Position numbers and translations under genes: made by a program. Under the pieces are notes generated by a model that worked only from the letters and a program-made list of their open reading frames with translations, was not told where the DNA came from and searched no databases. Positions 1-64,000 of a stretch of DNA of 64,000 bases are shown here, one piece after another (the first letter of the stretch is position 1; each line of letters opens with the position of its first letter). Origin of the DNA: Berberis thunbergii (taxonomy: Eukaryota; Streptophyta; Magnoliopsida; Ranunculales; Berberidaceae); contig QNQO01000223.1 in the NCBI GenBank assembly GCA_003290165.1, forward strand, positions 744,001 through 808,000, in the 5' to 3' direction.

Positions 1-123
1 AAGCATCTTAAGTAGTTTTTATCTGGGCACTTGTCGTACGACCTTTGTATCGGCATAAATGGCCTTCGCTAATATTAGAATGTCAGTCTGTTTGAGCGTC
101 AAGACGTTGATTTAGCTAGATTC

Positions 124-1340
124 ATGTTTGCGATTGTTGTTTTGAAGGAAAATGGAGGTCGCATGGCAAGCCTACTTGAGACTCCCACTTTCCAAATCAT
201 TTATGACCGTACAAAATGGACTACAGATTCGGGGAGTAAAAGTTTGGCTACTAGGCTGAAAAATAATGGTCACATGGTAAGCTGCCAGAATCAGTTCAGG
301 ACTGACTAGGTTCCCACATTCCCGAATCATTTATGACCGAGCAAAGCGGACTACAGATTCAGAGAGTAAAAGTTTGGCGACCAGACTAGGGCTGAACAAA
401 AAACCGATCAAACCGATTAAACCGACCGACCCAATCTAAACGTTCCGAACCGATTGGTTCGATTTCAATTCGGTTCGGATCGGTTTCGGTTTCAAAAAAT
501 TCAAAATCGAAGTGGTCGGTTTGGTTTTCGGTTTCTATGTGATTTTAACCGACCAAACCGAACCGACCGAATATATATAATAAATAATATATATTTTATA
601 TATAAATAATACAATAGGTTTAAATTAGTAGGTCGGTTCGGTTTTATTTCGATTTTGGTTCGATCTTAGTCGGTTCGGTTCGGTTACGGTTTGCATAAAT
701 TAGAATCGGTTCGGTTTCGGATCAGTTTTGTTAATGATCGGTTCGGTTTCGGTTTGAAAATTTTAAAACTGACCTAAGTCGGTTCGGTTCACGATTTAGG
801 TGAAAAACCGAACCGTTTGTTCGGTTTTCAGCCCTAGACCAGACTAAAAAATAGTGGTCCCGTGGCAAACCGTCGAAATCAGTTCAAGACTTACTAGACT
901 CCCACCTTTCGAGCCATTTACACCCTCCACACACGGTGGGGGCTACGACTTCGAGATAGGAGTTTGGCAATCAGGCTGAAAAATAATGGTCCCATGACAA
1001 GCCATCGGAGTCGATTCAGGACTGACTAGGCTCCCACCTTCCAAATTATCTAAACCTGTGCACATCAAGCTACAAATTTGAAAGTTTTCGACGACCACGC
1101 TGAAAAGTAGTGGTCTCGTGGCAAGCTGTCAGAATCAGGCGTGGCTGACTAGGCTCCCACCTTCAAGATTATCTACACCCACGCAATGGGGGTTACAAGT
1201 CCCACATGGTTGGTGATTTGGTAGCCACGCTGAAAAGCAGTGGTCCCGTGGCGAGCCGTTGGAATTAGTTCGAGACTGACTAGGCTCCCACCTTTCGAAC
1301 CATCTCCACCCGCGTAGTGGGGACTGGGCTTTGATCAGAA
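124..1340. repeat. Tandem array, unit about 123-132 bp
   Basis: Degenerate direct repeats share the phrases GACTAGGCTCCCACCTT and CTGAAAAATAGTGGTCCC; the second phrase recurs near 255, 843, 975, 1098 and 1226. The array is split by the hAT-type insertion at 387-836, and removing that insertion restores the spacing. Tat/Ogre gypsy elements often hold such arrays between pol and the 3' LTR, and a Tat-like gag-protease lies to the right on the minus strand, so this may be the 3' part of that element. That link is inference. Confidence 0.75.
387..836. mobile_element. Non-autonomous hAT-type element, 450 bp
   Basis: The ends are TAGGGCTGAA and TTCAGCCCTA, perfect inverted repeats. The 8-bp flank GACCAGAC is present at 379-386 and 837-844. 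An 8-bp target duplication with TAGGG-type ends is the hAT signature. The interior is almost entirely variants of CGGTTCGGTT on one strand or AACCGAACCG on the other, with a short AT-rich core near 570-615. There is no coding capacity. It sits inside the tandem array. Confidence 0.88.
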
Positions 1341-3289
1341 GTTTTTGTTGCTAATCGTCATCAGCTAGGCTTACCTGATTAGGTTCGACGATCATTGACC
1401 GCGAAGGGGGCAATGATCACCGCAAGTCATCGTCACCAGACGTGATAGCGCTGATTAGACTCCCACTTTCTAAACCGTCGATGCATGCGCTAAGAGAACT
1501 AGGTGTCGGGTTGAACCATAAGAGGTTCCGCTTGCTAAGGGGCGTGCGAGCCTAGTCCATCACCATAGTGCATGGGTCAGACGAAGTTACCTTAAATCAG
1601 CTAGTGATCTGTAGGTACGATCTGTATGTCAGAATTGACTAGGATTTCTCATGCTCGTGCTAAACATGTGACAAAATATTGTTTGAATAATAGGCTGAGC
1701 CCATGGGCCAGCGGAGGAAGGGCTAGGGTTTCCTGCACGGTGTGTTGTGTGTATGACGTAGATCGTGCGGTAACATGTGTACGGTGTAGGTGCGTGACGG
1801 TTGAGTATCAATTACTCCCCCTCAATTGATGGGATTGCATGCAACGCTATCAATTTGAATGACGTGGTCTGCACAGTTTCCTTGGAAATCGTTGTCTCCT
1901 CGTTTCCCATATGGTATTCAATGTTGGCAGTTAATGCTGGAGTGTCCGCTTGGTGAATCATCATGTCTATATAACAATGTTTCCCAATCATTGTAAGCAC
2001 CATCTTTCACAGAGCTTATTTCCTGTGTAATGTTCTTGGTTGAAGAGGATGTTTTGGATTTTCCAAGGGCTGAAGGAAATGCTTTGGGTTTTTCAAAGGC
2101 TGAAGACGGATCTTCATCTCTGGAGTCTCCGAATGTTCTAACATTTGCACTGATCAGGCATAGTGATAGTTGTTGTTATGTGTGGTCACCTGTTATGGGT
2201 GAGCACGTAGTTGATCTGCTGAGGTCTCGTAATTTCTTCTCACGTCGCTAAGAACTAGTACGGATTCTCTCCCAAGGGAAGAGTCTGTCGTTCGTGTGCT
2301 GGTGCCTTATCGTTGTTCCTGAATGTTTAAGTTTAGAAATAGCACCACCGTCCAACTCTGTGGTGGCTCCCTCCGCCACTTCTCAATTAACCCCATTGCT
2401 TCGCCTTACGCTGGAATTCAGAATCTTAAGATGAAGAGGAGTTGGACATGGCCAATGGATTGGGCCATTGACTCTTGGACGCCTCTTATATTCCCGTAGT
2501 CAGAAGGTGCACTCTACCTATGTCAATCTGATACTTGTCCCAGGTTCGTCCGTTTCGCCGGATCGAGTGTGTGAGTTGGAAGTATCTGGTTGTGGCTTGT
2601 TGCGTGATCCCTGGTTGTCGATTTTGTACTCCCGCAAACCATATTTGAGGGTTGTGTCTGCGGGATCATGGTTTTGCTTGCAAGCTGCTTGCTTTAGACT
2701 GTTCGTGCTGCTTATGTGGTCAGACAATTTAAGCAAGTCATTACTCCATGTTGATCAGATGCCTTCAGTATGCAGTTTTTTGTATCCGCCTCAGGGCGTT
2801 TGTAATATGTAGCCTTTTGTATCTGCCTCAAGGTGTCTGGTGTTACATCTTTCCAATAATCAACAGAGTTTGTTTTCGCAATTCTTCATTTTATTTCTTA
2901 AATGACTGCAAATCACATAAGTCTTTTAAGAACTAAAACATAATATTGACTATGGAAAGGGAAACAAATAACTTAAAGCAAACTAACTGTTGACGGAGAG
3001 AAATTGATCATGGCCTTGAAGTGAATTCGGGTTGCTCTCGCAGATCATTTAGCAGACTGTTGAGGTGTTACATAGGTTACTGAAGAGTAAACCTTGTAGA
3101 AGGGCGGATCTTCTCGCCGACGGAATGTCGGGGATGTGTTTCTGCTTGCCGAGTACTTTTTCGTCTCGTTGGGTGGAAGACCTCATTATTCATGTCTTGC
3201 TCGAAAGTGTTGTCCCTGCCGTCGTTTGGCCTGGCACTGGGTCAACCTGCTCTACAGGATGTAGCTGAATCTAAGAGCATACTATCTGT
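1341..3289. other. No recognisable gene; gypsy-associated intergenic sequence
   Basis: Short open frames occur on both strands but none resembles a known domain. Composition is close to that of the flanking gypsy remnant, so this is probably decayed 3' sequence of that element or its insertion site. No LTR matching 5401-6077 was found here, so the element's 3' LTR seems to be missing. Confidence 0.4.
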
Positions 3290-3815
3290 TTCAGTTAGGC
3301 GTAGTGGCAGCCTCGTGTCGTAGATTGGTCTCCACGTATTGTCCCTTCGGAGTGGTTAGCAGTATACTTAACACATTGGTGAATAGTGGAGACCACTGCT
3401 TCTATCTAGTGGAGCCATAGTCTTCCCAGGATGAGATTGTAGGATGATGCGCGATTACCACCACGAAGTCCAGAAATAAGCCCTTCCTGAGTTGCGGCTC
3501 TCCTGCCACTGTAGCTAACCTTATCTTTCCGATGGGTAGGCATTTCTCCCTGCTGAATTCGATAAGCGGCTGTTCTGAAAACGTCAGGTTTTCTTCCTTG
3601 AGGTCCATGCTGCGGAATGCATTGTATAACAGAACGTTGAGTGAGCTTCCTGTGTCCACCAAAGCTCTCTTCACTTCCCACTTTCCTATCAAGACCGAGA
3701 TGACTATAGTGTCATTGTGTGGCGCTCGGACTCCTAAGAGGCCTTTATTCGTAAAGGTCAAGGTGGGGATGGGGCTCTGAATCCTTGAGTGGCAGATGTG
3801 TTTGTCCTCATCCAC
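3290..3815 (-). pseudogene. Ty3/gypsy aspartic protease domain, frameshifted
   Basis: The minus-strand protein contains ALVDTGSSLNVL, the DTG active site of retropepsins, followed by a hydrophobic segment and then, in a neighbouring frame, YNLILGRLWLH and GTIRGDQ, which are typical of the region after the protease in Tat-lineage gypsy elements. The need to change frame near 3450 shows a frameshift. The protein then runs into stops near 3290. No reverse transcriptase, RNase H or integrase follows, so pol is missing. The protease would mature the gag-pol polyprotein in the virus-like particle. It lies downstream of the gag remnant on the same strand. Confidence 0.8.
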
Positions 3816-3936
3816 GAGTTGTGTCTACATCTCCAGTAAGGTTCGTTTGCGAGACTTGTACGACTGGTCTGATTCCATGAATGACGTATATTATCCCTGG
3901 AGTCTCCTTCTATATTTCTTTAATTGACTCCCCCTA

Positions 3937-5325
3937 TCACTTTGTTTGTTCTGTTCGCTTCTCAGACTTCAGAAACTCTTTTTGTTTGCCTTTGCGGATC
4001 CAATATTCGACTTCATACCTCAGACTCTTGAAGTCATTTGTGTTGTGGCCGCCCTCCTTGTGGTACACGCAGTACTTGCCATTATCACGCTTGAAGGGGT
4101 CTCCGCGTCTCTTCAGGGCCCACTTCAATTCCTCCCAACTCTTCATGGATTTAAGTACGACTGATAGGCTAGCATTTAGGGGTGTCACAGCTTTGGATCC
4201 AACGTAGTTAGATGATTTCTTTGGCCTGAACCGACTAGGGTCCGGCCTATTGTCATCGCGCTTCGTTTTGCTCCATTCCTCACCCTTGCGTCTCTTGCCC
4301 TCCTTCTTGTCCCTGGGAGCAGAGAGCTTCTTATTGCCTTCGGCTACCCTTTAAAGGTCATCGACTCCTCCAAGATGATGTGTCTCTGGACGCTCTTGAG
4401 GAGCTCCGTCATGTCGAGAGGGGGCTCCAGGGTGAGGTCCTCCTAGAGCTTACCCTTTTTTAGGCTCGCAGTGAAGGTCGTCATGGCTTTATCGTCACTG
4501 CACCCGTCGATGAGGGTCAGCTCGTTGTTAAAGCGCGTGACATATTCTTGGAGTGTCTCGCCGGACCTCTGCTTTAGAGAGAGTATGTAGTGCAGGCCTT
4601 TTCAGAAACGTTGACTCCCAACGAAACGTGTTAGAAATTCTTTCGCCAGCATTTTGAAAGAGTCGATTGACTTCGGCAGAAGGTTGTGGAATTGCGTCAG
4701 TGTTGAGCTTTTCAGACTGGTGGGAAAGGTTCTGCACATGACGGAATCAGATCCTCTTTTAAGGGTAATTACATGCTGGTAATGGTGTAGGTGGTCTAAA
4801 GGATCGGTGGTTCCGTCGTAGGAGTCGATCTTCGGGGGAGTGAACTTCCTCGGAAAGGCCTCGTTCATGATCCAGTCTACAAATGGCGGGACGAAGAGGC
4901 GATACAGTAGATTCGGATCGTGCGCCCCTCTGCGGAGGGGGTTCCCAGGGTCGAACCTCTCTGTCCTGACAGCGAGCTCAGCGTTAGTTGCACAGCCTCC
5001 CTCAGTCAAATGAGAACTAGTGGGGGCTTGGCTCTTCTGCGCTTGCTCCCTATCATCTCCTGAAGGTGGGGGGTCCGTAATGTTCCTAGTTTCCATTGGC
5101 AGATGGTGGATTTGGTCGCGTGAGAGCCTCCACTGCTTTGACTATCTGATGTATTTGAGATATTAGCCTATCGATTCGGGGGTCCACTATTGTTGTCGTC
5201 GGCGCAGAGGCTTGAGTTTGTAGCCCGTGTATGACAGGAGCCGCTGAAAGTGGCGCTACTGCGCCAACCAGAGCGTTTGATGTGTCTTCCTGTTCTCCGT
5301 TGTTGCGTGACCTAGTAGTCACCAT
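3937..5325 (-). pseudogene. Ty3/gypsy gag polyprotein, degraded
   Basis: Gag builds the virus-like particle and binds the element RNA. The likely start is ATG at 5325, about 50 bp inside the primer-binding site. The retrotransposon gag core is seen as PKIDSYDGTTDPLDHLHHYQ (about 4840-4780), and a C-terminal nucleocapsid-like stretch reads KYCVYHKEGGHNTNDF near 4075-4030. The knuckle has Phe where the last Cys of the CX2HX4HX4C pattern should be. The frame is broken at least near 5090, 4610 and between 4520 and 4190. Closest by motif to the Tat lineage. Not functional. Confidence 0.8.
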
Positions 5326-5375
5326 CTTTCTAGGTTTTTGAAAGGAGATGATGCTAATGAAAAGTTAAGAACTCT

Positions 5376-5400
5376 ATCGTCCTCACGGATGGCGTCAAAC
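5376..5400 (-). promoter_or_regulatory. Probable primer-binding site of gypsy element
   Basis: On the minus strand the bases directly after the LTR read TTTGACGCCATCCGTGAGGA, a variant of the TTTGGCGCCGTCTGTGGGA site common to Tat/Ogre gypsy elements. It lies between the LTR end at 5401 and the gag start at 5325. Confidence 0.65.
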
Positions 5401-6077
5401 TGATGCAGTCATTTTTTGCTCTCTGCTTTGACCCAGTTCCTACTGACCTGCACAACTAACGCACGTGAGCCATAGACCACCGTTGTGGTGCCCGATGACA
5501 CTCTGATGCTAAAGTCAGACAAGAATCTGAAGGTGTAATGATGTAACAGGGAGTTTCTAGCGTACCTTAGCTTACCAACCTCGTGTCTTATTTATAGTGC
5601 AAGGAGTCTTTATTCTACCATGTCATTGTAGGCGTAGTTTAAAAATGAGATATTTGAGGAGATCCTTATCTAATTAGGAGTCGTGTTGTAGGATAGAAGT
5701 TCCCTGTTAGCTCCGTGTTCCTAGATACGTGAGAAATAATTCCCAATGCTAGAGCAATCCGTCAATGAGAATTTTCTTGTGTGGAATGTATTCTGGTATT
5801 TGCTACCTAGCTGGAAGCTGATACCAATTTTAGTTGCCCGTTCGAAGCTGATCTTCGAGATACTTGCCTTAGTATGACTTATAGGTATTGAGGATAATTG
5901 TGAGAGGTGTGGGCCTAGCATGCTATGAGAGTTCGGATCCATCTGGCGGATTGAATTGAACGGGCTTATAACTGCTTGGGCCGGATCAGTGTTGGGCTGA
6001 CGCCGGGGCCTGTAATTCCTCTAGATCATCATGGCACGTGTATGGTTCTGGGATGTGACCATTTTTATGTATCATCA
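5401..6077 (-). repeat. Gypsy 5' LTR, 677 bp
   Basis: The sequence begins TGATGCAGTC and ends GTATCATCA on the plus strand, giving TGATG/CATCA short inverted ends. Both boundaries are supported by a second, rearranged copy at 45817-46616. It lies immediately upstream (minus strand) of the primer-binding site and gag, so it is the 5' LTR. No partner LTR is visible downstream of the protease. Confidence 0.8.
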
Positions 6078-6915
6078 ATACCATATAAAGAACTGAGTTT
6101 TGTAAGCTTGAGAAGATTAATTTCATTGATTACGACTCTTATCTCCAATATTTTCGTTATATTCGGAAGCTTCTTCGATTTTCAACATTAAGAGGCATTG
6201 ACACCTTATTTCACTATTTAGCTATCTTCAAGAATAATTGTAGAGCCGGTTGAACAACATTGTGTATAATAGGAGTGGGTGTTATTTGATCCTTTTAGCT
6301 TCGCATGTTCACCTTCGAATGAGGGGTTCTCACAAGTGACGTTTAGTCTTGGAGGTTAATCAAAATTGTGTTGATAGAAGAAAGGAATTGAAGATGGTGA
6401 ATCTTTTTATCCAAACAGAGTGAGAAACCACAATTATAATTGTAGCATAATTAGTTTTTCGTAACCTACCTTTGGTGAGGCTTAGGGTGAAAACATGCCA
6501 CTGTTGCAACGACCTGACCCAGTCTGAATCGAACAAGAAGATAAAGGAATAATCACATAGATGTGGAAAGAGGAAGGTGCTTAATCATCTTCTTAGTACC
6601 ATTATTGTATTTTTCACAAGGTTTTAAAAATTGCTAGTTGGTAGGCGGCTGCGAGCAAGGGTCGCGCCTAGAGGCCAAGTCGGGGGCTTAGGGCCCAGTC
6701 AGTTTATTTATATTATAATTTATAATTTATAAAAGTTAAGTATAATAATATATAAATTACTTCCAAGAAAAATATGTAAAATGTATAAAATGAAAAAATA
6801 AGCATGATAGCATTTGACTCTCTTCAAGAGTGGCCTGAAGCAAGATGAACGAAATTGTAAATAAGGGGGGGTCATTCTTTCACCATTTTAGTCGTGCATG
6901 TTTGCTTTTGATTCC
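6078..6915. other. AT-rich stretch without a gene
   Basis: No coding sequence recognised. A short G/C-rich patch at 6625-6700 followed by runs of TATAAT-like sequence could be an end of an unidentified repeat. The right boundary at about 6916 is where homology to the copia copy at 61030 begins. Confidence 0.4.
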
Positions 6916-7332
6916 CCCAACGATGACTCATCTCGGACATATCCATAGTCCGAAATATTCTCATGGGATGGTTCGATCTAGATAGCGATGTCAAATGGAT
7001 TGGTTTGTGCCATATGCGTCATCTTCCTAAGTCGAGAATCCATCGAACCCAGTGGTCTACTGCGCTTCCTCGCGGGATCAGATGACTGGTTAGCTGTCAG
7101 GGTACCACGTGCACCATTTCAGTCACGGGGCGGCGCTACGTCCTGTGGTGGGAACGTCAATCCTTGCAGGCACATTTGCAGTAGATGGTATATGTGATCT
7201 CGTCACTTTAGCGATATTAGTGAAAGTGTCTGGCAACTTATTTGCTACGCTCTGAATATCGAGAATTCGCCGCACCTCACTCTCGGACTATGCGGTTCGG
7301 GGATCAAGATGAGACAAAGTGGGGACAGACCA

Positions 7333-8481
7333 CTACAACTCCTGTCGTTCCTGTTGAACGTTAACGTTTTTATCTTCCCCTAACGACTGCAAGACTATCT
7401 CATCAAAGTGACAATCCACAAATCGTGCGGTAAAGAGATCATCTGTCAAGGGTTTCAAGTAGCGGATAATTGATGGTGTTTCATATCCCACATATATACG
7501 CATCCTTCGTTGAGGCCCCATCTTGGTACGTTGTGGCGACGCAATTGACACATAAACCGTGCACCCAAAAATGCATAAGTACGAAAGATCTGGTTCGTAC
7601 CCAGTCACCAGCTATGACATAGATAATGGTTGGGTGGCAATCGGCCTCGAACGGAGTAACATTGCTGCGCGCAAAATTGCATAGCCCCATGCGGATATAG
7701 GCATGTTGGTGCGCATAACCAACGTTCGAGCGACCATATGCAACCTCTTGATGGTGGCTTTTGTGAGACCGTTTTGAGTGTGAACGTGGGAAATAGGATG
7801 TTCAACATCAATCCCAATGGACATGCAATAATCATCGAATGTTTTCGATGTAAACTCTCCGGCATTACCAAGTCGAATTGACTTATTAGGGTAATCCGAG
7901 TGGTGAGCCCTCAGCCGAATAATCTGGGCCAAGAGTTTAGCATATGCAACATTTCAGGTGGACAGTAGCGTGACATGTGACCAGCGTGTTGACGTATCAA
8001 CCAACACCATAAAGTATCTAAATGGTCTTCAAGTTGGTTGGATAGGTCCACAAATATCCCCTTGAATTCGCTGTAAAAATGGGATGGACTCTTTAGAAAT
8101 CTTTGCATAGGACGGTCTCAATCCTAATTTTCCCAAGGAACAACCTTTGCTGAACGAGCGAGTTGCATGCATGGCGGCACCCCTTGGTGTGGCGGCCCAT
8201 GGACCAACATTGGTCAACCGAAGCGGATTCCTTTTAGTGCTTCGGGTAGCTCGAAAAAATTGATGTCTTGCACAATGCAAAGTGAACAAAATTAGTGTTT
8301 CTGAGCCAATGCTTCCAAGAAACAGATATACATGGAACTGGATTAGAATGAACCTCGAAGTTTCAAACAATGGTCGTGAACGGTCATCGTTCAATGCTAC
8401 ACGAACTGCCATAGTTCGGAGCGAATACCATAGTTCAAGCTTCACAAACTGCCATAGTTCGAAGCGAATGCAAACCCCCAC
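7333..8481 (-). pseudogene. Copia integrase fragment
   Basis: Integrase joins element DNA to the chromosome. Translated segments include GIFVDLSNQL, AQIIRLRAHHSDYPNKSIRL and AGEFTSKTFDDYCMSIGIDV, the integrase core around the second catalytic Asp and the GEFTS motif, followed by HTQNGLTKATIKRLHMVART where the catalytic Glu is expected (ENGLAE in relatives; here Lys replaces it). The downstream YVGYETPSIIRYLKPLTDDL block is typical of copia after integrase. At least two frame breaks are needed (near 8060 and 7610). The copy at 61403-62626 keeps AEATIKRL. Confidence 0.8.
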
Positions 8482-8528
8482 TGAAATTTAAATTAATTCA
8501 CAAAAGCTATAAATTAATACACATCATC

Positions 8529-8712
8529 GTATAATTCTAGGCAGCCCGCTGTGATGGCCTTTTTTGACAGCCTTGGGGGGCGAAAATACAATTTTGCCCC
8601 CCTTTTTTAACCACCTTCTAAAAAAAAGTGTTTTAAAGAAGGGGGCAAAATTGTATTTTCGCCCCCCAAGGCTGTCAAAAAAGGCCACCGAGCGGGCTGT
8701 GTAGCATTGCTC
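8529..8712. mobile_element. Fold-back (Mutator-like) MITE, 184 bp
   Basis: Two long inverted arms share GACAGCCTTGGGGGGCGAAA and meet around 8610-8630, so the single strand would form a long near-perfect hairpin. The 9-bp flank CACATCATC occurs at 8520-8528 and 8713-8721. The duplicate copy near 62650 lacks the insertion, an empty-site confirmation. A 9-bp target duplication fits Mutator-like elements. The insertion is younger than the duplication of the surrounding copia fragment. Confidence 0.85.
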
Positions 8713-9912
8713 CACATCATCATAACATATATATTACAGTGATTCAGTCAGTGTAAGAGACACAACAAAAGGGTGTTTTTCATACCAAAATTTTTTTTTT
8801 ACTTGAATCCGGGATCAGCATGTTGAATTTGATTTTCTAAACAAATTTACTTGAAAAGAGAAAGGTGCTGGAAATTAAGGGAAACAATAAATAAACATAA
8901 ACACTCTCTTGAAGTTTTCAATTCATCAAAAGCCAACTGCAAACAATGCAAAGAATGGACAAAGGCTTTATTTTTAACATTAATCCCTTGCTTGATAATC
9001 AAGCAAAGAAACCGTAATTGCTTAATCAAAGACTTAACCTTAACTTACTTTAATGATCTCTACTCTACAACTAAACAATGAAGTGGTGGCGATTAACTGA
9101 AAATAAAATAAAATCTCTGTAGAGTTTCATTCAATTCAAGTCAAGTTACAATGGTGGCTCTAGGCCTTATTTATAACATAATTCAGCTTGTTAAGCAAAC
9201 AATCAACACCTAATCCTTACGGGAGCCTTACTCCCAATTATTACCTATGGGCTTACTACAGCGCAGCCCATCTACTCAAGAAACAAAATTAAAATTTATA
9301 CTGAATTTACACTAATCTAATTTATTGTACTGGCTTGAATACTCCACTATCCATGATATTGATTAAGAAATAACAATCCTCAACTTTTACTGTTAAACTT
9401 TTAAGTGGATATAATTCCTAAAATAGCCTATGAAAAGTATATTGTGTTTCTAAACTGACGATTTCCAATTGCTCGCTAAACAGTGAAAGTTATATTATAA
9501 AGAAAACTGATGAGCTCTGGACAGGAGCCACTACTATTAAAAGCAATGCTTACAAATTATGTCTTTGTATGTATGGAATACTTCAATTACCAAAGAATAA
9601 CAATAAAATAATAGTGAATTAAAAATCCATAAAGTATAAAACTAAAAAGTCTCATTCAACTGCTAGTTAGGTACCTTGGTTTGTGATGGAAATCATTGCA
9701 TCAGTAAAACGAAAAGAGAATATGAAGTTGCTCAAGTAAAGAAAACTTACAGATAATGCAATACCAGAGCCCAGATAGGATAGGCCAGCAATATAATGAT
9801 TCCAATTGGGTTTGAGATACCACTGCTCTGAGTAAAAGAATTTCTGAAACTGCTAACGACGAATGGTGATTGTGTGGGGATTTTTCTTAATAGCTGCTAG
9901 GGTTAGGGCTCG

Positions 9913-10119
9913 TGTTTAAATTAACATAAAGAAAGCAAAAAACAAGAATAGGGAAGAAAACAGAGAGTTATATTATTCATTGATCCTCTATATCAATTAC
10001 ATAGTATCCAAATTTGAAACGAGATAGGAAAACAATTAGGAATTTAAATCCTACTCCATAACGAAGAAGATATCCTTTCTCGTTTGGACTAGTCACACAA
10101 TCCTAGTTTAACTGCAGCA
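9913..10119 (-). repeat. Copia LTR (5' LTR of the truncated element)
   Basis: Runs from TGTTTAAATTAACATAAAG to AACTGCAGCA and matches the LTRs at 58796-59023 and 63894-64000. It is followed by CTACA (10120-10124), which equals the five bases directly left of the LTR at 58796, consistent with a 5-bp target duplication now shared between two copies of the tandem unit. Confidence 0.8.
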
Positions 10120-10575
10120 CTACACAATCTTATTAACCAAGCTTACTACCCCAACTGCATGTGTTTTGTCTTCCGAATGCCCTCTGATTTCTCTCAGCCG
10201 ACCCATAGATGTTAGACAGTAGATAGTTGCATTAAAAGTTGTTGGAGATATTGACTTGAGTTGAGCATGCAAATTTAGTCCCACATCGGTTCAGGTGTTT
10301 TATCATGTGAAGTTAAGAAGATTGGACATGTCTCTCATTATGGCAAGGCCAATCTCCACCTTGGCGAGACTTTAGCCTACCTTGGCCTGGGGTAAGCCCT
10401 AGCTCAACTCTCACGTGTGGGGTTTTTACTAATTGGGTACAAATCCAATACGTAATCCCATATGTTAACTTTTAAATGTAATCGTGACACACAAATCATA
10501 AGTCATCTTGTAAGGATTCTTTCAGTTAGACACAATTTGACCAACTGCCTATGAGAAGGAGCAGGTCTAGCATGA

Positions 10576-10695
10576 GTGATATGAGGCAGTCAAGATAGCC
10601 AAGAATACTGCACATCAGGATTCGTAGTCTTTAGCTACAAAGATTAATTCCTTTGGAGAATGTAGGCAAGTCATCCTTGGTTACCAAACAAGACC
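10576..10695 (-). ncRNA. MIR169: miR169-like hairpin A-m1, decaying
   Basis: The minus strand at 10664-10683 reads TAACCAAGGATGACTTGCCT, the miR169 core with G to A at position 3. The pairing arm (about 10582-10606) corresponds to a star sequence with several mismatches. Mature 5p and star 3p positions match the other copies. Likely old; processing is uncertain. Confidence 0.55.
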
Positions 10696-10778
10696 CTTAA
10701 TCTTCATGTAAGACCTCTCTTTCCTAGTACACACATATTGCTCTATCAGTTATACTGATCTTCCTTCCTAATGCCTCT

Positions 10779-10790
10779 CTATATATAGAT
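10779..10790 (-). promoter_or_regulatory. TATA-like motif upstream of hairpin A-m1
   Basis: CTATATATAGAT lies about 85 bp upstream of the minus-strand hairpin. Related TATA-like stretches lie at the same place near 11180 (A-m2), 16475 (B-m) and 28905 (C-m). A promoter role is inferred from position and conservation. Confidence 0.4.
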
Positions 10791-10977
10791 TTATCCACCC
10801 ACCCCATGCATATTTAGGTGTCCGCAATAACGAATATGTTCTTGTGATATGTATGACACAGAGTCTGCAGCATGTACAGAGATGTTCATCTTTGATTCCT
10901 CTCGACGTTGTCAATGGGGCTTGATAATTTGACAATCGAATGCCTATGAAAAGGTGCAGGTCTAGCATGAGTGATAA

Positions 10978-11105
10978 GAGAGTCAAATTAGCCAAGGAGA
11001 GTGCCTATCAAGCACCATCAGGATACATAAGAATCTCTAGCTACAAGAGATTATTGGGTCCCATTGGAGAATGTCGGCAAGTCATCCTTGGCAGCCAAGC
11101 AGACT
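10978..11105 (-). ncRNA. MIR169: miR169 hairpin A-m2
   Basis: The minus strand at 11074-11093 reads TGCCAAGGATGACTTGCCGA, close to the miR169 subfamily ending in CCGA/CCGG. The opposite arm at 10989-11011 includes TTAGCCAAGGAGAGTGCC, the complement of a GGCACTCTCCTTGGCTAA star. The fold pairs most of the duplex. It differs at its ends from the other hairpins in the window, so it could yield a distinct isoform. Confidence 0.65.
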
Positions 11106-12038
11106 CTCTATCTTCATATAAGCCCTCTCTTTCTGATGACACATGCTGCTTTATAACACCACTCTTCCTCTCAATACTAAATATAGATCTCTCCATCCAC
11201 CACATGAACATTTAGGTGTCCACAATATGGAATATGTTCCTATGATATGTATGACACAGAATCAGCATGTACATAGATGTTCATCTTCCTCTCAACGTTG
11301 CCACTAGGGCTTTATAATAAAGAATGTTAATGAACAGAAAGCAAAAAATCAAATAAAGCTGTCTAATCCCTTGGGGATAGCCAGCCATTGACATGCTGGT
11401 TGACAACTTGAGTTGTAAAGGTTTAGTTTGACCGTTTAACTTCTCAAAGGCTGTGTCTATCCATAAAATGTTTCATATCACCCTGCTATTGATTGTCTTG
11501 ACGGAGGACCAAATTCAAATTGAAGCTTCAGTAAGACAGGGCAAAGAAATGAACCCAATTTTTTTTAAGGATCCATATAATGATTACCACATCACTTTTC
11601 GAACCAACTCTTAATGTTTAGAGCTATTAGCTTCATAATATTTTTCTATCATTGAATCAAAACATATTAAAAAAAATGAGAAAAGTAATTTTGGAAGGCA
11701 TCATATCCAACAGTATATGTATTATGGGTCACAAAAGTTAGAATTGTCAAAATGCATCACATGACAGAAAGTTGGTCAGAATTCTATCTTTGATTATTAT
11801 CCTCAGTCATGCAGAAAGACATGGAGCGAGCAGCATCAAGTATGGGTCAATGGATATGTATCACAAGAATATATTCCTATCTTGGCATCTAAAAGATTGA
11901 ATTAAAAGTCTGTTTTTCGAGATGAGATAAGAAACCCAAGTGAGGTGAGATGATAACTATAAGGAAACTTAATTAGGACACCCATCTCATCTTCAAAGGA
12001 AACTTAATGATATCAATCTCATCTTCCTGTACATCAAT

Positions 12039-12048
12039 CTATAAATAG
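12039..12048 (+). promoter_or_regulatory. TATA box of plus-strand MIR169 trio, unit A
   Basis: CTATAAATAG is followed about 10-20 bp later by GGCTCTTGCATTGGAGAAC, a block conserved in all four units. The first hairpin starts about 90 bp downstream. The position fits a Pol II core promoter for a polycistronic primary transcript; this is inference from spacing and conservation. Confidence 0.6.
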
Positions 12049-12127
12049 AGGCTCTTGCATTGGAGAACCAGGGCATGGAGTGTAGTACATCAATCTATAA
12101 ATGGGAGTCTCACATGAAGATGTAGAG

Positions 12128-12243
12128 TCATGTTGGGTAGCCAAGGATGATTTGCCTAATATCCACAAAAGGGTCTCGCCATGTACGGACTCAATGTGCC
12201 TAATGTGGTTCACAGGCGGTCTCCTTGGCTAACCCAACTGTCT
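12128..12243 (+). ncRNA. MIR169: miR169 hairpin A-p1
   Basis: The 5' arm at 12138-12158 starts TAGCCAAGGATGATTTGCCT, one change (C to T) from the standard miR169 core. The 3' arm at 12215-12233 is GGCGGTCTCCTTGGCTAAC, the star. The loop is about 55 nt. It is first of three plus-strand hairpins in this unit. The single mismatch lies within the mature RNA and could weaken or shift target choice. Confidence 0.7.
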
Positions 12244-12351
12244 CTTAATCATCGTGCAAGACTGTCTTTTCTTTAATTCCCTAAAGCCATACAAACATGC
12301 AGGATCAATAATGCATGAAGATGGAATGAAGGCCTTACATGATGATGAAGA

Positions 12352-12472
12352 ATCGTGTTTGGTAGCCAAGGATGACTTGCCTACATTCTGCAAAAGGGTC
12401 ACACTCTCCCTTGTGGCCTTTATTATGTCCCTGATGTGGTCATTAGGCAGTCTCCTTGGCTAATCTAACCGT
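12352..12472 (+). ncRNA. MIR169: miR169 hairpin A-p2
   Basis: The mature arm at 12363-12383 begins TAGCCAAGGATGACTTGCCT, an exact match to the miR169 family as I know it. The star arm at 12446-12463 reads GGCAGTCTCCTTGGCTAA. The duplex has the usual two-nucleotide offset and few mismatches. miR169 loaded in AGO1 directs cleavage of NF-YA mRNAs (established knowledge). This is among the best candidates for a working gene here. Confidence 0.85.
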
Positions 12473-12572
12473 TTCTTATTCCTCATGCAAGGCTCTCTTT
12501 TCTTTCCTAAAAGCTATACATGCAGACCAACAATGAATGACGATGAAATGTGGATCTTACATGAAGATGAAG

Positions 12573-12682
12573 AGTCATTTTGGTAGCCAAGGATGACTTG
12601 CCCATATTGTCAAAGTGGTCATCTCGTCCCTGACCCAAATGTGGTTCATTGGCAGGATCTCCTTGGCTAACCTGGCTGACTC
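12573..12682 (+). ncRNA. MIR169: miR169 hairpin A-p3
   Basis: The mature arm at 12584-12604 begins TAGCCAAGGATGACTTGCCC and the star arm at 12651-12671 is GGCAGGATCTCCTTGGCTAA, with an extra GA bulge relative to A-p2. It is the third plus hairpin. Its isoform differs from A-p2 at the 3' end (CCCA versus CCTA). Confidence 0.78.
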
Positions 12683-12764
12683 TTTTCTCTCATGCTAGAT
12701 CCTTGTTTCTCAGATCTATGTACAAGGAAATGTATAGAACTTTTGAACAAGTTTTGAAAATTGA

Positions 12765-13296
12765 TGATAAATCAAATATGACTCTCATCGCGCGATCATA
12801 CACATGACAAAGATCATCTATTACGAGGATCCAAGTATTTTAGTTCAGGCTTGACTCGTAAAGCTCGGAAAGACAGGTCCAACCATTAAAGCCCAAAATG
12901 GACCTTCAGAACGTAATCAGAGGCCCGAATCCAAACCCAACGAGACTCTTCCTTTAAGAGGAAAGACGTCACGAATGAGACGAGTCATGGCGGGAATCAC
13001 TCCCCCAAGGACGTATCTCCATGAAGGAGGAGACTGTTACAAAGAACGTCTCCCCTCATCACGCCCCACATGCTTAAGTCACGCAGAGAATTAATAACGA
13101 ACATTATATAAGGTAATGAAAACACTCGACAAAGGTATGCAATTTTTTAACTGAACTCTGTCCAGATTTTGTCTTCTCCCAAATATTTATTGATTTAAGC
13201 ATCAAAGTGCATTCGAACCACAAAAATTGTAGTCTTTGGCAATCTAACCCTTGTTTTGCAAGTCAGATCACCAGGAGACCAAATTTGGACGCATCA
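12765..13296. repeat. Probable solo LTR in unit A
   Basis: The segment interrupts unit A relative to B (near 18275) and C (near 31090), where the flanking bases are contiguous. It starts TGATAAATC and ends TTTGGACGCATCA, the same 3' end as the solo LTR at 29575-30132. A promoter-like TTATATAAGG lies near 13105. No internal region is present. The exact left edge and target duplication are uncertain. Confidence 0.5.
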
Positions 13297-14440
13297 TCAC
13301 AAATAACATTCCAAATAGTTAGGAATGCATTACTAATGTTGCAATGTAGGGATTGGGAATTTTGTATCCAACCTGGATCAAGCTACATTTATGCATGACA
13401 AACACACCAAAGCCAAAGCCAGAAATTGAATTCCAGAACAGAAGTCGACCAGCTGCTGAAGGATGAGTTCTGACTTGTTGAATTCCGTTTATACATATTG
13501 ACGGTGATATAGTGGATTGATCCTGCTAATAAATTTGTTGTAACTTGTTGAGATAACCTCCCGTCAAGCTTAGTAAGTACTAGTAGGCTTTAGCTCATGT
13601 GTATCGACCCCCTCCTTTAGTGATTCAAATTTAAGTTTTGAGTCGTACTTAATGTTAATTTATTCAAACAATTAATATGTAGTTGAAAGTGTATTTTGTT
13701 CACTTATTAATGAAGATGTAGATCAATGGTATTTTGTCTAGATATAGTTGAATCTGCAATATTTAATTGATAGATAGCGGAGATTATTTACGATGACCAA
13801 ACCTATAGAAATTAATAAGAAAAGCTTATTACTTTCGATCATACAAATTGGCAATTTGCCCGAAGCATCTTCAAATATATACATTTTTAACTCCTCAGTG
13901 TACGAGCTAGGAATGATTCCTATAAATTCAGTGGTCAGATAGAGTAGAGAGGTGCAAGATGATCTGTTGCTGTATAGGTTTGCCGAACATTGTGCAAGAT
14001 CTAGTTGTTATCATCAAGCTTCCCCAGTTTAGTTTTAATTCATCTAATTACCAAATGTCAAACACTCCATGGAGTGTTTATGTACGTCCTTCAGATATGA
14101 GTATGCAACAGAAGAGTCCACACACAGTTCTAGCTTACGAATGTCATATCTGTTTGCTACCTGCAGCCACACCTTGTTTTTAACCAGAGTAGGCTGCAAT
14201 GACCTTTCCTTTCTCGTTTCCTAGAATTGCTCCATAGCCTCTTCACATCCCCTTCATAGATCCGTCTGAGTTTGCTTTGATCCTGCCCGGTCGGTTTTTC
14301 CCAAGTGTATTTGGTAACTAGTTTGTTTTGAGAAAAACAGTATCTATTCTCCATGCATGCAATAAGTTGTCAACAGTAATTGTCCTCTACTCCTTTACTT
14401 TAATCTCCACAGAAGAAGCTTTGAATATCTCCTCCACAAT
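13297..14440. other. Non-coding right part of unit A
   Basis: No gene is seen. The sequence is paralogous to 56580-58795 in unit D, apart from insertions there. Short matches suggest ancient transcribed non-coding sequence, but no splice or coding pattern is evident. Confidence 0.45.
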
Positions 14441-15031
14441 CTTATTAACCAAGTTTATGCCAACTGCATGCGTCCTGTTTTCTGAATGCCCTCTGATTTA
14501 TTTCTCTCGGCCCATATATGTTAGATAGTAGATAGTTTGCATTAAAAGTTGTTGGAGATGTTGGATCGAGTTGAGCATGTAAATTTAATCCCACATAGAT
14601 TAAGGATCTACATCATGTGAAGTTAATAAGAGTTCTCTACTTTGGCGAGACTTGAGTCTACCCTAGCCAGGGTAAAGCTCCACTTCGGCACTAGGGTGTA
14701 TGGTTTTTACTAATTGAGCTTTACCTCCCTCAAAAGGCATTGTTGTTATTAAGTACATACTTGAGCCAACATCTCCACCTTAGCAAGACTTAGCCTACCC
14801 TGGCTCGGGATAAGCTCTACCTCAACGTGACTCTAACAATTATAAGGATATTGTGCCCAACTTAAACACCTGCGGCTCCCGAGTGTGGGGTTTTTACAAA
14901 TTGGGTGCTACTGCCCAAAAAGGCATTGTTGCTATTGAGTACATGTCTTATCCTTTATTGCTCCAATCCTAAATTCTTTCATTTATGAAAGGTTGTTGGA
15001 GTCTATATGTAACACTTTGCTACTAGTAGAA

Positions 15032-15262
15032 TGTCACTACCCGATCCACAGAGTACTACATTGTCCGCTTTGGGCCCAAGGTCCGCACGGTTTTAAAATG
15101 CGTAGTACTTTGTCGATTCAAACTCGTACATATATAACATATCACCATTCCGCACCCAGGTGATGTGAGACTATGATCTCCCCTTTATAGTTTGCCAACA
15201 ATTTTGGGATCCATGAGCTCTTGGGCTTCTCCCTTACCTCCCTCCTCAAGTCCGCTCTTAGT
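15032..15262 (-). repeat. Solo Cassandra-like TRIM LTR, degraded
   Basis: TGTCACTACCCGATCC, TTGTCCGCTTTGGGCCCAA and TTCCGCACCCAGGTGATGTG match the TRIM LTRs at 47939-49399 in order and spacing. The right end is worn. Orientation is taken from the multimeric copy, where the primer-binding site shows the element reads on the minus strand. Confidence 0.7.
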
Positions 15263-15779
15263 GGAATGTAGCATAATCATTCTCTACATCAGATCAATAC
15301 TTCCAAAAGTGTATTCATACAATAAAGGAAGCTTCAATCAATTTGATCAAGATGGACAACTTTGTGATGGTTCCACATGACTGCTGTACAAAGTATTTTA
15401 CTAATTACTTATTTTATGTGATACTCTTTGCTTTGAACTGATGCTGGCAGTATTCAGTATTTTGGTCAGGCTTGATGTATGGTCAAATATATGGAGGAAG
15501 GAGCTATAATATTTTGTGCTTCGGTGATCATTTTGAATGCATTATGGGGTGTGTTGGTGTATTATGTTTCTCAGATTGTCTTGAGTTTAACTAGAATATG
15601 AACAACTAAACACAAATAAAATTCGCAATCATCATGAATTAATTATAAAATTTGTTACAAATGAACTTCTACCTTCATCTCTATACTTCATTGCAACATT
15701 TTCTTCAAACTTCTCTCAAGTTAAACTTCACAATCACGACAACCTCCATGGATTGTTCCTACAACTATAACTTCCAGCA

Positions 15780-15875
15780 GGCCCCTTATTGGATCCCCCT
15801 GTGACAGTCTTTTGCCCGACGCTCAGCCTCACCACATTTGAAGCAAGCACCCTGATTAGTTGGTGTAGTAGAACT
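15780..15875 (-). pseudogene. Retrotransposon gag zinc-knuckle remnant
   Basis: The minus strand encodes ACFKCGEAERRAKDC, a CCHC zinc knuckle in which Arg replaces the expected His. A stop follows shortly. The paralogous place in unit C (27850-27910) reads FFKGGGEAGVRQKTV, more decayed. Too short to classify further. Confidence 0.5.
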
Positions 15876-16277
15876 CGAACCTCCATATGATCAATGCATT
15901 CTTTTAGCTAGATCTAGCCATTCAAATCCTTGCAACAACTTGAAAAAGTTTCTACTTGGGTTCTTCTCTATAGTAGATTGATGGCAATAAATTATAGCTG
16001 ATAAATTGTTACCAAGTAAAAGTACATTTATGTTTTATAGCAAACTTTCTTGCAAGATATTCATTAATCACTCTTAACTAAACCGCTTATCCTACAAGCC
16101 ATATGCACCTAACAACACTGCAATGCGTAATCCCATATGTTAACTTTTAATTGTAATCTTGACATACAAACCATAAGTCAACAACAACAACAAACAAAAG
16201 AAAAAAGAAAAAAGAAAAAAAAAAAAGGATTCTTTCAATTGGACACAATCTGACCAACAATCAAATGCCTATGAGAA

Positions 16278-16394
16278 GGACCGGGTCTAAGGAGACTGCC
16301 AGTCTATTAATCACATCAGGAATCAGTCTTTAGCTACAAAGATTGATCCCTTTGGAGAATGTAGGCAAGTCATCCTTGGCTACCAAACAAGACC
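16278..16394 (-). ncRNA. MIR169: miR169 hairpin B-m, star arm worn
   Basis: The minus strand at 16362-16382 begins TAGCCAAGGATGACTTGCCT, an exact family match. The star side is reduced to GGCAGTCTCCTTAGACC (around 16285-16301), so pairing is weaker at the base. Mature RNA production is possible but doubtful. Confidence 0.6.
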
Positions 16395-16815
16395 CTTTAT
16401 CTTCAAGCAAGACCTCTTTTTCCTTTGCACAATTGCTCTATCAGTTATACTAATCTTCCTTCCCAATGCCTCTCTATTAATAGATCTCTCCACCCACCCC
16501 ATGCACATTTAGGTGTCCACAATAACGAATATGTTCTTGTGATATGTATAAATCACATTTAAAGTCTATGAATCACATTTAAAGTCTGCAGCATGTACAG
16601 AGATGTTCATCTTTGATTCCTCTCAACGTTGTAAACGGGGCTTGATAATTTGAAGAAAATGCATAAAGAATGTCAATGAACAAAAAGCAAAAGTTACCCT
16701 AAAGAATTCTATTTCCCTTGGGATAACCATTGACACTACGTACTGATTGACAACTTGAATTTTGAACAAGTTTAGTTGACCTTTTAACTTCTCAAAGAGT
16801 ATCTATCCATAAACA

Positions 16816-17122
16816 CACTACACCAAATTGGCGTTTTTGTAACAACCCTAAAAAAATATCACTTTTTGAAGAATAACAATCCACCTAACAATTTTACACA
16901 TTTTCACAAAAAAATGATACAATAATTGTATCATCATGAAGAGTATGGTTATAAAAGTGATACTATTCATGGTGATCCAATTTATTGTATCATTTTTTTT
17001 GTTACTGTTTTTCATTTTTTTTACAAAATTTAGTTTTGACTTGAAATTGTTTGGTGAATTGTAACATCTCAAAAGTGATATTGTTTTGAGAGCTGTTACA
17101 AAAGTGTCAATTTGGTGTAGTG
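16816..17122. mobile_element. CACTA-type MITE, 307 bp (copy 1)
   Basis: The ends are CACTACACCAAATTGGCGTT and CAATTTGGTGTAGTG, long inverted repeats. Internal TTGTAACAAC and GTTACAAAAGTG sequences also mirror each other. Further copies lie at 22106, 33031, 42738 and 56219. Sits between the minus and plus hairpins of unit B. No coding capacity. Confidence 0.8.
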
Positions 17123-17641
17123 GACAGTTTTGATGTCAACAAACAAAGATTTGCACATCTTTATGGATTCATTCCAGTGACACTGCTTTTGCTGTCTATA
17201 TATGAAAGACAAATTTAAATGGATGGGGAAAAAATGTATGGGTAGTGAATGTGATAGTCAATTTTTAGCGGTTGAATGTTAAAGCTATTCTCTCTTAATA
17301 TTTCTCCATGTCATTAACATAAGGCATCATATCCAACAGTGTGTATCACAAGAATAGAATTTAATTATATCACTTTGTGGTTATCTTTGATTACTATCCA
17401 AAGTCATGCGTACGGTATAGACATGGAGAGAGCAGTTATCGCCAATGGATAATTGGATATGTATCACAAGAATATATTCCCTATCTTGGCATATCCAAAA
17501 GATTGAATTAAAGTATGTTTGCCTAGATAAGAAACCCAAATAAGGTAAAATTATAACTTATAAGGAAACGTAATTAAGATACTGATATCATCTTCAAAGG
17601 AAACTTAATTAAGATACCATTCTGATATTTCAAAACATGGA

Positions 17642-17652
17642 TTTATATATAC
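17642..17652 (+). promoter_or_regulatory. TATA-like motif, unit B
   Basis: TTTATATATAC occupies the place of the CTATAAATA motif of the other units, followed by CTCTTGCATTGGAGAAC. The first hairpin starts about 100 bp downstream. Confidence 0.5.
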
Positions 17653-17742
17653 AGGCTCTCTTGCATTGGAGAACGGTGTGGAGTAGTAGAGAACTGTGTA
17701 TTGAGAGAAAGAGGAAATGGGGGTCTTACATGAAGATGTAGA

Positions 17743-17820
17743 GTCATGTTTGGTAGCCAAGGATGACTTGCCTATATCTCAAAAGGGTGTTGCCACTACG
17801 GACTCAATGTCCCTAAATCC
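17743..17820 (+). pseudogene. miR169 site B-p1 without star arm
   Basis: The mature-like sequence at 17754-17774 is an exact TAGCCAAGGATGACTTGCCT, but the 3' arm carrying GGCAGTCTCC is deleted: after CAATGTCCCTAAAT the sequence jumps to the next repeat. Without a star arm it cannot form the usual precursor, so I call it a broken MIR169 copy. Confidence 0.6.
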
Positions 17821-17883
17821 ATAAATACATTCAGGATAAATAATGCATGAAGATGAAATGAAGGTCTTACATGACGATGAAGA

Positions 17884-18003
17884 GTCCTGTTTGGTAGCCA
17901 AGGATGACTTGCCTACATTCTCCAAAAGGGTCAATCTCCCTTATCGACTTTATTATGTCCCTGATGTGGTCACTAGGCAGTCTCCTTGGCTAATCTGACC
18001 GTC
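17884..18003 (+). ncRNA. MIR169: miR169 hairpin B-p2
   Basis: The mature arm at 17895-17915 matches miR169 exactly over TAGCCAAGGATGACTTGCCT; the star at 17976-17993 is GGCAGTCTCCTTGGCTAA. It is equivalent to A-p2 in the trio. The hairpin looks intact and is the only whole plus-strand one in unit B. Confidence 0.85.
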
Positions 18004-18101
18004 TCTTATTTCTCACGTGAGGCTTTTGTTTCTTTCCTAAGGGTTACAGAATCAACGATTCATGAATTGAAATCCCATTGGGATTTTACATGAAGGTGAA
18101 G

Positions 18102-18190
18102 AGTCATTTTGGTAGCCAAGGATGACTTGCCCCTGCTCTCAGAAAGGTTGTTTCTTCTCTGATCCTAATGTGGTTCACTGGCTGACTATT
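18102..18190 (+). pseudogene. miR169 site B-p3 without star arm
   Basis: TAGCCAAGGATGACTTGCCC at 18113-18132 is intact, but the 3' arm is deleted: GGTTCACTGGCTGACT replaces the longer GGCAGGATCTCC-containing stretch seen in A-p3 and C-p3. The deletion lies between two copies of a TGGCT-like word. Probably not processed. Confidence 0.6.
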
Positions 18191-18199
18191 TTCTGTCAT

Positions 18200-19760
18200 G
18201 TTAGATCCCTGTTTCTCAGAGCTATGTGTAGGATCAAGTATAAACGGGACAGTATCCATAGAACTTCTAAACAAGGTAGAAAATTACATTTTCCATCTCA
18301 TACATATCCTTTCAAATAGTTAGGATGATTCATGTTGCAGTAGAGATAGGGGTCCAACCTGGATCCAACCACATTTTACGCATGACAAGCACTGCCCTGC
18401 TGACGCCAGAATCCACATTCCAGAATAGAGGTTAGCCAGCTACTAAATCATGTTATCCCCACAAGCTTAGTATGGAGTACTAGATTAGTGGACAAGATTT
18501 AAGGCAAAAACAAAAAAATGAGGAAACTATGGTTGCTACAAAAATGGAAACATGTACTGTCTGATCATACGCATTTGGAAGTTGTGTATAAAACAAACAT
18601 ATGGAAGCTGGATGCTCTCTATGATGCACATATGGAAGCTGTGAATGCTGCAAATAGAGATGTTTTCAATCAAACACATATTAAAGATGCAATCCATTCT
18701 ACAGTCAAGCAAATCAAGGTTCAAGAATCAATCAAACCAATCATGTTCTGTATTCATTCCAAACGTAAGGAATTATGTGTCTATTAAACCACTCTCTTTT
18801 GTATTGACAAAGTACGATATGAAATACTAAGAACAACTTTACAATTCTCTTCTATGTTCCAATTGTTTTTAGTTTCTTTTTTCTCTAGGTAGGGTACTTT
18901 AAGTTGTTCTTCAAGTTAAAATGTTCTTGAATGTAGGTTAACTGTTCAGAAGATGTACATTGTGTGTTCAATTTTTTATACTAGAATCCAAGTATTTGTC
19001 TTATATCTATCCTGATAAAGTACCGTGGTGAAACAACCATGATCTCCATCAGATCCTAGATGGCAGAGTACCTTGGTTTCGAATCCAAGGTCAAAGTAGT
19101 CAGTCTTCATTTCTACATTTACAATATCCACCTACAATTCATATTCATAATCTAAAAGTCTAATTAAACTGAGATTTAATGGATTCTGTTAGTGGGGAAA
19201 CTGAAGTTAAATACTCACACTGATTTAAAATTTTCCTTGACCGTGGGGTGATCATTGAAGAAAAAACAGCCTCTAGCTATCATGCCTAACCTTCTTGGAA
19301 CAACATGGCCGAATTGTATTCTGTTGAGACCTTTTGGGATCTGGTTTTTATAGCTTCAATGGCATGAGGGTCTTTTGCATTCTGACCTCTTATAACTGTA
19401 GAGTAAGTTTAGGGAGCCTTGTTTAGAGGCCTCTTTTGTGTCTCTTTTTAGTTTTTTACATTTTTTACCTCTTTTCTTTAAAACATAACCTCAAACATCA
19501 TCCATATAAGGGGTAGAAATGTCAAAAAATCTCAAAAAAGCTCCAAAACAAGGCTCCCTATAATTGTTGATAACAGTAACATTACTCAATGTCGACTTAA
19601 TATATAGAACAAATTTGTCTTGCATTTACTCAAACATTAGTCGACTTCAACGACTATAGTAGGACATTTTTTATTTTATTATTTGATTGTTGATTTTTGA
19701 ACCCGAGCAGGGTTTTTTTGGGTCCACAACCATGAAATGCCTCCAACAAGGTTCAAAGCT
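18200..19760. other. Non-coding remainder of unit B
   Basis: No gene is recognised. 18980-19460 is paralogous to 31180-31560 in unit C. Short open frames at 18518-18830 show simple HMEAVNAANRDVF-like repeats but no known domain. Confidence 0.4.
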
Positions 19761-19761
19761 T

Positions 19762-20165
19762 CACTACAAGAAAACAATAATTTAAAGTCGGTAGCCAAAG
19801 GCATTTTGTGAAGGTTATAACCATCGATAAATAAAACAGCGACGGTTACACAACCGTCGCTAATGAAGGCGTTACTAAGTCATTCAGCGACGGTTTTAAG
19901 CAACCATTGGCATAATCTTCGCTAAATGCAATATAGTAACAGTTTGTAAACATTGCTAAAATATGGGACAATAATAGCGGTTGATAGCAATCTACGACGG
20001 TTTCTACCATCGGAAAAACTTGATAATCAATCCATTTTTTGCTCTTTAGCAGCAGTTCCACCGCTAAAATCCATGAGGCACTCTGCGATGATTTTCAACC
20101 GCCGTTGAATTCCCTTTGATAGTCCTTTTAGCGACGGTTACAACTGCTGCTAATGACAGTCATCA
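19762..20165. mobile_element. CACTA transposon terminus (right end not found)
   Basis: CACTACAAGAAAACAATAAT starts at 19762, the same end as the complete CACTA at 36011. It is followed by subterminal repeats of the form GCGACGGTT in both orientations. No matching CTTGTAGTG end is visible before unit C, so the element is truncated or rearranged. The allantoinase fragment to the right may be its cargo. Confidence 0.75.
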
Positions 20166-20439
20166 GTATTGTGACAATTCTAATATACATATATAACCAC
20201 ATTTTTTCAACCTGTAATCACATTTTTACATTCAACAACAACCCATGATTTTATACGACTGTTTTATGCAAAAACCATTCAACAAAACTTCATTTCAACT
20301 ATATATTGTTGTCAAAGTTAACAAAATATCAAAGCTAGTACATGTCTTGAAGTTTGAAGTTTAGAGAACAAGTCAAATTTACGATATAGCAAATGAAACA
20401 AGCCATCACCACGTGTTCGAAAAAAATTATTTTGATCCC

Positions 20440-21541
20440 ATCCCGTCCCAATTTTTTCAGGTCCTATTGGGATTGATCAATCTCATTCTGATCTCGTCCC
20501 GTGCCGATCTAGAGTTGGATGGGATCAAGATGGATATTTTCAATCCCGCCTATCCCGTCCCGTCCCGAACTAATTTTTTAAATATTTAATATGAACTATG
20601 TAATATGAAACTTTCTGTTGACATGGCTATTTTAATTTTTGTTTTATTTTTTGACATAACTTTTTATATATTCTCACACAACTTTCATGTGTTAGTCTAA
20701 AGGTAATATATAGAAGGTTATTGTGGAGGAGAATTTGTTTCTAAAACATTAGCAACTATGTAATTAAACAATGACTGTTAGCTTTTAGAAGCAATTAATA
20801 TTAGCTAAGCAATGAATTCTAGGGGTGGGCACGGTCCAGGTTGAGGTCTATCCCGGTTCATTCAACCGGGAATAGTTCGGGTCGGGAAAGCCATTTTTTT
20901 GGGGATGGCCCGGTTGGACTCGGACTGTTTGGAACCGGGACAGTCTGGGTCGGGACCATGCCTACCTGGTATATTCATTTTCCAGTTTAGTCAGCCAATT
21001 GTTTTTGGGCTTGACTATTGTTCTCATCAGTCATCTCATGTGTTTGTTTTGGCATGGGGTTGGGCTTTGGTAAACCATTGGGTTGGACTTTGGTTTGCTA
21101 ATAACTGGGCTTGAATTTAGATATGAAGTGTTACAGTAACCGGGACGAACCAGAACGGTCCTGGATTATTTTTGTTAAAACCGATTCTGTCTCGATTCAG
21201 ACCAGTCCGGGATCGGAACCGTGATAAAAACAGTGTAGACCGATTTGTCTTGGCCTTAACCAGTTCGGGACCATACCGGAATGGGTTGGACGGGTCAGGA
21301 TCGGGATTCTTGCCCACCCCTAATGAATTCATCCCTACCCAAAACCTTTAAGTCCATCACCATAGAAACTTAAGTAGAGTTGAGTTGTGTGTTTGGTAAA
21401 TCCAAAATTTTCAATCTTGCATGTTAAATTTTCAATCCAAAATTTAGTACCATTTAGGATGGGATGAGGTCTATCTCGTCCTGATCCTGAACAAACGGGA
21501 TGAGATAGGGATGAGGTACATTTCGCCTCGTGCCCACCCCT
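20440..21541. repeat. Possible outer hAT-like element with nested copy
   Basis: CATCCCGTCCC-like words at 20440-20580 and GGATGAGATAGGGATGAGG at about 21500 flank the nested hAT at 20820-21322, and a right end TGCCCACCCCTAA occurs at 21531-21543. No matching left end was found, so this is a partial older insertion. Confidence 0.35.
20820..21322. mobile_element. Non-autonomous hAT-type element, 503 bp
   Basis: The ends are TAGGGGTGGGCA and TGCCCACCCCTA, perfect inverted repeats. The 8-bp flank ATGAATTC is present at 20812-20819 and 21323-21330. The interior is rich in CCGGGA/GGTTCGG words. No coding capacity. It shares its ends with the cyclin-bearing element at 34319. Confidence 0.9.
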
Positions 21542-21714
21542 AAACACCAATATATAAGCATGAGCTTTCCAGTTTAGCAACTATGTTTGTAAAAATGCTG
21601 ATAGTTAACAAATTTGTGTAGTTCTGATACAAACAGGTACGGCCATGAGGTTTAAAATGAATTGGATTCATTGTGTACTTGCAAAATAGCCTCTAGGAAG
21701 TGTAGTTGCAGTAA

Positions 21715-23145
21715 GATGATATCATTCCATAATAGTTTTTCATCAAGGGGATCCGGTGACATAAAATGGAACACGGTATTTGAACATGAGAGAAAGAGAT
21801 TGCAGAGATGATATGCCACCCCACGCCTTTAAGAAGTCACCTTCTTCAAAACGTTTAAGCTATGGTGTAGATGGTGAATGATCAGAACTCAACATGTCTA
21901 TTTGCCCTTCCTGCAGTGATATGCCTTCAATAATGTGTTGCATCAATCTCCTTATGATCAAGTAGCATTACAGAATTGAAAATTTACCACTAAAGCATCC
22001 CATAGCTTTTCTTTATTGTCTGCATCTCAGATTGGTGGAGCGCACTTGAAACAAGTATACCATCTTGAATCTCTTATGCTGAAAAATGCTAAAAATGTGG
22101 ACATGCACTACGCCAAATTGGCATATTTTTAACAATTTAAAAAATAGTAACATTTTTTAGCTATTACAATCCACCAAACAATTTCAAGTCAAAACTAAAT
22201 TTAGTCAACAAAATGTAAAATAGCTACACCAAAAAGTGATACAATAAATTATATCACCATGAATACCATCACTTGTAAGCCCATATTATTTGTGGTGGTA
22301 CAATTATTGAATCACTTTGTTTGTGAAAATGTGTAAAATTGTTTTGTGGATTGTTATAGCTAAAAAATGTTACTATTTTTTGGATTGTTACAAAAATGTC
22401 AATTTAGTATAGTGATTCTTTGCTTCCTGCATGAAATTTATCAATTTTTAGGCATCTCACAATTAAATAGACCAATCCATATTTTGGTTTAGTTGGTATG
22501 AGTGAGACTGATAATGTTTGAATTGATACAAACTAGCTAGTATGCCAAATACTAATTCAGAATTACGCATTGTTACCTTGTGTAATTGTAATGATGCTCT
22601 TGCATGTTGCATCTGATATATGAACAACATGAAGATGACATCCTTCTAAAGAACCACCAATCCATGTGTCTTTTGTTACTTCTAGAAGCTCTCTATTGGC
22701 TACCTCTTCCCTAGCTCGCAACAAAAATTAAGAAAAAACAATATCAACAATCATGTAAGAGGAAATGAAATATGGAGCAAAGCAATCAGAGAATGCACTA
22801 AAATGTTTTCTATAGAAAATGGTAGGGCTTTGTGGCATTATAGAGAAGATGATAAAACCACAATAATTGTTAATATTTTCTACCCAGGAAACCCCGAAGC
22901 AGGAGTAATATCTTACCAAGAAGGAGGCCTAGTTCTAAGACGCGTTAGAGTAAGATTGAGCATCAATTGCACCATCCTCTGCTTCTAAAAGGCTTCTTGC
23001 ATTGTTGGTCAACAACATTGTTAAGTAATACAAAGCAAAACTAAAAATATAGATAATTAGAAGCTCCATTTAATTGAAAAAAATATCAACCAACCTTGAT
23101 ACGGCTTGCATCTGTCGTTGGAAAGTCATTAATCCCTGAAGGACA
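21715..23145 (-). pseudogene. ALN: Allantoinase gene fragment, several exons
   Basis: Allantoinase hydrolyses allantoin to allantoate in purine breakdown, in the endoplasmic reticulum of plants. Minus-strand exon pieces in order: SFMCPSGINDFPTTDASRIK (about 23150-23090); EAEDGAIDAQSYSNA then, after a frame change, RPPSW (about 23000-22910); EEVANRELLEVTKDTWIGG and HLHVVHISDA (22718-22615); CFKCAPPI then DADNKEKLWDAL (22080-21990); EEGDFLKAWGGISSLQ (about 21830-21785). These follow the order of the family and some are bounded by GT/AG sites. The N-terminal metal-binding part and C-terminus are missing, a TGA replaces Arg before DADN, and a MITE sits in an intron. It may be cargo of the CACTA end at 19762 or a dead local gene. 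Confidence 0.8.
22106..22414. mobile_element. CACTA-type MITE, 309 bp (copy 2)
   Basis: CACTACGCCAAATTGGCATA and CAATTTAGTATAGTG form the inverted ends. It lies between two exon remnants of the allantoinase pseudogene on the minus strand, thus in a former intron. Confidence 0.78.
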
Positions 23146-23740
23146 CATAAATGACTGGATAGAGAAAACAAAAAAGAAAAGAGTCACATAAAACCATGTT
23201 AACAATAACTAACAAAATAAATCTTGCATAAACTTTATTTATAATACCATCGGTCACAAGTCTACTAGCTGAGCTGCTAGTACCCCATTGGCAACAGATT
23301 CATAACAATGACAAAATTAGTTACAGGGCTAGGCATTGAGCAGCCTTGACGAATTCCTATTCTTGCTATCTCACATGTACTGATGTACATCACATCAATA
23401 CTTCCCAAAACTTTTTTTATATAATAAGGTGGCTAATTATTTTTTATTTATTTTTGCTAATTATCTGCTCCAGCAAGTTGAGGTGCTATAAGAGTTTGTA
23501 GACTTAAATCAAAACACCTATACCACATCTGATCTTACAAAAAAGTGGCATCAAACCAACCCAAGCATACTGAAGACATACATATGCCTTTTGATGCAAG
23601 CAAGAAAGGAAGCTTCAATCAATTTGATAAAGATGGACCACTTTGTGATTGTTCACTATTACTAATATATGTTATAATGGAACTTGTAGAGAGGGAAAAT
23701 TGAATTATATAGAAATTTCTTCACTGATTCTTATGCGGAG
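23146..23740. other. Non-coding; start of unit C homology
   Basis: From about 23380 the sequence matches 15290-15380 of unit B (for example AGGAAGCTTCAATCAATTTG near 23608). No gene seen. Confidence 0.45.
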
Positions 23741-24107
23741 CTCTGACGTGATTTCGAAGGGTATTCTGGGGATAGATTTAATTTTTTGATCCTTCAATCT
23801 TGGCCGTCCCAAGATTGTTGGAATCACCCCTAGCCATTGATCGTAGTGAAGAGCTCAAGCGCAACCTAGGTTTCTTCACCGTTTGGCAGGCGGAGACAGG
23901 CCTTTGTGCCGCCTTGGGGCGATCCAACACGACGACACGGTTCAGCCGTTTCTGCAACTTTTACATACAGCCGCAACTGCTGCTGTCGAGACACTGAGAG
24001 GACTGCGGATTTGCATGTTCTTTTTGCCAGTCACCACCAATACGCTTCATTGTTTGTTTTCATCTCTTTTTGGTTGACGCTGGTTGCAGGGCTAGATACG
24101 CCGTCCT

Positions 24108-26194
24108 TTGGATGCGATGTCGGCACCGCCGGCCACCATCCCTTTTTCCACGGCGGGGGGACCTGGTAATGGGGGAACGGGTAAACCCTCTTTCACCCAG
24201 ATTTTGGGTAAAATCTTGGTGGACGAAGTTGCGGAGGATCAGGTAGAAGGAACTCGTTTCTGCAAAGAGGGAGCGCCAACAATTGGACTTACGGCCACAG
24301 ATGAAGTACGTGGCGAAGCGTTCATGGAAAAATATGTGATTGTTCTGAAGTTCTCTAGCTATCGACCAACACTGAAAGATATCCGAGATTTGATTCACAG
24401 AACTTGGGGAATCCTAGGCGATTTTTTGGTTGGTTTACTGAATCAACGGCATGTGTTAGTTCGACTTCAATCGGAAGTGGAAGCCAAGAAAGTACTATCG
24501 AGAGACTCCTTTTTTATTCGTGGAGTTCGGTTCAAAGCCTTCCGTTGGCATGATGGTTTCAGTTTGAAGGAGGACCCGATATCGGTGCTGTTGTGGGTAG
24601 AGCTTCCTAACTTACCTTTGCATTTATTTCATCCTCCTATTTTAAAAGCAATTGTGAATTCTTTTGGTGGTTTCTTGCGGATGGATGATCATACTCGATG
24701 CCTATCGCGCCCGGGTTTTGCCCGTGTTTGCGTGGAGATGATTTGGCGGAGAAATTACCAACTAGAGTTTGGATTGACAGTGCTAATAATAGGGGCTTCT
24801 GGCAGAAGATAGATTATCCAGGCTTCAAATACTGTGATTTTTGCTCCTTGATAGGGCATCAGGAGGATTTTTGTAGAAAAAAGTTGGGCCTAACAGGCGA
24901 TGAGAGTGTTTCTGACCTAGGGAAAACAGCGAAGGCGGTCAAACCAAAAGTCGAAACCAATACTGTCAAGCAGCAATACATACCAGTTACCAAAAAATAA
25001 AAATTGCCCATCCGAGAAGTGGGTACGAGTGGTGTAAAAAATGACAAGGGTGCGGAGATTAACGAGGAAATTGGGGATAAGAGGCCAGTGGCCACTGCTC
25101 CGGCAACGGTGGTGTTGTCAAACAAATTTGAGTCACTTATAGAGAATTTCGATAAAGATGAGGGTGCTCAAGAGGATAAACAGCTAGTGGGCAAGACAAT
25201 GGCTCATGACAGTGCCGCAGTTGTACCAGAATCTATGGAGGATTGCCTCTTGGAGGTGGGGTATACAATTTCGGAGATTGAGAACGTTATTGGTCCACAA
25301 GCACAGTCATTGTTACAGGAGGATGTTGTCGACTCGGGGGACACCAACAATTTTCTAAGAATATTCTTGTGGCAGTGCCGCGAGACGCGACAAGCGATAC
25401 AGTGATGCATGTTGATTCAGGGAGGCCGAGCGATGCAACCTTCACAGCGGGGGCGTTGAAACGGTCTGATTTTCAGCCAGAACCGGTCTCGCAGCAGCCA
25501 GTGCTCTACCCTTCAGGAGGGGCCGTGACTTCCCCCCAACCAGCGACCTGCACCAAGACAGGGGCCATGGCCTCGCCCCAGCCAGGGCCCTGCACCAAGG
25601 CAGTGGACGTGGCATGCACCAATCCAGCGCCCTGCACCACACTAGAGAACATAGTCTCGCCCCAGCCAGCGCCCTGCACCAAGGCAGTGGACGTGGCCTC
25701 GCCTCAGTCTGCGCACTGCACCAAGACAGGGGTCGTGGCTTCGCCTCAGCCAGTGCCCTGCACCACATTTTTCGATGCTACTAGCACAGAGCTAGGGGAT
25801 GCTATGCAGGGTCAACACGTGCAGGAACCCTCGGATGATGAGTTCCAGTCTTTGCTCAGGTTAAAGAGACATTTTGACAAATACGTTATCAAAACTTCCC
25901 CGGATTATAAAAGAGTCTGAGACAACTTGAATAAGGCTATATCTTTGTTCAAAGAAAATAGGCGCGCTACTTCGACTGCCGAAATTGGATATCAGTACAC
26001 TCGAAAGTACTAGTGAGGATAGTGATGAAGTCAACTCAGAATCGGAGCTTGATCCACAGGCAACGAATAGTGATTTGGATTTAGGGGCTATGTCAGACGG
26101 AAATATGAATAAGAGGCGTCACACCAAATATATCAGCATTTGTCCCCGAAAATCCAATAGAACTAGGAAAGAAAACAAAAGGTACAAAAACTGA
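24108..26194 (+). pseudogene. LINE ORF1 (DUF4283 and zinc knuckle), frameshifted
   Basis: ORF1 protein binds LINE RNA. The start ATG at 24108 opens a frame with a DUF4283-like domain (residues about 70-200, with DIRDLIHRTWGILGDFLVGL and VRLQSEVEAKKVL), then PGFARVCVEM. A one-base deletion near 24740 shifts the frame; the continuation reads DLAEKLPTRVWIDSAN and a CCHC knuckle CDFCSLIGHQEDFC. A stop TAA at 24998 and another frame change near 25380 follow. The C-terminal part has six copies of a 14-residue repeat like ASPQPAPCTKAVDV, then an acidic tail ending KRYKN. Dead as it stands. Confidence 0.8.
25530..25770 (+). repeat. 42-bp minisatellite inside LINE ORF1
   Basis: Six units built around CCAGCGCCCTGCACCAAGGC encode a Pro/Cys/Thr-rich 14-residue repeat. 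All units keep the reading frame, so the expansion occurred while the frame was translated. Confidence 0.75.
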
Positions 26195-26348
26195 TTTTGT
26201 CTAGGCTTGTATTGGTGAATCCTATCTTTTGTGAGAGGTTGTTTCGACTTTTTAGTTAACTTAACCCTATTGGGTCAGTCATATAGCCTTCGGGCGTGGA
26301 TTTTTTTATATATGTTATAAAACTGAGTTATTTTAATAGTTTTTTTTA

Positions 26349-27199
26349 GGTTGTGTTTGGTTGCATGGAATCCTATGTCATGGGAATACATGAAGGGATC
26401 TCTATATTTTAGGCTAATTTGAGGTATAACTCCACCCACACTATTTGATTTTGTTATCAATCATGGGAATGAAAGTCTCATGAATATGAGAATCACATGC
26501 CTTGGGGGACCAAGGAGTGGGATTCTCATGTTCATGGGACTTCCATTCCCAGTAGGGCTGGGCAAGTCCAGGTAACCGGCCCAAAATGTAAAAATCGAAA
26601 ACCGGCCCGAGAAATTTAAGCCCGTGTTTATGAGACCCGAAATCGGACCGAGTTGACCGGTTAACCAAATTTTGGGTCGGTCTCGGTCGTAAGAGCAACA
26701 TTCAAATTGAAAAATTTTTAAAGTCCAAATTTCAGCCCAAATTGAATTTTATAAAGCTCAAATTTCAGAAAAACAGAGTCACAAATTTATAAAGTTCAGC
26801 CCAAATTTATAGAGTTCAGCCAAAATTGAATTTTATGTGTGCTTATAGTATTGCATGATACATTGATTTTAGGGTTTTTTACTTTTAACTATTTAATTTG
26901 GGCTGGGCCGGTTACCCAACGGGTTTCAGAAAGGGAAACCAAGGCCCGGACCAGAAACTTCGGGTCGGGCCGGGCTTTTACAACCGAAACTTTTATAATT
27001 AAAACCGATCCGAACCGACCCGATCAGCCTGATTGTCGGTTCGGTTCGGATTTTTGGTCCGAAATGCCCACCCCTTAATTCCGACCATTGATTACAAAAT
27101 CAAATGGTGGATGTGTTGTGTTATGTCAATTTAGCCTAAAATGTAGAGGTACTCTCATGAATTTCCATGGCATAAGATTCCTTGCAATCAAACACACCC
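26349..27199. mobile_element. Tourist (PIF/Harbinger) MITE with nested hAT
   Basis: The ends GGTTGTGTTTGGTTGCATGG and CAATCAAACACACCC are inverted and flanked by TTA (26346-26348 and 27200-27202), the PIF/Harbinger target. A hAT element at 26553-27077 splits it. The sister copy at 28198-28525 is uninterrupted. Confidence 0.82.
26553..27077. mobile_element. Non-autonomous hAT-type element, 525 bp
   Basis: The ends are TAGGGCTGGGCA and TGCCCACCCCTTA. The flanks ATTCCCAG (26545-26552) and ATTCCGAC (27078-27085) are an 8-bp duplication with two changes. The interior is rich in CCGGCCC and GGTTCGG words. Inserted into a Tourist MITE. Confidence 0.78.
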
Positions 27200-28197
27200 T
27201 TAATGTGATCCTCTTCGCTTTGAATTCATATGTACCGGCGGTATTTTGGTCATGCTTGATTTATGGTCAAATATACGAAGGTAGGTGCTTTGGTGATAAT
27301 TTGAGATGCATTATGATGTGTGTTGGTGTATTATGTTGGTAACTTTATTATGACGCTCTTTTCACTTGATTTCATCTAGAATGTGAACAAGTAAACAAGG
27401 ATTATTTTCGCACTCATCACAAACTAATTACAAAATTACTTGCTTTATGTCTCTAGTTGATTACAACTCTCTTTAAACTCATCGCAAACTTGTACAGAAA
27501 ATAATTTGGAAATTTTATTATTGTTTTGTTGTATATTTTTCTTGACTAAATATAAGCTTATATAAGCTAACTTTACCTAATTTTATGAAAATCGAAAACT
27601 TAAAATTTCCTATACAATATTCTAAGTGTCATATTTCTTATTCTGACTTTCCTATTTGTATTTTCATATTTTTGTACTGTCCTATTTTTATATTTTCCTT
27701 CTTACAATGTTAGACTTTGGTTTAGCTATGTTGAGTGCAAGCCCTACATATTCTAACAAAACTACTTTGAAGTTAAACTTTATACTCGCAACAACCTCCA
27801 TTGGTTTTTTCCTACAATTATTAACTACAACCAGCTTCTTATTGGATCCCCCAGTTACTGTCTTTTGCCTAACACCAGCCTCACCACCACCTTTGAAGAA
27901 AGCACCCTGATTTGTTGGGTGTACTTGAACTCGGACCTCCATTTCATGCATTCTTTATAGCTAGATTTAGTCATTCAAACTTATCCGTGCAACTTACAAA
28001 CACTGGCTGAAAGAAGTTTCTATTCAGGTCCTTCTCTATATATAGTAAATACTGAGCGCAAATTGTAGTGTGTACATGCCCCATAGATAAACTATAGTCG
28101 ATACTTATTATCAATAAATCATTACCAAGTAAGAGTAGATTTATGTTTTACAGCAAAATTTTCTTACAAGATCCTCCAAGCCATATTATGCACCTAA

Positions 28198-28525
28198 GGG
28201 TGTGTTTGGTTGCATGGAATCCTATGCCATGGAAATCCATGTGGGGACCACTACATTTTAGGCTAAATTAATATATCACTCCACATTTACCATTTGACCA
28301 CCATTTGATTTTATGATCAATGGTGGGAATGAAAATCCCATAAACATGAGAATCTCACTCCTTGGCCCCCCAAGGCATGTGATTCCCATGTTCATGGGAC
28401 TTTCATTCCCACCATATTGATCACAAAACCAAATGGTGGATGTGGAGTGATATATCAATTTAGCCTAAAATGTAGTGATCCCCTAATGAATTTCCATGGC
28501 ATAGGATTCCATGCAACCAAACACA
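28198..28525. mobile_element. Tourist (PIF/Harbinger) MITE
   Basis: GGGTGTGTTTGGTTGCATGG to CATGCAACCAAACACA are inverted ends, and the interior is palindromic around GGAATGAAAATCCCATAAAC. Unit B lacks it at the equivalent site near 16115. The left flank ends TAA; the right flank is not clear. Confidence 0.78.
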
Positions 28526-28616
28526 ACTGCAATGCACAATCCTATATGTATATATACTCATTGGGTTATAAACTTGTAATCATGATACACATATCTTAAC
28601 TCAAATTTAAATAAAA

Positions 28617-28645
28617 TATAATATATATATATATATATATATATA
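28617..28645. repeat. AT microsatellite
   Basis: A run of about thirteen AT dinucleotides just upstream (plus sense) of the minus-strand hairpin C-m. Confidence 0.9.
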
Positions 28646-28710
28646 AAGGATTCTTTAGATACAATCTGACCATCGAATGCCTATAGGGAGCAAGTCTAGC
28701 ATGAGTGATA

Positions 28711-28826
28711 AGAGTCAGTCAAGTTAGCCAAGGAAACTGCCTACGAATCGCATTAGGATATACAGTCTCTAGCTACAATCCCTCTACGGAATGTAGGCAA
28801 GTCATCCTTGGCTACCAAACAAGACC
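28711..28826 (-). ncRNA. MIR169: miR169 hairpin C-m
   Basis: The minus strand at 28794-28814 begins TAGCCAAGGATGACTTGCCT, an exact family match. The star GGCAGTTTCCTTGGCTAAC at 28723-28741 pairs with it. The loop is about 50 nt. This is the best preserved of the four minus-strand hairpins. Confidence 0.85.
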
Positions 28827-29574
28827 CTTTTATCTCCATGTAAGACCTCTCTTTCCTTTTGACACATTTTGCTCTATCACATGCACCAAACCTCCTTACT
28901 AGTGCATCTATACTTATAGATCTCTCCATCCACCCCTTGAACATGTAGGTGTCCATGACAAGGAATATGTTCTTGTGATACGATATGTATGACACGAGGT
29001 CAGCTTATACAGAGATGTTCATCTTCCTCTCGATGTTGCAAGTGGAGCTTGATAATTTGAAGAAGATACATAAAGAATGTCGATGAACAGAAAGCAAGAA
29101 TTCCCCTAAAGCTGTCTATTATTCTCCTTGGGGTAACCATTCACAGTACTTGTTGACAACTTGAGTTTTGAATAACTTCCATCAGTTTACCTTTTAACAT
29201 CTCAAAGGCTATATCCATCCATAAAAAGTTTCATGTCAACATGCAGAGATTTGATCATCTTTATGGATTGGTTTCAAGAACCCTGCTTTTTGTTTGTCTA
29301 TATGCAAGACCAAGTTTAAATATAAATGGGTGGGAAAAAATGTGTATGTACAGTTCATCCCTGCATCAGTAAAACAGACCAAAGAACAAGGATTCTTTTA
29401 ATGATTACCACATGACTCTTTGAACCAACCCTGATGCCTGAAGCTATTCTTTTCTTTATCATTAAATAATCAAAACAATAAAGAATGAGAAAAATAGTTT
29501 TGCAAGGTACCATATCCAACAGTACGGGTATTATGGGTCAAAAAATTTAGAATAAATGTATCACATGACATCAA

Positions 29575-30132
29575 TGAGTCATATGATCATACTCGTACAT
29601 GTGAATAGGTCAACCCTAATAAGAAAAGGGCATCAACACGGTCCCAAACGCATCGAAACTCAAATCATTGTTCAGCTCATAAATCAGGCGCCCAAGCTAA
29701 AATCACGACAGCTCACGTGGCACGGATCTTGGAGCTTAGCCTAGGATAATAAGGCTTGAACACGGATCTCTGAGCTACACAGGCCCGAGATCCCCCACAC
29801 AAATCAGTTCTCAACACAAATCAAGCATTGGATCCTAAACAGAGTCGGGTGCCGAAGAAAATGCACATGTAAGATTTTGGGCGAGATCTCCTCCGTCCAT
29901 CATGCCCTCGATAGCAAAGACAGTTGGAAAGGGAACACTCGCTACTTAAGGTGAGCAAGGGAAGAAGAAATGTACGCATACACATTGGTAATTTCATCTA
30001 GTCTTAATTCTTCCTTTCATCGTCGCCTGACTTAAGCAATGGAGAGCCTTCGGCCAACACAACGGTGGTCCTTGGCTCACCGTTGTTTATTTTGCAGATT
30101 CAAGATCAGCAAGGATGAATTTGGACGCATCA
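29575..30132. repeat. Solo LTR in unit C, about 558 bp
   Basis: TGAGTCATATGATC to TTTGGACGCATCA interrupts unit C relative to unit A, where the flanks are joined near 11770-11815. ACGGTGGTCCTTGGCTCACC near 30060 resembles the ACGGTGGTTCGTGGCTCACG stretch of the gypsy LTR near 46220, so it may belong to a related gypsy family. Its 3' end is shared with 12765-13296. Confidence 0.55.
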
Positions 30133-30353
30133 TGCATAAAGACGTGGAGAGAGCTGCATCAAGCATCGGTCGATAAATATGTATCACAAGAATATATTCC
30201 CTATCATCGCATCTAAAGGACCGAATCAAAGTGTGCTTGCAGAGATAAGAAACCCAAGTAAGGTAAAATTATAAGGAAATTTAATTAGGATACCAATATC
30301 ATCTTCAAGGGAAACTCAATCAAGATACCAATCTTATCTTTCAAAACACAAAT

Positions 30354-30363
30354 CTATAAATAC
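30354..30363 (+). promoter_or_regulatory. TATA box of MIR169 trio, unit C
   Basis: CTATAAATAC followed by AGGCTCTTGCATTGCAGAAC, same order and spacing as in units A and D. The first hairpin begins about 100 bp downstream. Confidence 0.58.
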
Positions 30364-30462
30364 AGGCTCTTGCATTGCAGAACTGGTGTAGAGTACTAGA
30401 GCAATATGTGATGAGAAAAAGAGGAAATGGGGGTCTTACATGAAGATGTAGAGTCATGTTGG

Positions 30463-30569
30463 GTAGCCAAGAATGACTAGCCTAATATCCACAAAAGGGT
30501 CTGGCCATGTACGGACTCAATGCCCTAATGTGGTTCATAGGCAGTCTGCTTGGCTAACCTGACTGTCTC
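30463..30569 (+). ncRNA. MIR169: miR169-like hairpin C-p1, two mature changes
   Basis: The 5' arm at 30474-30494 begins TAGCCAAGAATGACTAGCCT, two substitutions against the family core. The star at 30540-30558 is GGCAGTCTGCTTGGCTAAC. The hairpin fold is kept, so it may give a variant small RNA or be decaying. Confidence 0.55.
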
Positions 30570-30670
30570 TTAGTCATCATGCAAGACTGTCTTTTCTTTA
30601 ATTCCCAAAAGCCATAAGCAGGATCAATAATGCATGAAGATGGAATGAAGGTCTTACATGAAGATGAAGA

Positions 30671-30793
30671 GTCATGTTTGGTAGCCAAGGATGCCTTGCC
30701 TACATTCTGCAAAAGGGTCACACTCTCCCTTATGGCCTTTATTATGCCCCCGATGTGGTCACTAGGTAGTCTCCTTGGCTAATCTGACCCTCG
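30671..30793 (+). ncRNA. MIR169: miR169 hairpin C-p2, one mature change
   Basis: The 5' arm at 30682-30702 begins TAGCCAAGGATGCCTTGCCT (A to C at position 13). The 3' arm at 30765-30783 is GGTAGTCTCCTTGGCTAAT. Pairing remains good. Confidence 0.62.
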
Positions 30794-30893
30794 CTTATTC
30801 CTCATGCAAGGCTTTCTTTTCTTTCCTAAGAGCTATATAAATGCCGACCAACAATGAATGACGATGAAATGGGGATCTTACATGAAGATGAAG

Positions 30894-31002
30894 AGTTATT
30901 TTGGTAGCCAACGATGACTTGCCCATATTGTCAAAGGGGTCATCTCATCCAGGCCCTAATGCGGTTCATTGGCAGGATCTCCTTGGCTAACCTGGCTGAC
31001 TC
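30894..31002 (+). ncRNA. MIR169: miR169 hairpin C-p3, one mature change
   Basis: The 5' arm at 30905-30925 begins TAGCCAACGATGACTTGCCC (G to C at position 8, within the seed-like 5' half). The star at 30971-30991 is GGCAGGATCTCCTTGGCTAA. The change would create a mismatch with NF-YA sites. Confidence 0.62.
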
Positions 31003-31009
31003 TTTTCTC

Positions 31010-33030
31010 TCATGCTAGATCCTTGTTTCTCAGATCTATGTGCAGGGAAATGTATAAAACTTCTGAACAAGGTTTGAAAATTATGCATATCATAAATGCG
31101 AAAATACTAGAAAACCATCTCATCATAAATAACATTCCAAATAGTTAGGAGTGCAGTACCAATGAAACATGCCTTCATAGCAAAAATAGAGTACCTTCAT
31201 GAAATGTCAAACATGATCTCCATGTATAATTGATCCATGATATAGCAGAGACCTCATTGGTTTCGGATCCAAGGTACAAGTAGTCTCCTATTCTAGATTT
31301 ACAATATCTATCTAAAATCCTTATTAATTAATCTAAAATCTAAAACTGAGAGATTCAACAGATTCTGTTAAGGGGGAAACTGAAGTTAAGGGCTCGCATT
31401 GAATTAACAATTACCTAGATGACCGTCGGGTGATCATTGAAGGAACAAAAAGCCCCTATCGTGTCTAACATTTTTGGAACCACATGGCAGTATTTTTGCT
31501 GTTGAGGCCTTCTGAGAGCTGGTTTTGGAGCATCAATGGCATGAGTCTTTTACATTTTGTACCTCTTATAACACAGTAGTTAATGGCAACGTAATATATG
31601 TTTGTTGGACATCGCAGCCTTTATTTCAAACATCAACTGACTTCTACTATTAGCAGGACATTTATCTTTTACTCTATTATTAGTATATGGTAAGAATATG
31701 ATGTAGCAAACTGTTGCAGATGAAAGCCAGCCTTCAAAGCACGTTAATACAAGTACGAAATGTATTTTAAGAAGGCTTAACTAAAATCACAAATTTTGAT
31801 TTGACAATGATTTCTTTTCCAAACATACATATTAGTATATGATGCATGCATAGTAAAATGGACCGAATTTTGAGCTATCACGAGAAAATTATGACCAAAA
31901 CAGTAGTCCGATTTATGAATTTTAAGCCAGCTACTGAACATTAATTTCGTGTGTTCATACATCAGTTTAGAGTTTTCGAAACATCAAACAAATATTGCAC
32001 AACTTTATCATCTTTTTCAAAGAGATGTTTTTGTTTGAGCCTTCAAGTTTTGAATTAAGTTGTTTTTATGAATATTGCAAAACTACTGTATTGTCTCCTT
32101 TAGGCAACATTTTTTGAAGCCTAAGCAATGGAATTTCACTTAAAGATGTAAATCATATGGAATGTGTCATGATCACACGTCATTTAACATTTGAGTAGGG
32201 TCTATATATGTGCAAACCGACGTTGTTTCTTCCGCTTGGTTGCCTCAAAATAAGCGTGAAAAAGTTCCATTAGTCTTCAAGAATCAAGATAAATGACCGC
32301 ACAAAATATCAACCGATAAATAAAAGGGTGATTAAAAGCAATAATCAGACAAGCCAAGTTTCCCATACTAACAGTCACAAGTGCATTATGCATTAGGTCT
32401 GATATCCTTAGAGATGATCGCACAACATGAACGTGAGAACGTGGGAACAACCACTACTGGCGATCTTTCTCGATCTCCCTCACTGCCGACTACGGTTTAA
32501 CCCAAATTTCCTAAATAATTCCGGGGAGCCTGATGATCACTCTCCACCTCTTCAAAACCTGATCCACCACTTTTCCAGACCCTACCTCATACATCATCTT
32601 TGAACTGAGAAAAGTATGCATACAAACCAAACTGATTCAAGTTACTATAGCTAGCTAGTGTGATGATCCGGTCTCCAGAGCATTATAGATTACCTTTTGC
32701 TTTTTATTTATTGACATTTCATATATCTTCATTATCGCGTAAACCCCACCTGATATTATATTGTTCAGTCCAAGATGAATATATTCGTGACACAGCTGAC
32801 CGATTTAATTTCTTGGTGTGTTTTTGTTCTGTCATTGAAAACATTTCATTACTATTAATGGAAGTACGTGTACAACATACATGTTGGTCTATATATGAAT
32901 ATATTCCTCCCTTATGGGTGCCTAAAGGTTTTAAAACTCATGGGTCTACGAGGGGGGAAATTTAAGATAAGAATCCAATCTCTCTTGATGATAGATCATC
33001 TTGTCTATAAATGCATTATGCATTAGATGA
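31010..33030. other. End of unit C and repeat-rich spacer
   Basis: 31180-31560 pairs with 19000-19460 of unit B. From about 32676 onward the sequence is duplicated at 42356. No protein-coding gene seen. Confidence 0.45.
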
Positions 33031-33290
33031 CGCTACACTAAATTGACATTTTTGTAACAACACTCAAAACAGTATTACTATCACCACTAAGAGTATGGTT
33101 ATAAAAGTGATACTATTCATGGTGATCCAACTTATTGTATCATTTTTTTGTATTACTGTTTTTCATTTTTTTTACTAAATTTAGTTTTGACTTGAAATTA
33201 TTTTGTAAATTGTAAATCTCAAAAGTGATATTGTTTTGAGAGTTATTACAAAAGTGCTAATCTGGTGTAGGTGGGAGAACTTCTAAGGTG
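32676..33290. repeat. Duplicated segment (partner 42356-43010)
   Basis: CAGAGCATTATAGATTACC starts the match; both copies carry the same CACTA-type MITE at the same place, so the MITE was present before duplication. The two copies differ by small indels near 32880 and 42550. Confidence 0.8.
33031..33272. mobile_element. CACTA-type MITE (copy 3)
   Basis: CTACACTAAATTGACATTTT and AAGTGCTAATCTGGTGTAG are degraded forms of the family ends; the interior aligns with copy 1. Confidence 0.7.
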
Positions 33291-34310
33291 TGGTAAAGCA
33301 GCATGACTTGCCCACATTCTACAAAGCAGCATGAGATTTATATATCCTAAAAAAAAAAAAAAACTTGACTGCCTCTTATCTATCATGCTTGAACTAATTA
33401 TCACAGCTTTTAACCTAAACTTCCAAACAAGTTTTGAAAACTGACATTTCAACTGCCCCAAGTCCTAACTACTAGCATTTCAAACATTGAAACATGCATA
33501 TATATTGACATACGCATCCTTTTGAGTGTGTAATTATGGGGAGGTAAGTCTAAGATATGTCTGAATGGATACGCATGTGTATTCTTTTTAATTTAATTGT
33601 GATAAAACCCTTTACTCTAGTTAGAAAGGTATTTTGGTCATTCAAAAAATGATCTAAAATGTGATTAATTAATTGAAACTGTGAGTCTGAATAGCTAGCT
33701 CTAATTCTTGATTAAATGGAGATGCATCTCTAATTTGCTATTACTATTGGGAGACTTGTTACAACTGCCATAATATACAATAGCCAATTAAGTTGAGGAG
33801 CACTTGTCCCACAAGCTCCCCAAATGGAGTAAGTAATTGACAATTGAAGCAATAATATTAATAATTAATCATGTTTTTATCTACACTTAGTCATGGAACG
33901 CATGCATGCGTACGCCACAATTGAAGGGTTGATACATTATTTTTTTTTCTTTATTTTTTTTATTTTTTGTGTAATTTGTACAAAAGAATTATATTGTACA
34001 ATATTAACAAATGTTTTGAATTAACAAGAATTCATCTAAAAATTTTCATTAGCTTATATTACTAATCTGAAAATATAAAGTTCCTTTTGTTCGGAGTTTT
34101 ATTTTTCTCTTAAAATGGGTTAAAAAATATGTATGTAGTATTTTTTTTAATACAAACGAAATGGGGTAGAAAATGATAATACCAACAAAATGGCAATTTT
34201 GTAAATTAGTTTAGCCATTAAGCTTCTATGGCTTAAATGGCTCGAGTAAGGTTCATGGCTTAAATGGCTTGGCTAAAAATATTTTTTGTTTTATTATTCC
34301 ACTAACACTA
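33273..34310. other. AT-rich stretch without a gene
   Basis: No coding sequence. The last 70 bases (GGCTTAAATGGCTTGGCTAA and on) match 43009-43070, the flank of the related segment that lacks the cyclin-bearing element. Confidence 0.5.
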
Positions 34311-34318
34311 CTTTTATG

Positions 34319-35939
34319 TAGGGGTGGGCAAACGGGTCAAGGATCCGCGGGTTCAAACCGAACCGGACCGTTTTGCTCTAAACGGTCCGGATTTTAATTT
34401 TATGTTTTTAGATACAGTTCGGATAAGTCCGAATCCGTTATAAAATGGTCCGGTCCCGGTTCCTATTTTTTTAAAAAGAAACGGTTCGGGTTGGAACCGT
34501 TTCAAATCATATTTACTAAAAAAAAAAAAAAACTAAATATTGTAATTTAGGTTTCTCCCGAAAAAACCTAAAATCACATCGACATTGAGGCAGCAGATGG
34601 CGGTGGAGTCGACATCGACATCAACTCTAAGGGTTTTTAATGGTGTCTTTGTCTCGAGAAGAAGCAGCAACAGCGAGACCAAGACCTGTATCTCTATTTA
34701 CTTGAACAAGACCAGATTTTTGAAGACGAGGAGCTTGACAACTTGTTCACCAAAGAATAGAGCACCCATTACAACCCCACTAACCACCCATCTCTTGCTC
34801 TAGCTCGCAGAGAGGTTGTGGAGTGGATTCTAAGGGTCAATGCCCATTACTCCTTCTCAGCTCTCACTTCAGTTCTTGCTGTCAACTATCTTGATAGGTT
34901 CTTTACAACCTTCAATTTTCAGAAAGATAAGCCATGGATGACTCAACTGGCTTCTGTTGCTTGTCTCTCTTTAGCTGCCAAGGTTGAAAAAACCCAAGTT
35001 CCTCTTCTCTTAGACCTTCAAGTAAGTCTTTAAGAATCAGTAATCTACAATGGGTATTTGCTAAATTTGATATTTTCTTGAAGATTTATAATGGGTTTTG
35101 TTGTTTTAGGTGAAGGATGCGAAGTTTGTGTTCGAGGCGAAGACTATTCAAATAATGGAGCTTTTGGTGCTCTCTACTCTTGGATGGAGGATGAACCCAA
35201 TAACCCCTATTTCATTCATTGAGCACATAATCAGGAGGCTTGGATTGAAGAGTGACCTGCATTGGGATTTTCTAAGGAGGTGCGAACATCTCATTCTGTT
35301 AGTAATCTCAGGTATCTGTTCGATCTAATGCGAATACTAGTTCGATTTTTCGATCTTTGATTGGATTGTTAAAATGGGTATGTTTTGTTTCAGATTCAAG
35401 GTTTGTTGTCTATCTTCCATCTGTGTTGGCAACTGCAACAATTCTGCAAGTGATTGATCAAGTTGAGCTTGGTAATCCTGTTGAATATCAAAATCAGCTA
35501 ATGGACATTCTCAAAATCAGCAAGGTTTGTGATTTACGTCCTTTATTGGCTTTGATAATATTTGTTCAAGTAGATCAACATCGATGAATACACATGAAAT
35601 AAGATTTAATCGATTTGATATTGGCAGTAAATAAGTTGATTTTAATGATTTAATTGAGTATTTTCATCCAATTTTTGTGAATTGTGTTGCTATATTAGGT
35701 AAAACAAAATTTTCTGATTTTGTTTCTGGATTTGGTGTTCTTGTTGCAATTTTGTTGTACATTTTTCATTTTGGAACCGTTTGGAACCGTAGGAACCGGA
35801 CCGTTCCAAACGGTTCGAGTTAGGTTCGGTTCCAATGTTCAAAATAAGGGAATCCGGACCGGACCGGATCCGTTAAATTTAAACGGTCTGAGTTAGGTTC
35901 CTCAAAATTTGGAACCGATCCGGACCGTGCCCACCCCTA
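34319..35939 (+). mobile_element. Pack-type hAT element carrying cyclin D exons
   Basis: The ends are TAGGGGTGGGCA and TGCCCACCCCTA, identical to the element at 20820. The 8-bp flank CTTTTATG is perfect at 34311-34318 and 35940-35947. Outer parts (34345-34510 and 35775-35930) are the GGTTCCGGACCG-type filler typical of this family; the middle 1.1 kb is captured cyclin sequence with introns. No transposase, so it would move only with help from an autonomous hAT. Confidence 0.92.
34640..35524 (+). pseudogene. CYCD3: D3-type cyclin fragment (three exons) inside hAT
   Basis: D-type cyclins bind CDKA and drive G1/S. Exon 1 (to 35021) gives LYLLEQDQIFEDEELDNLF, then LARREVVEWILRVNAHYSF, LAVNYLDRFF and MTQLASVACLSLAAKVEKTQ, the N-terminal cyclin box. 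Exon 2 (35110-35311) gives FEAKTIQIMELLVLSTLGW and RRLGLKSDLHWDFLRRCEH. Exon 3 (35394-35524) gives DSRFVVYLPSVLATATIL. Introns 35022-35109 and 35312-35393 have GT...AG borders, so the copy was taken from DNA. A TAG at 34758-34760 stands where Gln is expected. The last exon is missing; the sequence goes straight from the 5' splice site at 35525 into partial intron, then filler. Upstream of the box, the frame is disturbed near 34650. Confidence 0.92.
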
Positions 35940-35972
35940 CTTTTATGGGTGATTCCACTAACACTACTTTTA

Positions 35973-36010
35973 TGAGTGATCCAACAATACGGCGGAAACT
36001 TTGGCCCTGT
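35973..36010 (+). pseudogene. LINE RNase H domain, part 1 (split by CACTA)
   Basis: The last bases before the CACTA encode NNTAETLALFEG when joined across the insertion to 40281, the start of the RNase H domain common at the C-terminus of plant L1-type LINE ORF2. The LINE is 5'-truncated here. Confidence 0.75.
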
Positions 36011-36514
36011 CACTACAAGAAAACAGTAATTTAGCGACGGTCGCCAAAGGTATACAGCGACGGTTATGACTGTCGCCAAATAATACAGCGACGCTTGGCC
36101 AACCGCCGCTAATAAAGGCGTCACTGGTCATTCAGCGACGGTTTTAAGCAACCGCTGGCATAACCGTCGCTATATACTATATAGCGACGGTTTAATGTAG
36201 CGACGTTTATAACCGTCGCTAAATACAATATAACGACGGTTATAAATCGTCGACAAAATTCGATGAACAATCCAATTTTTTGCCTTTTAGCGACGATTTG
36301 CAACCGTCGCTAAATTCCCTTTGATAATTCAAATTTTTTTACCATATAAAAATCACATTTTCAACCTAAACTAAACTCATATGATACCATCAATATCATA
36401 CATTAAGGGAAACTTTAATTTCATTTCAAAATCAATATTATACATGGTCCAGAAGAAAAATACAAATTAAAACTGTTACAAATTGTCAATGCTTACATCT
36501 AATAAAATTGTTAC

Positions 36515-37460
36515 AAATTTCCACAAGTTCCCAATGGAGTCCAAAAGCTTGCAAATTTGATGGCAGATATGGACTGTCCTGATGCACAATGCAGGTGAAC
36601 CTTAGGCCTATGAAGTGTCTCTGATTTACCGTAGCTTTCAATGTGCCAATTCTTCAAAGTTGGGATCCATTCAGCAACATCAGCACAGACACTGTGAACC
36701 GATCTTTTAACAAGTGTAATGCCGGAAGCATCCCCACCAATTTCCTCAAAAACTACCAAGAGATTATTTGTGGGCTTTAACCAAGCTCGAGGCACATGAT
36801 ACCTGAAAGTTTTCATTATTTCATATGTTAGAAAGACTTGGACACAAGTGAAATATACATTTTCCTCTTTTTTATTTAAAAAGTTGTTACCATCATTGGG
36901 TCGGCTTGCCACAACCCACTTGACACTTTGGAGGTCAGTATGTTCCAGCATAGTTACATTCGTTGCAGTCTCCATCAGCATAAGCTGTCCAATATCTTCC
37001 AATACTCTCTCCATTGATCCACACTTGACCCTTTCCCATGCTCCCCATGTCCAAAGCCAATGGCTCGTTCCCCTAAAAGGTGCATCAAAATGAGACTGCA
37101 AATTCAAGAATTAAAAACTTAACTTTTTCAGTATATAAAATTACACTAGATAGCTAGTTGTCTATGTTTCCCGGTTTTGTTACCTTAAACCATGTCAAAG
37201 GTTGCTGTTTCTGTGCAACTAATGACACATCCATCCATCTTGTAGATGACACCTCATTGGGAGACACAAGATTCATAGCTTCTCCTTTCAGGCCAATCTA
37301 TACAAAGCAACATCTATTAGACTAAATGTAGAAAAAATAACATGAAAAAAATGTGTAGGCGATAAGTGCATTTGAGCTCGAAGTACAAAATATCTGACCT
37401 GGTAAGACCATTTCTGATAGGACAGGTCCCTCTTTCCCTCTTTCAGACCATGGTTTGCTT
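36515..37460 (-). pseudogene. BGAL: Beta-galactosidase C-terminal exons in CACTA
   Basis: Plant beta-galactosidases (GH35) trim cell-wall galactans. Minus-strand exons: 37399-about 37460 (HGLKEGKRDLSYQKWSYQ); 37194-37297 (IGLKGEAMNLVSPNEV and QKQQPLTWFK); 36891-37095 ([20 protein letters not shown] then [20 protein letters not shown]); about 36515-36802 ([20 protein letters not shown], then [20 protein letters not shown] and [15 protein letters not shown]). These are the C-terminal sandwich and lectin-like tail; the catalytic half is absent. Exon 36891-37095 has a frameshift near its start and two TGA stops where Arg is expected. Splice borders are GT/AG. Confidence 0.9.
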
Positions 37461-37529
37461 AGGTGTAGAGGAAAGAAATTTGAGTTTCATAAACAAATTA
37501 GTATAAATGCTTCAAATGATTTCAGTTCA

Positions 37530-37665
37530 TGCACAGACAAATAATAGAGTAACAAGGAATAAAGTGTTGCTGGACCAAATTCAGGCATTAGGAGGCTTAC
37601 ACAGAAAAAAAAAAAAAAAAAAAACAGCATGAGCCACGCCATGACCAAGACCACCAGCTGCATAC
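37530..37665 (-). pseudogene. APH1: APH1 (gamma-secretase subunit) fragment in CACTA
   Basis: APH1 is a multi-pass membrane subunit of gamma-secretase. The minus strand reads AGGLGHGVAHAVF, a run of Phe codons (poly-T expansion at about 37606-37624), then SLLMPEFGPATLYS. This follows the plant APH1 stretch around the conserved GxxxHG..H region. Only about 40 residues remain. The poly-T run has inserted extra Phe codons. I recognised the family from memory, so I hold this below the neighbours. Confidence 0.6.
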
Positions 37666-37859
37666 ACAAATAAAAGTGGTGTAAGCAGGATGACATAGAA
37701 CAAGAAAATAAGTTAAGACACGAAGTTGCGTAACAGTGCTTTAAAATCTCTTTAGTCACCTTCCTTTTGTCCACTTTCGATGCATACATGCTGCATATGT
37801 GAAGAGCTTGAGAGATGGGACTCATCACTTAAATGCAAACAACTTATGATGCCATGAAT

Positions 37860-37935
37860 ATAATAACCTGACTCGAAGGTATAACCAATCACATAATTGG
37901 CATATCTAACGTCATCCAGTGAAGCTGCAGGCTGT
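37860..37935 (-). other. Exon-like stretch of unknown origin in CACTA
   Basis: The minus strand is open for LQPAASLDDVRYANYVIGYT followed by FES, in the same direction as the neighbouring fragments. I do not recognise the protein. It could be another exon of a captured gene or chance. Confidence 0.3.
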
Positions 37936-38473
37936 AGCCTTATTTTTATTTTTTAGCCTACATAAACCACTAGATTTAGCTCCCACCTAAAACTAAATGT
38001 CAACTCCAAAGGGCAGGTAGGTGGCATAAAAATTATGAATAATACAAAAGTAGACAACAAAAGATTATGAAGCAGTATATCAAATAGTTAGATTTTACTA
38101 GAAGAACATGCAATCAATCATGGTCCTTGAATATTTCAGCTCAAACAACCAGAGATTGCTATTCTGCTAAGAGAAGACAACCATGAGCACTTGTAGACTC
38201 TACTAATGAATGTCTGTTCCTGTTATATGGTAAAAGATATCCATACTAGCTGCTATATCAACAAAAGAAACAAGAGATTATAGATACAGAATACAGATGA
38301 GCTAGAAACATGCCGTGTCTAACCCAACAGAAGCTAGACTGCTAGCAGAATACAGTTACATGTAGTATCATATTAAGGTATTGTTGTCACTTACTATGCT
38401 AATTGCAGGGCCATCAGTTTAATAGTTGTACTCAACCCTTTTCTTATTACATATAAATCCATCTCAGCATATC

Positions 38474-39228
38474 TTAAATGTGTGTATACAAGAATAAATG
38501 TCTAATACAGTTTGTGAACTCTAGCCTGCAACCATTAAGGAAACCAATTGCCAAGATCACAAAGGGTGTCGACATACCAAATATGATGATATATGGTAAG
38601 GGTGTTGACATGGGGTTCTCCCCTTTCCTCTCGCCTGCTGTTTGCCAATACCTGCAGATGCCAGTCTCAATTAAGATTTCACTATGAACTGCTCATGGTA
38701 CTTAAGGTTAGATGATTAAATAAACCATTAGCTTTTATTTACTTCACTTTTATAGCATTCAATTTTGGTGAAACTATCATCAACCATTGGACATGAATAA
38801 TACTGTAAAATGATGAGCAGAAAGAAAATTCAAAGAAGAAGCTTACTGTTCAGGTTCTTGTTCTCTGGTAATGAATTTCTTCTTCCCTCCCTTGTTGACA
38901 TCTCCATCTCCCCCACCTACAAAATCCATCTCATTTATCATCATCTAAACCCTGATTATTTATTTATGGCTAATAAGCAACATTTTCATCAAGACCCATT
39001 ATAATAAAATTAAAAAATTAAAAAAATTAACAACTTAAAATGAAAGACAGAGAGCTTTTAAATCTTACCTATTTTTGCATGAACTTTAAAGCACTTGGAC
39101 ATTTTTCTAGGTGGAGAATGGAAGACACTGTAAGAAGGAAGAGCTTTTGATGATGATGATGATGATGATGCCAATGGATTTGGATGGAGAGAAGATGGAA
39201 TTATTGTTGTTGAAATTGAGATACTCAT
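38474..39228 (-). CDS. Small plastid membrane protein, captured, open frame
   Basis: Three exons: 39069-39228, 38847-38916 and 38474-38651, joined by introns with GT/AG borders; they total 408 nt, 136 codons including the stop, with no internal stop. The start is ATG at 39228. The N-terminus is Ser-rich and Thr-rich (MSISISTTIIPSSLHPNPLA, then a run of seven Ser), like a chloroplast transit peptide. Then GGKKKFITREQEPEQYWQTA, then a helix PLPYIIIFGMSTPFVILAIG. I recall the YWQTAGER...PLPYIIIFGM block from a conserved plant plastid protein of unknown role but cannot name it. The last 20 residues (after FLNGC) may be read-through into other sequence rather than the native tail. Located inside the CACTA; expression unknown. 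Confidence 0.65.
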
Positions 39229-39521
39229 CCTTGCCAAATTTTCTTCTTCTTCTCTTGTTGTCTCTTACCCTGTCCTTTATCCATTACATGTTTTTGATAT
39301 GGGTGGTCTATGACTTCCCACTGTACTAAACCCTATCTACTAAGGGGAAAATCAACAATTAGGGTCGAAATTAGCGAAAATCAACAACAACAACATCCGA
39401 TGAAAAGGGGAAATTGATGAGGTTTATAATTTGGGGAAATTAGGGTCGAAATTAACATATCAGTGACATTGTGAAGCTAATCTACGCAAAAATATTGTGA
39501 AAAAAAGGATTTAAGTCTTAC

Positions 39522-39900
39522 TTCATAGAAAGTGAGATCGATTAGGAGCTTTTTGGAGGCGTGAATGGTGGAAAGGGCACGATCGATGTTATCCGCCTTG
39601 ACCAAACCTACAACCTTGCAACGCAGAGCATCCTCATCGCCAGGTTTAGTAGCAAGAACTGTGAAAACAATCGAAAAGTTAGTAAAAACTTTCAAGAATT
39701 GAAGGATGGATAGAGAAGGAGAGGAGATAAAAAATAAAAATAAAAATAAAAAGTGACCTTGATCTGCAACTTTGACGGCTTGTTATTACTCGGATCTCTG
39801 AACATGGCGATTGAGATTAGTAAAGAGATCTTCGAGGGCAACGGGTTGAGTAGGTGTTGGTGAGGGTTGCGATCGATCAGGGGAGAGAAGGCCTGGGGAC
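39522..39900 (-). pseudogene. SRP72: SRP72 N-terminal exons in CACTA
   Basis: SRP72 is a TPR protein of the signal recognition particle that guides secretory proteins to the ER. Exon 1 (39758-about 39900) reads EDLFTNLNRHVQRSE, two stops, then QAVKVADQ. Exon 2 (39522-39658) reads KPGDEDALRCKVVGLVKADN and IDRALSTIHASKK. This is the first TPR part of the family. The intron 39659-39757 has GT/AG borders. The two TAA codons in exon 1 make it non-coding for SRP72. It is the 5'-most of the four captured pieces in minus-strand order. Confidence 0.85.
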
Positions 39901-40280
39901 GATCGAATGAGGAAGTGATGGTGGGTTCGATTAGGATCGTGGTGGTCTTTGCGATAATAGAAGCCGACAACTGTGGTGAGAGGTGGTGATACCGTGATCC
40001 CTGATTCTAGGGACCGTGATAGTGGTGGTGGATGAGCAGAGGGGGAGGGGATGATTGAGAGCAGAGATAGAGAAAAGGGATAGGGTTTTCACGGACGATT
40101 GAGTAAAAATAAATTGATTTTTATTTATAACGGTTTAACCGTCGCAATTATCTATACCGTCGGTAAACAATATTATTTCGCGACGGTGGAACAACAGTCG
40201 TTAAATAAAGTATTTAGCGGCGGTTTTGCACACATGTCGCTAAATAACTGCCGTTAAATTACCAATTTCTTGTAGTGTGT

Positions 40281-40615
40281 TTGAGGGCATCCGTCTCTGT
40301 CTCGATTGGGGTTTCACAAAGGTGGTTATCCAAACGGATTCGGAACTTGTACGTGGTTGGTTTATGGGTAACCTACAAATCCCTTGGCATTTGGAGAATA
40401 CTTTTAAAGATCTTAAGTTATTGACAGCGTCTATGATGTTAGATTGTCAACATATCTATAGAGAGGCCAATGCGGTGGCAGATTCATTAGCGGATAGAGC
40501 CCAAAAAGATCATAGGACTGTTTCTTTTAATGGGACTGATTTACGTAGGAAGGTTGCAGGTTTGATTGTGCTTGACAGATTACATACGGCATACATCCGC
40601 CATGGGAATGAATAG
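40281..40615 (+). pseudogene. LINE RNase H domain, part 2
   Basis: Continues the frame broken by the CACTA: FEGIRLCLDWGFTKVVIQTD (catalytic Asp), then REANAVADSLADRA (second conserved Asp). RNase H removes RNA from the RNA-DNA hybrid during LINE reverse transcription. The stop at 40613-40615 is near the natural C-terminus. The remainder of ORF2 is lost by 5' truncation. Confidence 0.82.
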
Positions 40616-41510
40616 CTACATGTTTTCGTATTATGGATGCGAGATGTTGGGGCGATCCGATGCGTTTGGGCAGTCCGGCTGCGGTCCTATGGCGATTAGC
40701 TGGTGCTGCGATCTGCTGTGGCGATTGGCTTCCAGCTTTGCGAAACAGGACAGTGATGGGTGCGCTGTGCAGGGTCACGTGCGAGGGCTGGACTGCATTG
40801 ATTAATTGGAGAATACTTGCAGGCACAGTGAGCTGCTGTAATTTCAACTTGGGCGCAGGATCGGCCAGGAGCTGCTGGTGCGGTGCTGACAGTCGGCGGA
40901 GGCGCGTCTTGCCGGTCCAACTCAGGTGATGTCCGAGTGTGTTCGGCAGGCCAAAGTGTGTCTTGTTAGGCGCTGCAGAACAGAGTGGGAGGCAGAGCAC
41001 TTTGCTGCAAAGACAAGTCGTAGGAACGGAAGCTGCTGCTGTTGCTGCGCTGCGTTTGCTGCTGCTGCTCCGCGGATTTGCTGTTGCTGCTGCTGCTGGT
41101 TTTGCTGCTTCGGCGATGCGGTGCTGCTATCTGTCGCAGCGTTGAAGGGCTGATTAGGTTGCGGCCAGCTGAGATGCTGCGACATGCGTCGGGCTTTGTC
41201 GCAGGAACGCGCGTAGTGCTGCGTGTTCTACGGCTGCGAAACAGATATTGCGGGTGCTATCCGGGTTGCTGGGAGCTGACTGTGAGCTGATTTCAGTTGT
41301 TTTTGCTTTAAGTTTTGTAATGGTTTTTCATTGTTTTTAGTTTTTTACTTTGGCTTTCATGCGGGTAACGTCGTAATGTACCCCCGTAGCGTTTGTAAGT
41401 CATTTTTTTGATAAGTAATTAAGGTCTGGCATTCCATAGTTGCCCCTCCCCTCTGGAGGTTAATATAAAAAAAAACAAAAAAAAAACAAAACAAAACAAA
41501 AGAAAAAAAA
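40616..41510 (+). mobile_element. LINE 3' UTR and poly(A) tail
   Basis: A G/C-rich region with a GCT/CTG-rich stretch at 41030-41115 runs into AAAAC-type repeats at 41467-41510, the A-rich tail expected for a LINE inserted on the plus strand. No frame continues across it. Confidence 0.65.
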
Positions 41511-41513
41511 TTT

Positions 41514-41672
41514 CTACACAGCGAGGAAACGAGCGAGGCGAGTGAGGTGGCGAGGTGGGAGCCGCTCATCTCGCTTGGGATGCGCGAGCAAAAAGTCAAC
41601 ACACGCATCCCGAGTGCGATGAACGGCTCCCACCCCCGCCACCTCACTTCCCTCGCTCATTTCCTCGACATT
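41514..41672. mobile_element. GC-rich fold-back element (copy 1)
   Basis: GCGAGGAAACGAGCGAGG at the left pairs with CCTCGCTCATTTCCTCG at the right, and GCGAGGTGGGAGCC pairs with GGCTCCCACCCCCGCC. The loop contains GCAAAAAGTCAACACACGC. Related copies lie at 44690 and 45217. Confidence 0.7.
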
Positions 41673-41689
41673 TAGAATTTCTCTACTTT

Positions 41690-41905
41690 TATACCACTTA
41701 CTATTCACTTTATACCCTAACTATTATACAATATACAACTAATGATGAAGAGGTATTTTGCTCATTTCCTTGACATTGAGGTATTTATAACTCCACTATC
41801 CGTGAGGCCTAGCCGCCATGTATAGTAGAGATTATCGAGGCGCTTACTAACCCCTTACTAAAATAAGAATGGAAGTTGTGTGCTCATTGTGAGACTTGCG
41901 TTTTA
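41690..41905. repeat. Duplicated segment (partner 43060-43272)
   Basis: CTTTTATACC through GTTGTGTGCTCAT is shared almost exactly, including CTAACTATTATACAATATAC and GGTATTTATAACTCCACTAT. No coding content. Confidence 0.8.
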
Positions 41906-41934
41906 AAAAAAAAAAAATTATTATTTTTTAAGGC

Positions 41935-42355
41935 GGGGTGTACTCAGCAAAGGTGGTGGGGGCACATAGCCACCCACCCCTTAAAATGAAACGACCCCCT
42001 TCCCCCCCCCCCCCCCCTCCCTTTATTCTTCTTTCTCTTTTCTTTTTTTTGGTTTTCTTTTCGTTCCAGCAGCGAGCGACGCTGCGACTTCGTCGCCTCC
42101 TCCAGGAATTTCTCGGCGGTTTTTGGGTGATTTCTTCCCCAGTCTCACCTCCTCCTCCTCGGTTCGTTCTCTATTCTTTCCCCTCTTTATTTCTTAGTTG
42201 TTTTTTTCGAAAAAAAAAATCAGTTTTCATTTGGGTTGGGTTTGATCGGTTTCCATAGCTCCGATCAGCCGTGTTGGGGCCTTGGTGGCGTCCTTGGGAG
42301 CCCTTAAAACCGACATGCAAGATTGTTTTGGGGTTGGCCAAAAAGTTTTTCAGAA
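41935..42355. other. Unidentified segment with poly(C) and C/T-rich tracts
   Basis: Contains a run of 16 C at 42002-42017, long C/T tracts, GTCTCACCTCCTCCTCCTCG and then GTTCGTTCTCTATTC, which looks like a 5' leader of a gene or LINE. No domain recognised. Confidence 0.35.
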
Positions 42356-43070
42356 AATCAGAGCATTATAGATTACCTTTTGCTTTTTATTTATTGACAT
42401 TCCATATATCTTCATTATCGCGTAAACCCCACCTGATATTGTTCAGTCCAAGATGAATATATTCGTGACACAGCTGACCGATTTAATTTCTTGGTGTGTT
42501 TTTGTTCTGTCATTGAAAACATTTCATTACTATTAATGGAAGTACGTGTACAATTTCTTGGTGTGTTTTTGGTCTATATATCCCTATGTATCACAATAAT
42601 ATGAATATATTCCTCCCTTATGGGTGCCTAAAGGATTTTAAAACTCATGGGTCTACGAGGGGGGAAATTTAAGATAAGAATCCAATCTCTCTTGATGATA
42701 GATCATCTTGTCTATAAATGCATTATGCATTAGATGGCACTGCATCAAATTAACATTTTTGTAACAACTCCCAAAACAATATCACTATCACCACTAAGAA
42801 TATGGTTATAAAAGTGATACTATTCATGGTAATCCAACTTCTTGTATCATTATTTTTGTTACTGTTTTTCATTTTTTTGACTAAATTTAGTTTTGACTTG
42901 ATTGTTTTGTAGATTGTAACATCTAAAAAATGATACTATTTTGAGAGTTATTACAAAAGTGTCAATTTGGTGTAGCGTAGGAGAACTTCTAAGATGTGGT
43001 AAAGCAGCATGGCTTAAATGGCTTGGCTAAAATTATTTTTTGTTTTATTATTCACTAACATTACTTTTAT
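42356..43070. repeat. Duplicated segment (partner 32676-33290 and 34250-34318)
   Basis: Matches the region left of the cyclin-bearing element but without it: ACTAACATTACTTTTAT at 43053-43069 corresponds to ACTAACACTACTTTTAT ending at 34317, so this is close to an empty site. Confidence 0.75.
42738..42977. mobile_element. CACTA-type MITE (copy 4)
   Basis: CACTGCATCAAATTAACATT and AGTGTCAATTTGGTGTAG are the ends; it is the duplicate of copy 3. Confidence 0.72.
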
Positions 43071-43572
43071 ACCGCTTACTATTCACTTTATACCCTAACT
43101 ATTATACAATATACAACTAATGATGAAGGGTATTTTGCTCATTTCCTTGACATTGAGGTATTTATAACTCCACTATTCGTGAGGCATAACCTCCATGTAT
43201 AGTAGAGATTATCAAGGGGCCTACTAACCCCTTACTAAAATAAGAATGGAAGTTGTGTGCTCATGGTCTAGGAAAATGCATTTTCTCTAGGGTTAGGCAA
43301 GAATTTTGACCCATCACGTTTCGACTGGGACCAGTTTGGTTCCTAACCATTTCAAACCATGCTAAAACGGGTTATACTTTTTTCATCCCAGTGTCGGCCC
43401 GGTTGGAATTGGGACGGAATTGATTTCCAACAATTCATTCCCGAACCGTCCAGGTTTATTGTAGCATTTACAAAGCCCAACTCAAACCCTAACAAAACCA
43501 AACCCATTTTCATCCTGACCAAAGCGCAAACCAATTCATTTACAAATCTAGGGTTTATTGGTTTAAAGTTTA

Positions 43573-43660
43573 ATGACTAAGGCTTACGATCCCTACTATG
43601 ATTTGGGCATCGAGGAGGATCTCGCTCGTCTCCTTGTGAGATCGTCGATGCCAGTGCTTT
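43573..43660 (+). pseudogene. Captured short coding-like stretch, unknown
   Basis: ATG at 43573 opens MTKAYDPYYDLGIEEDLARL followed by LVRSS. The acidic YDLGIEEDL segment looks like real protein, with a TAGGGTTT-rich leader typical of plant 5' UTRs upstream, but I do not recognise the family. Confidence 0.35.
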
Positions 43661-43790
43661 TTCGAGTTACACTGTCTTTTCGAATTACAGTGTTGATGTT
43701 AGGGTTTTTCGAATCGACTATATCACTTTTCACTCTCACTCGTGTCTTCGTTCCTTCTTATCCAACAACACAGCAAAGCGTCAACAGCAT

Positions 43791-43860
43791 GATAGCTCAA
43801 TGGTTAGAGCTTGGCAGATGGTACCACTAGGTCATGGGTTCGAACCCAGCCGGCAGCATG
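43791..43860 (+). other. tRNA-like Pol III box A/box B sequence
   Basis: TAGCTCAATGGTTAGAGC (box A, D-arm like) and GGGTTCGAACCC (box B, T-arm like) are about 35 bp apart, as in tRNA genes. The acceptor stem does not pair and the T-arm is one base short, so this is a tRNA pseudogene or SINE head rather than a tRNA. Confidence 0.4.
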
Positions 43861-44100
43861 TTTATCAGTTTATGGTGTATTAACCAATTCTGGTCTTTGA
43901 TAGGTTATGGAATCCTGAAAAAACGGCTATTGGAAATAGTGAATATCTTGATAACTGAATCAATGGCGTGTTCAATAGCCGCGTAAGTGTTTGTATTTCG
44001 AGGAGGAAGCAAATGAGCTTCTTCATTTGCATTGATAAGCAACTTTGGGATAGAAATCCCTCAATTTCTCTCGCAAATCTAGGGTTCACTCAGCTTAAAA

Positions 44101-44185
44101 ATGGCAGAAATTGAGAATACGAAGCTTGACTCGTGATGGCTCGCGGCAAGATTGATGGACATCGATCTCACTAGAGTTGAACTTA
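44101..44185 (+). pseudogene. Endo-beta-mannosidase N-terminus-like stretch
   Basis: ATG at 44101 reads MAEIENTKLDS, a TGA, then WLAARLMDIDLTRVELT. The spacing MAEI..T.LD..W.AAR...D...V.LT fits my recollection of the start of plant mannosylglycoprotein endo-beta-mannosidase, which trims N-glycans. The TGA stands where a Cys/Arg-type codon would be. Only about 28 residues match, so the call is tentative. Confidence 0.4.
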
Positions 44186-44689
44186 CTCTCCTAGCGGGCC
44201 TTCATCGCCTTGGACGAATCGAATAACATGTTCATTGAAAATGAATCTTGCAGAGACAGTGAAAAGGGGAAAGGGGGAGGGCTTGGTTTGGGCCTTTTTT
44301 TTTAAATCAGGATGGCAGGGTTTCGTCCCGGTTCAAACCAGTCCAAGAGCAACTGTAACCTATCCCGGATTGTTCCAGTCCATATTTCACTGAATTGGGA
44401 CGGGGATGGGACTAGGACAAGCCCAATATCAGACCGTTCCAAACCCTGCCCACCCCAAATTTTCTCCCTATTTGAATTGGCAACCTAAATTTTCACTTAG
44501 TCCTTCTTGTTCTATGCGCCACCACCATAAATATTTTCAGTTTTTTTGGGGCTTGCACAAGGCATGTTGTATGTTTATTTAAGGTGGGGTAGTTTAGTCG
44601 GTAAATAAACTTTGAAGTCAATGTAATTGAACTAACACCTCTATTAGAAAATGGTAATTGAGTCCAACCCAATTTAAAAGAGTTATTCT

Positions 44690-44866
44690 ACATGGCGAGG
44701 AAACCAGCGAGGGAAGTGAGGTGGAGGAGGGGTGAGCCGTGCACCCCCCTGGGGATGCGATCTGTTGTTTTTTGTGTGCACATCCCGAGGGGAGGTGAAC
44801 GGTTCACTCCCCTCCACCTCACTTTCCTCGCTGGTCTCCTCGCTCATTTCCTCGACATTTAGAATT
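44690..44866. mobile_element. GC-rich fold-back element (copy 2)
   Basis: GGCGAGGAAACCAGCGAGGG pairs with CTCGCTGGTCTCCTCGC and GTGAGGTGGAGGAGGGGTGA pairs with TCACTCCCCTCCACCTCAC. The loop holds GATCTGTTGTTTTTTGTGTG. Confidence 0.78.
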
Positions 44867-45216
44867 TTGCAATTTAAAATGAAGCCAAACTCAATTATAT
44901 ACATATAAACTAATGCCTTAAAACAAATCAAATTATTATCACAGCCTCATCTCGATAAACATGGCTTAATGCAAGCTTACCAAGGCTACTTCCATTGCCA
45001 TATGGCATCTCTAAGAGTGAAATGATGTCATGAGTAGGTGGGGTGTATGTGTCCAAATATGCTGTCAAGGGGATGAAATTTCATTAGAGTTCACATGAAG
45101 TCTCCAATTATGTAAGTGATCATCCACCATTCAAGCATTCAATCCAAATTCGATAATATGGAGATAGAGATGAGGTGGTACTTTTCATAGCTCATTTATT
45201 TGAACCCATCTAATTG

Positions 45217-45385
45217 TCGAGGGACGCAGCAACGAGGAAAACAGCGAGGGACCCTACAGGGAGGAGGGGGAGCCATTCATTCTTTCGGGATAGGTGCATT
45301 GAAAATTCAAACGCACATCCCGGAGAAAATGGACGGCTCCCCCTCCCCCTGTGGAGTCCCTCGCTGCTTCCCTCGCCTGTTAGAT
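45217..45385. mobile_element. GC-rich fold-back element (copy 3)
   Basis: GAGGGACGCAGCAACGAGG and GGAGGAGGGGGAGCCATTC pair with GGACGGCTCCCCCTCCCCC and CCTCGCTGCTTCCCTCG. Sequence between arms differs from copies 1 and 2, but the TCCCGG/CGGGAT tips are shared. Confidence 0.72.
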
Positions 45386-45389
45386 TTTT

Positions 45390-45816
45390 ACCATTTATTT
45401 ATATTATGAGGGGGACCATAGCTCTTTTCATACCGCTACTTTGACTTATTTTTGTTGATTCTTGCTATGTATCCCCACACTTCTTTTCTTCGATATTCAA
45501 CCCTTTCCTTGTCAACCATTTTCTTCCTTTTTCTTTTCTATTTATATAAAGTTTTTTTTTTATTTTTTATAATATTTCCCTAAGTTATAAAACTCATTTA
45601 TTTGTTCACTTTGATTTCAACAAGGAAAAGTCTTAGCATTCACTTACTTTGATTTTAATAACCAAAAGTCGTAACATTCACTTTAATTGATTCAAATACG
45701 AAATGAATAGTTCGAATTGTAAAAAAAATGTATGTTCGAACACACTTCAGAACTACGGAGATTTAATGGAAATAACATATATAAATAAAAGTCAATAATG
45801 ATAGTAGAATCATACT
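45390..45816. other. AT-rich stretch without a gene
   Basis: No coding sequence or repeat end recognised before the gypsy LTR at 45817. Confidence 0.45.
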
Positions 45817-46616
45817 TGATGCAGTCGTTTTTCGCTCCCTGCTTTGACTCAGTTCCTGTTGACATGCACAAGTAACGCACGTGAGCCACGAATCACCGTT
45901 GTGGTGGTAGATGTCACTTCGATACTAAAGTCAAACAGAGATCCGAGGAAGGTGTAATGCTGTAACATCAGAATACTCTCGTTTTAGGAATTATCTCCAG
46001 CCCATCTGGGAGCACATGGATAATAGGAAACTTCCCTTCTATAGCACGACTCCTTATTAGAGAAGGATCTCCACGAATATTTTCTTCCTAAACTACGCCT
46101 ACAATGACTTGGTAGAACAAGGACTCATTGCACTATAAATAAGACATGAGGTTGGTAAGCTAAGGTACACTACAAATTCCATGTTACAGCATTACACCTT
46201 CCTCAGCATCGGAGTGTCATCGACCACCACGACGGTGGTTCGTGGCTCACGTGTGTTGCTTGTGCAAATCAGCAGGTCGACATGAACCAAGTCAAAGCAG
46301 GGAGCGAAAAACTATTGCATCAAAGTGTACTTAGGTATTTGCTTCCTAGTTTGAAGCAAAAAGCAACTGTACTTGCCCGTCCGAAGCTGATCCTCGAGAT
46401 ATTTCCTTTAGCAGGACTTATGGGTATTGAGGATAGTTGTGAGACGTGTGGGCCTAGCATGCGAGAGTTTGGGACTACCTGGCAGACTGAATTAAGCGGG
46501 CTTAGAACCGTTTTGGGCCGGATCAGTGTTGGGGTGACCCTGGGGCATGTAATTCCTCAATATCATCATGACACGTGTATGGTTCTGGGATGTAACCACG
46601 TTTTTATGTATCATCA
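45817..46616. repeat. Rearranged gypsy LTR with internal inverted duplication
   Basis: 45817-45968 matches 5401-5550 directly; 46020-46322 matches 5401-5720 in reverse complement; 46323-46616 matches 5790-6077 directly and ends at the same TATCATCA. The first and second parts make a palindrome with arms of about 140-150 bp (45817-45968 and 46181-46322). Confidence 0.8.
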
Positions 46617-46870
46617 GCTACTTCCCCCGAGTTAGTGGGTCGTCATATCGGTTCGCTAAGTCATCTCTTGAAATGATGCGTCACTCATGATGATCGAGTC
46701 TGAAACATTGCTTGAACCGCGCACTGCATTAATTGAATGTGTGTCGGTTCAACGAAAAGAGGTGGGAATCGAACCTTTGTTTAGGTATTTCACAGTGTAG
46801 AGTCTGATTCTTCTACTCTCTTTGTTTTCGAAGATATCGCTTTGATTAGAAAAGATTGTTCATCTTCTTC

Positions 46871-47932
46871 ATGGCCCAACAAAACCTTTTAACAATGCAA
46901 TCTTGGCCAAGGGCCTGGAGTTTTTTTGAAGACAAGTTGTTGTCCGAACCTGTTCTTGCTGAAACCCATACGAAGTTTGGACTTCCTGAGGACCTTCTGT
47001 TGTGTGTCCTGACAGGTAACCAAACACCAATGTCACATCCGACCGATTTCATTTGCTTGCATCGTGGGATGCTTCAAACCGGAGTGCGTTTTCCAATTCT
47101 GAACGTGATTTGGGAGTTTCTAGATCTTTTAGGGATTCCTCCGGCCCAGTTGAGGCCTAATGGGTATAAGATCATTCTCATGATTCAGATCAGTGCTAAT
47201 GAGACCGGTGTCAACGTGACTCCGCGGGTAATTCAGTTGCTGACCTCTCATCGGCTGAAGAGTAATGTTGTCTATAAGTTGACATCGCTGGCTTGCTTTG
47301 CTAATTTTCCTGATGACTTCAAGTTATGGCAGAAGTACTGCTTATTGTCTCCCGCAGATTCGAAGTATTTTCGATGGAAGGGTTGGCTCGAGTGACAAAT
47401 CATGCCGCATCGTAAGTTCAACCCTCTTCTTATAGATATGCTTGATAGCGGGCTGGCTAATCTTTGTTTGTGTTTCTTCGCAAGAAGACTTTCTACTACT
47501 CCATTTACCTTAGAGGAGCAAAACACCATAGAGATGTTTCATGGCTTGCCAAAGAGGAACGTGGTCGATGTCATAAGAGCTTCTAACTTCATCCTTAGCA
47601 GGCTGTGGGGCATCTGGCACGTTGCCCCCACTCTATACTAAACATCGTGTGTCAAGTTGGAAAATGGGGCCCCTTCAAGGAAGAGGAAGGTTGTTGGGGC
47701 CAAACGCTTGCCTCCTTTGTGAGGAAAAAGTTCTGTGTGAAGACTGGGTCATCTTCGGCACGACCCGCTCCAATGAGAGAATAACGCGAGTCTGCTAAGC
47801 ATGTTGAGGGGTGACTGATGTTTCCAGCTTGGAAAAAGATTACATATAATTTGCAGGAGTTGTAGACAAGTCGAACCTTATTGACGCTCAGGTCGAAGTT
47901 CTAAATGACCGTCTAGTGCAGGTTGCAATGGG
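46871..47932 (+). pseudogene. Gypsy-associated ORF (putative gypsy transposon domain)
   Basis: ATG at 46871 reads MAQQNLLTMQSW, then DFICLHRGMLQTGVRFPILN and LLGIPPAQLRPNGYKIILMI, which resemble the 'putative gypsy type transposon' domain (Transposase_28, PF04195) of plant elements. A stop at 47393 is followed in another frame by MPHRKFNPLLIDML and KRNVVDVIRASNFILSRLWG. Tat-lineage gypsy elements can carry an extra ORF, sometimes antisense, near the 3' LTR; here it lies next to an LTR related to the minus-strand element at 5401. It is interrupted by the TRIM at 47939 and resumes at 49400. Confidence 0.6.
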
Positions 47933-47938
47933 AGCTTC

Positions 47939-49399
47939 TGTAACGACCCGATCCACACAATATCACATTGTCCGCTCTGGGCCCAACCGACCCGCACGAC
48001 TTTAAAATGCGTGATACTATGGGGATCCGACCTCGCACATATATAGCACATCCCCCTTTCGCACCCAGGCGATGTGGGACTATGTCCCCCTTTGTAGCTC
48101 GTCCAACCTCTCTCGGGCCTATTGGGCTCCAACCCTCACCCTCAGGTCCCCCCACTCCAGGGTCTCACAGTCCGCCCCCTTAGAGCCCAACGTCCTCGTT
48201 GGCCACACATGCCCAACGTCCACGTCAGCACACTTTCGGTTGGGTCAGGCTTTGATACCATTTTGTAACGACCCGATCCGCACAGTATCATGTTGTCTAC
48301 TCTGGGCCCAACCGACCGGCACGGCTTTAAAACGCGTGATGTCAGAGTGTGCACAACAGACTACAAACCCTTCCCACCATATTGTCCTCTTTGGTCCGCC
48401 AAGTACTCCAATACCTCAACCTCAAGGTTTTGTTTCATCCACCAACTTACTGGGGCTCAGAACGCGTGATACTATGGGGATCCGACCTAGCACATATATA
48501 GCACATCTCCTTTCCACACCCAGGTGATGTGAGATTATGTCCCCCTTTGTAGCTCGTCCAACCTCTCTCGGGACTATTGGGCCTGTTGGGCCTATTGGGT
48601 TCCAACCCTCACCCTCACCCTCAAGTCTGCCCACTCCAGGGTCTATTCTGTAAGGACCCGATCCGCACAGTATCATATTGTCCGCTTTGGGCCCAACCGG
48701 CCCGCATGACTTTAAAATGTGTGATGTTAGAGTGTGCACAACGGACTGCGGACCCTACCCACCATATTGTCCTTTTTGGTCTGCCAGGTATTCCAATACC
48801 CCGACCTCAAGGCTTTGTTTCATCCACCCACCTACTGGGGCTCAAAATGCGTGATACTATGGGGATCCAACCTCGCACATATATAGCACATTCCCCTTCC
48901 GCACCCAGGCGATGTGGGACTATGTCCCCCTTTGTAGCTCATCCAACCTCTCTCGGGCCTATTGGGCTCCAACCCTCACCCTCAGGTCCGCCCACTCGAG
49001 GGTCTCACAGTCCACCTCCCTTAGGGCCCAACGTCCTCGTTGGCCACAGATGCCCAACGTCCACATCGGCACACTTCCGGCTGGGTCAGGCTCTGATACC
49101 ATTCTGTAACGACCTGATCCGCTGCAGAGTATCATATTGTCCGCTTTGGGCCCAACCAGCCCGCGCGGCTTTAAAATGCGTGATACTATGGGGATCCTAC
49201 CTCGCACATATATAGCACATCCCCCTTCCGCACCCAGGCGATGTTGGACTATGTCCCCCTTTGTAGCTCGTCCAACCTCTGTTGGGCCTATGGGCTCCAA
49301 TCCTCACCCTCAGGTCTACCCACTACAGGGTGTCACAGTCCACCCCCTTAGGGCCCAACATCCTCATTGGCCACACAGGCCCACTCTAGGGTCTCACAG
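47939..49399 (-). mobile_element. Multimeric Cassandra-like TRIM (four LTRs)
   Basis: LTR copies lie at 47939-48169, 48264-about 48644, 48649-49009 and 49105-49337. Internal domains of about 94 bp lie at 48170-48263 and 49010-49104, with a partial one at 49338-49399. On the minus strand each LTR runs TGTGAGACCC to CGTTACA. Primer-binding sites (minus TGGTATCAGAGC) end at 49090 and, with one mismatch, 48249; a purine tract AAGGGAGGTGGAC precedes an LTR at 49010. LTRs 2 and 3 have an extra block of about 125 bp. The host 5-bp GCTTC flanks the whole array (47934-47938 and 49400-49404), so it inserted, or expanded, as one unit. No coding capacity. Confidence 0.82.
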
Positions 49400-50050
49400 C
49401 TTCCGCTGGCGCTGATTCATATGGGATCGTTCCGGTAGAAGGCTCCCGTGAAGAGTCGCACGAGACTGTAGAGTCTGATCGTCCCGCTGGTGTGCAGTCT
49501 GGGAATGGTTATGGTGGCACAAGCCAAATTTCATGTAGTCTGCGTTGCTCACCGTCTCATTCCAGGCCACAAATAGAAGTGTTGGAGGGTCCTCTCGATA
49601 ATTCGCTTCCTCATCTCCCTCCGGATCTTGTCGAGTCGTCTTGTAATAAAAGGTTGGTTGTTGTAGATAATGGAAGGCCACAGAGGAGGGTCTGAGACGG
49701 TGTCAACCATGAAGGGTGGCGTTGGCGTGATTTCCGATTCGAAAAAGCTTCATCCGAGTGCACGAATAAGCTTGTTTGCACCGGACTTGGTGAATATGAG
49801 TTTACAGGTCTGGCACCAAGAGGTGGACAAAGAATATGCTTCGAGGAAGCATATAAGCAGGCGTCACAGCTGACTAATGGACCACGTTCCAAAACCCAAG
49901 GAGGATACAATGGAAGGGTGTATGGATAAGGGTTTGAAGTACCTTATATTGGGTATGTCTCATTTGAACCATGTGGCCATTGCAGGGACGAAAGTTGAGC
50001 CGGCTCGTGATAAGGCATACACCTTGGAACATGTCTTATCGCACATGCAG
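49400..50050 (+). pseudogene. Continuation of gypsy-associated ORF region
   Basis: Frames such as PHLPPDLVESSCNKRLVVVD and LSHLNHVAIAGTK-like stretches continue the coding-like composition of 46871-47932 with many stops. The region ends abruptly at about 50050 where unit D homology (AACTTGAGTTTTGAATAAG) begins. Confidence 0.4.
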
Positions 50051-50421
50051 GCAACTTGAGTTTTGAATAAGTTTAGTTGACCTTTCAATTTCCCAAAGGC
50101 TAGCTATATATTTCCATAAAAAGTTTCATATCAACATGCAGAGGGATTTGCACTTTATGGATTGGTTCCAATAACCCCGCTTTTGTTAGTCTTGATGAAA
50201 AGACAATTTAAATAGAAGGAACAAAATCTGTAATAATTTACAGTTCAACCTTGTTTAAGAAATACAAAATTAAGTGGATGAGCAAGAAGTAATTAACTTC
50301 TTAACGTAGATCCAAAACCAACTCCAACATTGAAAGATATTATGTTATTTGCTTGATTCCCATTAATCATCAAAACCTCCATGTTAATGAAATCGCCAAA
50401 ATAAATGAGAAAAGTGATTTT

Positions 50422-50600
50422 TGTAAACTTCTAAGACAAGTTATGAGCAAGAATTCTATACTGTTTCATTGATTGTTAAAATGTTCATTGTACATTGCTT
50501 TATATAGACACCTAGACAACTGAAGTGGCTGTCAAAACAAAATGACAGCTTAAGCTAACAAACTAGCCAACAAACTTAGTTTTGCTGAGTATGCTTAACA
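50422..50600 (-). repeat. Copia 3' LTR, 179 bp
   Basis: TGTAAACTTCTAAGACAAG to GAGTATGCTTAACA. It differs from 54989-55167 by about five substitutions. TTTT flanks the element at 50418-50421 and 55168-55171; a 5-bp duplication cannot be confirmed. Confidence 0.92.
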
Positions 50601-53600
50601 CCCCCCCCCCCCTCAAACTAAGTGTAGAACCATTAATAACACTTAGTTTTTCACGTAACAACAAAAATCTGGAAGTTCCAAGAGCTTTTGTAAAAATATC
50701 AGCAACTTGATCCACTGCAGAAATGTGAAGAACTCTAATGAGCCTGCGAGCAACCTTTTCACACACAAAATAGATGTCCAACTCAATATGTTTGGTCCTG
50801 GAATGAAGAACTGGATTGGCACTCAGCAAGACAACACTCATGTTATCACACCAGATAGTAGGAGGCGCACAACCAATCCTTAACTTAGAGAAAATAGATT
50901 TTAGCCATGACAACTTAGCCGTGACTGAAGCTAAACTTTTATATTCAGCCTCAATACTACTTATAGATACAATGCTTTGTTTCTTAGAGGACCATGAGAT
51001 GAGATTAGAGCCTAAATACACACAATAACCTGAAGTAGAACGCCTATCTGTTGGATTAGATGCCCAATCAGCATCACAATACCCTGTCAACTTGAGAGAA
51101 TGAGTAGGAACCAGGTGAAGTCCAAAAGTTGATGAACCCTTTAGGTACCTTAAGATCCTCTTAACCACTCACCAATGAGACTCAAAAGGGTTTTGCATGA
51201 ACTGACAAACCGTATTAACTGAGTATGCAATCTCAGGTCTGGTTATGGTGACATATTGTAAAGCTCCAACAATGCTCCTATACAACTGAACATTTTGGAC
51301 TGGATCACTCTCCGTGGCTAATAACTTCTCACCACCACTCATAGGAGTAGGCAAACCATTTGCAAATTGCATCTCGGCACGACAAAGAAGGTCATGAATG
51401 TACTTAGATTGAGACAGAAACAGTCCATCAGCAGTGTGTTAAACTTGAATTCCAAGAAAGTAATGAACCAATCCTAATTCTTTTAAAGAAAACAAAGCAT
51501 TTAGCTGAGATATCAACTGAGAAATGTCTGAAGAGCTTGAACCAGTGACTAAAATATCATCAACATACACCAAGATGAAGATAGGAGATGGCAAGTGTCT
51601 GATGAAAAGGGATGAATCTGACTTAGTTGTTGTAAATCCAAACCTGATAACAGTGTGCCTTAGCTTGTCAAACCAAGCTCCAGGAGCTTGTTTTAGACCA
51701 TAGATGGCTTTGGTAAGCTTGCAAACTGCATTGGGACGAGTTGGATCTGCAAACCCAGGAGGTTTCATCATGTAAACCTCTTCTTGTAAGTCCCCATTTA
51801 AGAAGGCATTGTTGACATCCAATTGAAACACTGACCACGAATATGTGACTTCAATAGAGAATATAACTCTGATTGTAGAAGGTTTAACCACAGGACTGAA
51901 AGTCTCTTCATAATCAAAGCCATCAATTTGTTGAAAGCCCCTAGTTACTAAGCGCGCTTTATACTTCTGAATTTTCTTTGACCTTGAAGATCCATTTACA
52001 ACCAACAATACTTCTATTATGTAGAAGATCCACCGGAGACCAAGTCTTATTGCATAGCAGAGCCATATATTCATCTTGCATAGTAGAGAGCCAATGAGGA
52101 GTGGTTAAAGCCTCATTCAGGCTAGATGGTTCAGTAGAAGCCATGAAAACCTTAGGTTTGTATATACCAGCTTTAGACCTCGTCACCATCTGATGTCCAG
52201 AGAAAAGTGTAGTAGGTATAACTGGACACTGTAAAGAGACCACTGGACTGGAAGGTACATTGGTGGGAAGCAATGTAAGATGGTCGGTTTGATTAGGAAA
52301 AGAAGCCAATGGGCTAGAAGGTGAATGACTATCACTAGATGACAAAGACTTATGAGACAAAGGGGTCTTATTGGCAATAGTACTTTGTAGTATTGGAGTA
52401 GTTGGTTTTGCAGTATTAACAGTAGATGTGGCAGAAAGTGGGATGGATGCAGGTGTAGAATCAAGAAATAGAAAAGTAGACTTGAGATAAGAAGGACGCA
52501 ACACTTGATGTGGAAATGAACTCTCATTGAACACCATATCTCTAGAGATGTATATACGACCAGTAGGGGACAAACATTTATACCCTTTGTGTTGTATACT
52601 ATAACCAAGAAAAATACATTCAACAAATATATTGAAGCTTATGGGTATTATATGGTCTGATATTGGCAAAACAAGAGCAACCAAACACCTTGAGGGTACT
52701 GTAATCTGGAGCTTTGTGATAAAAAGTTTCAAAAGGAGAGAGACCTTTCAAAACAAAAGAAGGAACTATGTTAAGTAGGTAAACTGAAGTTCTAACTGCT
52801 TCATCCCAGAATTTTAAAGGAAGAGAAGCATGAGCAAGAAGAGTAAGAGCAGACTCAATTATATGTCGATGTTTCCTCTCAGCAACACCATTTTGTTGAT
52901 GAGTTGTTGGACAAGCCAAACGATGAAGAACGCCATTTTGAGCTAAAAAGTTTGAGAAAGATCTGTATTCTCCACCCTAGTCAGATTGAACACACTTAAT
53001 AGGAAGACCAAATTCCAGTTCTACCTGTGACTTAAACTTGAGAAAAGTAGGAAAAACATCTGATTTATTTTGTAAGAGATATACCCAAGTGAATCTACTG
53101 TAAGCATCAATGAAATGAATGTAATATTTGTAACTAGAAGAAGACACAGTAGACGCAGGTCCCCACAAGTTTGTATGAATGAGTTCTAATTGTGTGTTGT
53201 ACACAGTTGATGAACTGAAAAATGGAAATCTATATATCTTTCCTAAACAACATGAAGAACAAAAGACAAAGTCATCTTTGTTTGAAACAGAAATTTTACA
53301 TTTACTAAAAATCTTATGAATAAGTGTCAATGATGGATGTCCCAATCGAGCATGCCAGAGATACAAGGATGAGAAGCATTTGTAGAAGTTGTATTGACTA
53401 ATTTTCTTGAATTGGAATAAGAAGAAGTTAACCCTGGAATGACTGAATCAGCAAGAGGTGTAGATGAAAAAACGTATAGACCATTGCTAAGTGTTCCTTC
53501 CAATAGAATCTGATTGGTGACCTGATCCTTAACAAAGCAAACATTAGGATGAAACTCAAAAAAGACACCATTATATTTTGCAAATTTTGACACACTTAAA

Positions 53601-54929
53601 AGATTTTTGGTGAGTTTAGGGACTTAAAGAACACTCTTCAGTAGAAATTTTCTTGAAGAGTTTAAGGAATGTAAGGTAGACTCACCAATGTTTTGAATTT
53701 GTAGACCAGTACCATCCCCAACAAAGAGGTGCTCATTGCCATGATAAGGAGCAGAAGACGTCATGTTCTGAGTGTAGGGAGTGTAATGATTTGTTGCACC
53801 AGAATCAGGATACCACCTACGATCAGATGGAGTAGAAGAGACATCAAATGTTTGCATCTGAGATTCAGATTTAGTTCCCCAAGTAGGTTCAGGAGGTTGA
53901 CTGGATGATGCAGAGAAATCATTTCGAGATGCTATATTTGCTTGCAAACTTGCTTGCAGGGAAAACATCTGCAAAGATGTTATTCTTGGACTCCATGGAT
54001 CTGGAAGATTATTGTCAAATCTATTGTAGCACTTGAAAGCTAGCTGACCAAGCTTCCAACAAATTTGGCACTGAGGCCGATTGGTTTGATGACCAAGGGG
54101 TCTAAAACCTCTCCCAGATACAGATCTTGCACTTCTGAATGAGAAAGGATTAGTTGGAGATCTGAACTGAGGTCTCCAAGCATGTGGATTTGAAGCAAAA
54201 GATCTAGGTGAAGGTTTGTAAGAACTGTGAGCAATATTTGCAGAGCTAGACACATCAAGGTCCTTTATATGTCTCTCAATTCTTGATTCTTAAGCAAGTA
54301 AGAGTGATTCAATCGCTGCTACACTATATGAATTTGATCTAGAGGTTACTGACACTATGATTGTATCATAAGTTTGGGGTAATCCATCAAAAATGGCATT
54401 AATGTGGTCTTTAGTAGAGAGTGGATGTCCTACTAAAGCTAACTGATCAATAATGTTTTTATCTTTAGTAGGTAACCATTAATGGAAAGATCTCCTTTCT
54501 TGAGATTCTAAAGTTGAGTCCTAAATTGAGAAATCTTAGCAACAATTTGAGAATTGAAAAAGACCTCAAGAATTTTTCAGATGTGTTCAAAAGTTTCACA
54601 ACCAACTAACCTTGTTAGTAATGACTCAGTCTGGACGAAATAAGCAATGAGAAGAGCAGCTGATCCTGTTGTTCCCAACTAGTAAATTCTGGATTAACAT
54701 TATTGTGAACTTTATCTTCATCGGATAGAAATCTTGGTGGAGACGAGTCTTTTTCAATGAACTTATGTAGCTTGTGGCCTTTGATTGTTGCTAATACTTG
54801 TTGTTTCCACAACAAGTAATTGTGTTCACTCAATTTGACAGACAAGGCGTGAGTGAACATCACTGGTTTACACTCTATAATGGTAGAATTGCTGAGAGAT
54901 GCAGCATTTGAAGAGGTTGAATCAGACAT
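50563..54929 (-). pseudogene. Ty1/copia gag-pol polyprotein, mutated
   Basis: Minus strand, from ATG at 54929 (MSDSTSSNAASLSNST). Domains in order: gag (54929-54300); zinc knuckle CQICWKLGQLAFKC near 54070, with Gln in place of His; protease WYPDSGATNHYT (about 53815); integrase zinc region LWHARLGHP to CSSCCLGK (53360-53240); integrase core with IHTNLWGP, where Asn replaces the usual first catalytic Asp, and GVAERKHRHI (52890) with Glu; reverse transcriptase YVDD (51570); RNase H GYCDADWASNPTDRRSTSGY (51080). Frame breaks or stops lie near 54300, 53625, 52978 (TAG for Trp), 52620, 51960, 51440 and 51168. It cannot make a full polyprotein. Confidence 0.92.
50601..50615 (-). promoter_or_regulatory. 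Copia polypurine tract
   Basis: On the minus strand a run GAGGGGGGGGGGGG abuts the start of the 3' LTR (TGTTAAGC), the plus-strand DNA primer site. The homopolymer is unusually long. Confidence 0.8.
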
Positions 54930-54976
54930 TATCACTACTGATTGAGAAGAAGAAAAGTAGAAAAAGCAATGAAATA

Positions 54977-54988
54977 GCTCTGATACCA
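54977..54988 (-). promoter_or_regulatory. Copia primer-binding site (initiator tRNA-Met)
   Basis: The minus strand reads TGGTATCAGAGC directly after the 5' LTR, a perfect match to the usual initiator-Met primer site of plant copia elements. Confidence 0.9.
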
Positions 54989-55167
54989 TGTAAACTTCTA
55001 AGACAAGTTATGAGCAAGAATTCTATATTGTTTCATTGATTGTTAAAATGTTCATTGTACATTGCTTTATATAGACACCTAGACACTTGAAGTGGCTGTC
55101 AAAATAGAATGACAGCTTAAGCTAACAAACTAGCCAACAAACTTAGTTTTGCTGAGTATGCTTAACA
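54989..55167 (-). repeat. Copia 5' LTR, 179 bp
   Basis: Same ends as 50422-50600 with about 97% identity, implying a moderately young insertion. It interrupts unit D at a site whose uninterrupted form is seen in unit A near 11690 (GTAATTTTGGAAGGC). Confidence 0.92.
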
Positions 55168-55521
55168 TTTTGGAAGGCATCATATCAAAACATGATGCAT
55201 AATGGGTCATAAAAAAGTTAGAATCAAAATGTGTCACATGACACAAAGTTTGTCTGGACACCTCCTCACTTGAGGTTTCCTTCACTCCTATTGAAATTCT
55301 ATCTTTCATTATCGTCTTCAGTCATCCATAAAGATTTGGAGAGCAGAATCAAACATTAATTGGTCAAACGATATGGATCATAAGAATATATTCCACCTTA
55401 GTGGCACCTAAGAACTGGATGAAAGTGTGTTTATTGAGATAATAAACCCGACCAAGTGAGGTGAGGTTACACGAAGGAGACTTAATTAAGATATCAAAAT
55501 CTCATCATCCAATACATTGAT

Positions 55522-55531
55522 CTATAAATTA
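55522..55531 (+). promoter_or_regulatory. TATA box of MIR169 trio, unit D
   Basis: CTATAAATTA followed by GAGGCTCTTGCATTGGAGAAC-like sequence as in units A and C; first hairpin about 90 bp downstream. Confidence 0.58.
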
Positions 55532-55622
55532 AGAGAGGCTCTTGCATTGGAGAACTGGTGTGGTGAAGTAGGAAATGTGTGATCGAAAGAAGAGGAAATG
55601 GGATCTTACGAGAAGATCTAGA

Positions 55623-55740
55623 GTCATGTTTGGTAGCCAAGGATGACTTGCCTAATATCCTCAAAAGGGTCATCCCATCTATGGGCTTAATGTCCCTAAT
55701 GTGGTTCATAGGCAGTCTCCTTGGCTAACCTGATTGTCTC
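55623..55740 (+). ncRNA. MIR169: miR169 hairpin D-p1
   Basis: The mature arm at 55634-55654 begins TAGCCAAGGATGACTTGCCT (exact), and the star at 55711-55729 is GGCAGTCTCCTTGGCTAAC. It is equivalent to A-p1 and C-p1, which have mutations in the mature region; this is the intact version of the first trio position. Confidence 0.85.
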
Positions 55741-55841
55741 TTATTCCTCATGCAAGACTGCTTTTCCTTTAATTCCTTAAAGCTATAATAACATACAACT
55801 CCATGATGCAGGAATCTAGGTCTTACATGATGATTAAGAGC

Positions 55842-55960
55842 CGTGTTAGGTAACTAAGAGTGACTTGCCTACATTCTCCAAAAGGGTCACACTTTCCCTT
55901 CGGGGACTTCATGTCCCAAATGTGGTTTACAGGCAGTCTCTTTGTCTAATCTGACCGTCT
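55842..55960 (+). pseudogene. miR169-like hairpin D-p2, mature arm mutated
   Basis: The 5' arm at 55851-55871 begins TAACTAAGAGTGACTTGCCT, four changes in the 5' half, and the star GGCAGTCTCTTTGTCTAAT at 55932-55950 has matching decay. It probably no longer yields miR169. Confidence 0.6.
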
Positions 55961-56057
55961 CTTATTCTTCATGCAAGATTGTCTTTTCTTTTGAGCCATA
56001 CAAGATCAAGGGCCTGCATGAAGATGAGATGAGGATCTTACATGAAGATGAAGAGTT

Positions 56058-56133
56058 GTATTCTTCGGTAGCCAAGGATGACTTGCCCATAATTCTCATT
56101 GGCAATCTCCTAGGCTTACCTGGCTGACTCTTC
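56058..56133 (+). ncRNA. MIR169: miR169 hairpin D-p3, short loop
   Basis: The mature arm at 56069-56089 is exact over TAGCCAAGGATGACTTGCCC. A deletion has shortened the loop to about 10 nt, and the star reads GGCAATCTCCTAGGCTTACC (56101-56120). The compact hairpin could still fold, but geometry for DCL1 is unusual. Confidence 0.55.
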
Positions 56134-56218
56134 TCTCATACTAATCCTCTTTTCTAAGACCTATATATACAGTGTCAAGTATTGATGGGCCAGCTCATCC
56201 AAACAGTCAAAGAATTTA

Positions 56219-56513
56219 CACTACACCAAATTGGCATATTTGTAACAACTTAAAAAATAGTAACACTTTTGAGCTATTACAATCCACCAAACAATTTTAA
56301 GTCAAAACTAAATTTAATCAACAAAATGAAAAATAGCTATACAAAAAAAGTGATACAATAAATTAGATCACCATGAATAGCATCACTTCTAAGCCCATAC
56401 TATTTGTGAATTACTTTGTTGGTGAAAATGTGTAAAATTGCTTTGTGAATTGTTATAGCTCAAAAGTGTTACTATTTTTTGGATTGTTACAAAAATGTCA
56501 ATTTAGTGTAGTG
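56219..56513. mobile_element. CACTA-type MITE, 295 bp (copy 5)
   Basis: CACTACACCAAATTGGCATA and CAATTTAGTGTAGTG are the ends, with TTA on both sides (56216-56218, 56514-56516), giving a clean 3-bp target duplication. Confidence 0.85.
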
Positions 56514-56879
56514 TTATGTTTTACACTTTTATGTAAGCTAATCGAACCATTTTGAAAATTCTAGAATCTGTAGTACATTGATTCATTTTTGCCGTAGAGA
56601 TTGGGAGTTTCTATCCAACCTGAATCCAGCTACATTTATGCATGACAAGCACACCAAAGCCAAAGCCAGAAACTGAATTCCAGAACAGAGGTCGACCAGC
56701 TACTGAAGGATGAGTTCTGAATTGTTGAATTACGTTTATACATATTGATGGTGATATAGTGGATTGATCCTACTATTAAATTTGTTGAGATAACCTCTCG
56801 TCAAGCTCAGCAAGTACTAGCAGACTTTAGCTCATGTGTATCGACCCCCTCCTCTAGTGCTTTAAATTTGAGTTTTAAA

Positions 56880-57548
56880 TGGCATTTTTTTAAGTGCTTA
56901 GATGCTAACTTCTAACTGGAATTAGAAGTTATGAACGAGCCTCTGAATGAACAGTTTGTTTTGCTTCTGAATGAGTTGATTAGAAGCTATAAAATTAAAA
57001 GGTGTTTGTTTTAAGGTGCTGAATGAGAACTGTTTGACAATTTTGTCCCACTGAGCAAAAAAAATTTATGACATAAATATTGTGTTTAAAATCATACCCA
57101 ATAATTATTCAAATCCTAAATAATGTTACTATACCTTTCATTACAAGAATATCGAAATATGACCAAAGATGAAGGAGGGTTGAAAATATACTTGAGAGGG
57201 AGAGTTGGAGAGATGAAGAAAAACTTGAAAATACAGATAAAGAAAACAAAGATGAAGGAGAACCACAATGCTTAGTGAAGAGAATGAAGGTGTGCCGTCA
57301 AAATTTTGCCCTACTTATTTTTAAGAAGATGGGGACAGGAATTGTCATTACAAAATTATATTAAGGTTATTATTGAATAATTTTTAACTAAGCACTCAGT
57401 GCTAAGTGAACAACATCTCTCTGTTTCTTACTCCAATCAAAAGTAGAACTTCTAATCAGAACTAAAAACAAACACTCTAAACAATGTGGTTCACTTCTTA
57501 TTAAAACTTCTAACTCCATTCAGAAGCAAAAACAAACACCCTCTTAGT
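56880..57548. mobile_element. Unclassified MITE-like insertion
   Basis: Present in unit D but not at the equivalent place in unit A near 13645. It has inverted words GCTTCTGAATG and CATTCAGAAGC and ends in AAACAAACACCC, a common MITE terminus. The exact left end was not found. Confidence 0.5.
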
Positions 57549-57795
57549 CGTACTTTTGTTCACTTATTAACGAAGATGTAGATCAATTGTATGTTGTCTA
57601 GATATAGTTGAATCTTCATTGTTTAATTGTTCGATAGTGTGCCTATATTATCTTAAACACCATTCATATCTTCTTCTTTCCTTTTTTTTTTTTTTTTTTT
57701 TTGGAAAAGCAGGTCGAGATTATTTACGATGACCAGACCTGTAGAAATAAGGAAAGCTTAGTACTTTCAATCATAGAATTTAACATCTTCAAATA

Positions 57796-58442
57796 TGTGA
57801 GACAAAGTATGACTCATAGTCCTTTACAAATAAGGACTCATAGTCCATTATGTAATTGGTGTTGGCTCCCAATTTATTGGGAGTTAAAGTCCTTCACAAA
57901 CAAGGATCTTATTCTCTCTTTAAAACAGCTAATACATCAACATGTGGATATAAGATACAACGTAAAAACAACAGCAACAATGCAGCGTCATATTGGCAGC
58001 AAATCCAACACTGAAACAGAGCAACAGTGTGGCATGAGTGTGGCGTGAAATGGGCTGCGAGTTCGGCGTGATTCAGTGTGTGTCAGCATGAAACAATAGC
58101 CAAGTAGAAGGATTGGAATCCAGTGATTTCAGGTGTTCTTCGTTTGCAAGTTTCGTCAAACTTTTGGTGGTATTGTTTGCTTGATATTGGGAAATCTCAA
58201 GGATCGTTGTTTGACAACGTTGTAATCTTCAAGTAAGTGATTCCATATCAATAAAATAGTTACAGAGTCGTTGCCCGTGGAGTAGGCAAAGCCGAACCAC
58301 GTAAATCTCAGTGTCATCTTTATTTTCTGCATATTGTTTGTTGTTTGTTATTACTTGCATAACATTTTTAGCCATTCACTATCACCACCTAGGTCTAGGA
58401 CTTGTGTTGGAAATATTTGCATTAGCAGGTATTTTCCTATCA
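57796..58442 (+). repeat. Solo LTR (copia-like), about 647 bp
   Basis: TGTGAGACAAAG to TTTTCCTATCA interrupts unit D at a place that is continuous in unit A near 13880. GAACCACGTAAATCTCAGTG near 58295 is a motif frequent in plant copia LTRs. Flanks AAATA/AAAAA are only a rough duplication. Confidence 0.6.
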
Positions 58443-58795
58443 AAAAATATATTTTTTAACTCCTCAGCGTACAAGCTAGGAATGTTTTCTATAAATTCAG
58501 TGGTCAGACAGAGTAGAGAGGTGCAAAACGATTTGTTGCCCTATAGGTTTGCTGAAAATTATGCATGATCTAGTAGTTCTCAAGCATCTCCTGTTTAGTT
58601 TTAATTCATCTTACCAAATGTCAATCACTCCATGGAGTGTTTATGTCCTTCAGGTATGACTATGCAACTGAAGAATCCACACACAATTCTAGCTTACAAT
58701 GACCTCTCCTTTCTCGTTTCCTAGAATTGCTCCATAGCCTCTTCACATCCCCTTTACTTTATTCTTCATAAAAGAAGCTTTGAATATCTTCTACA

Positions 58796-59023
58796 TGTTG
58801 AAAGTAACATAAAGAAAGCAAAAAACAATGGTAGGGAGGAAAACAGAGAGTTTTATTATTCATTGATATGAGCCTCTATAAATAGAGGTAACAATTACAT
58901 AGTATCCCAATTTGAAACGAGATAGGAAACCTATGCCAATGAGGAATCTAAATCCTACTCCATAACAAAGAAGATATCCTTCCTCATTTGGAATAGTCTC
59001 ACAATCCTAGTTTAACTGCAACA
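58796..59023 (-). repeat. Copia 3' LTR, 228 bp
   Basis: TGTTGAAAGTAAC to TTTAACTGCAACA, with TGTTG/CAACA ends. The minus-strand purine tract AAGAGGGAG (59024-59032) abuts it. CTACA lies on its left (58791-58795). Partner LTRs at 63894 and 9913. Confidence 0.88.
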
Positions 59024-59256
59024 CTCCCTCTTGTGACGTCCAAATATGCAACGTTAGGTTACGTCGATGACGCATGCCATGTTACCTCGTTAAAACCTTG
59101 CCTAGCAACAAAAACCCAGTGGAAAAAAATAACATTGGTTGACGGAAAAAGAGTACAACATGTCCTTTCCTTGAAGATGAAGTAAACATTTCGAGAAAAT
59201 CTTCGTTGTGCATCAAATCTCCTCCTGATGCCAACGTCTCCCCTTGATGCCAACAA

Positions 59257-60240
59257 TCAAGGGAGATCAAACAATTTACGTAGTCCGATACTAAGTACAT
59301 GTTTCTCGAAAGTTGCTTTCGGTAAAGCTTTCGTGAAAAGATCTGCCACATTGCCATCAGATCTAACCTCTTTTATTTTAATCTTCAGGAGCATTTGTTG
59401 CTGTTGATTATAAAAGGACTTCAGCAATATATGCTTAGTATTGTCGCCTTTGATGTAACCTAGCTTCATTTGTTCAATGCAAGCGACATTATCCTCGTAA
59501 ATGCACGTAGGTTCATCTGTGGTTGACTTCAAACCACAAGTACTTCGAATATGCTTAATTATGGATCTCAACCATACACATTCACGAACTGTTTCGTGAA
59601 GAGCAATAATCTCTGCATGATTCGAAGAAGTAGCAACAAGAGTTTGCTTTGTCGACCTCCAAGATATTGTTGTGTTCCCCATGGTAAAGACATAACCCGT
59701 TTGGGAACGTCTTTTGTGCGGGTCAGAGAGATACCCAGCATCAGCAAAACTTGTCAAGACATCACTTGGAGTCTGACCAAAGCGAGCGGCAATACGTTTG
59801 CCGTCGTTGACGGTGGCTTGACCGGCGGCGGCTGGCCGGCGATGGGAGATGTGGCCCTGCCGTCGTTTCTTGGGGACTTTCCCATTTCGTGAAGAACAAC
59901 GTTCGATTTTGATCTCTCTCTGTAGGGATAAAACAAGCCCATGTCAATTGTACCTATTAGGTATCGAAATATGTCTTTAATGTCAGTCCAATGGCGGCAC
60001 AGAACTAAATCGAGTCAACAAATTCACAGCGAATGAGATGTACGGTCTCGTACATTGCGCTAAGTACAATAATGTGCCTATTGCACTTAGGTAGGGCACC
60101 TCTGCCTCTAGTAATGCCTCGTCCTCCTCCTTGGAACATAATGGATTTTTATTCAGATCCAGACTCCGAACGATCATGGGAGTGCTACAAGGCTTAGCTT
60201 TATCCTCATTAAAGCGCCTTAACAATTTCTGAATATAGCC
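59257..60240 (-). pseudogene. Copia RNase H and C-terminal RT region
   Basis: The minus strand reads LLRRFNEDKAKPCSTPMI and VPYLSAIGTLLYLAQCTRPY (60240-59985), then a foreign-looking insert of about 55 codons (59930-59770), then FADAGYLSDPHKRRSQTGYV, SWRSTKQTLVATSSNHAEII and IYEDNVACIEQMKLG of copia RNase H (59757-59300), ending VADLFTKALPKATF. The conserved DAGYLSDP and AEIIAL positions carry catalytic acids. The insert and upstream stops disable the protein. Confidence 0.85.
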
Positions 60241-61029
60241 CGATTAGTGAATCATAATTCCATCGGCACGGTGCTCGATCTCCAATCCGAGGCAAAATCA
60301 TGTTTTCCCAAGATCCTTCATCTCGAATTCAGACTTCAAGTGCTCAGCGGTTTCCTTTAACTCCTTAGAGTTCCAATCAAATTCATGTCATCGACATAAA
60401 CCGCAACAATAGCAAACCCGGAACTTGTTCTCTTAATGAACACGCATGGGCATAACTCATTATTTATCTATTCCCTTCCGATCATGTATTCACTTATTTT
60501 GTTATATCACATCCGTCCGATTGTTTCAATCTGTAAAGTGAACGTTTCAATCTGATAGAAAACGTGCTCCGTGGTTTAGAGCTACTTGATTTGGGAAAAC
60601 GAAGTCCATTACGGGAGAATACGTATCCTCGTAATCGATCCCAAAGCGTTGAGAAAAACCTTGCGCCACGAGATGAACCTTATATCTCATAATCTCGTTT
60701 TTTCTCATTACACTTCCTAACGAATACCCATTTAAATCCGACGGGTTTTACACCTAGAGGGGTTCGCAGTACCGGCCCAAACACCTTTCGTTTCGTTAGG
60801 GAATCCAATTCAGCCTTAATCGCATCTTTCCATTTTGGTCAGTCATCTCTACGTTGACACTCTTAGACAGAGCGGGGTTCAATATCATCGCAAGCTATGA
60901 TTTCACGCACAACCGAGCATTCAAATACATCATCGATGATGATTTCGTTTCGATTCCATGTCCCATCTATGCATGCATAATTGACCAAGATTTCTTTATT
61001 CTCGGGATTAGGTATCGACGTTGAGGCGT
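60241..61029 (-). pseudogene. Copia reverse transcriptase region, heavily decayed
   Basis: Only short remnants can be read in different frames (for example HRADGIMIH just before the RNase H part). The position between integrase and RNase H identifies it as reverse transcriptase; no YVDD motif was found intact. Confidence 0.6.
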
Positions 61030-63893
61030 CCCCCAACGATGACTCTTCTTAGACATATCCATAGTCTGGAATATTCTCATGGGATGGTTCGATCAAGATA
61101 GCGATGTCAAATGGATTGGTTTGTGCCGTTTGCGTCCTCTTCCTAGGTCGAGAATCCATCGAACCCAGTGGTCTACCGCGCTTCCTCGCAGGATCAGATG
61201 ACTAGTTAGCCGCCAGGGTACCACACGCACCGTTTCAGTCACAGGCGGTGCTACGTCCTGTGGTGGGAACGTCAATCCTTGCAGGCACATTTGCAGTAGC
61301 CGGTATATGTGATCTCGTCACTTTAGCGATATTAGTAAAAGCGTCTGGCAACTTATTTGCTATGCTCTGAAGATCGAGAATTTGTCGCACCTCACTCTCG
61401 GACTATGCAGTTAGGGGATCAAGATGAGCCAAAGTGGGGAAAGACCACGACAATTCTTGTCGTTCCTGTTGAACGTTAACGTTCTTATCTTCCCCTAATG
61501 ACCGCAAGACTGTCTCATCAAAGTGACAATCCGCAAATTGTGCTGTAAAGAGATCGTCTGTCAAGGGTTCCAAGTAGCGGATAATTGATGGTGTATCATA
61601 TCCCACATATATACTCATCCTTCGTTGAGGCCCCATCTTGGTGCGTTGTGGCGACGCAATTGGCACATAAACCGCGCACCAAAAAATGCATAAGCATGAA
61701 AGATCTGACTCGTACCCAGTCACCAACTGTGATGCAGAGAATGGTTGGGTGGCAACCGGCCTCAAACGGAGTAACATTGCTGCGCGCAAAATTGCATAGC
61801 CCCATGCAGATATAGGCATGTTGGTGCGCATAACCAACGTCCGAGCGACCATCTGCAACCTTTTGATGGTGGCTTCTGCGAGACCGTTTTGGGTGTGAAC
61901 ATGGGGAATAGGATGTTCAACATCAATCCCAATGGACATGTAATAATCATCGAATGTTTTCGATGTAAACTCTCCGGCATTATCAAGTCGAATTGACTTA
62001 CTAGGGTAATCCGGGTGGTGAGCCCTCAGCCGAATAATCTGAGCCAAGAGTTTAGCATATGTAGCATTTTAGGTGGATAGTAGAATGACATGTGACCAGC
62101 GTGTTGACGTATCAACCAACACCATAAAGTATCTAAATGGTCTGCAAGTTGGTTGGATAGGTCCACAAATATCCCCTTGAATTCGCTATAAAAATGGGAT
62201 GGACTCTTTAGAAATCTTTGCATAGGACGGTCTTATTCCTAATTTTCCCAAGGAACAGCCTTTGCTGAACGAGCGAGCTGCGTGCATGGCAGCACCCCTT
62301 AGTGCGGCGGCGGTGGCGGCTGCACCCCTTGGTGTGGCAGGCCGTGGACCAACGTTGGTCAACCGAAGTGGATTCCTTTTAGTGCTTCGGGTAGCTCGAA
62401 AGAATTGATGTCTTGCACAATGCAAAGTGAACAAAATTAGTGTTTCTGAGCTCATGCTTCTAAGAAACAGATATCCATGGAACTGGATTAGAATGAACCT
62501 CGAAGTTTCAAACAATGGTCGTGAACGGTCATCGTTCAATGCTACATGAACTGCCATAGTTCGGAGCGAATACCATAGTTCAAGCTTCACGAACTGCCAT
62601 AGTTCGGAGCGAATGCGAACCCCCACTGGAATTTAAATTAATTCAGAAAAGCTATAAATTAATACATATCATCATAACATGTATAATAGAGTGATTCAGT
62701 CAATGTAAGAGACAACAAAAGGGTGTTTTTCATACCAATTTTTTTTTTTACTTGAATCCGGGATCAGCATATTGAATTTGATTTTCCAAACAAATTTACT
62801 TGAAAAGAGAAAGGTGCTGGAAATTCAGGGAAACAACAAATAAACGTAAACACTCTCTTGAAGTTTTCAATTCATCAAAAGCCAACTGCAAACAATGCAA
62901 AGAATGGACAAAGGCTTTATTTATAACCAATCAAAGAAACCTTAATTGCTTAATCAAAGCCTTAACCTTAACTTACTTTAATGATCTCTACTCTACAACT
63001 AAACTATTGAAAACAATAAAGTGGTGGCGATTAACTGAAAATAAAATAAATCTATGTGGAGTTTCATTCAATTCAAGTCAAGTTACAATGGTGGCTCTAG
63101 GCCTTATTTATAACATAATTCAGCTTGTTAAGCAAACAATCAACACCTAATCGTTACGGGAGCCTTAGTCCCAATTATTACCTATGGGCTTACTACAGCG
63201 CAGCCCATCTACTCAAGAAACAAAATTAAAATTTATACTGAATTTACACTAATCTAATTTATTGTACTGGCTTGAATACTCCACTATCCATGATATTGAT
63301 TAAGAAATAACAATCCTCAACTTTTACTGTTAAACTTTTAAGTGGATATAATTCCTGAAATAGCCTATGAAAAGTATATTGTGTTTCTCAACTGACGATT
63401 TCCATACATATTTTGTGAAACTGACGATTTCCAATTGCTCGCTAAACAGTGAAAGTTATATTATAAAGAAAACTGATGAGCTCTGGACAGGAGCCACTAC
63501 TGTTAAAAGCAATGCTTACAAATTATGTCTTTGTATGTATGGAATACTTCAATTACTAAAGAATAACAATAAAATAATAGTAAATTAATATTTAAAAGCA
63601 AATTAATCGATAAAATATAAAACTAAAAAGTCTCATTCAACTGCTAGTTAGGTACCTTGGTTTGTGATGGAAATCGTTGCATCAGTAAAACAAAAAGAGA
63701 ATATAAAGTTGCTCAAGTAAAGAAAACCTACAGATAATGCAATACCAGAGCCCAGATAGGATAGGCTAGCAATATAATGATTCCAATTGGGTTTGAGATA
63801 CCAATGCTCCGAGTAAAAGAATTTCTGAAACTGCTAACGACGAATAATGTTTGCGTGGGGATTTTTCTTAATAGCAGCTAGGGTTAGGGCTCG
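61030..63893 (-). repeat. Direct duplicate of 6916-9912
   Basis: Collinear with the left copy from CCCCCAACGATGACTC to the LTR. Differences are small indels, including the fold-back element present only in the left copy (8529-8712) and a GGCGGCGGTGGCGG stretch near 62305 only in this copy. Confidence 0.88.
61403..62626 (-). pseudogene. Copia integrase fragment (better copy)
   Basis: Minus strand: AQIIRLRAHHPDYPSKSIRL, DNAGEFTSKTFDDYYMSIGI, then HTQNGLAEATIKRLQMVART with the catalytic Glu kept, and SIYVGYDTPSIIRYLEPLTD. The frame 62047-61403 is open for 214 codons. Upstream, KISKESIPFLQ and GIFVDLSNQLADHL are in shifted frames. Homologous to 7333-8481. Confidence 0.85.
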
Positions 63894-64000
63894 TGTTGAA
63901 AGTAACATAAAGAAAACAAAAGACAAGAGTAGGGAGGAAAACAGAGAGTTATATTTTTCATTGATATGAGCCTCTATATATAGAGGTAGCAATTACATAG
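63894..64000 (-). repeat. Copia 5' LTR, cut by window end
   Basis: TGTTGAAAGTAACATAAAG through the CCTCTATATATAGAGG palindrome matches 58796-58899; the rest lies beyond 64000. No TGGTATCAGAGC primer site adjoins it, so the primer site is unusual or lost. Confidence 0.85.

Follow-up and report, generated by a model that had tools for sequence, protein, structure and literature searches.

A Pack-CACTA element of Berberis thunbergii with pieces of four host genes in one sense, and the modular family to which it belongs

We describe a CACTA element of 4,267 bp (36011-40277) in a window of 64,000 nucleotides of Berberis thunbergii DNA (contig QNQO01000223.1, here C223, positions 744001-808000; assembly GCA_003290165.1, 2.24 Gb). 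The element is confirmed as a Pack-CACTA, a known kind of element, and carries pieces of four unrelated host genes on its minus strand. Comparison of its copies and likely donors showed that the family is modular and that the fragments of this element were acquired stepwise, not together. The bias towards one sense gains support beyond this element, at the level of the family. Taken together, we are probably dealing with a non-autonomous Pack-CACTA of a modular family, whose copies would form as hybrids and whose cargo, mostly reading right to left, decays.

The element, its ends and its target site

The original prediction, made from the letters of the window, described a TGT-flanked Pack-CACTA with clean ends, and its TIRs, target-site duplication (TSD) and captured gene pieces were all confirmed (Table 1). 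The ends, CACTACAAG...CTTGTAGTG, belong to 31-nt arms that are 81% complementary and are flanked by a 3-bp TSD (TGT/TGT), both as in the CACTA superfamily. Subterminal repeats of the AGCGACGGTT type are asymmetric, about 300 bp on the left (direct and inverted, about 36034-36316) versus about 170 bp on the right. As in other Pack-TYPE and Pack-CACTA elements, host gene sequence lies between the TIRs of a non-autonomous element, and the 23 distinct insertions described below, together with an empty site, mark it as multi-copy and mobile.

Table 1. Features of the element and its flanks (positions in the window)
Feature	Position	Strand	Remarks
Left target-site duplication TGT	36008-36010
Left end: TIR (CACTACAAG) with subterminal repeats	36011-36514		homology to the BGAL donor begins at 36515
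Beta-galactosidase (BGAL) fragment, 3′ part	36515-37453	-	introns 37183-37096, 36890-36803
APH1 segment	37450-38526	-	single exon from 37657 to about 37560
Plant small transmembrane (putative plastid) protein gene	38529-39345	-	introns 39068-38917, 38846-38652
Junction, short	39346-39367		about 0.6-1.4 kb at the same point in longer sister elements
SRP72 5′ fragment, exons 1 and 2	39368-39868	-	intron 39757-39659
Right terminal region: subterminal repeats and TIR, about 170 bp	39864-40277		module also in L062
Right target-site duplication TGT	40278-40280

When the two flanks were joined, a LINE-like reverse-transcriptase/RNase H frame was seen by eye to be open again. The joined flanks (175 nt) were found in the same assembly with 175/175 matches (100%) at C223:855699-855873, and with 99% identity over the full length at C6817:65369-65543. 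Since they were matched end to end, an empty site exists; the original prediction had been staked on such a site in relatives, and the exact one found here lies at another place of this assembly. Of the 40 rows scored in this search, 38 were partial, mostly LINE-like copies aligned from position 29-31, and one of the partial rows is the element's own right flank.

A CACTA transposase acting in trans presumably moved the element. No TNPD-type transposase (PF02992) was recognised by eye within the element, and the assembly yielded no autonomous partner sharing its ends. PF02992 gave 7,809 candidates in the genome; the best 150 of these 7,809 were all above the cut-off, and none of the matches scored was linked to the ends of this element. 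Similarly, three interiors lying beside related right ends held captured genes, with no transposase recognised by eye.

Four gene fragments and their decay

From right to left along the minus strand, the pieces are those of SRP72, a putative plastid protein, APH1 and BGAL. The four identities and their common strand had been predicted correctly, plastid targeting being putative. The BGAL piece covers the galactose-binding domain and the beginning of the C-terminal lectin-like domain (PDB 3w5f, E 2.3e-59; also PF21467). APH1 was identified by PF06105 with E 8.7e-6 and 25.7 bits (cut-off 25.6), using a peptide bridged over a frame break, and SRP72 by PDB 5wrv (E 6.3e-6). The putative plastid protein, a small 'transmembrane protein' conserved in plants, had 320 homologues (best E 1.2e-37). 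GT/AG introns, first announced for all four pieces, were observed in those of BGAL, the plastid protein and SRP72 but not in that of APH1, a single exon with an AG acceptor and without a GT donor at its end. The splices first listed correspond to real introns, although their coordinates were slightly off; Table 1 gives the corrected ones.

Three of the four frames are broken, a point that the original prediction had missed. The BGAL piece carries a +2 frameshift and two TGA stops, the APH1 frame is interrupted in this element by a poly-T tract, and the SRP72 piece is without a start codon and contains TAATAA (two stops) in exon 1. The sole open frame, as judged by eye, is that of the plastid protein piece, which has a start codon at about 39228 and misses its last codons. 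We then compared these lesions among copies, in rows that include allelic pairs. The first BGAL stop was present in 38/38 element rows (37 TGA, 1 TAA) and the second again in 38/38, each being found in 0/2 donor rows. The +2 insertion was seen in all 18 rows of this subfamily and in none of the other 22, which include the donor rows. TAATAA was present in 4/4 SRP72 rows, and a 1-nt deletion adjoined the start codon of the plastid protein piece in one of 16 rows. In 26 rows the APH1 poly-T tract ranged in length from about 10 to 23; given this range, APH1 may be in frame in some other copies, the present copy being out of frame.

These lesions bear on one part of the original prediction, namely that the same-sense assembly reflects selection for one chimeric transcript. 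Selection for a chimera, whether as a protein or as a functional transcript, would fit with the shared orientation of the fragments and with the plastid protein piece, one open frame with a start codon. A single selected chimeric gene would be expected to have an intact reading frame across the fragments, however, and there is none. The stops and frameshift are common to BGAL copies, the SRP72 piece has its two stops and no start, the APH1 poly-T length differs among copies, sister elements differ in gene content, and assembly was stepwise. Selection for a chimeric protein is thus not supported and, on sequence grounds, we regard this whole reading as very improbable. Most pieces would rather decay with no protein under selection, and may continue to serve as sense exons when transcripts of the element, or read-through transcripts, are spliced.

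Sister elements, donor genes and stepwise assembly

Searching the assembly with the BGAL fragment gave 68 candidate places, of which the best 40 were scored. Merging of these 40 rows by their 5′ flank resulted in 24 loci, the donor gene and 23 distinct insertions, so the assembly contains at least 23 distinct insertions with this BGAL fragment. The BGAL-bearing copies form nested classes: their left part is common, they diverge at fixed breakpoints and they continue rightward into different DNA. Classes with the same left part and BGAL have different right ends and different gene pieces, the common left part being partly a product of sampling because the query was BGAL. With an SRP72 query (best 40 of 145 candidates scored), SRP72-type right modules were also observed at places with the left part out of view. 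Part of the extra segment found at the junction in longer sisters corresponds to upstream sequence of the plastid protein gene.

Perfect 3-bp TSDs flank eight complete elements: the present one (TGT), L017 (AGA), L027x (ACA), L041 (AAT), L029x (GCA), L019x (CGA), L036x (CTT) and L010x (ATA). They were thus observed in 7/7 sisters with a right end supported by the terminal motif and by right-end subterminal sequence alike; in L044x, the eighth, the duplication reads CCT/CTT, with 2 of 3 bases alike. This count covers complete elements, the right end of the other insertions being not reached or not found. Five further matches to the terminal motif (at 507 in L029x, 4662 in L036x, 3436 in L044x, 5992 in L013x and 4656 in L043) were rejected as ends, having no right-end subterminal sequence.

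Among the eight complete elements, right ends of five types could be distinguished by eye, 75-88% alike between types, while left terminal parts were 88-99% alike and BGAL parts about 96-99%. Copies of the subfamily of this element are about 1-1.5% apart. The pattern of similarity of right ends versus left parts is such as hybrids of two copies would leave. A model of hybrids between two neighbouring copies has been proposed (Catoni et al. 2019, as given in the available text of PMC8903248 and PMC13317346). Applied to the present family, each step would yield a hybrid: the left part of one copy, the chromosomal DNA up to its neighbour and the right end of that neighbour would be mobilised together after terminal deletions. 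A neighbouring pair caught in the act of hybrid formation was not seen among the copies examined.

Likely donors were found for BGAL and the plastid protein, and an intact gene for SRP72, all lesion-free over the exons seen. For BGAL this is L046/L047 (C8179/C511), without TIRs or lesions and matching from 36515 on. For the plastid protein it is L058 (C9347, 97%), open to the last codon by eye; another copy, L057, is damaged. The SRP72 gene at L061 (C10676, 83%) is intact in the two exons seen. In another SRP72 copy, L059 (94%), the TAATAA site already contains two stops. In L062, an older element-borne copy (90%) with a right TIR, the EYEQ codons are intact and a stop lies at codon 4; its right terminal module is common with that of the present element. 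An intact APH1 gene was looked for in the assembly and not found. L060 carries APH1 beside NEK-like sequence and is at most a candidate donor. The minus-strand pieces of L027x and L060 are only tentatively called NEK-like, as a homologue search with them gave none.

Capture of a natural gene cluster in one event was rejected, BGAL (C8179/C511), the plastid protein (C9347) and intact SRP72 (C10676) lying on separate contigs. The original prediction, which adjacent donors would have overturned, passed this check for these three genes, with no intact APH1 to place. Exon-shuffling transposons are a proposed source of new genes, of which usually only the end products are visible. Here candidate donors, sisters with different cargo and an empty site occur in one genome, and capture, decay and amplification can therefore be ordered. 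Helitrons are rolling-circle elements not known to have a TIR or TSD, unlike the CACTA element described here. In maize Helitrons, gene fragments likewise accumulate stepwise (available text of PMC3288121).

Orientation of captured genes

We scored the strand of captured genes relative to the left-to-right direction of each element (Table 2). Captured genes were first picked out by eye from six-frame translations and then confirmed with tools.

Table 2. Captured genes and their strand
Captured gene	Element	Strand	Remarks
BGAL, APH1, plastid protein, SRP72	this element	all -
Ataxin-2-type SM domain	L027x, L029x	-
eL27	L041	-	L27e below its cut-off, KOW above
NAL1 and patatin-like 6/7	L019x	both -
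TRM7-type methyltransferase and CDK	L010x	both -
RecQ/WRN-like	L036x	-
Amino-acid transporter and DnaJ	L044x	both -
HSP70	L029x; start also in L036x and L043	+	one capture, sole exception
ARL2	L066	-	right module, left end out of view
Ras/Rab	L067, L068	-	right module, left end out of view
B3/auxin-response-factor-like	L069	-	below cut-off; right module, left end out of view

Four of four genes in the same sense correspond to p=0.125, and this element alone therefore gives no support for a directional claim. In elements with both ends seen, 13 of 14 captured genes were on the minus strand (two-sided binomial p = 0.0018). With the ARL2, Ras/Rab and B3-type pieces, reached via right-end queries, 16/17 of all tool-identified genes read right to left (two-sided p = 0.00027), and merging of genes that sit together gave 12 events, of which 11 agree and 1 does not (p=0.006). 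The directional idea had been prompted by the four genes of this element, which were therefore left out of the fair test: 12/13 were then minus (p=0.003), 9/10 in the strict set (p=0.02) and 7/8 as merged events (p=0.07). These counts leave out the NEK-like pieces (minus strand) and retrotransposon-like peptides, as well as segments in which no gene was recognised, namely positions 2395-2932 of L027x, the interiors of L063 and L065 and much of L028x and L013x. Thus, of the two alternatives first offered for the same-sense assembly, a mechanism favouring one sense was strengthened by the 12/13 further genes, while selection for a chimeric coding transcript was not.

The bias may also reflect no directional rule, being a chance excess inflated by non-independent captures, the prompting genes and the sampling of copies. 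All sampled elements are indeed linked to this one or to a sister by a common left or right module, identities were first noticed by eye before any tool confirmation, and 7/8 after dropping the prompting genes and merging neighbours is a weaker result. On the other hand, both strands were translated for this element and for element segments, the genes come from 17 different donor families, and 12 of the 13 new genes agree. We therefore consider such a chance bias improbable.

Directional capture, in which cargo would mostly enter at the right end with the gene reading away from it, is put forward tentatively, as a real possibility that we hold a little short of the balance. New cargo would mostly come in together with a new right end, supplied by a copy upstream of a gene; this is the less secure inference, since the left module was the usual route by which copies were sampled. 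Successive captures could then build same-sense exon-intron cassettes regardless of coding value, a proposal that we advance jointly with right-end entry and with the same reserve. The piece beside the right end is the 5′ part of the gene for SRP72, eL27 and Rab; the right-terminal pieces of CDK and RecQ are internal exons, not the 5′ end. SRP72-type right modules without a seen left part speak against right-end entry, and replacement may run from both ends.

A further explanation is that capture itself is random in direction and that selection on RNA would retain single-sense cargo: antisense pieces could give rise to antisense RNA that targets essential donor genes, or could prevent read-through splicing, leading to loss of the element. 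The 16/17 genes in one sense and the GT/AG introns retained in this element would be consistent with it, as would the use of captured CACTA fragments as cassette exons in soybean Tgm-Express1 (available text of PMC1947982). With subfamily copies only about 1-1.5% apart, however, retained splice sites say little, and selection on RNA appears unlikely to account for the bias.

Tgm-Express1 is the closest described case (Zabala and Vodkin 2007; what follows is from the available text of PMC1947982). It is likewise a CACTA element with intron-bearing pieces of five unrelated genes, all marked introns being GT/AG, and these pieces enter one transcript as cassette exons, which suggests one sense. 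It lies within an intron, transcripts beginning at the host gene promoter, and an open frame over one of its pieces is in a minus frame; the Berberis element is inserted in LINE-like sequence. Assembly and orientation at the level of the family were examined in the present analysis. If directional capture is true and general, it would explain why the fragments of Tgm-Express1 are all spliced into one transcript; if the bias holds genome-wide, exon shuffling by CACTA elements would favour spliceable cassettes without selection for protein.

We found no orientation rule for CACTA cargo in the parts of the literature searched. Arabidopsis Pack-CACTA and other Pack-TYPE elements share with the present one CACTACAA TIRs, a TSD and coding DNA from several loci; nearby copies tend toward the same orientation, and the available text of PMC8903248 holds no statement on that of captured genes relative to the element. 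The available text on Tpn1 of Ipomoea nil (PMC5105172) similarly does not state cargo orientation. In this CACTA family, host genic regions replace the internal sequence while the ends are kept, and some members are transcribed as chimeras.

A second left end and the empty site

At window 19762-19945 lies another left end, preceded by CTT, that belongs to the CACTA family of the element (81-85% alike). Four right-end-like motifs were found in window 19700-36000 with up to 3 mismatches allowed, and CTT followed none of them (0/4) in this search.

On the same contig, ~71 kb downstream (C223:855699-855873), lies the empty site, whose sequence is identical to that of the element's joined flanks. 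This location suggests that part of the contig is a segmental duplication or that a haplotype was left uncollapsed in it.

Loci related to the captured gene segments

In locus L060 (C11249:63275-65875), APH1 adjoins exons which we take to be NEK-like. The locus is 94-96% alike to the APH1 segment of the element, with an insertion of ~300 bp. Two further places like L060 were present among the matches listed for this segment.

At L057 (C2799:79034-80733), the gene for the plastid transmembrane protein is present a second time, in damaged form (98% alike); the match of this copy to the element stops at the same element bases as that of the likely donor gene.

Other open frames

The sister element locus L044x (L044+L053) carries, outside the element at about 7695-8511, a 272-aa open frame that, judged by eye, may encode a plant virus movement protein.

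Open frames with retrotransposon domains in the window
Position	Domain
24108-24812	DUF4283, RVT_2 or other
51439-52732	DUF4283, RVT_2 or other
53624-54253	DUF4283, RVT_2 or other
61403-62047	DUF4283, RVT_2 or other
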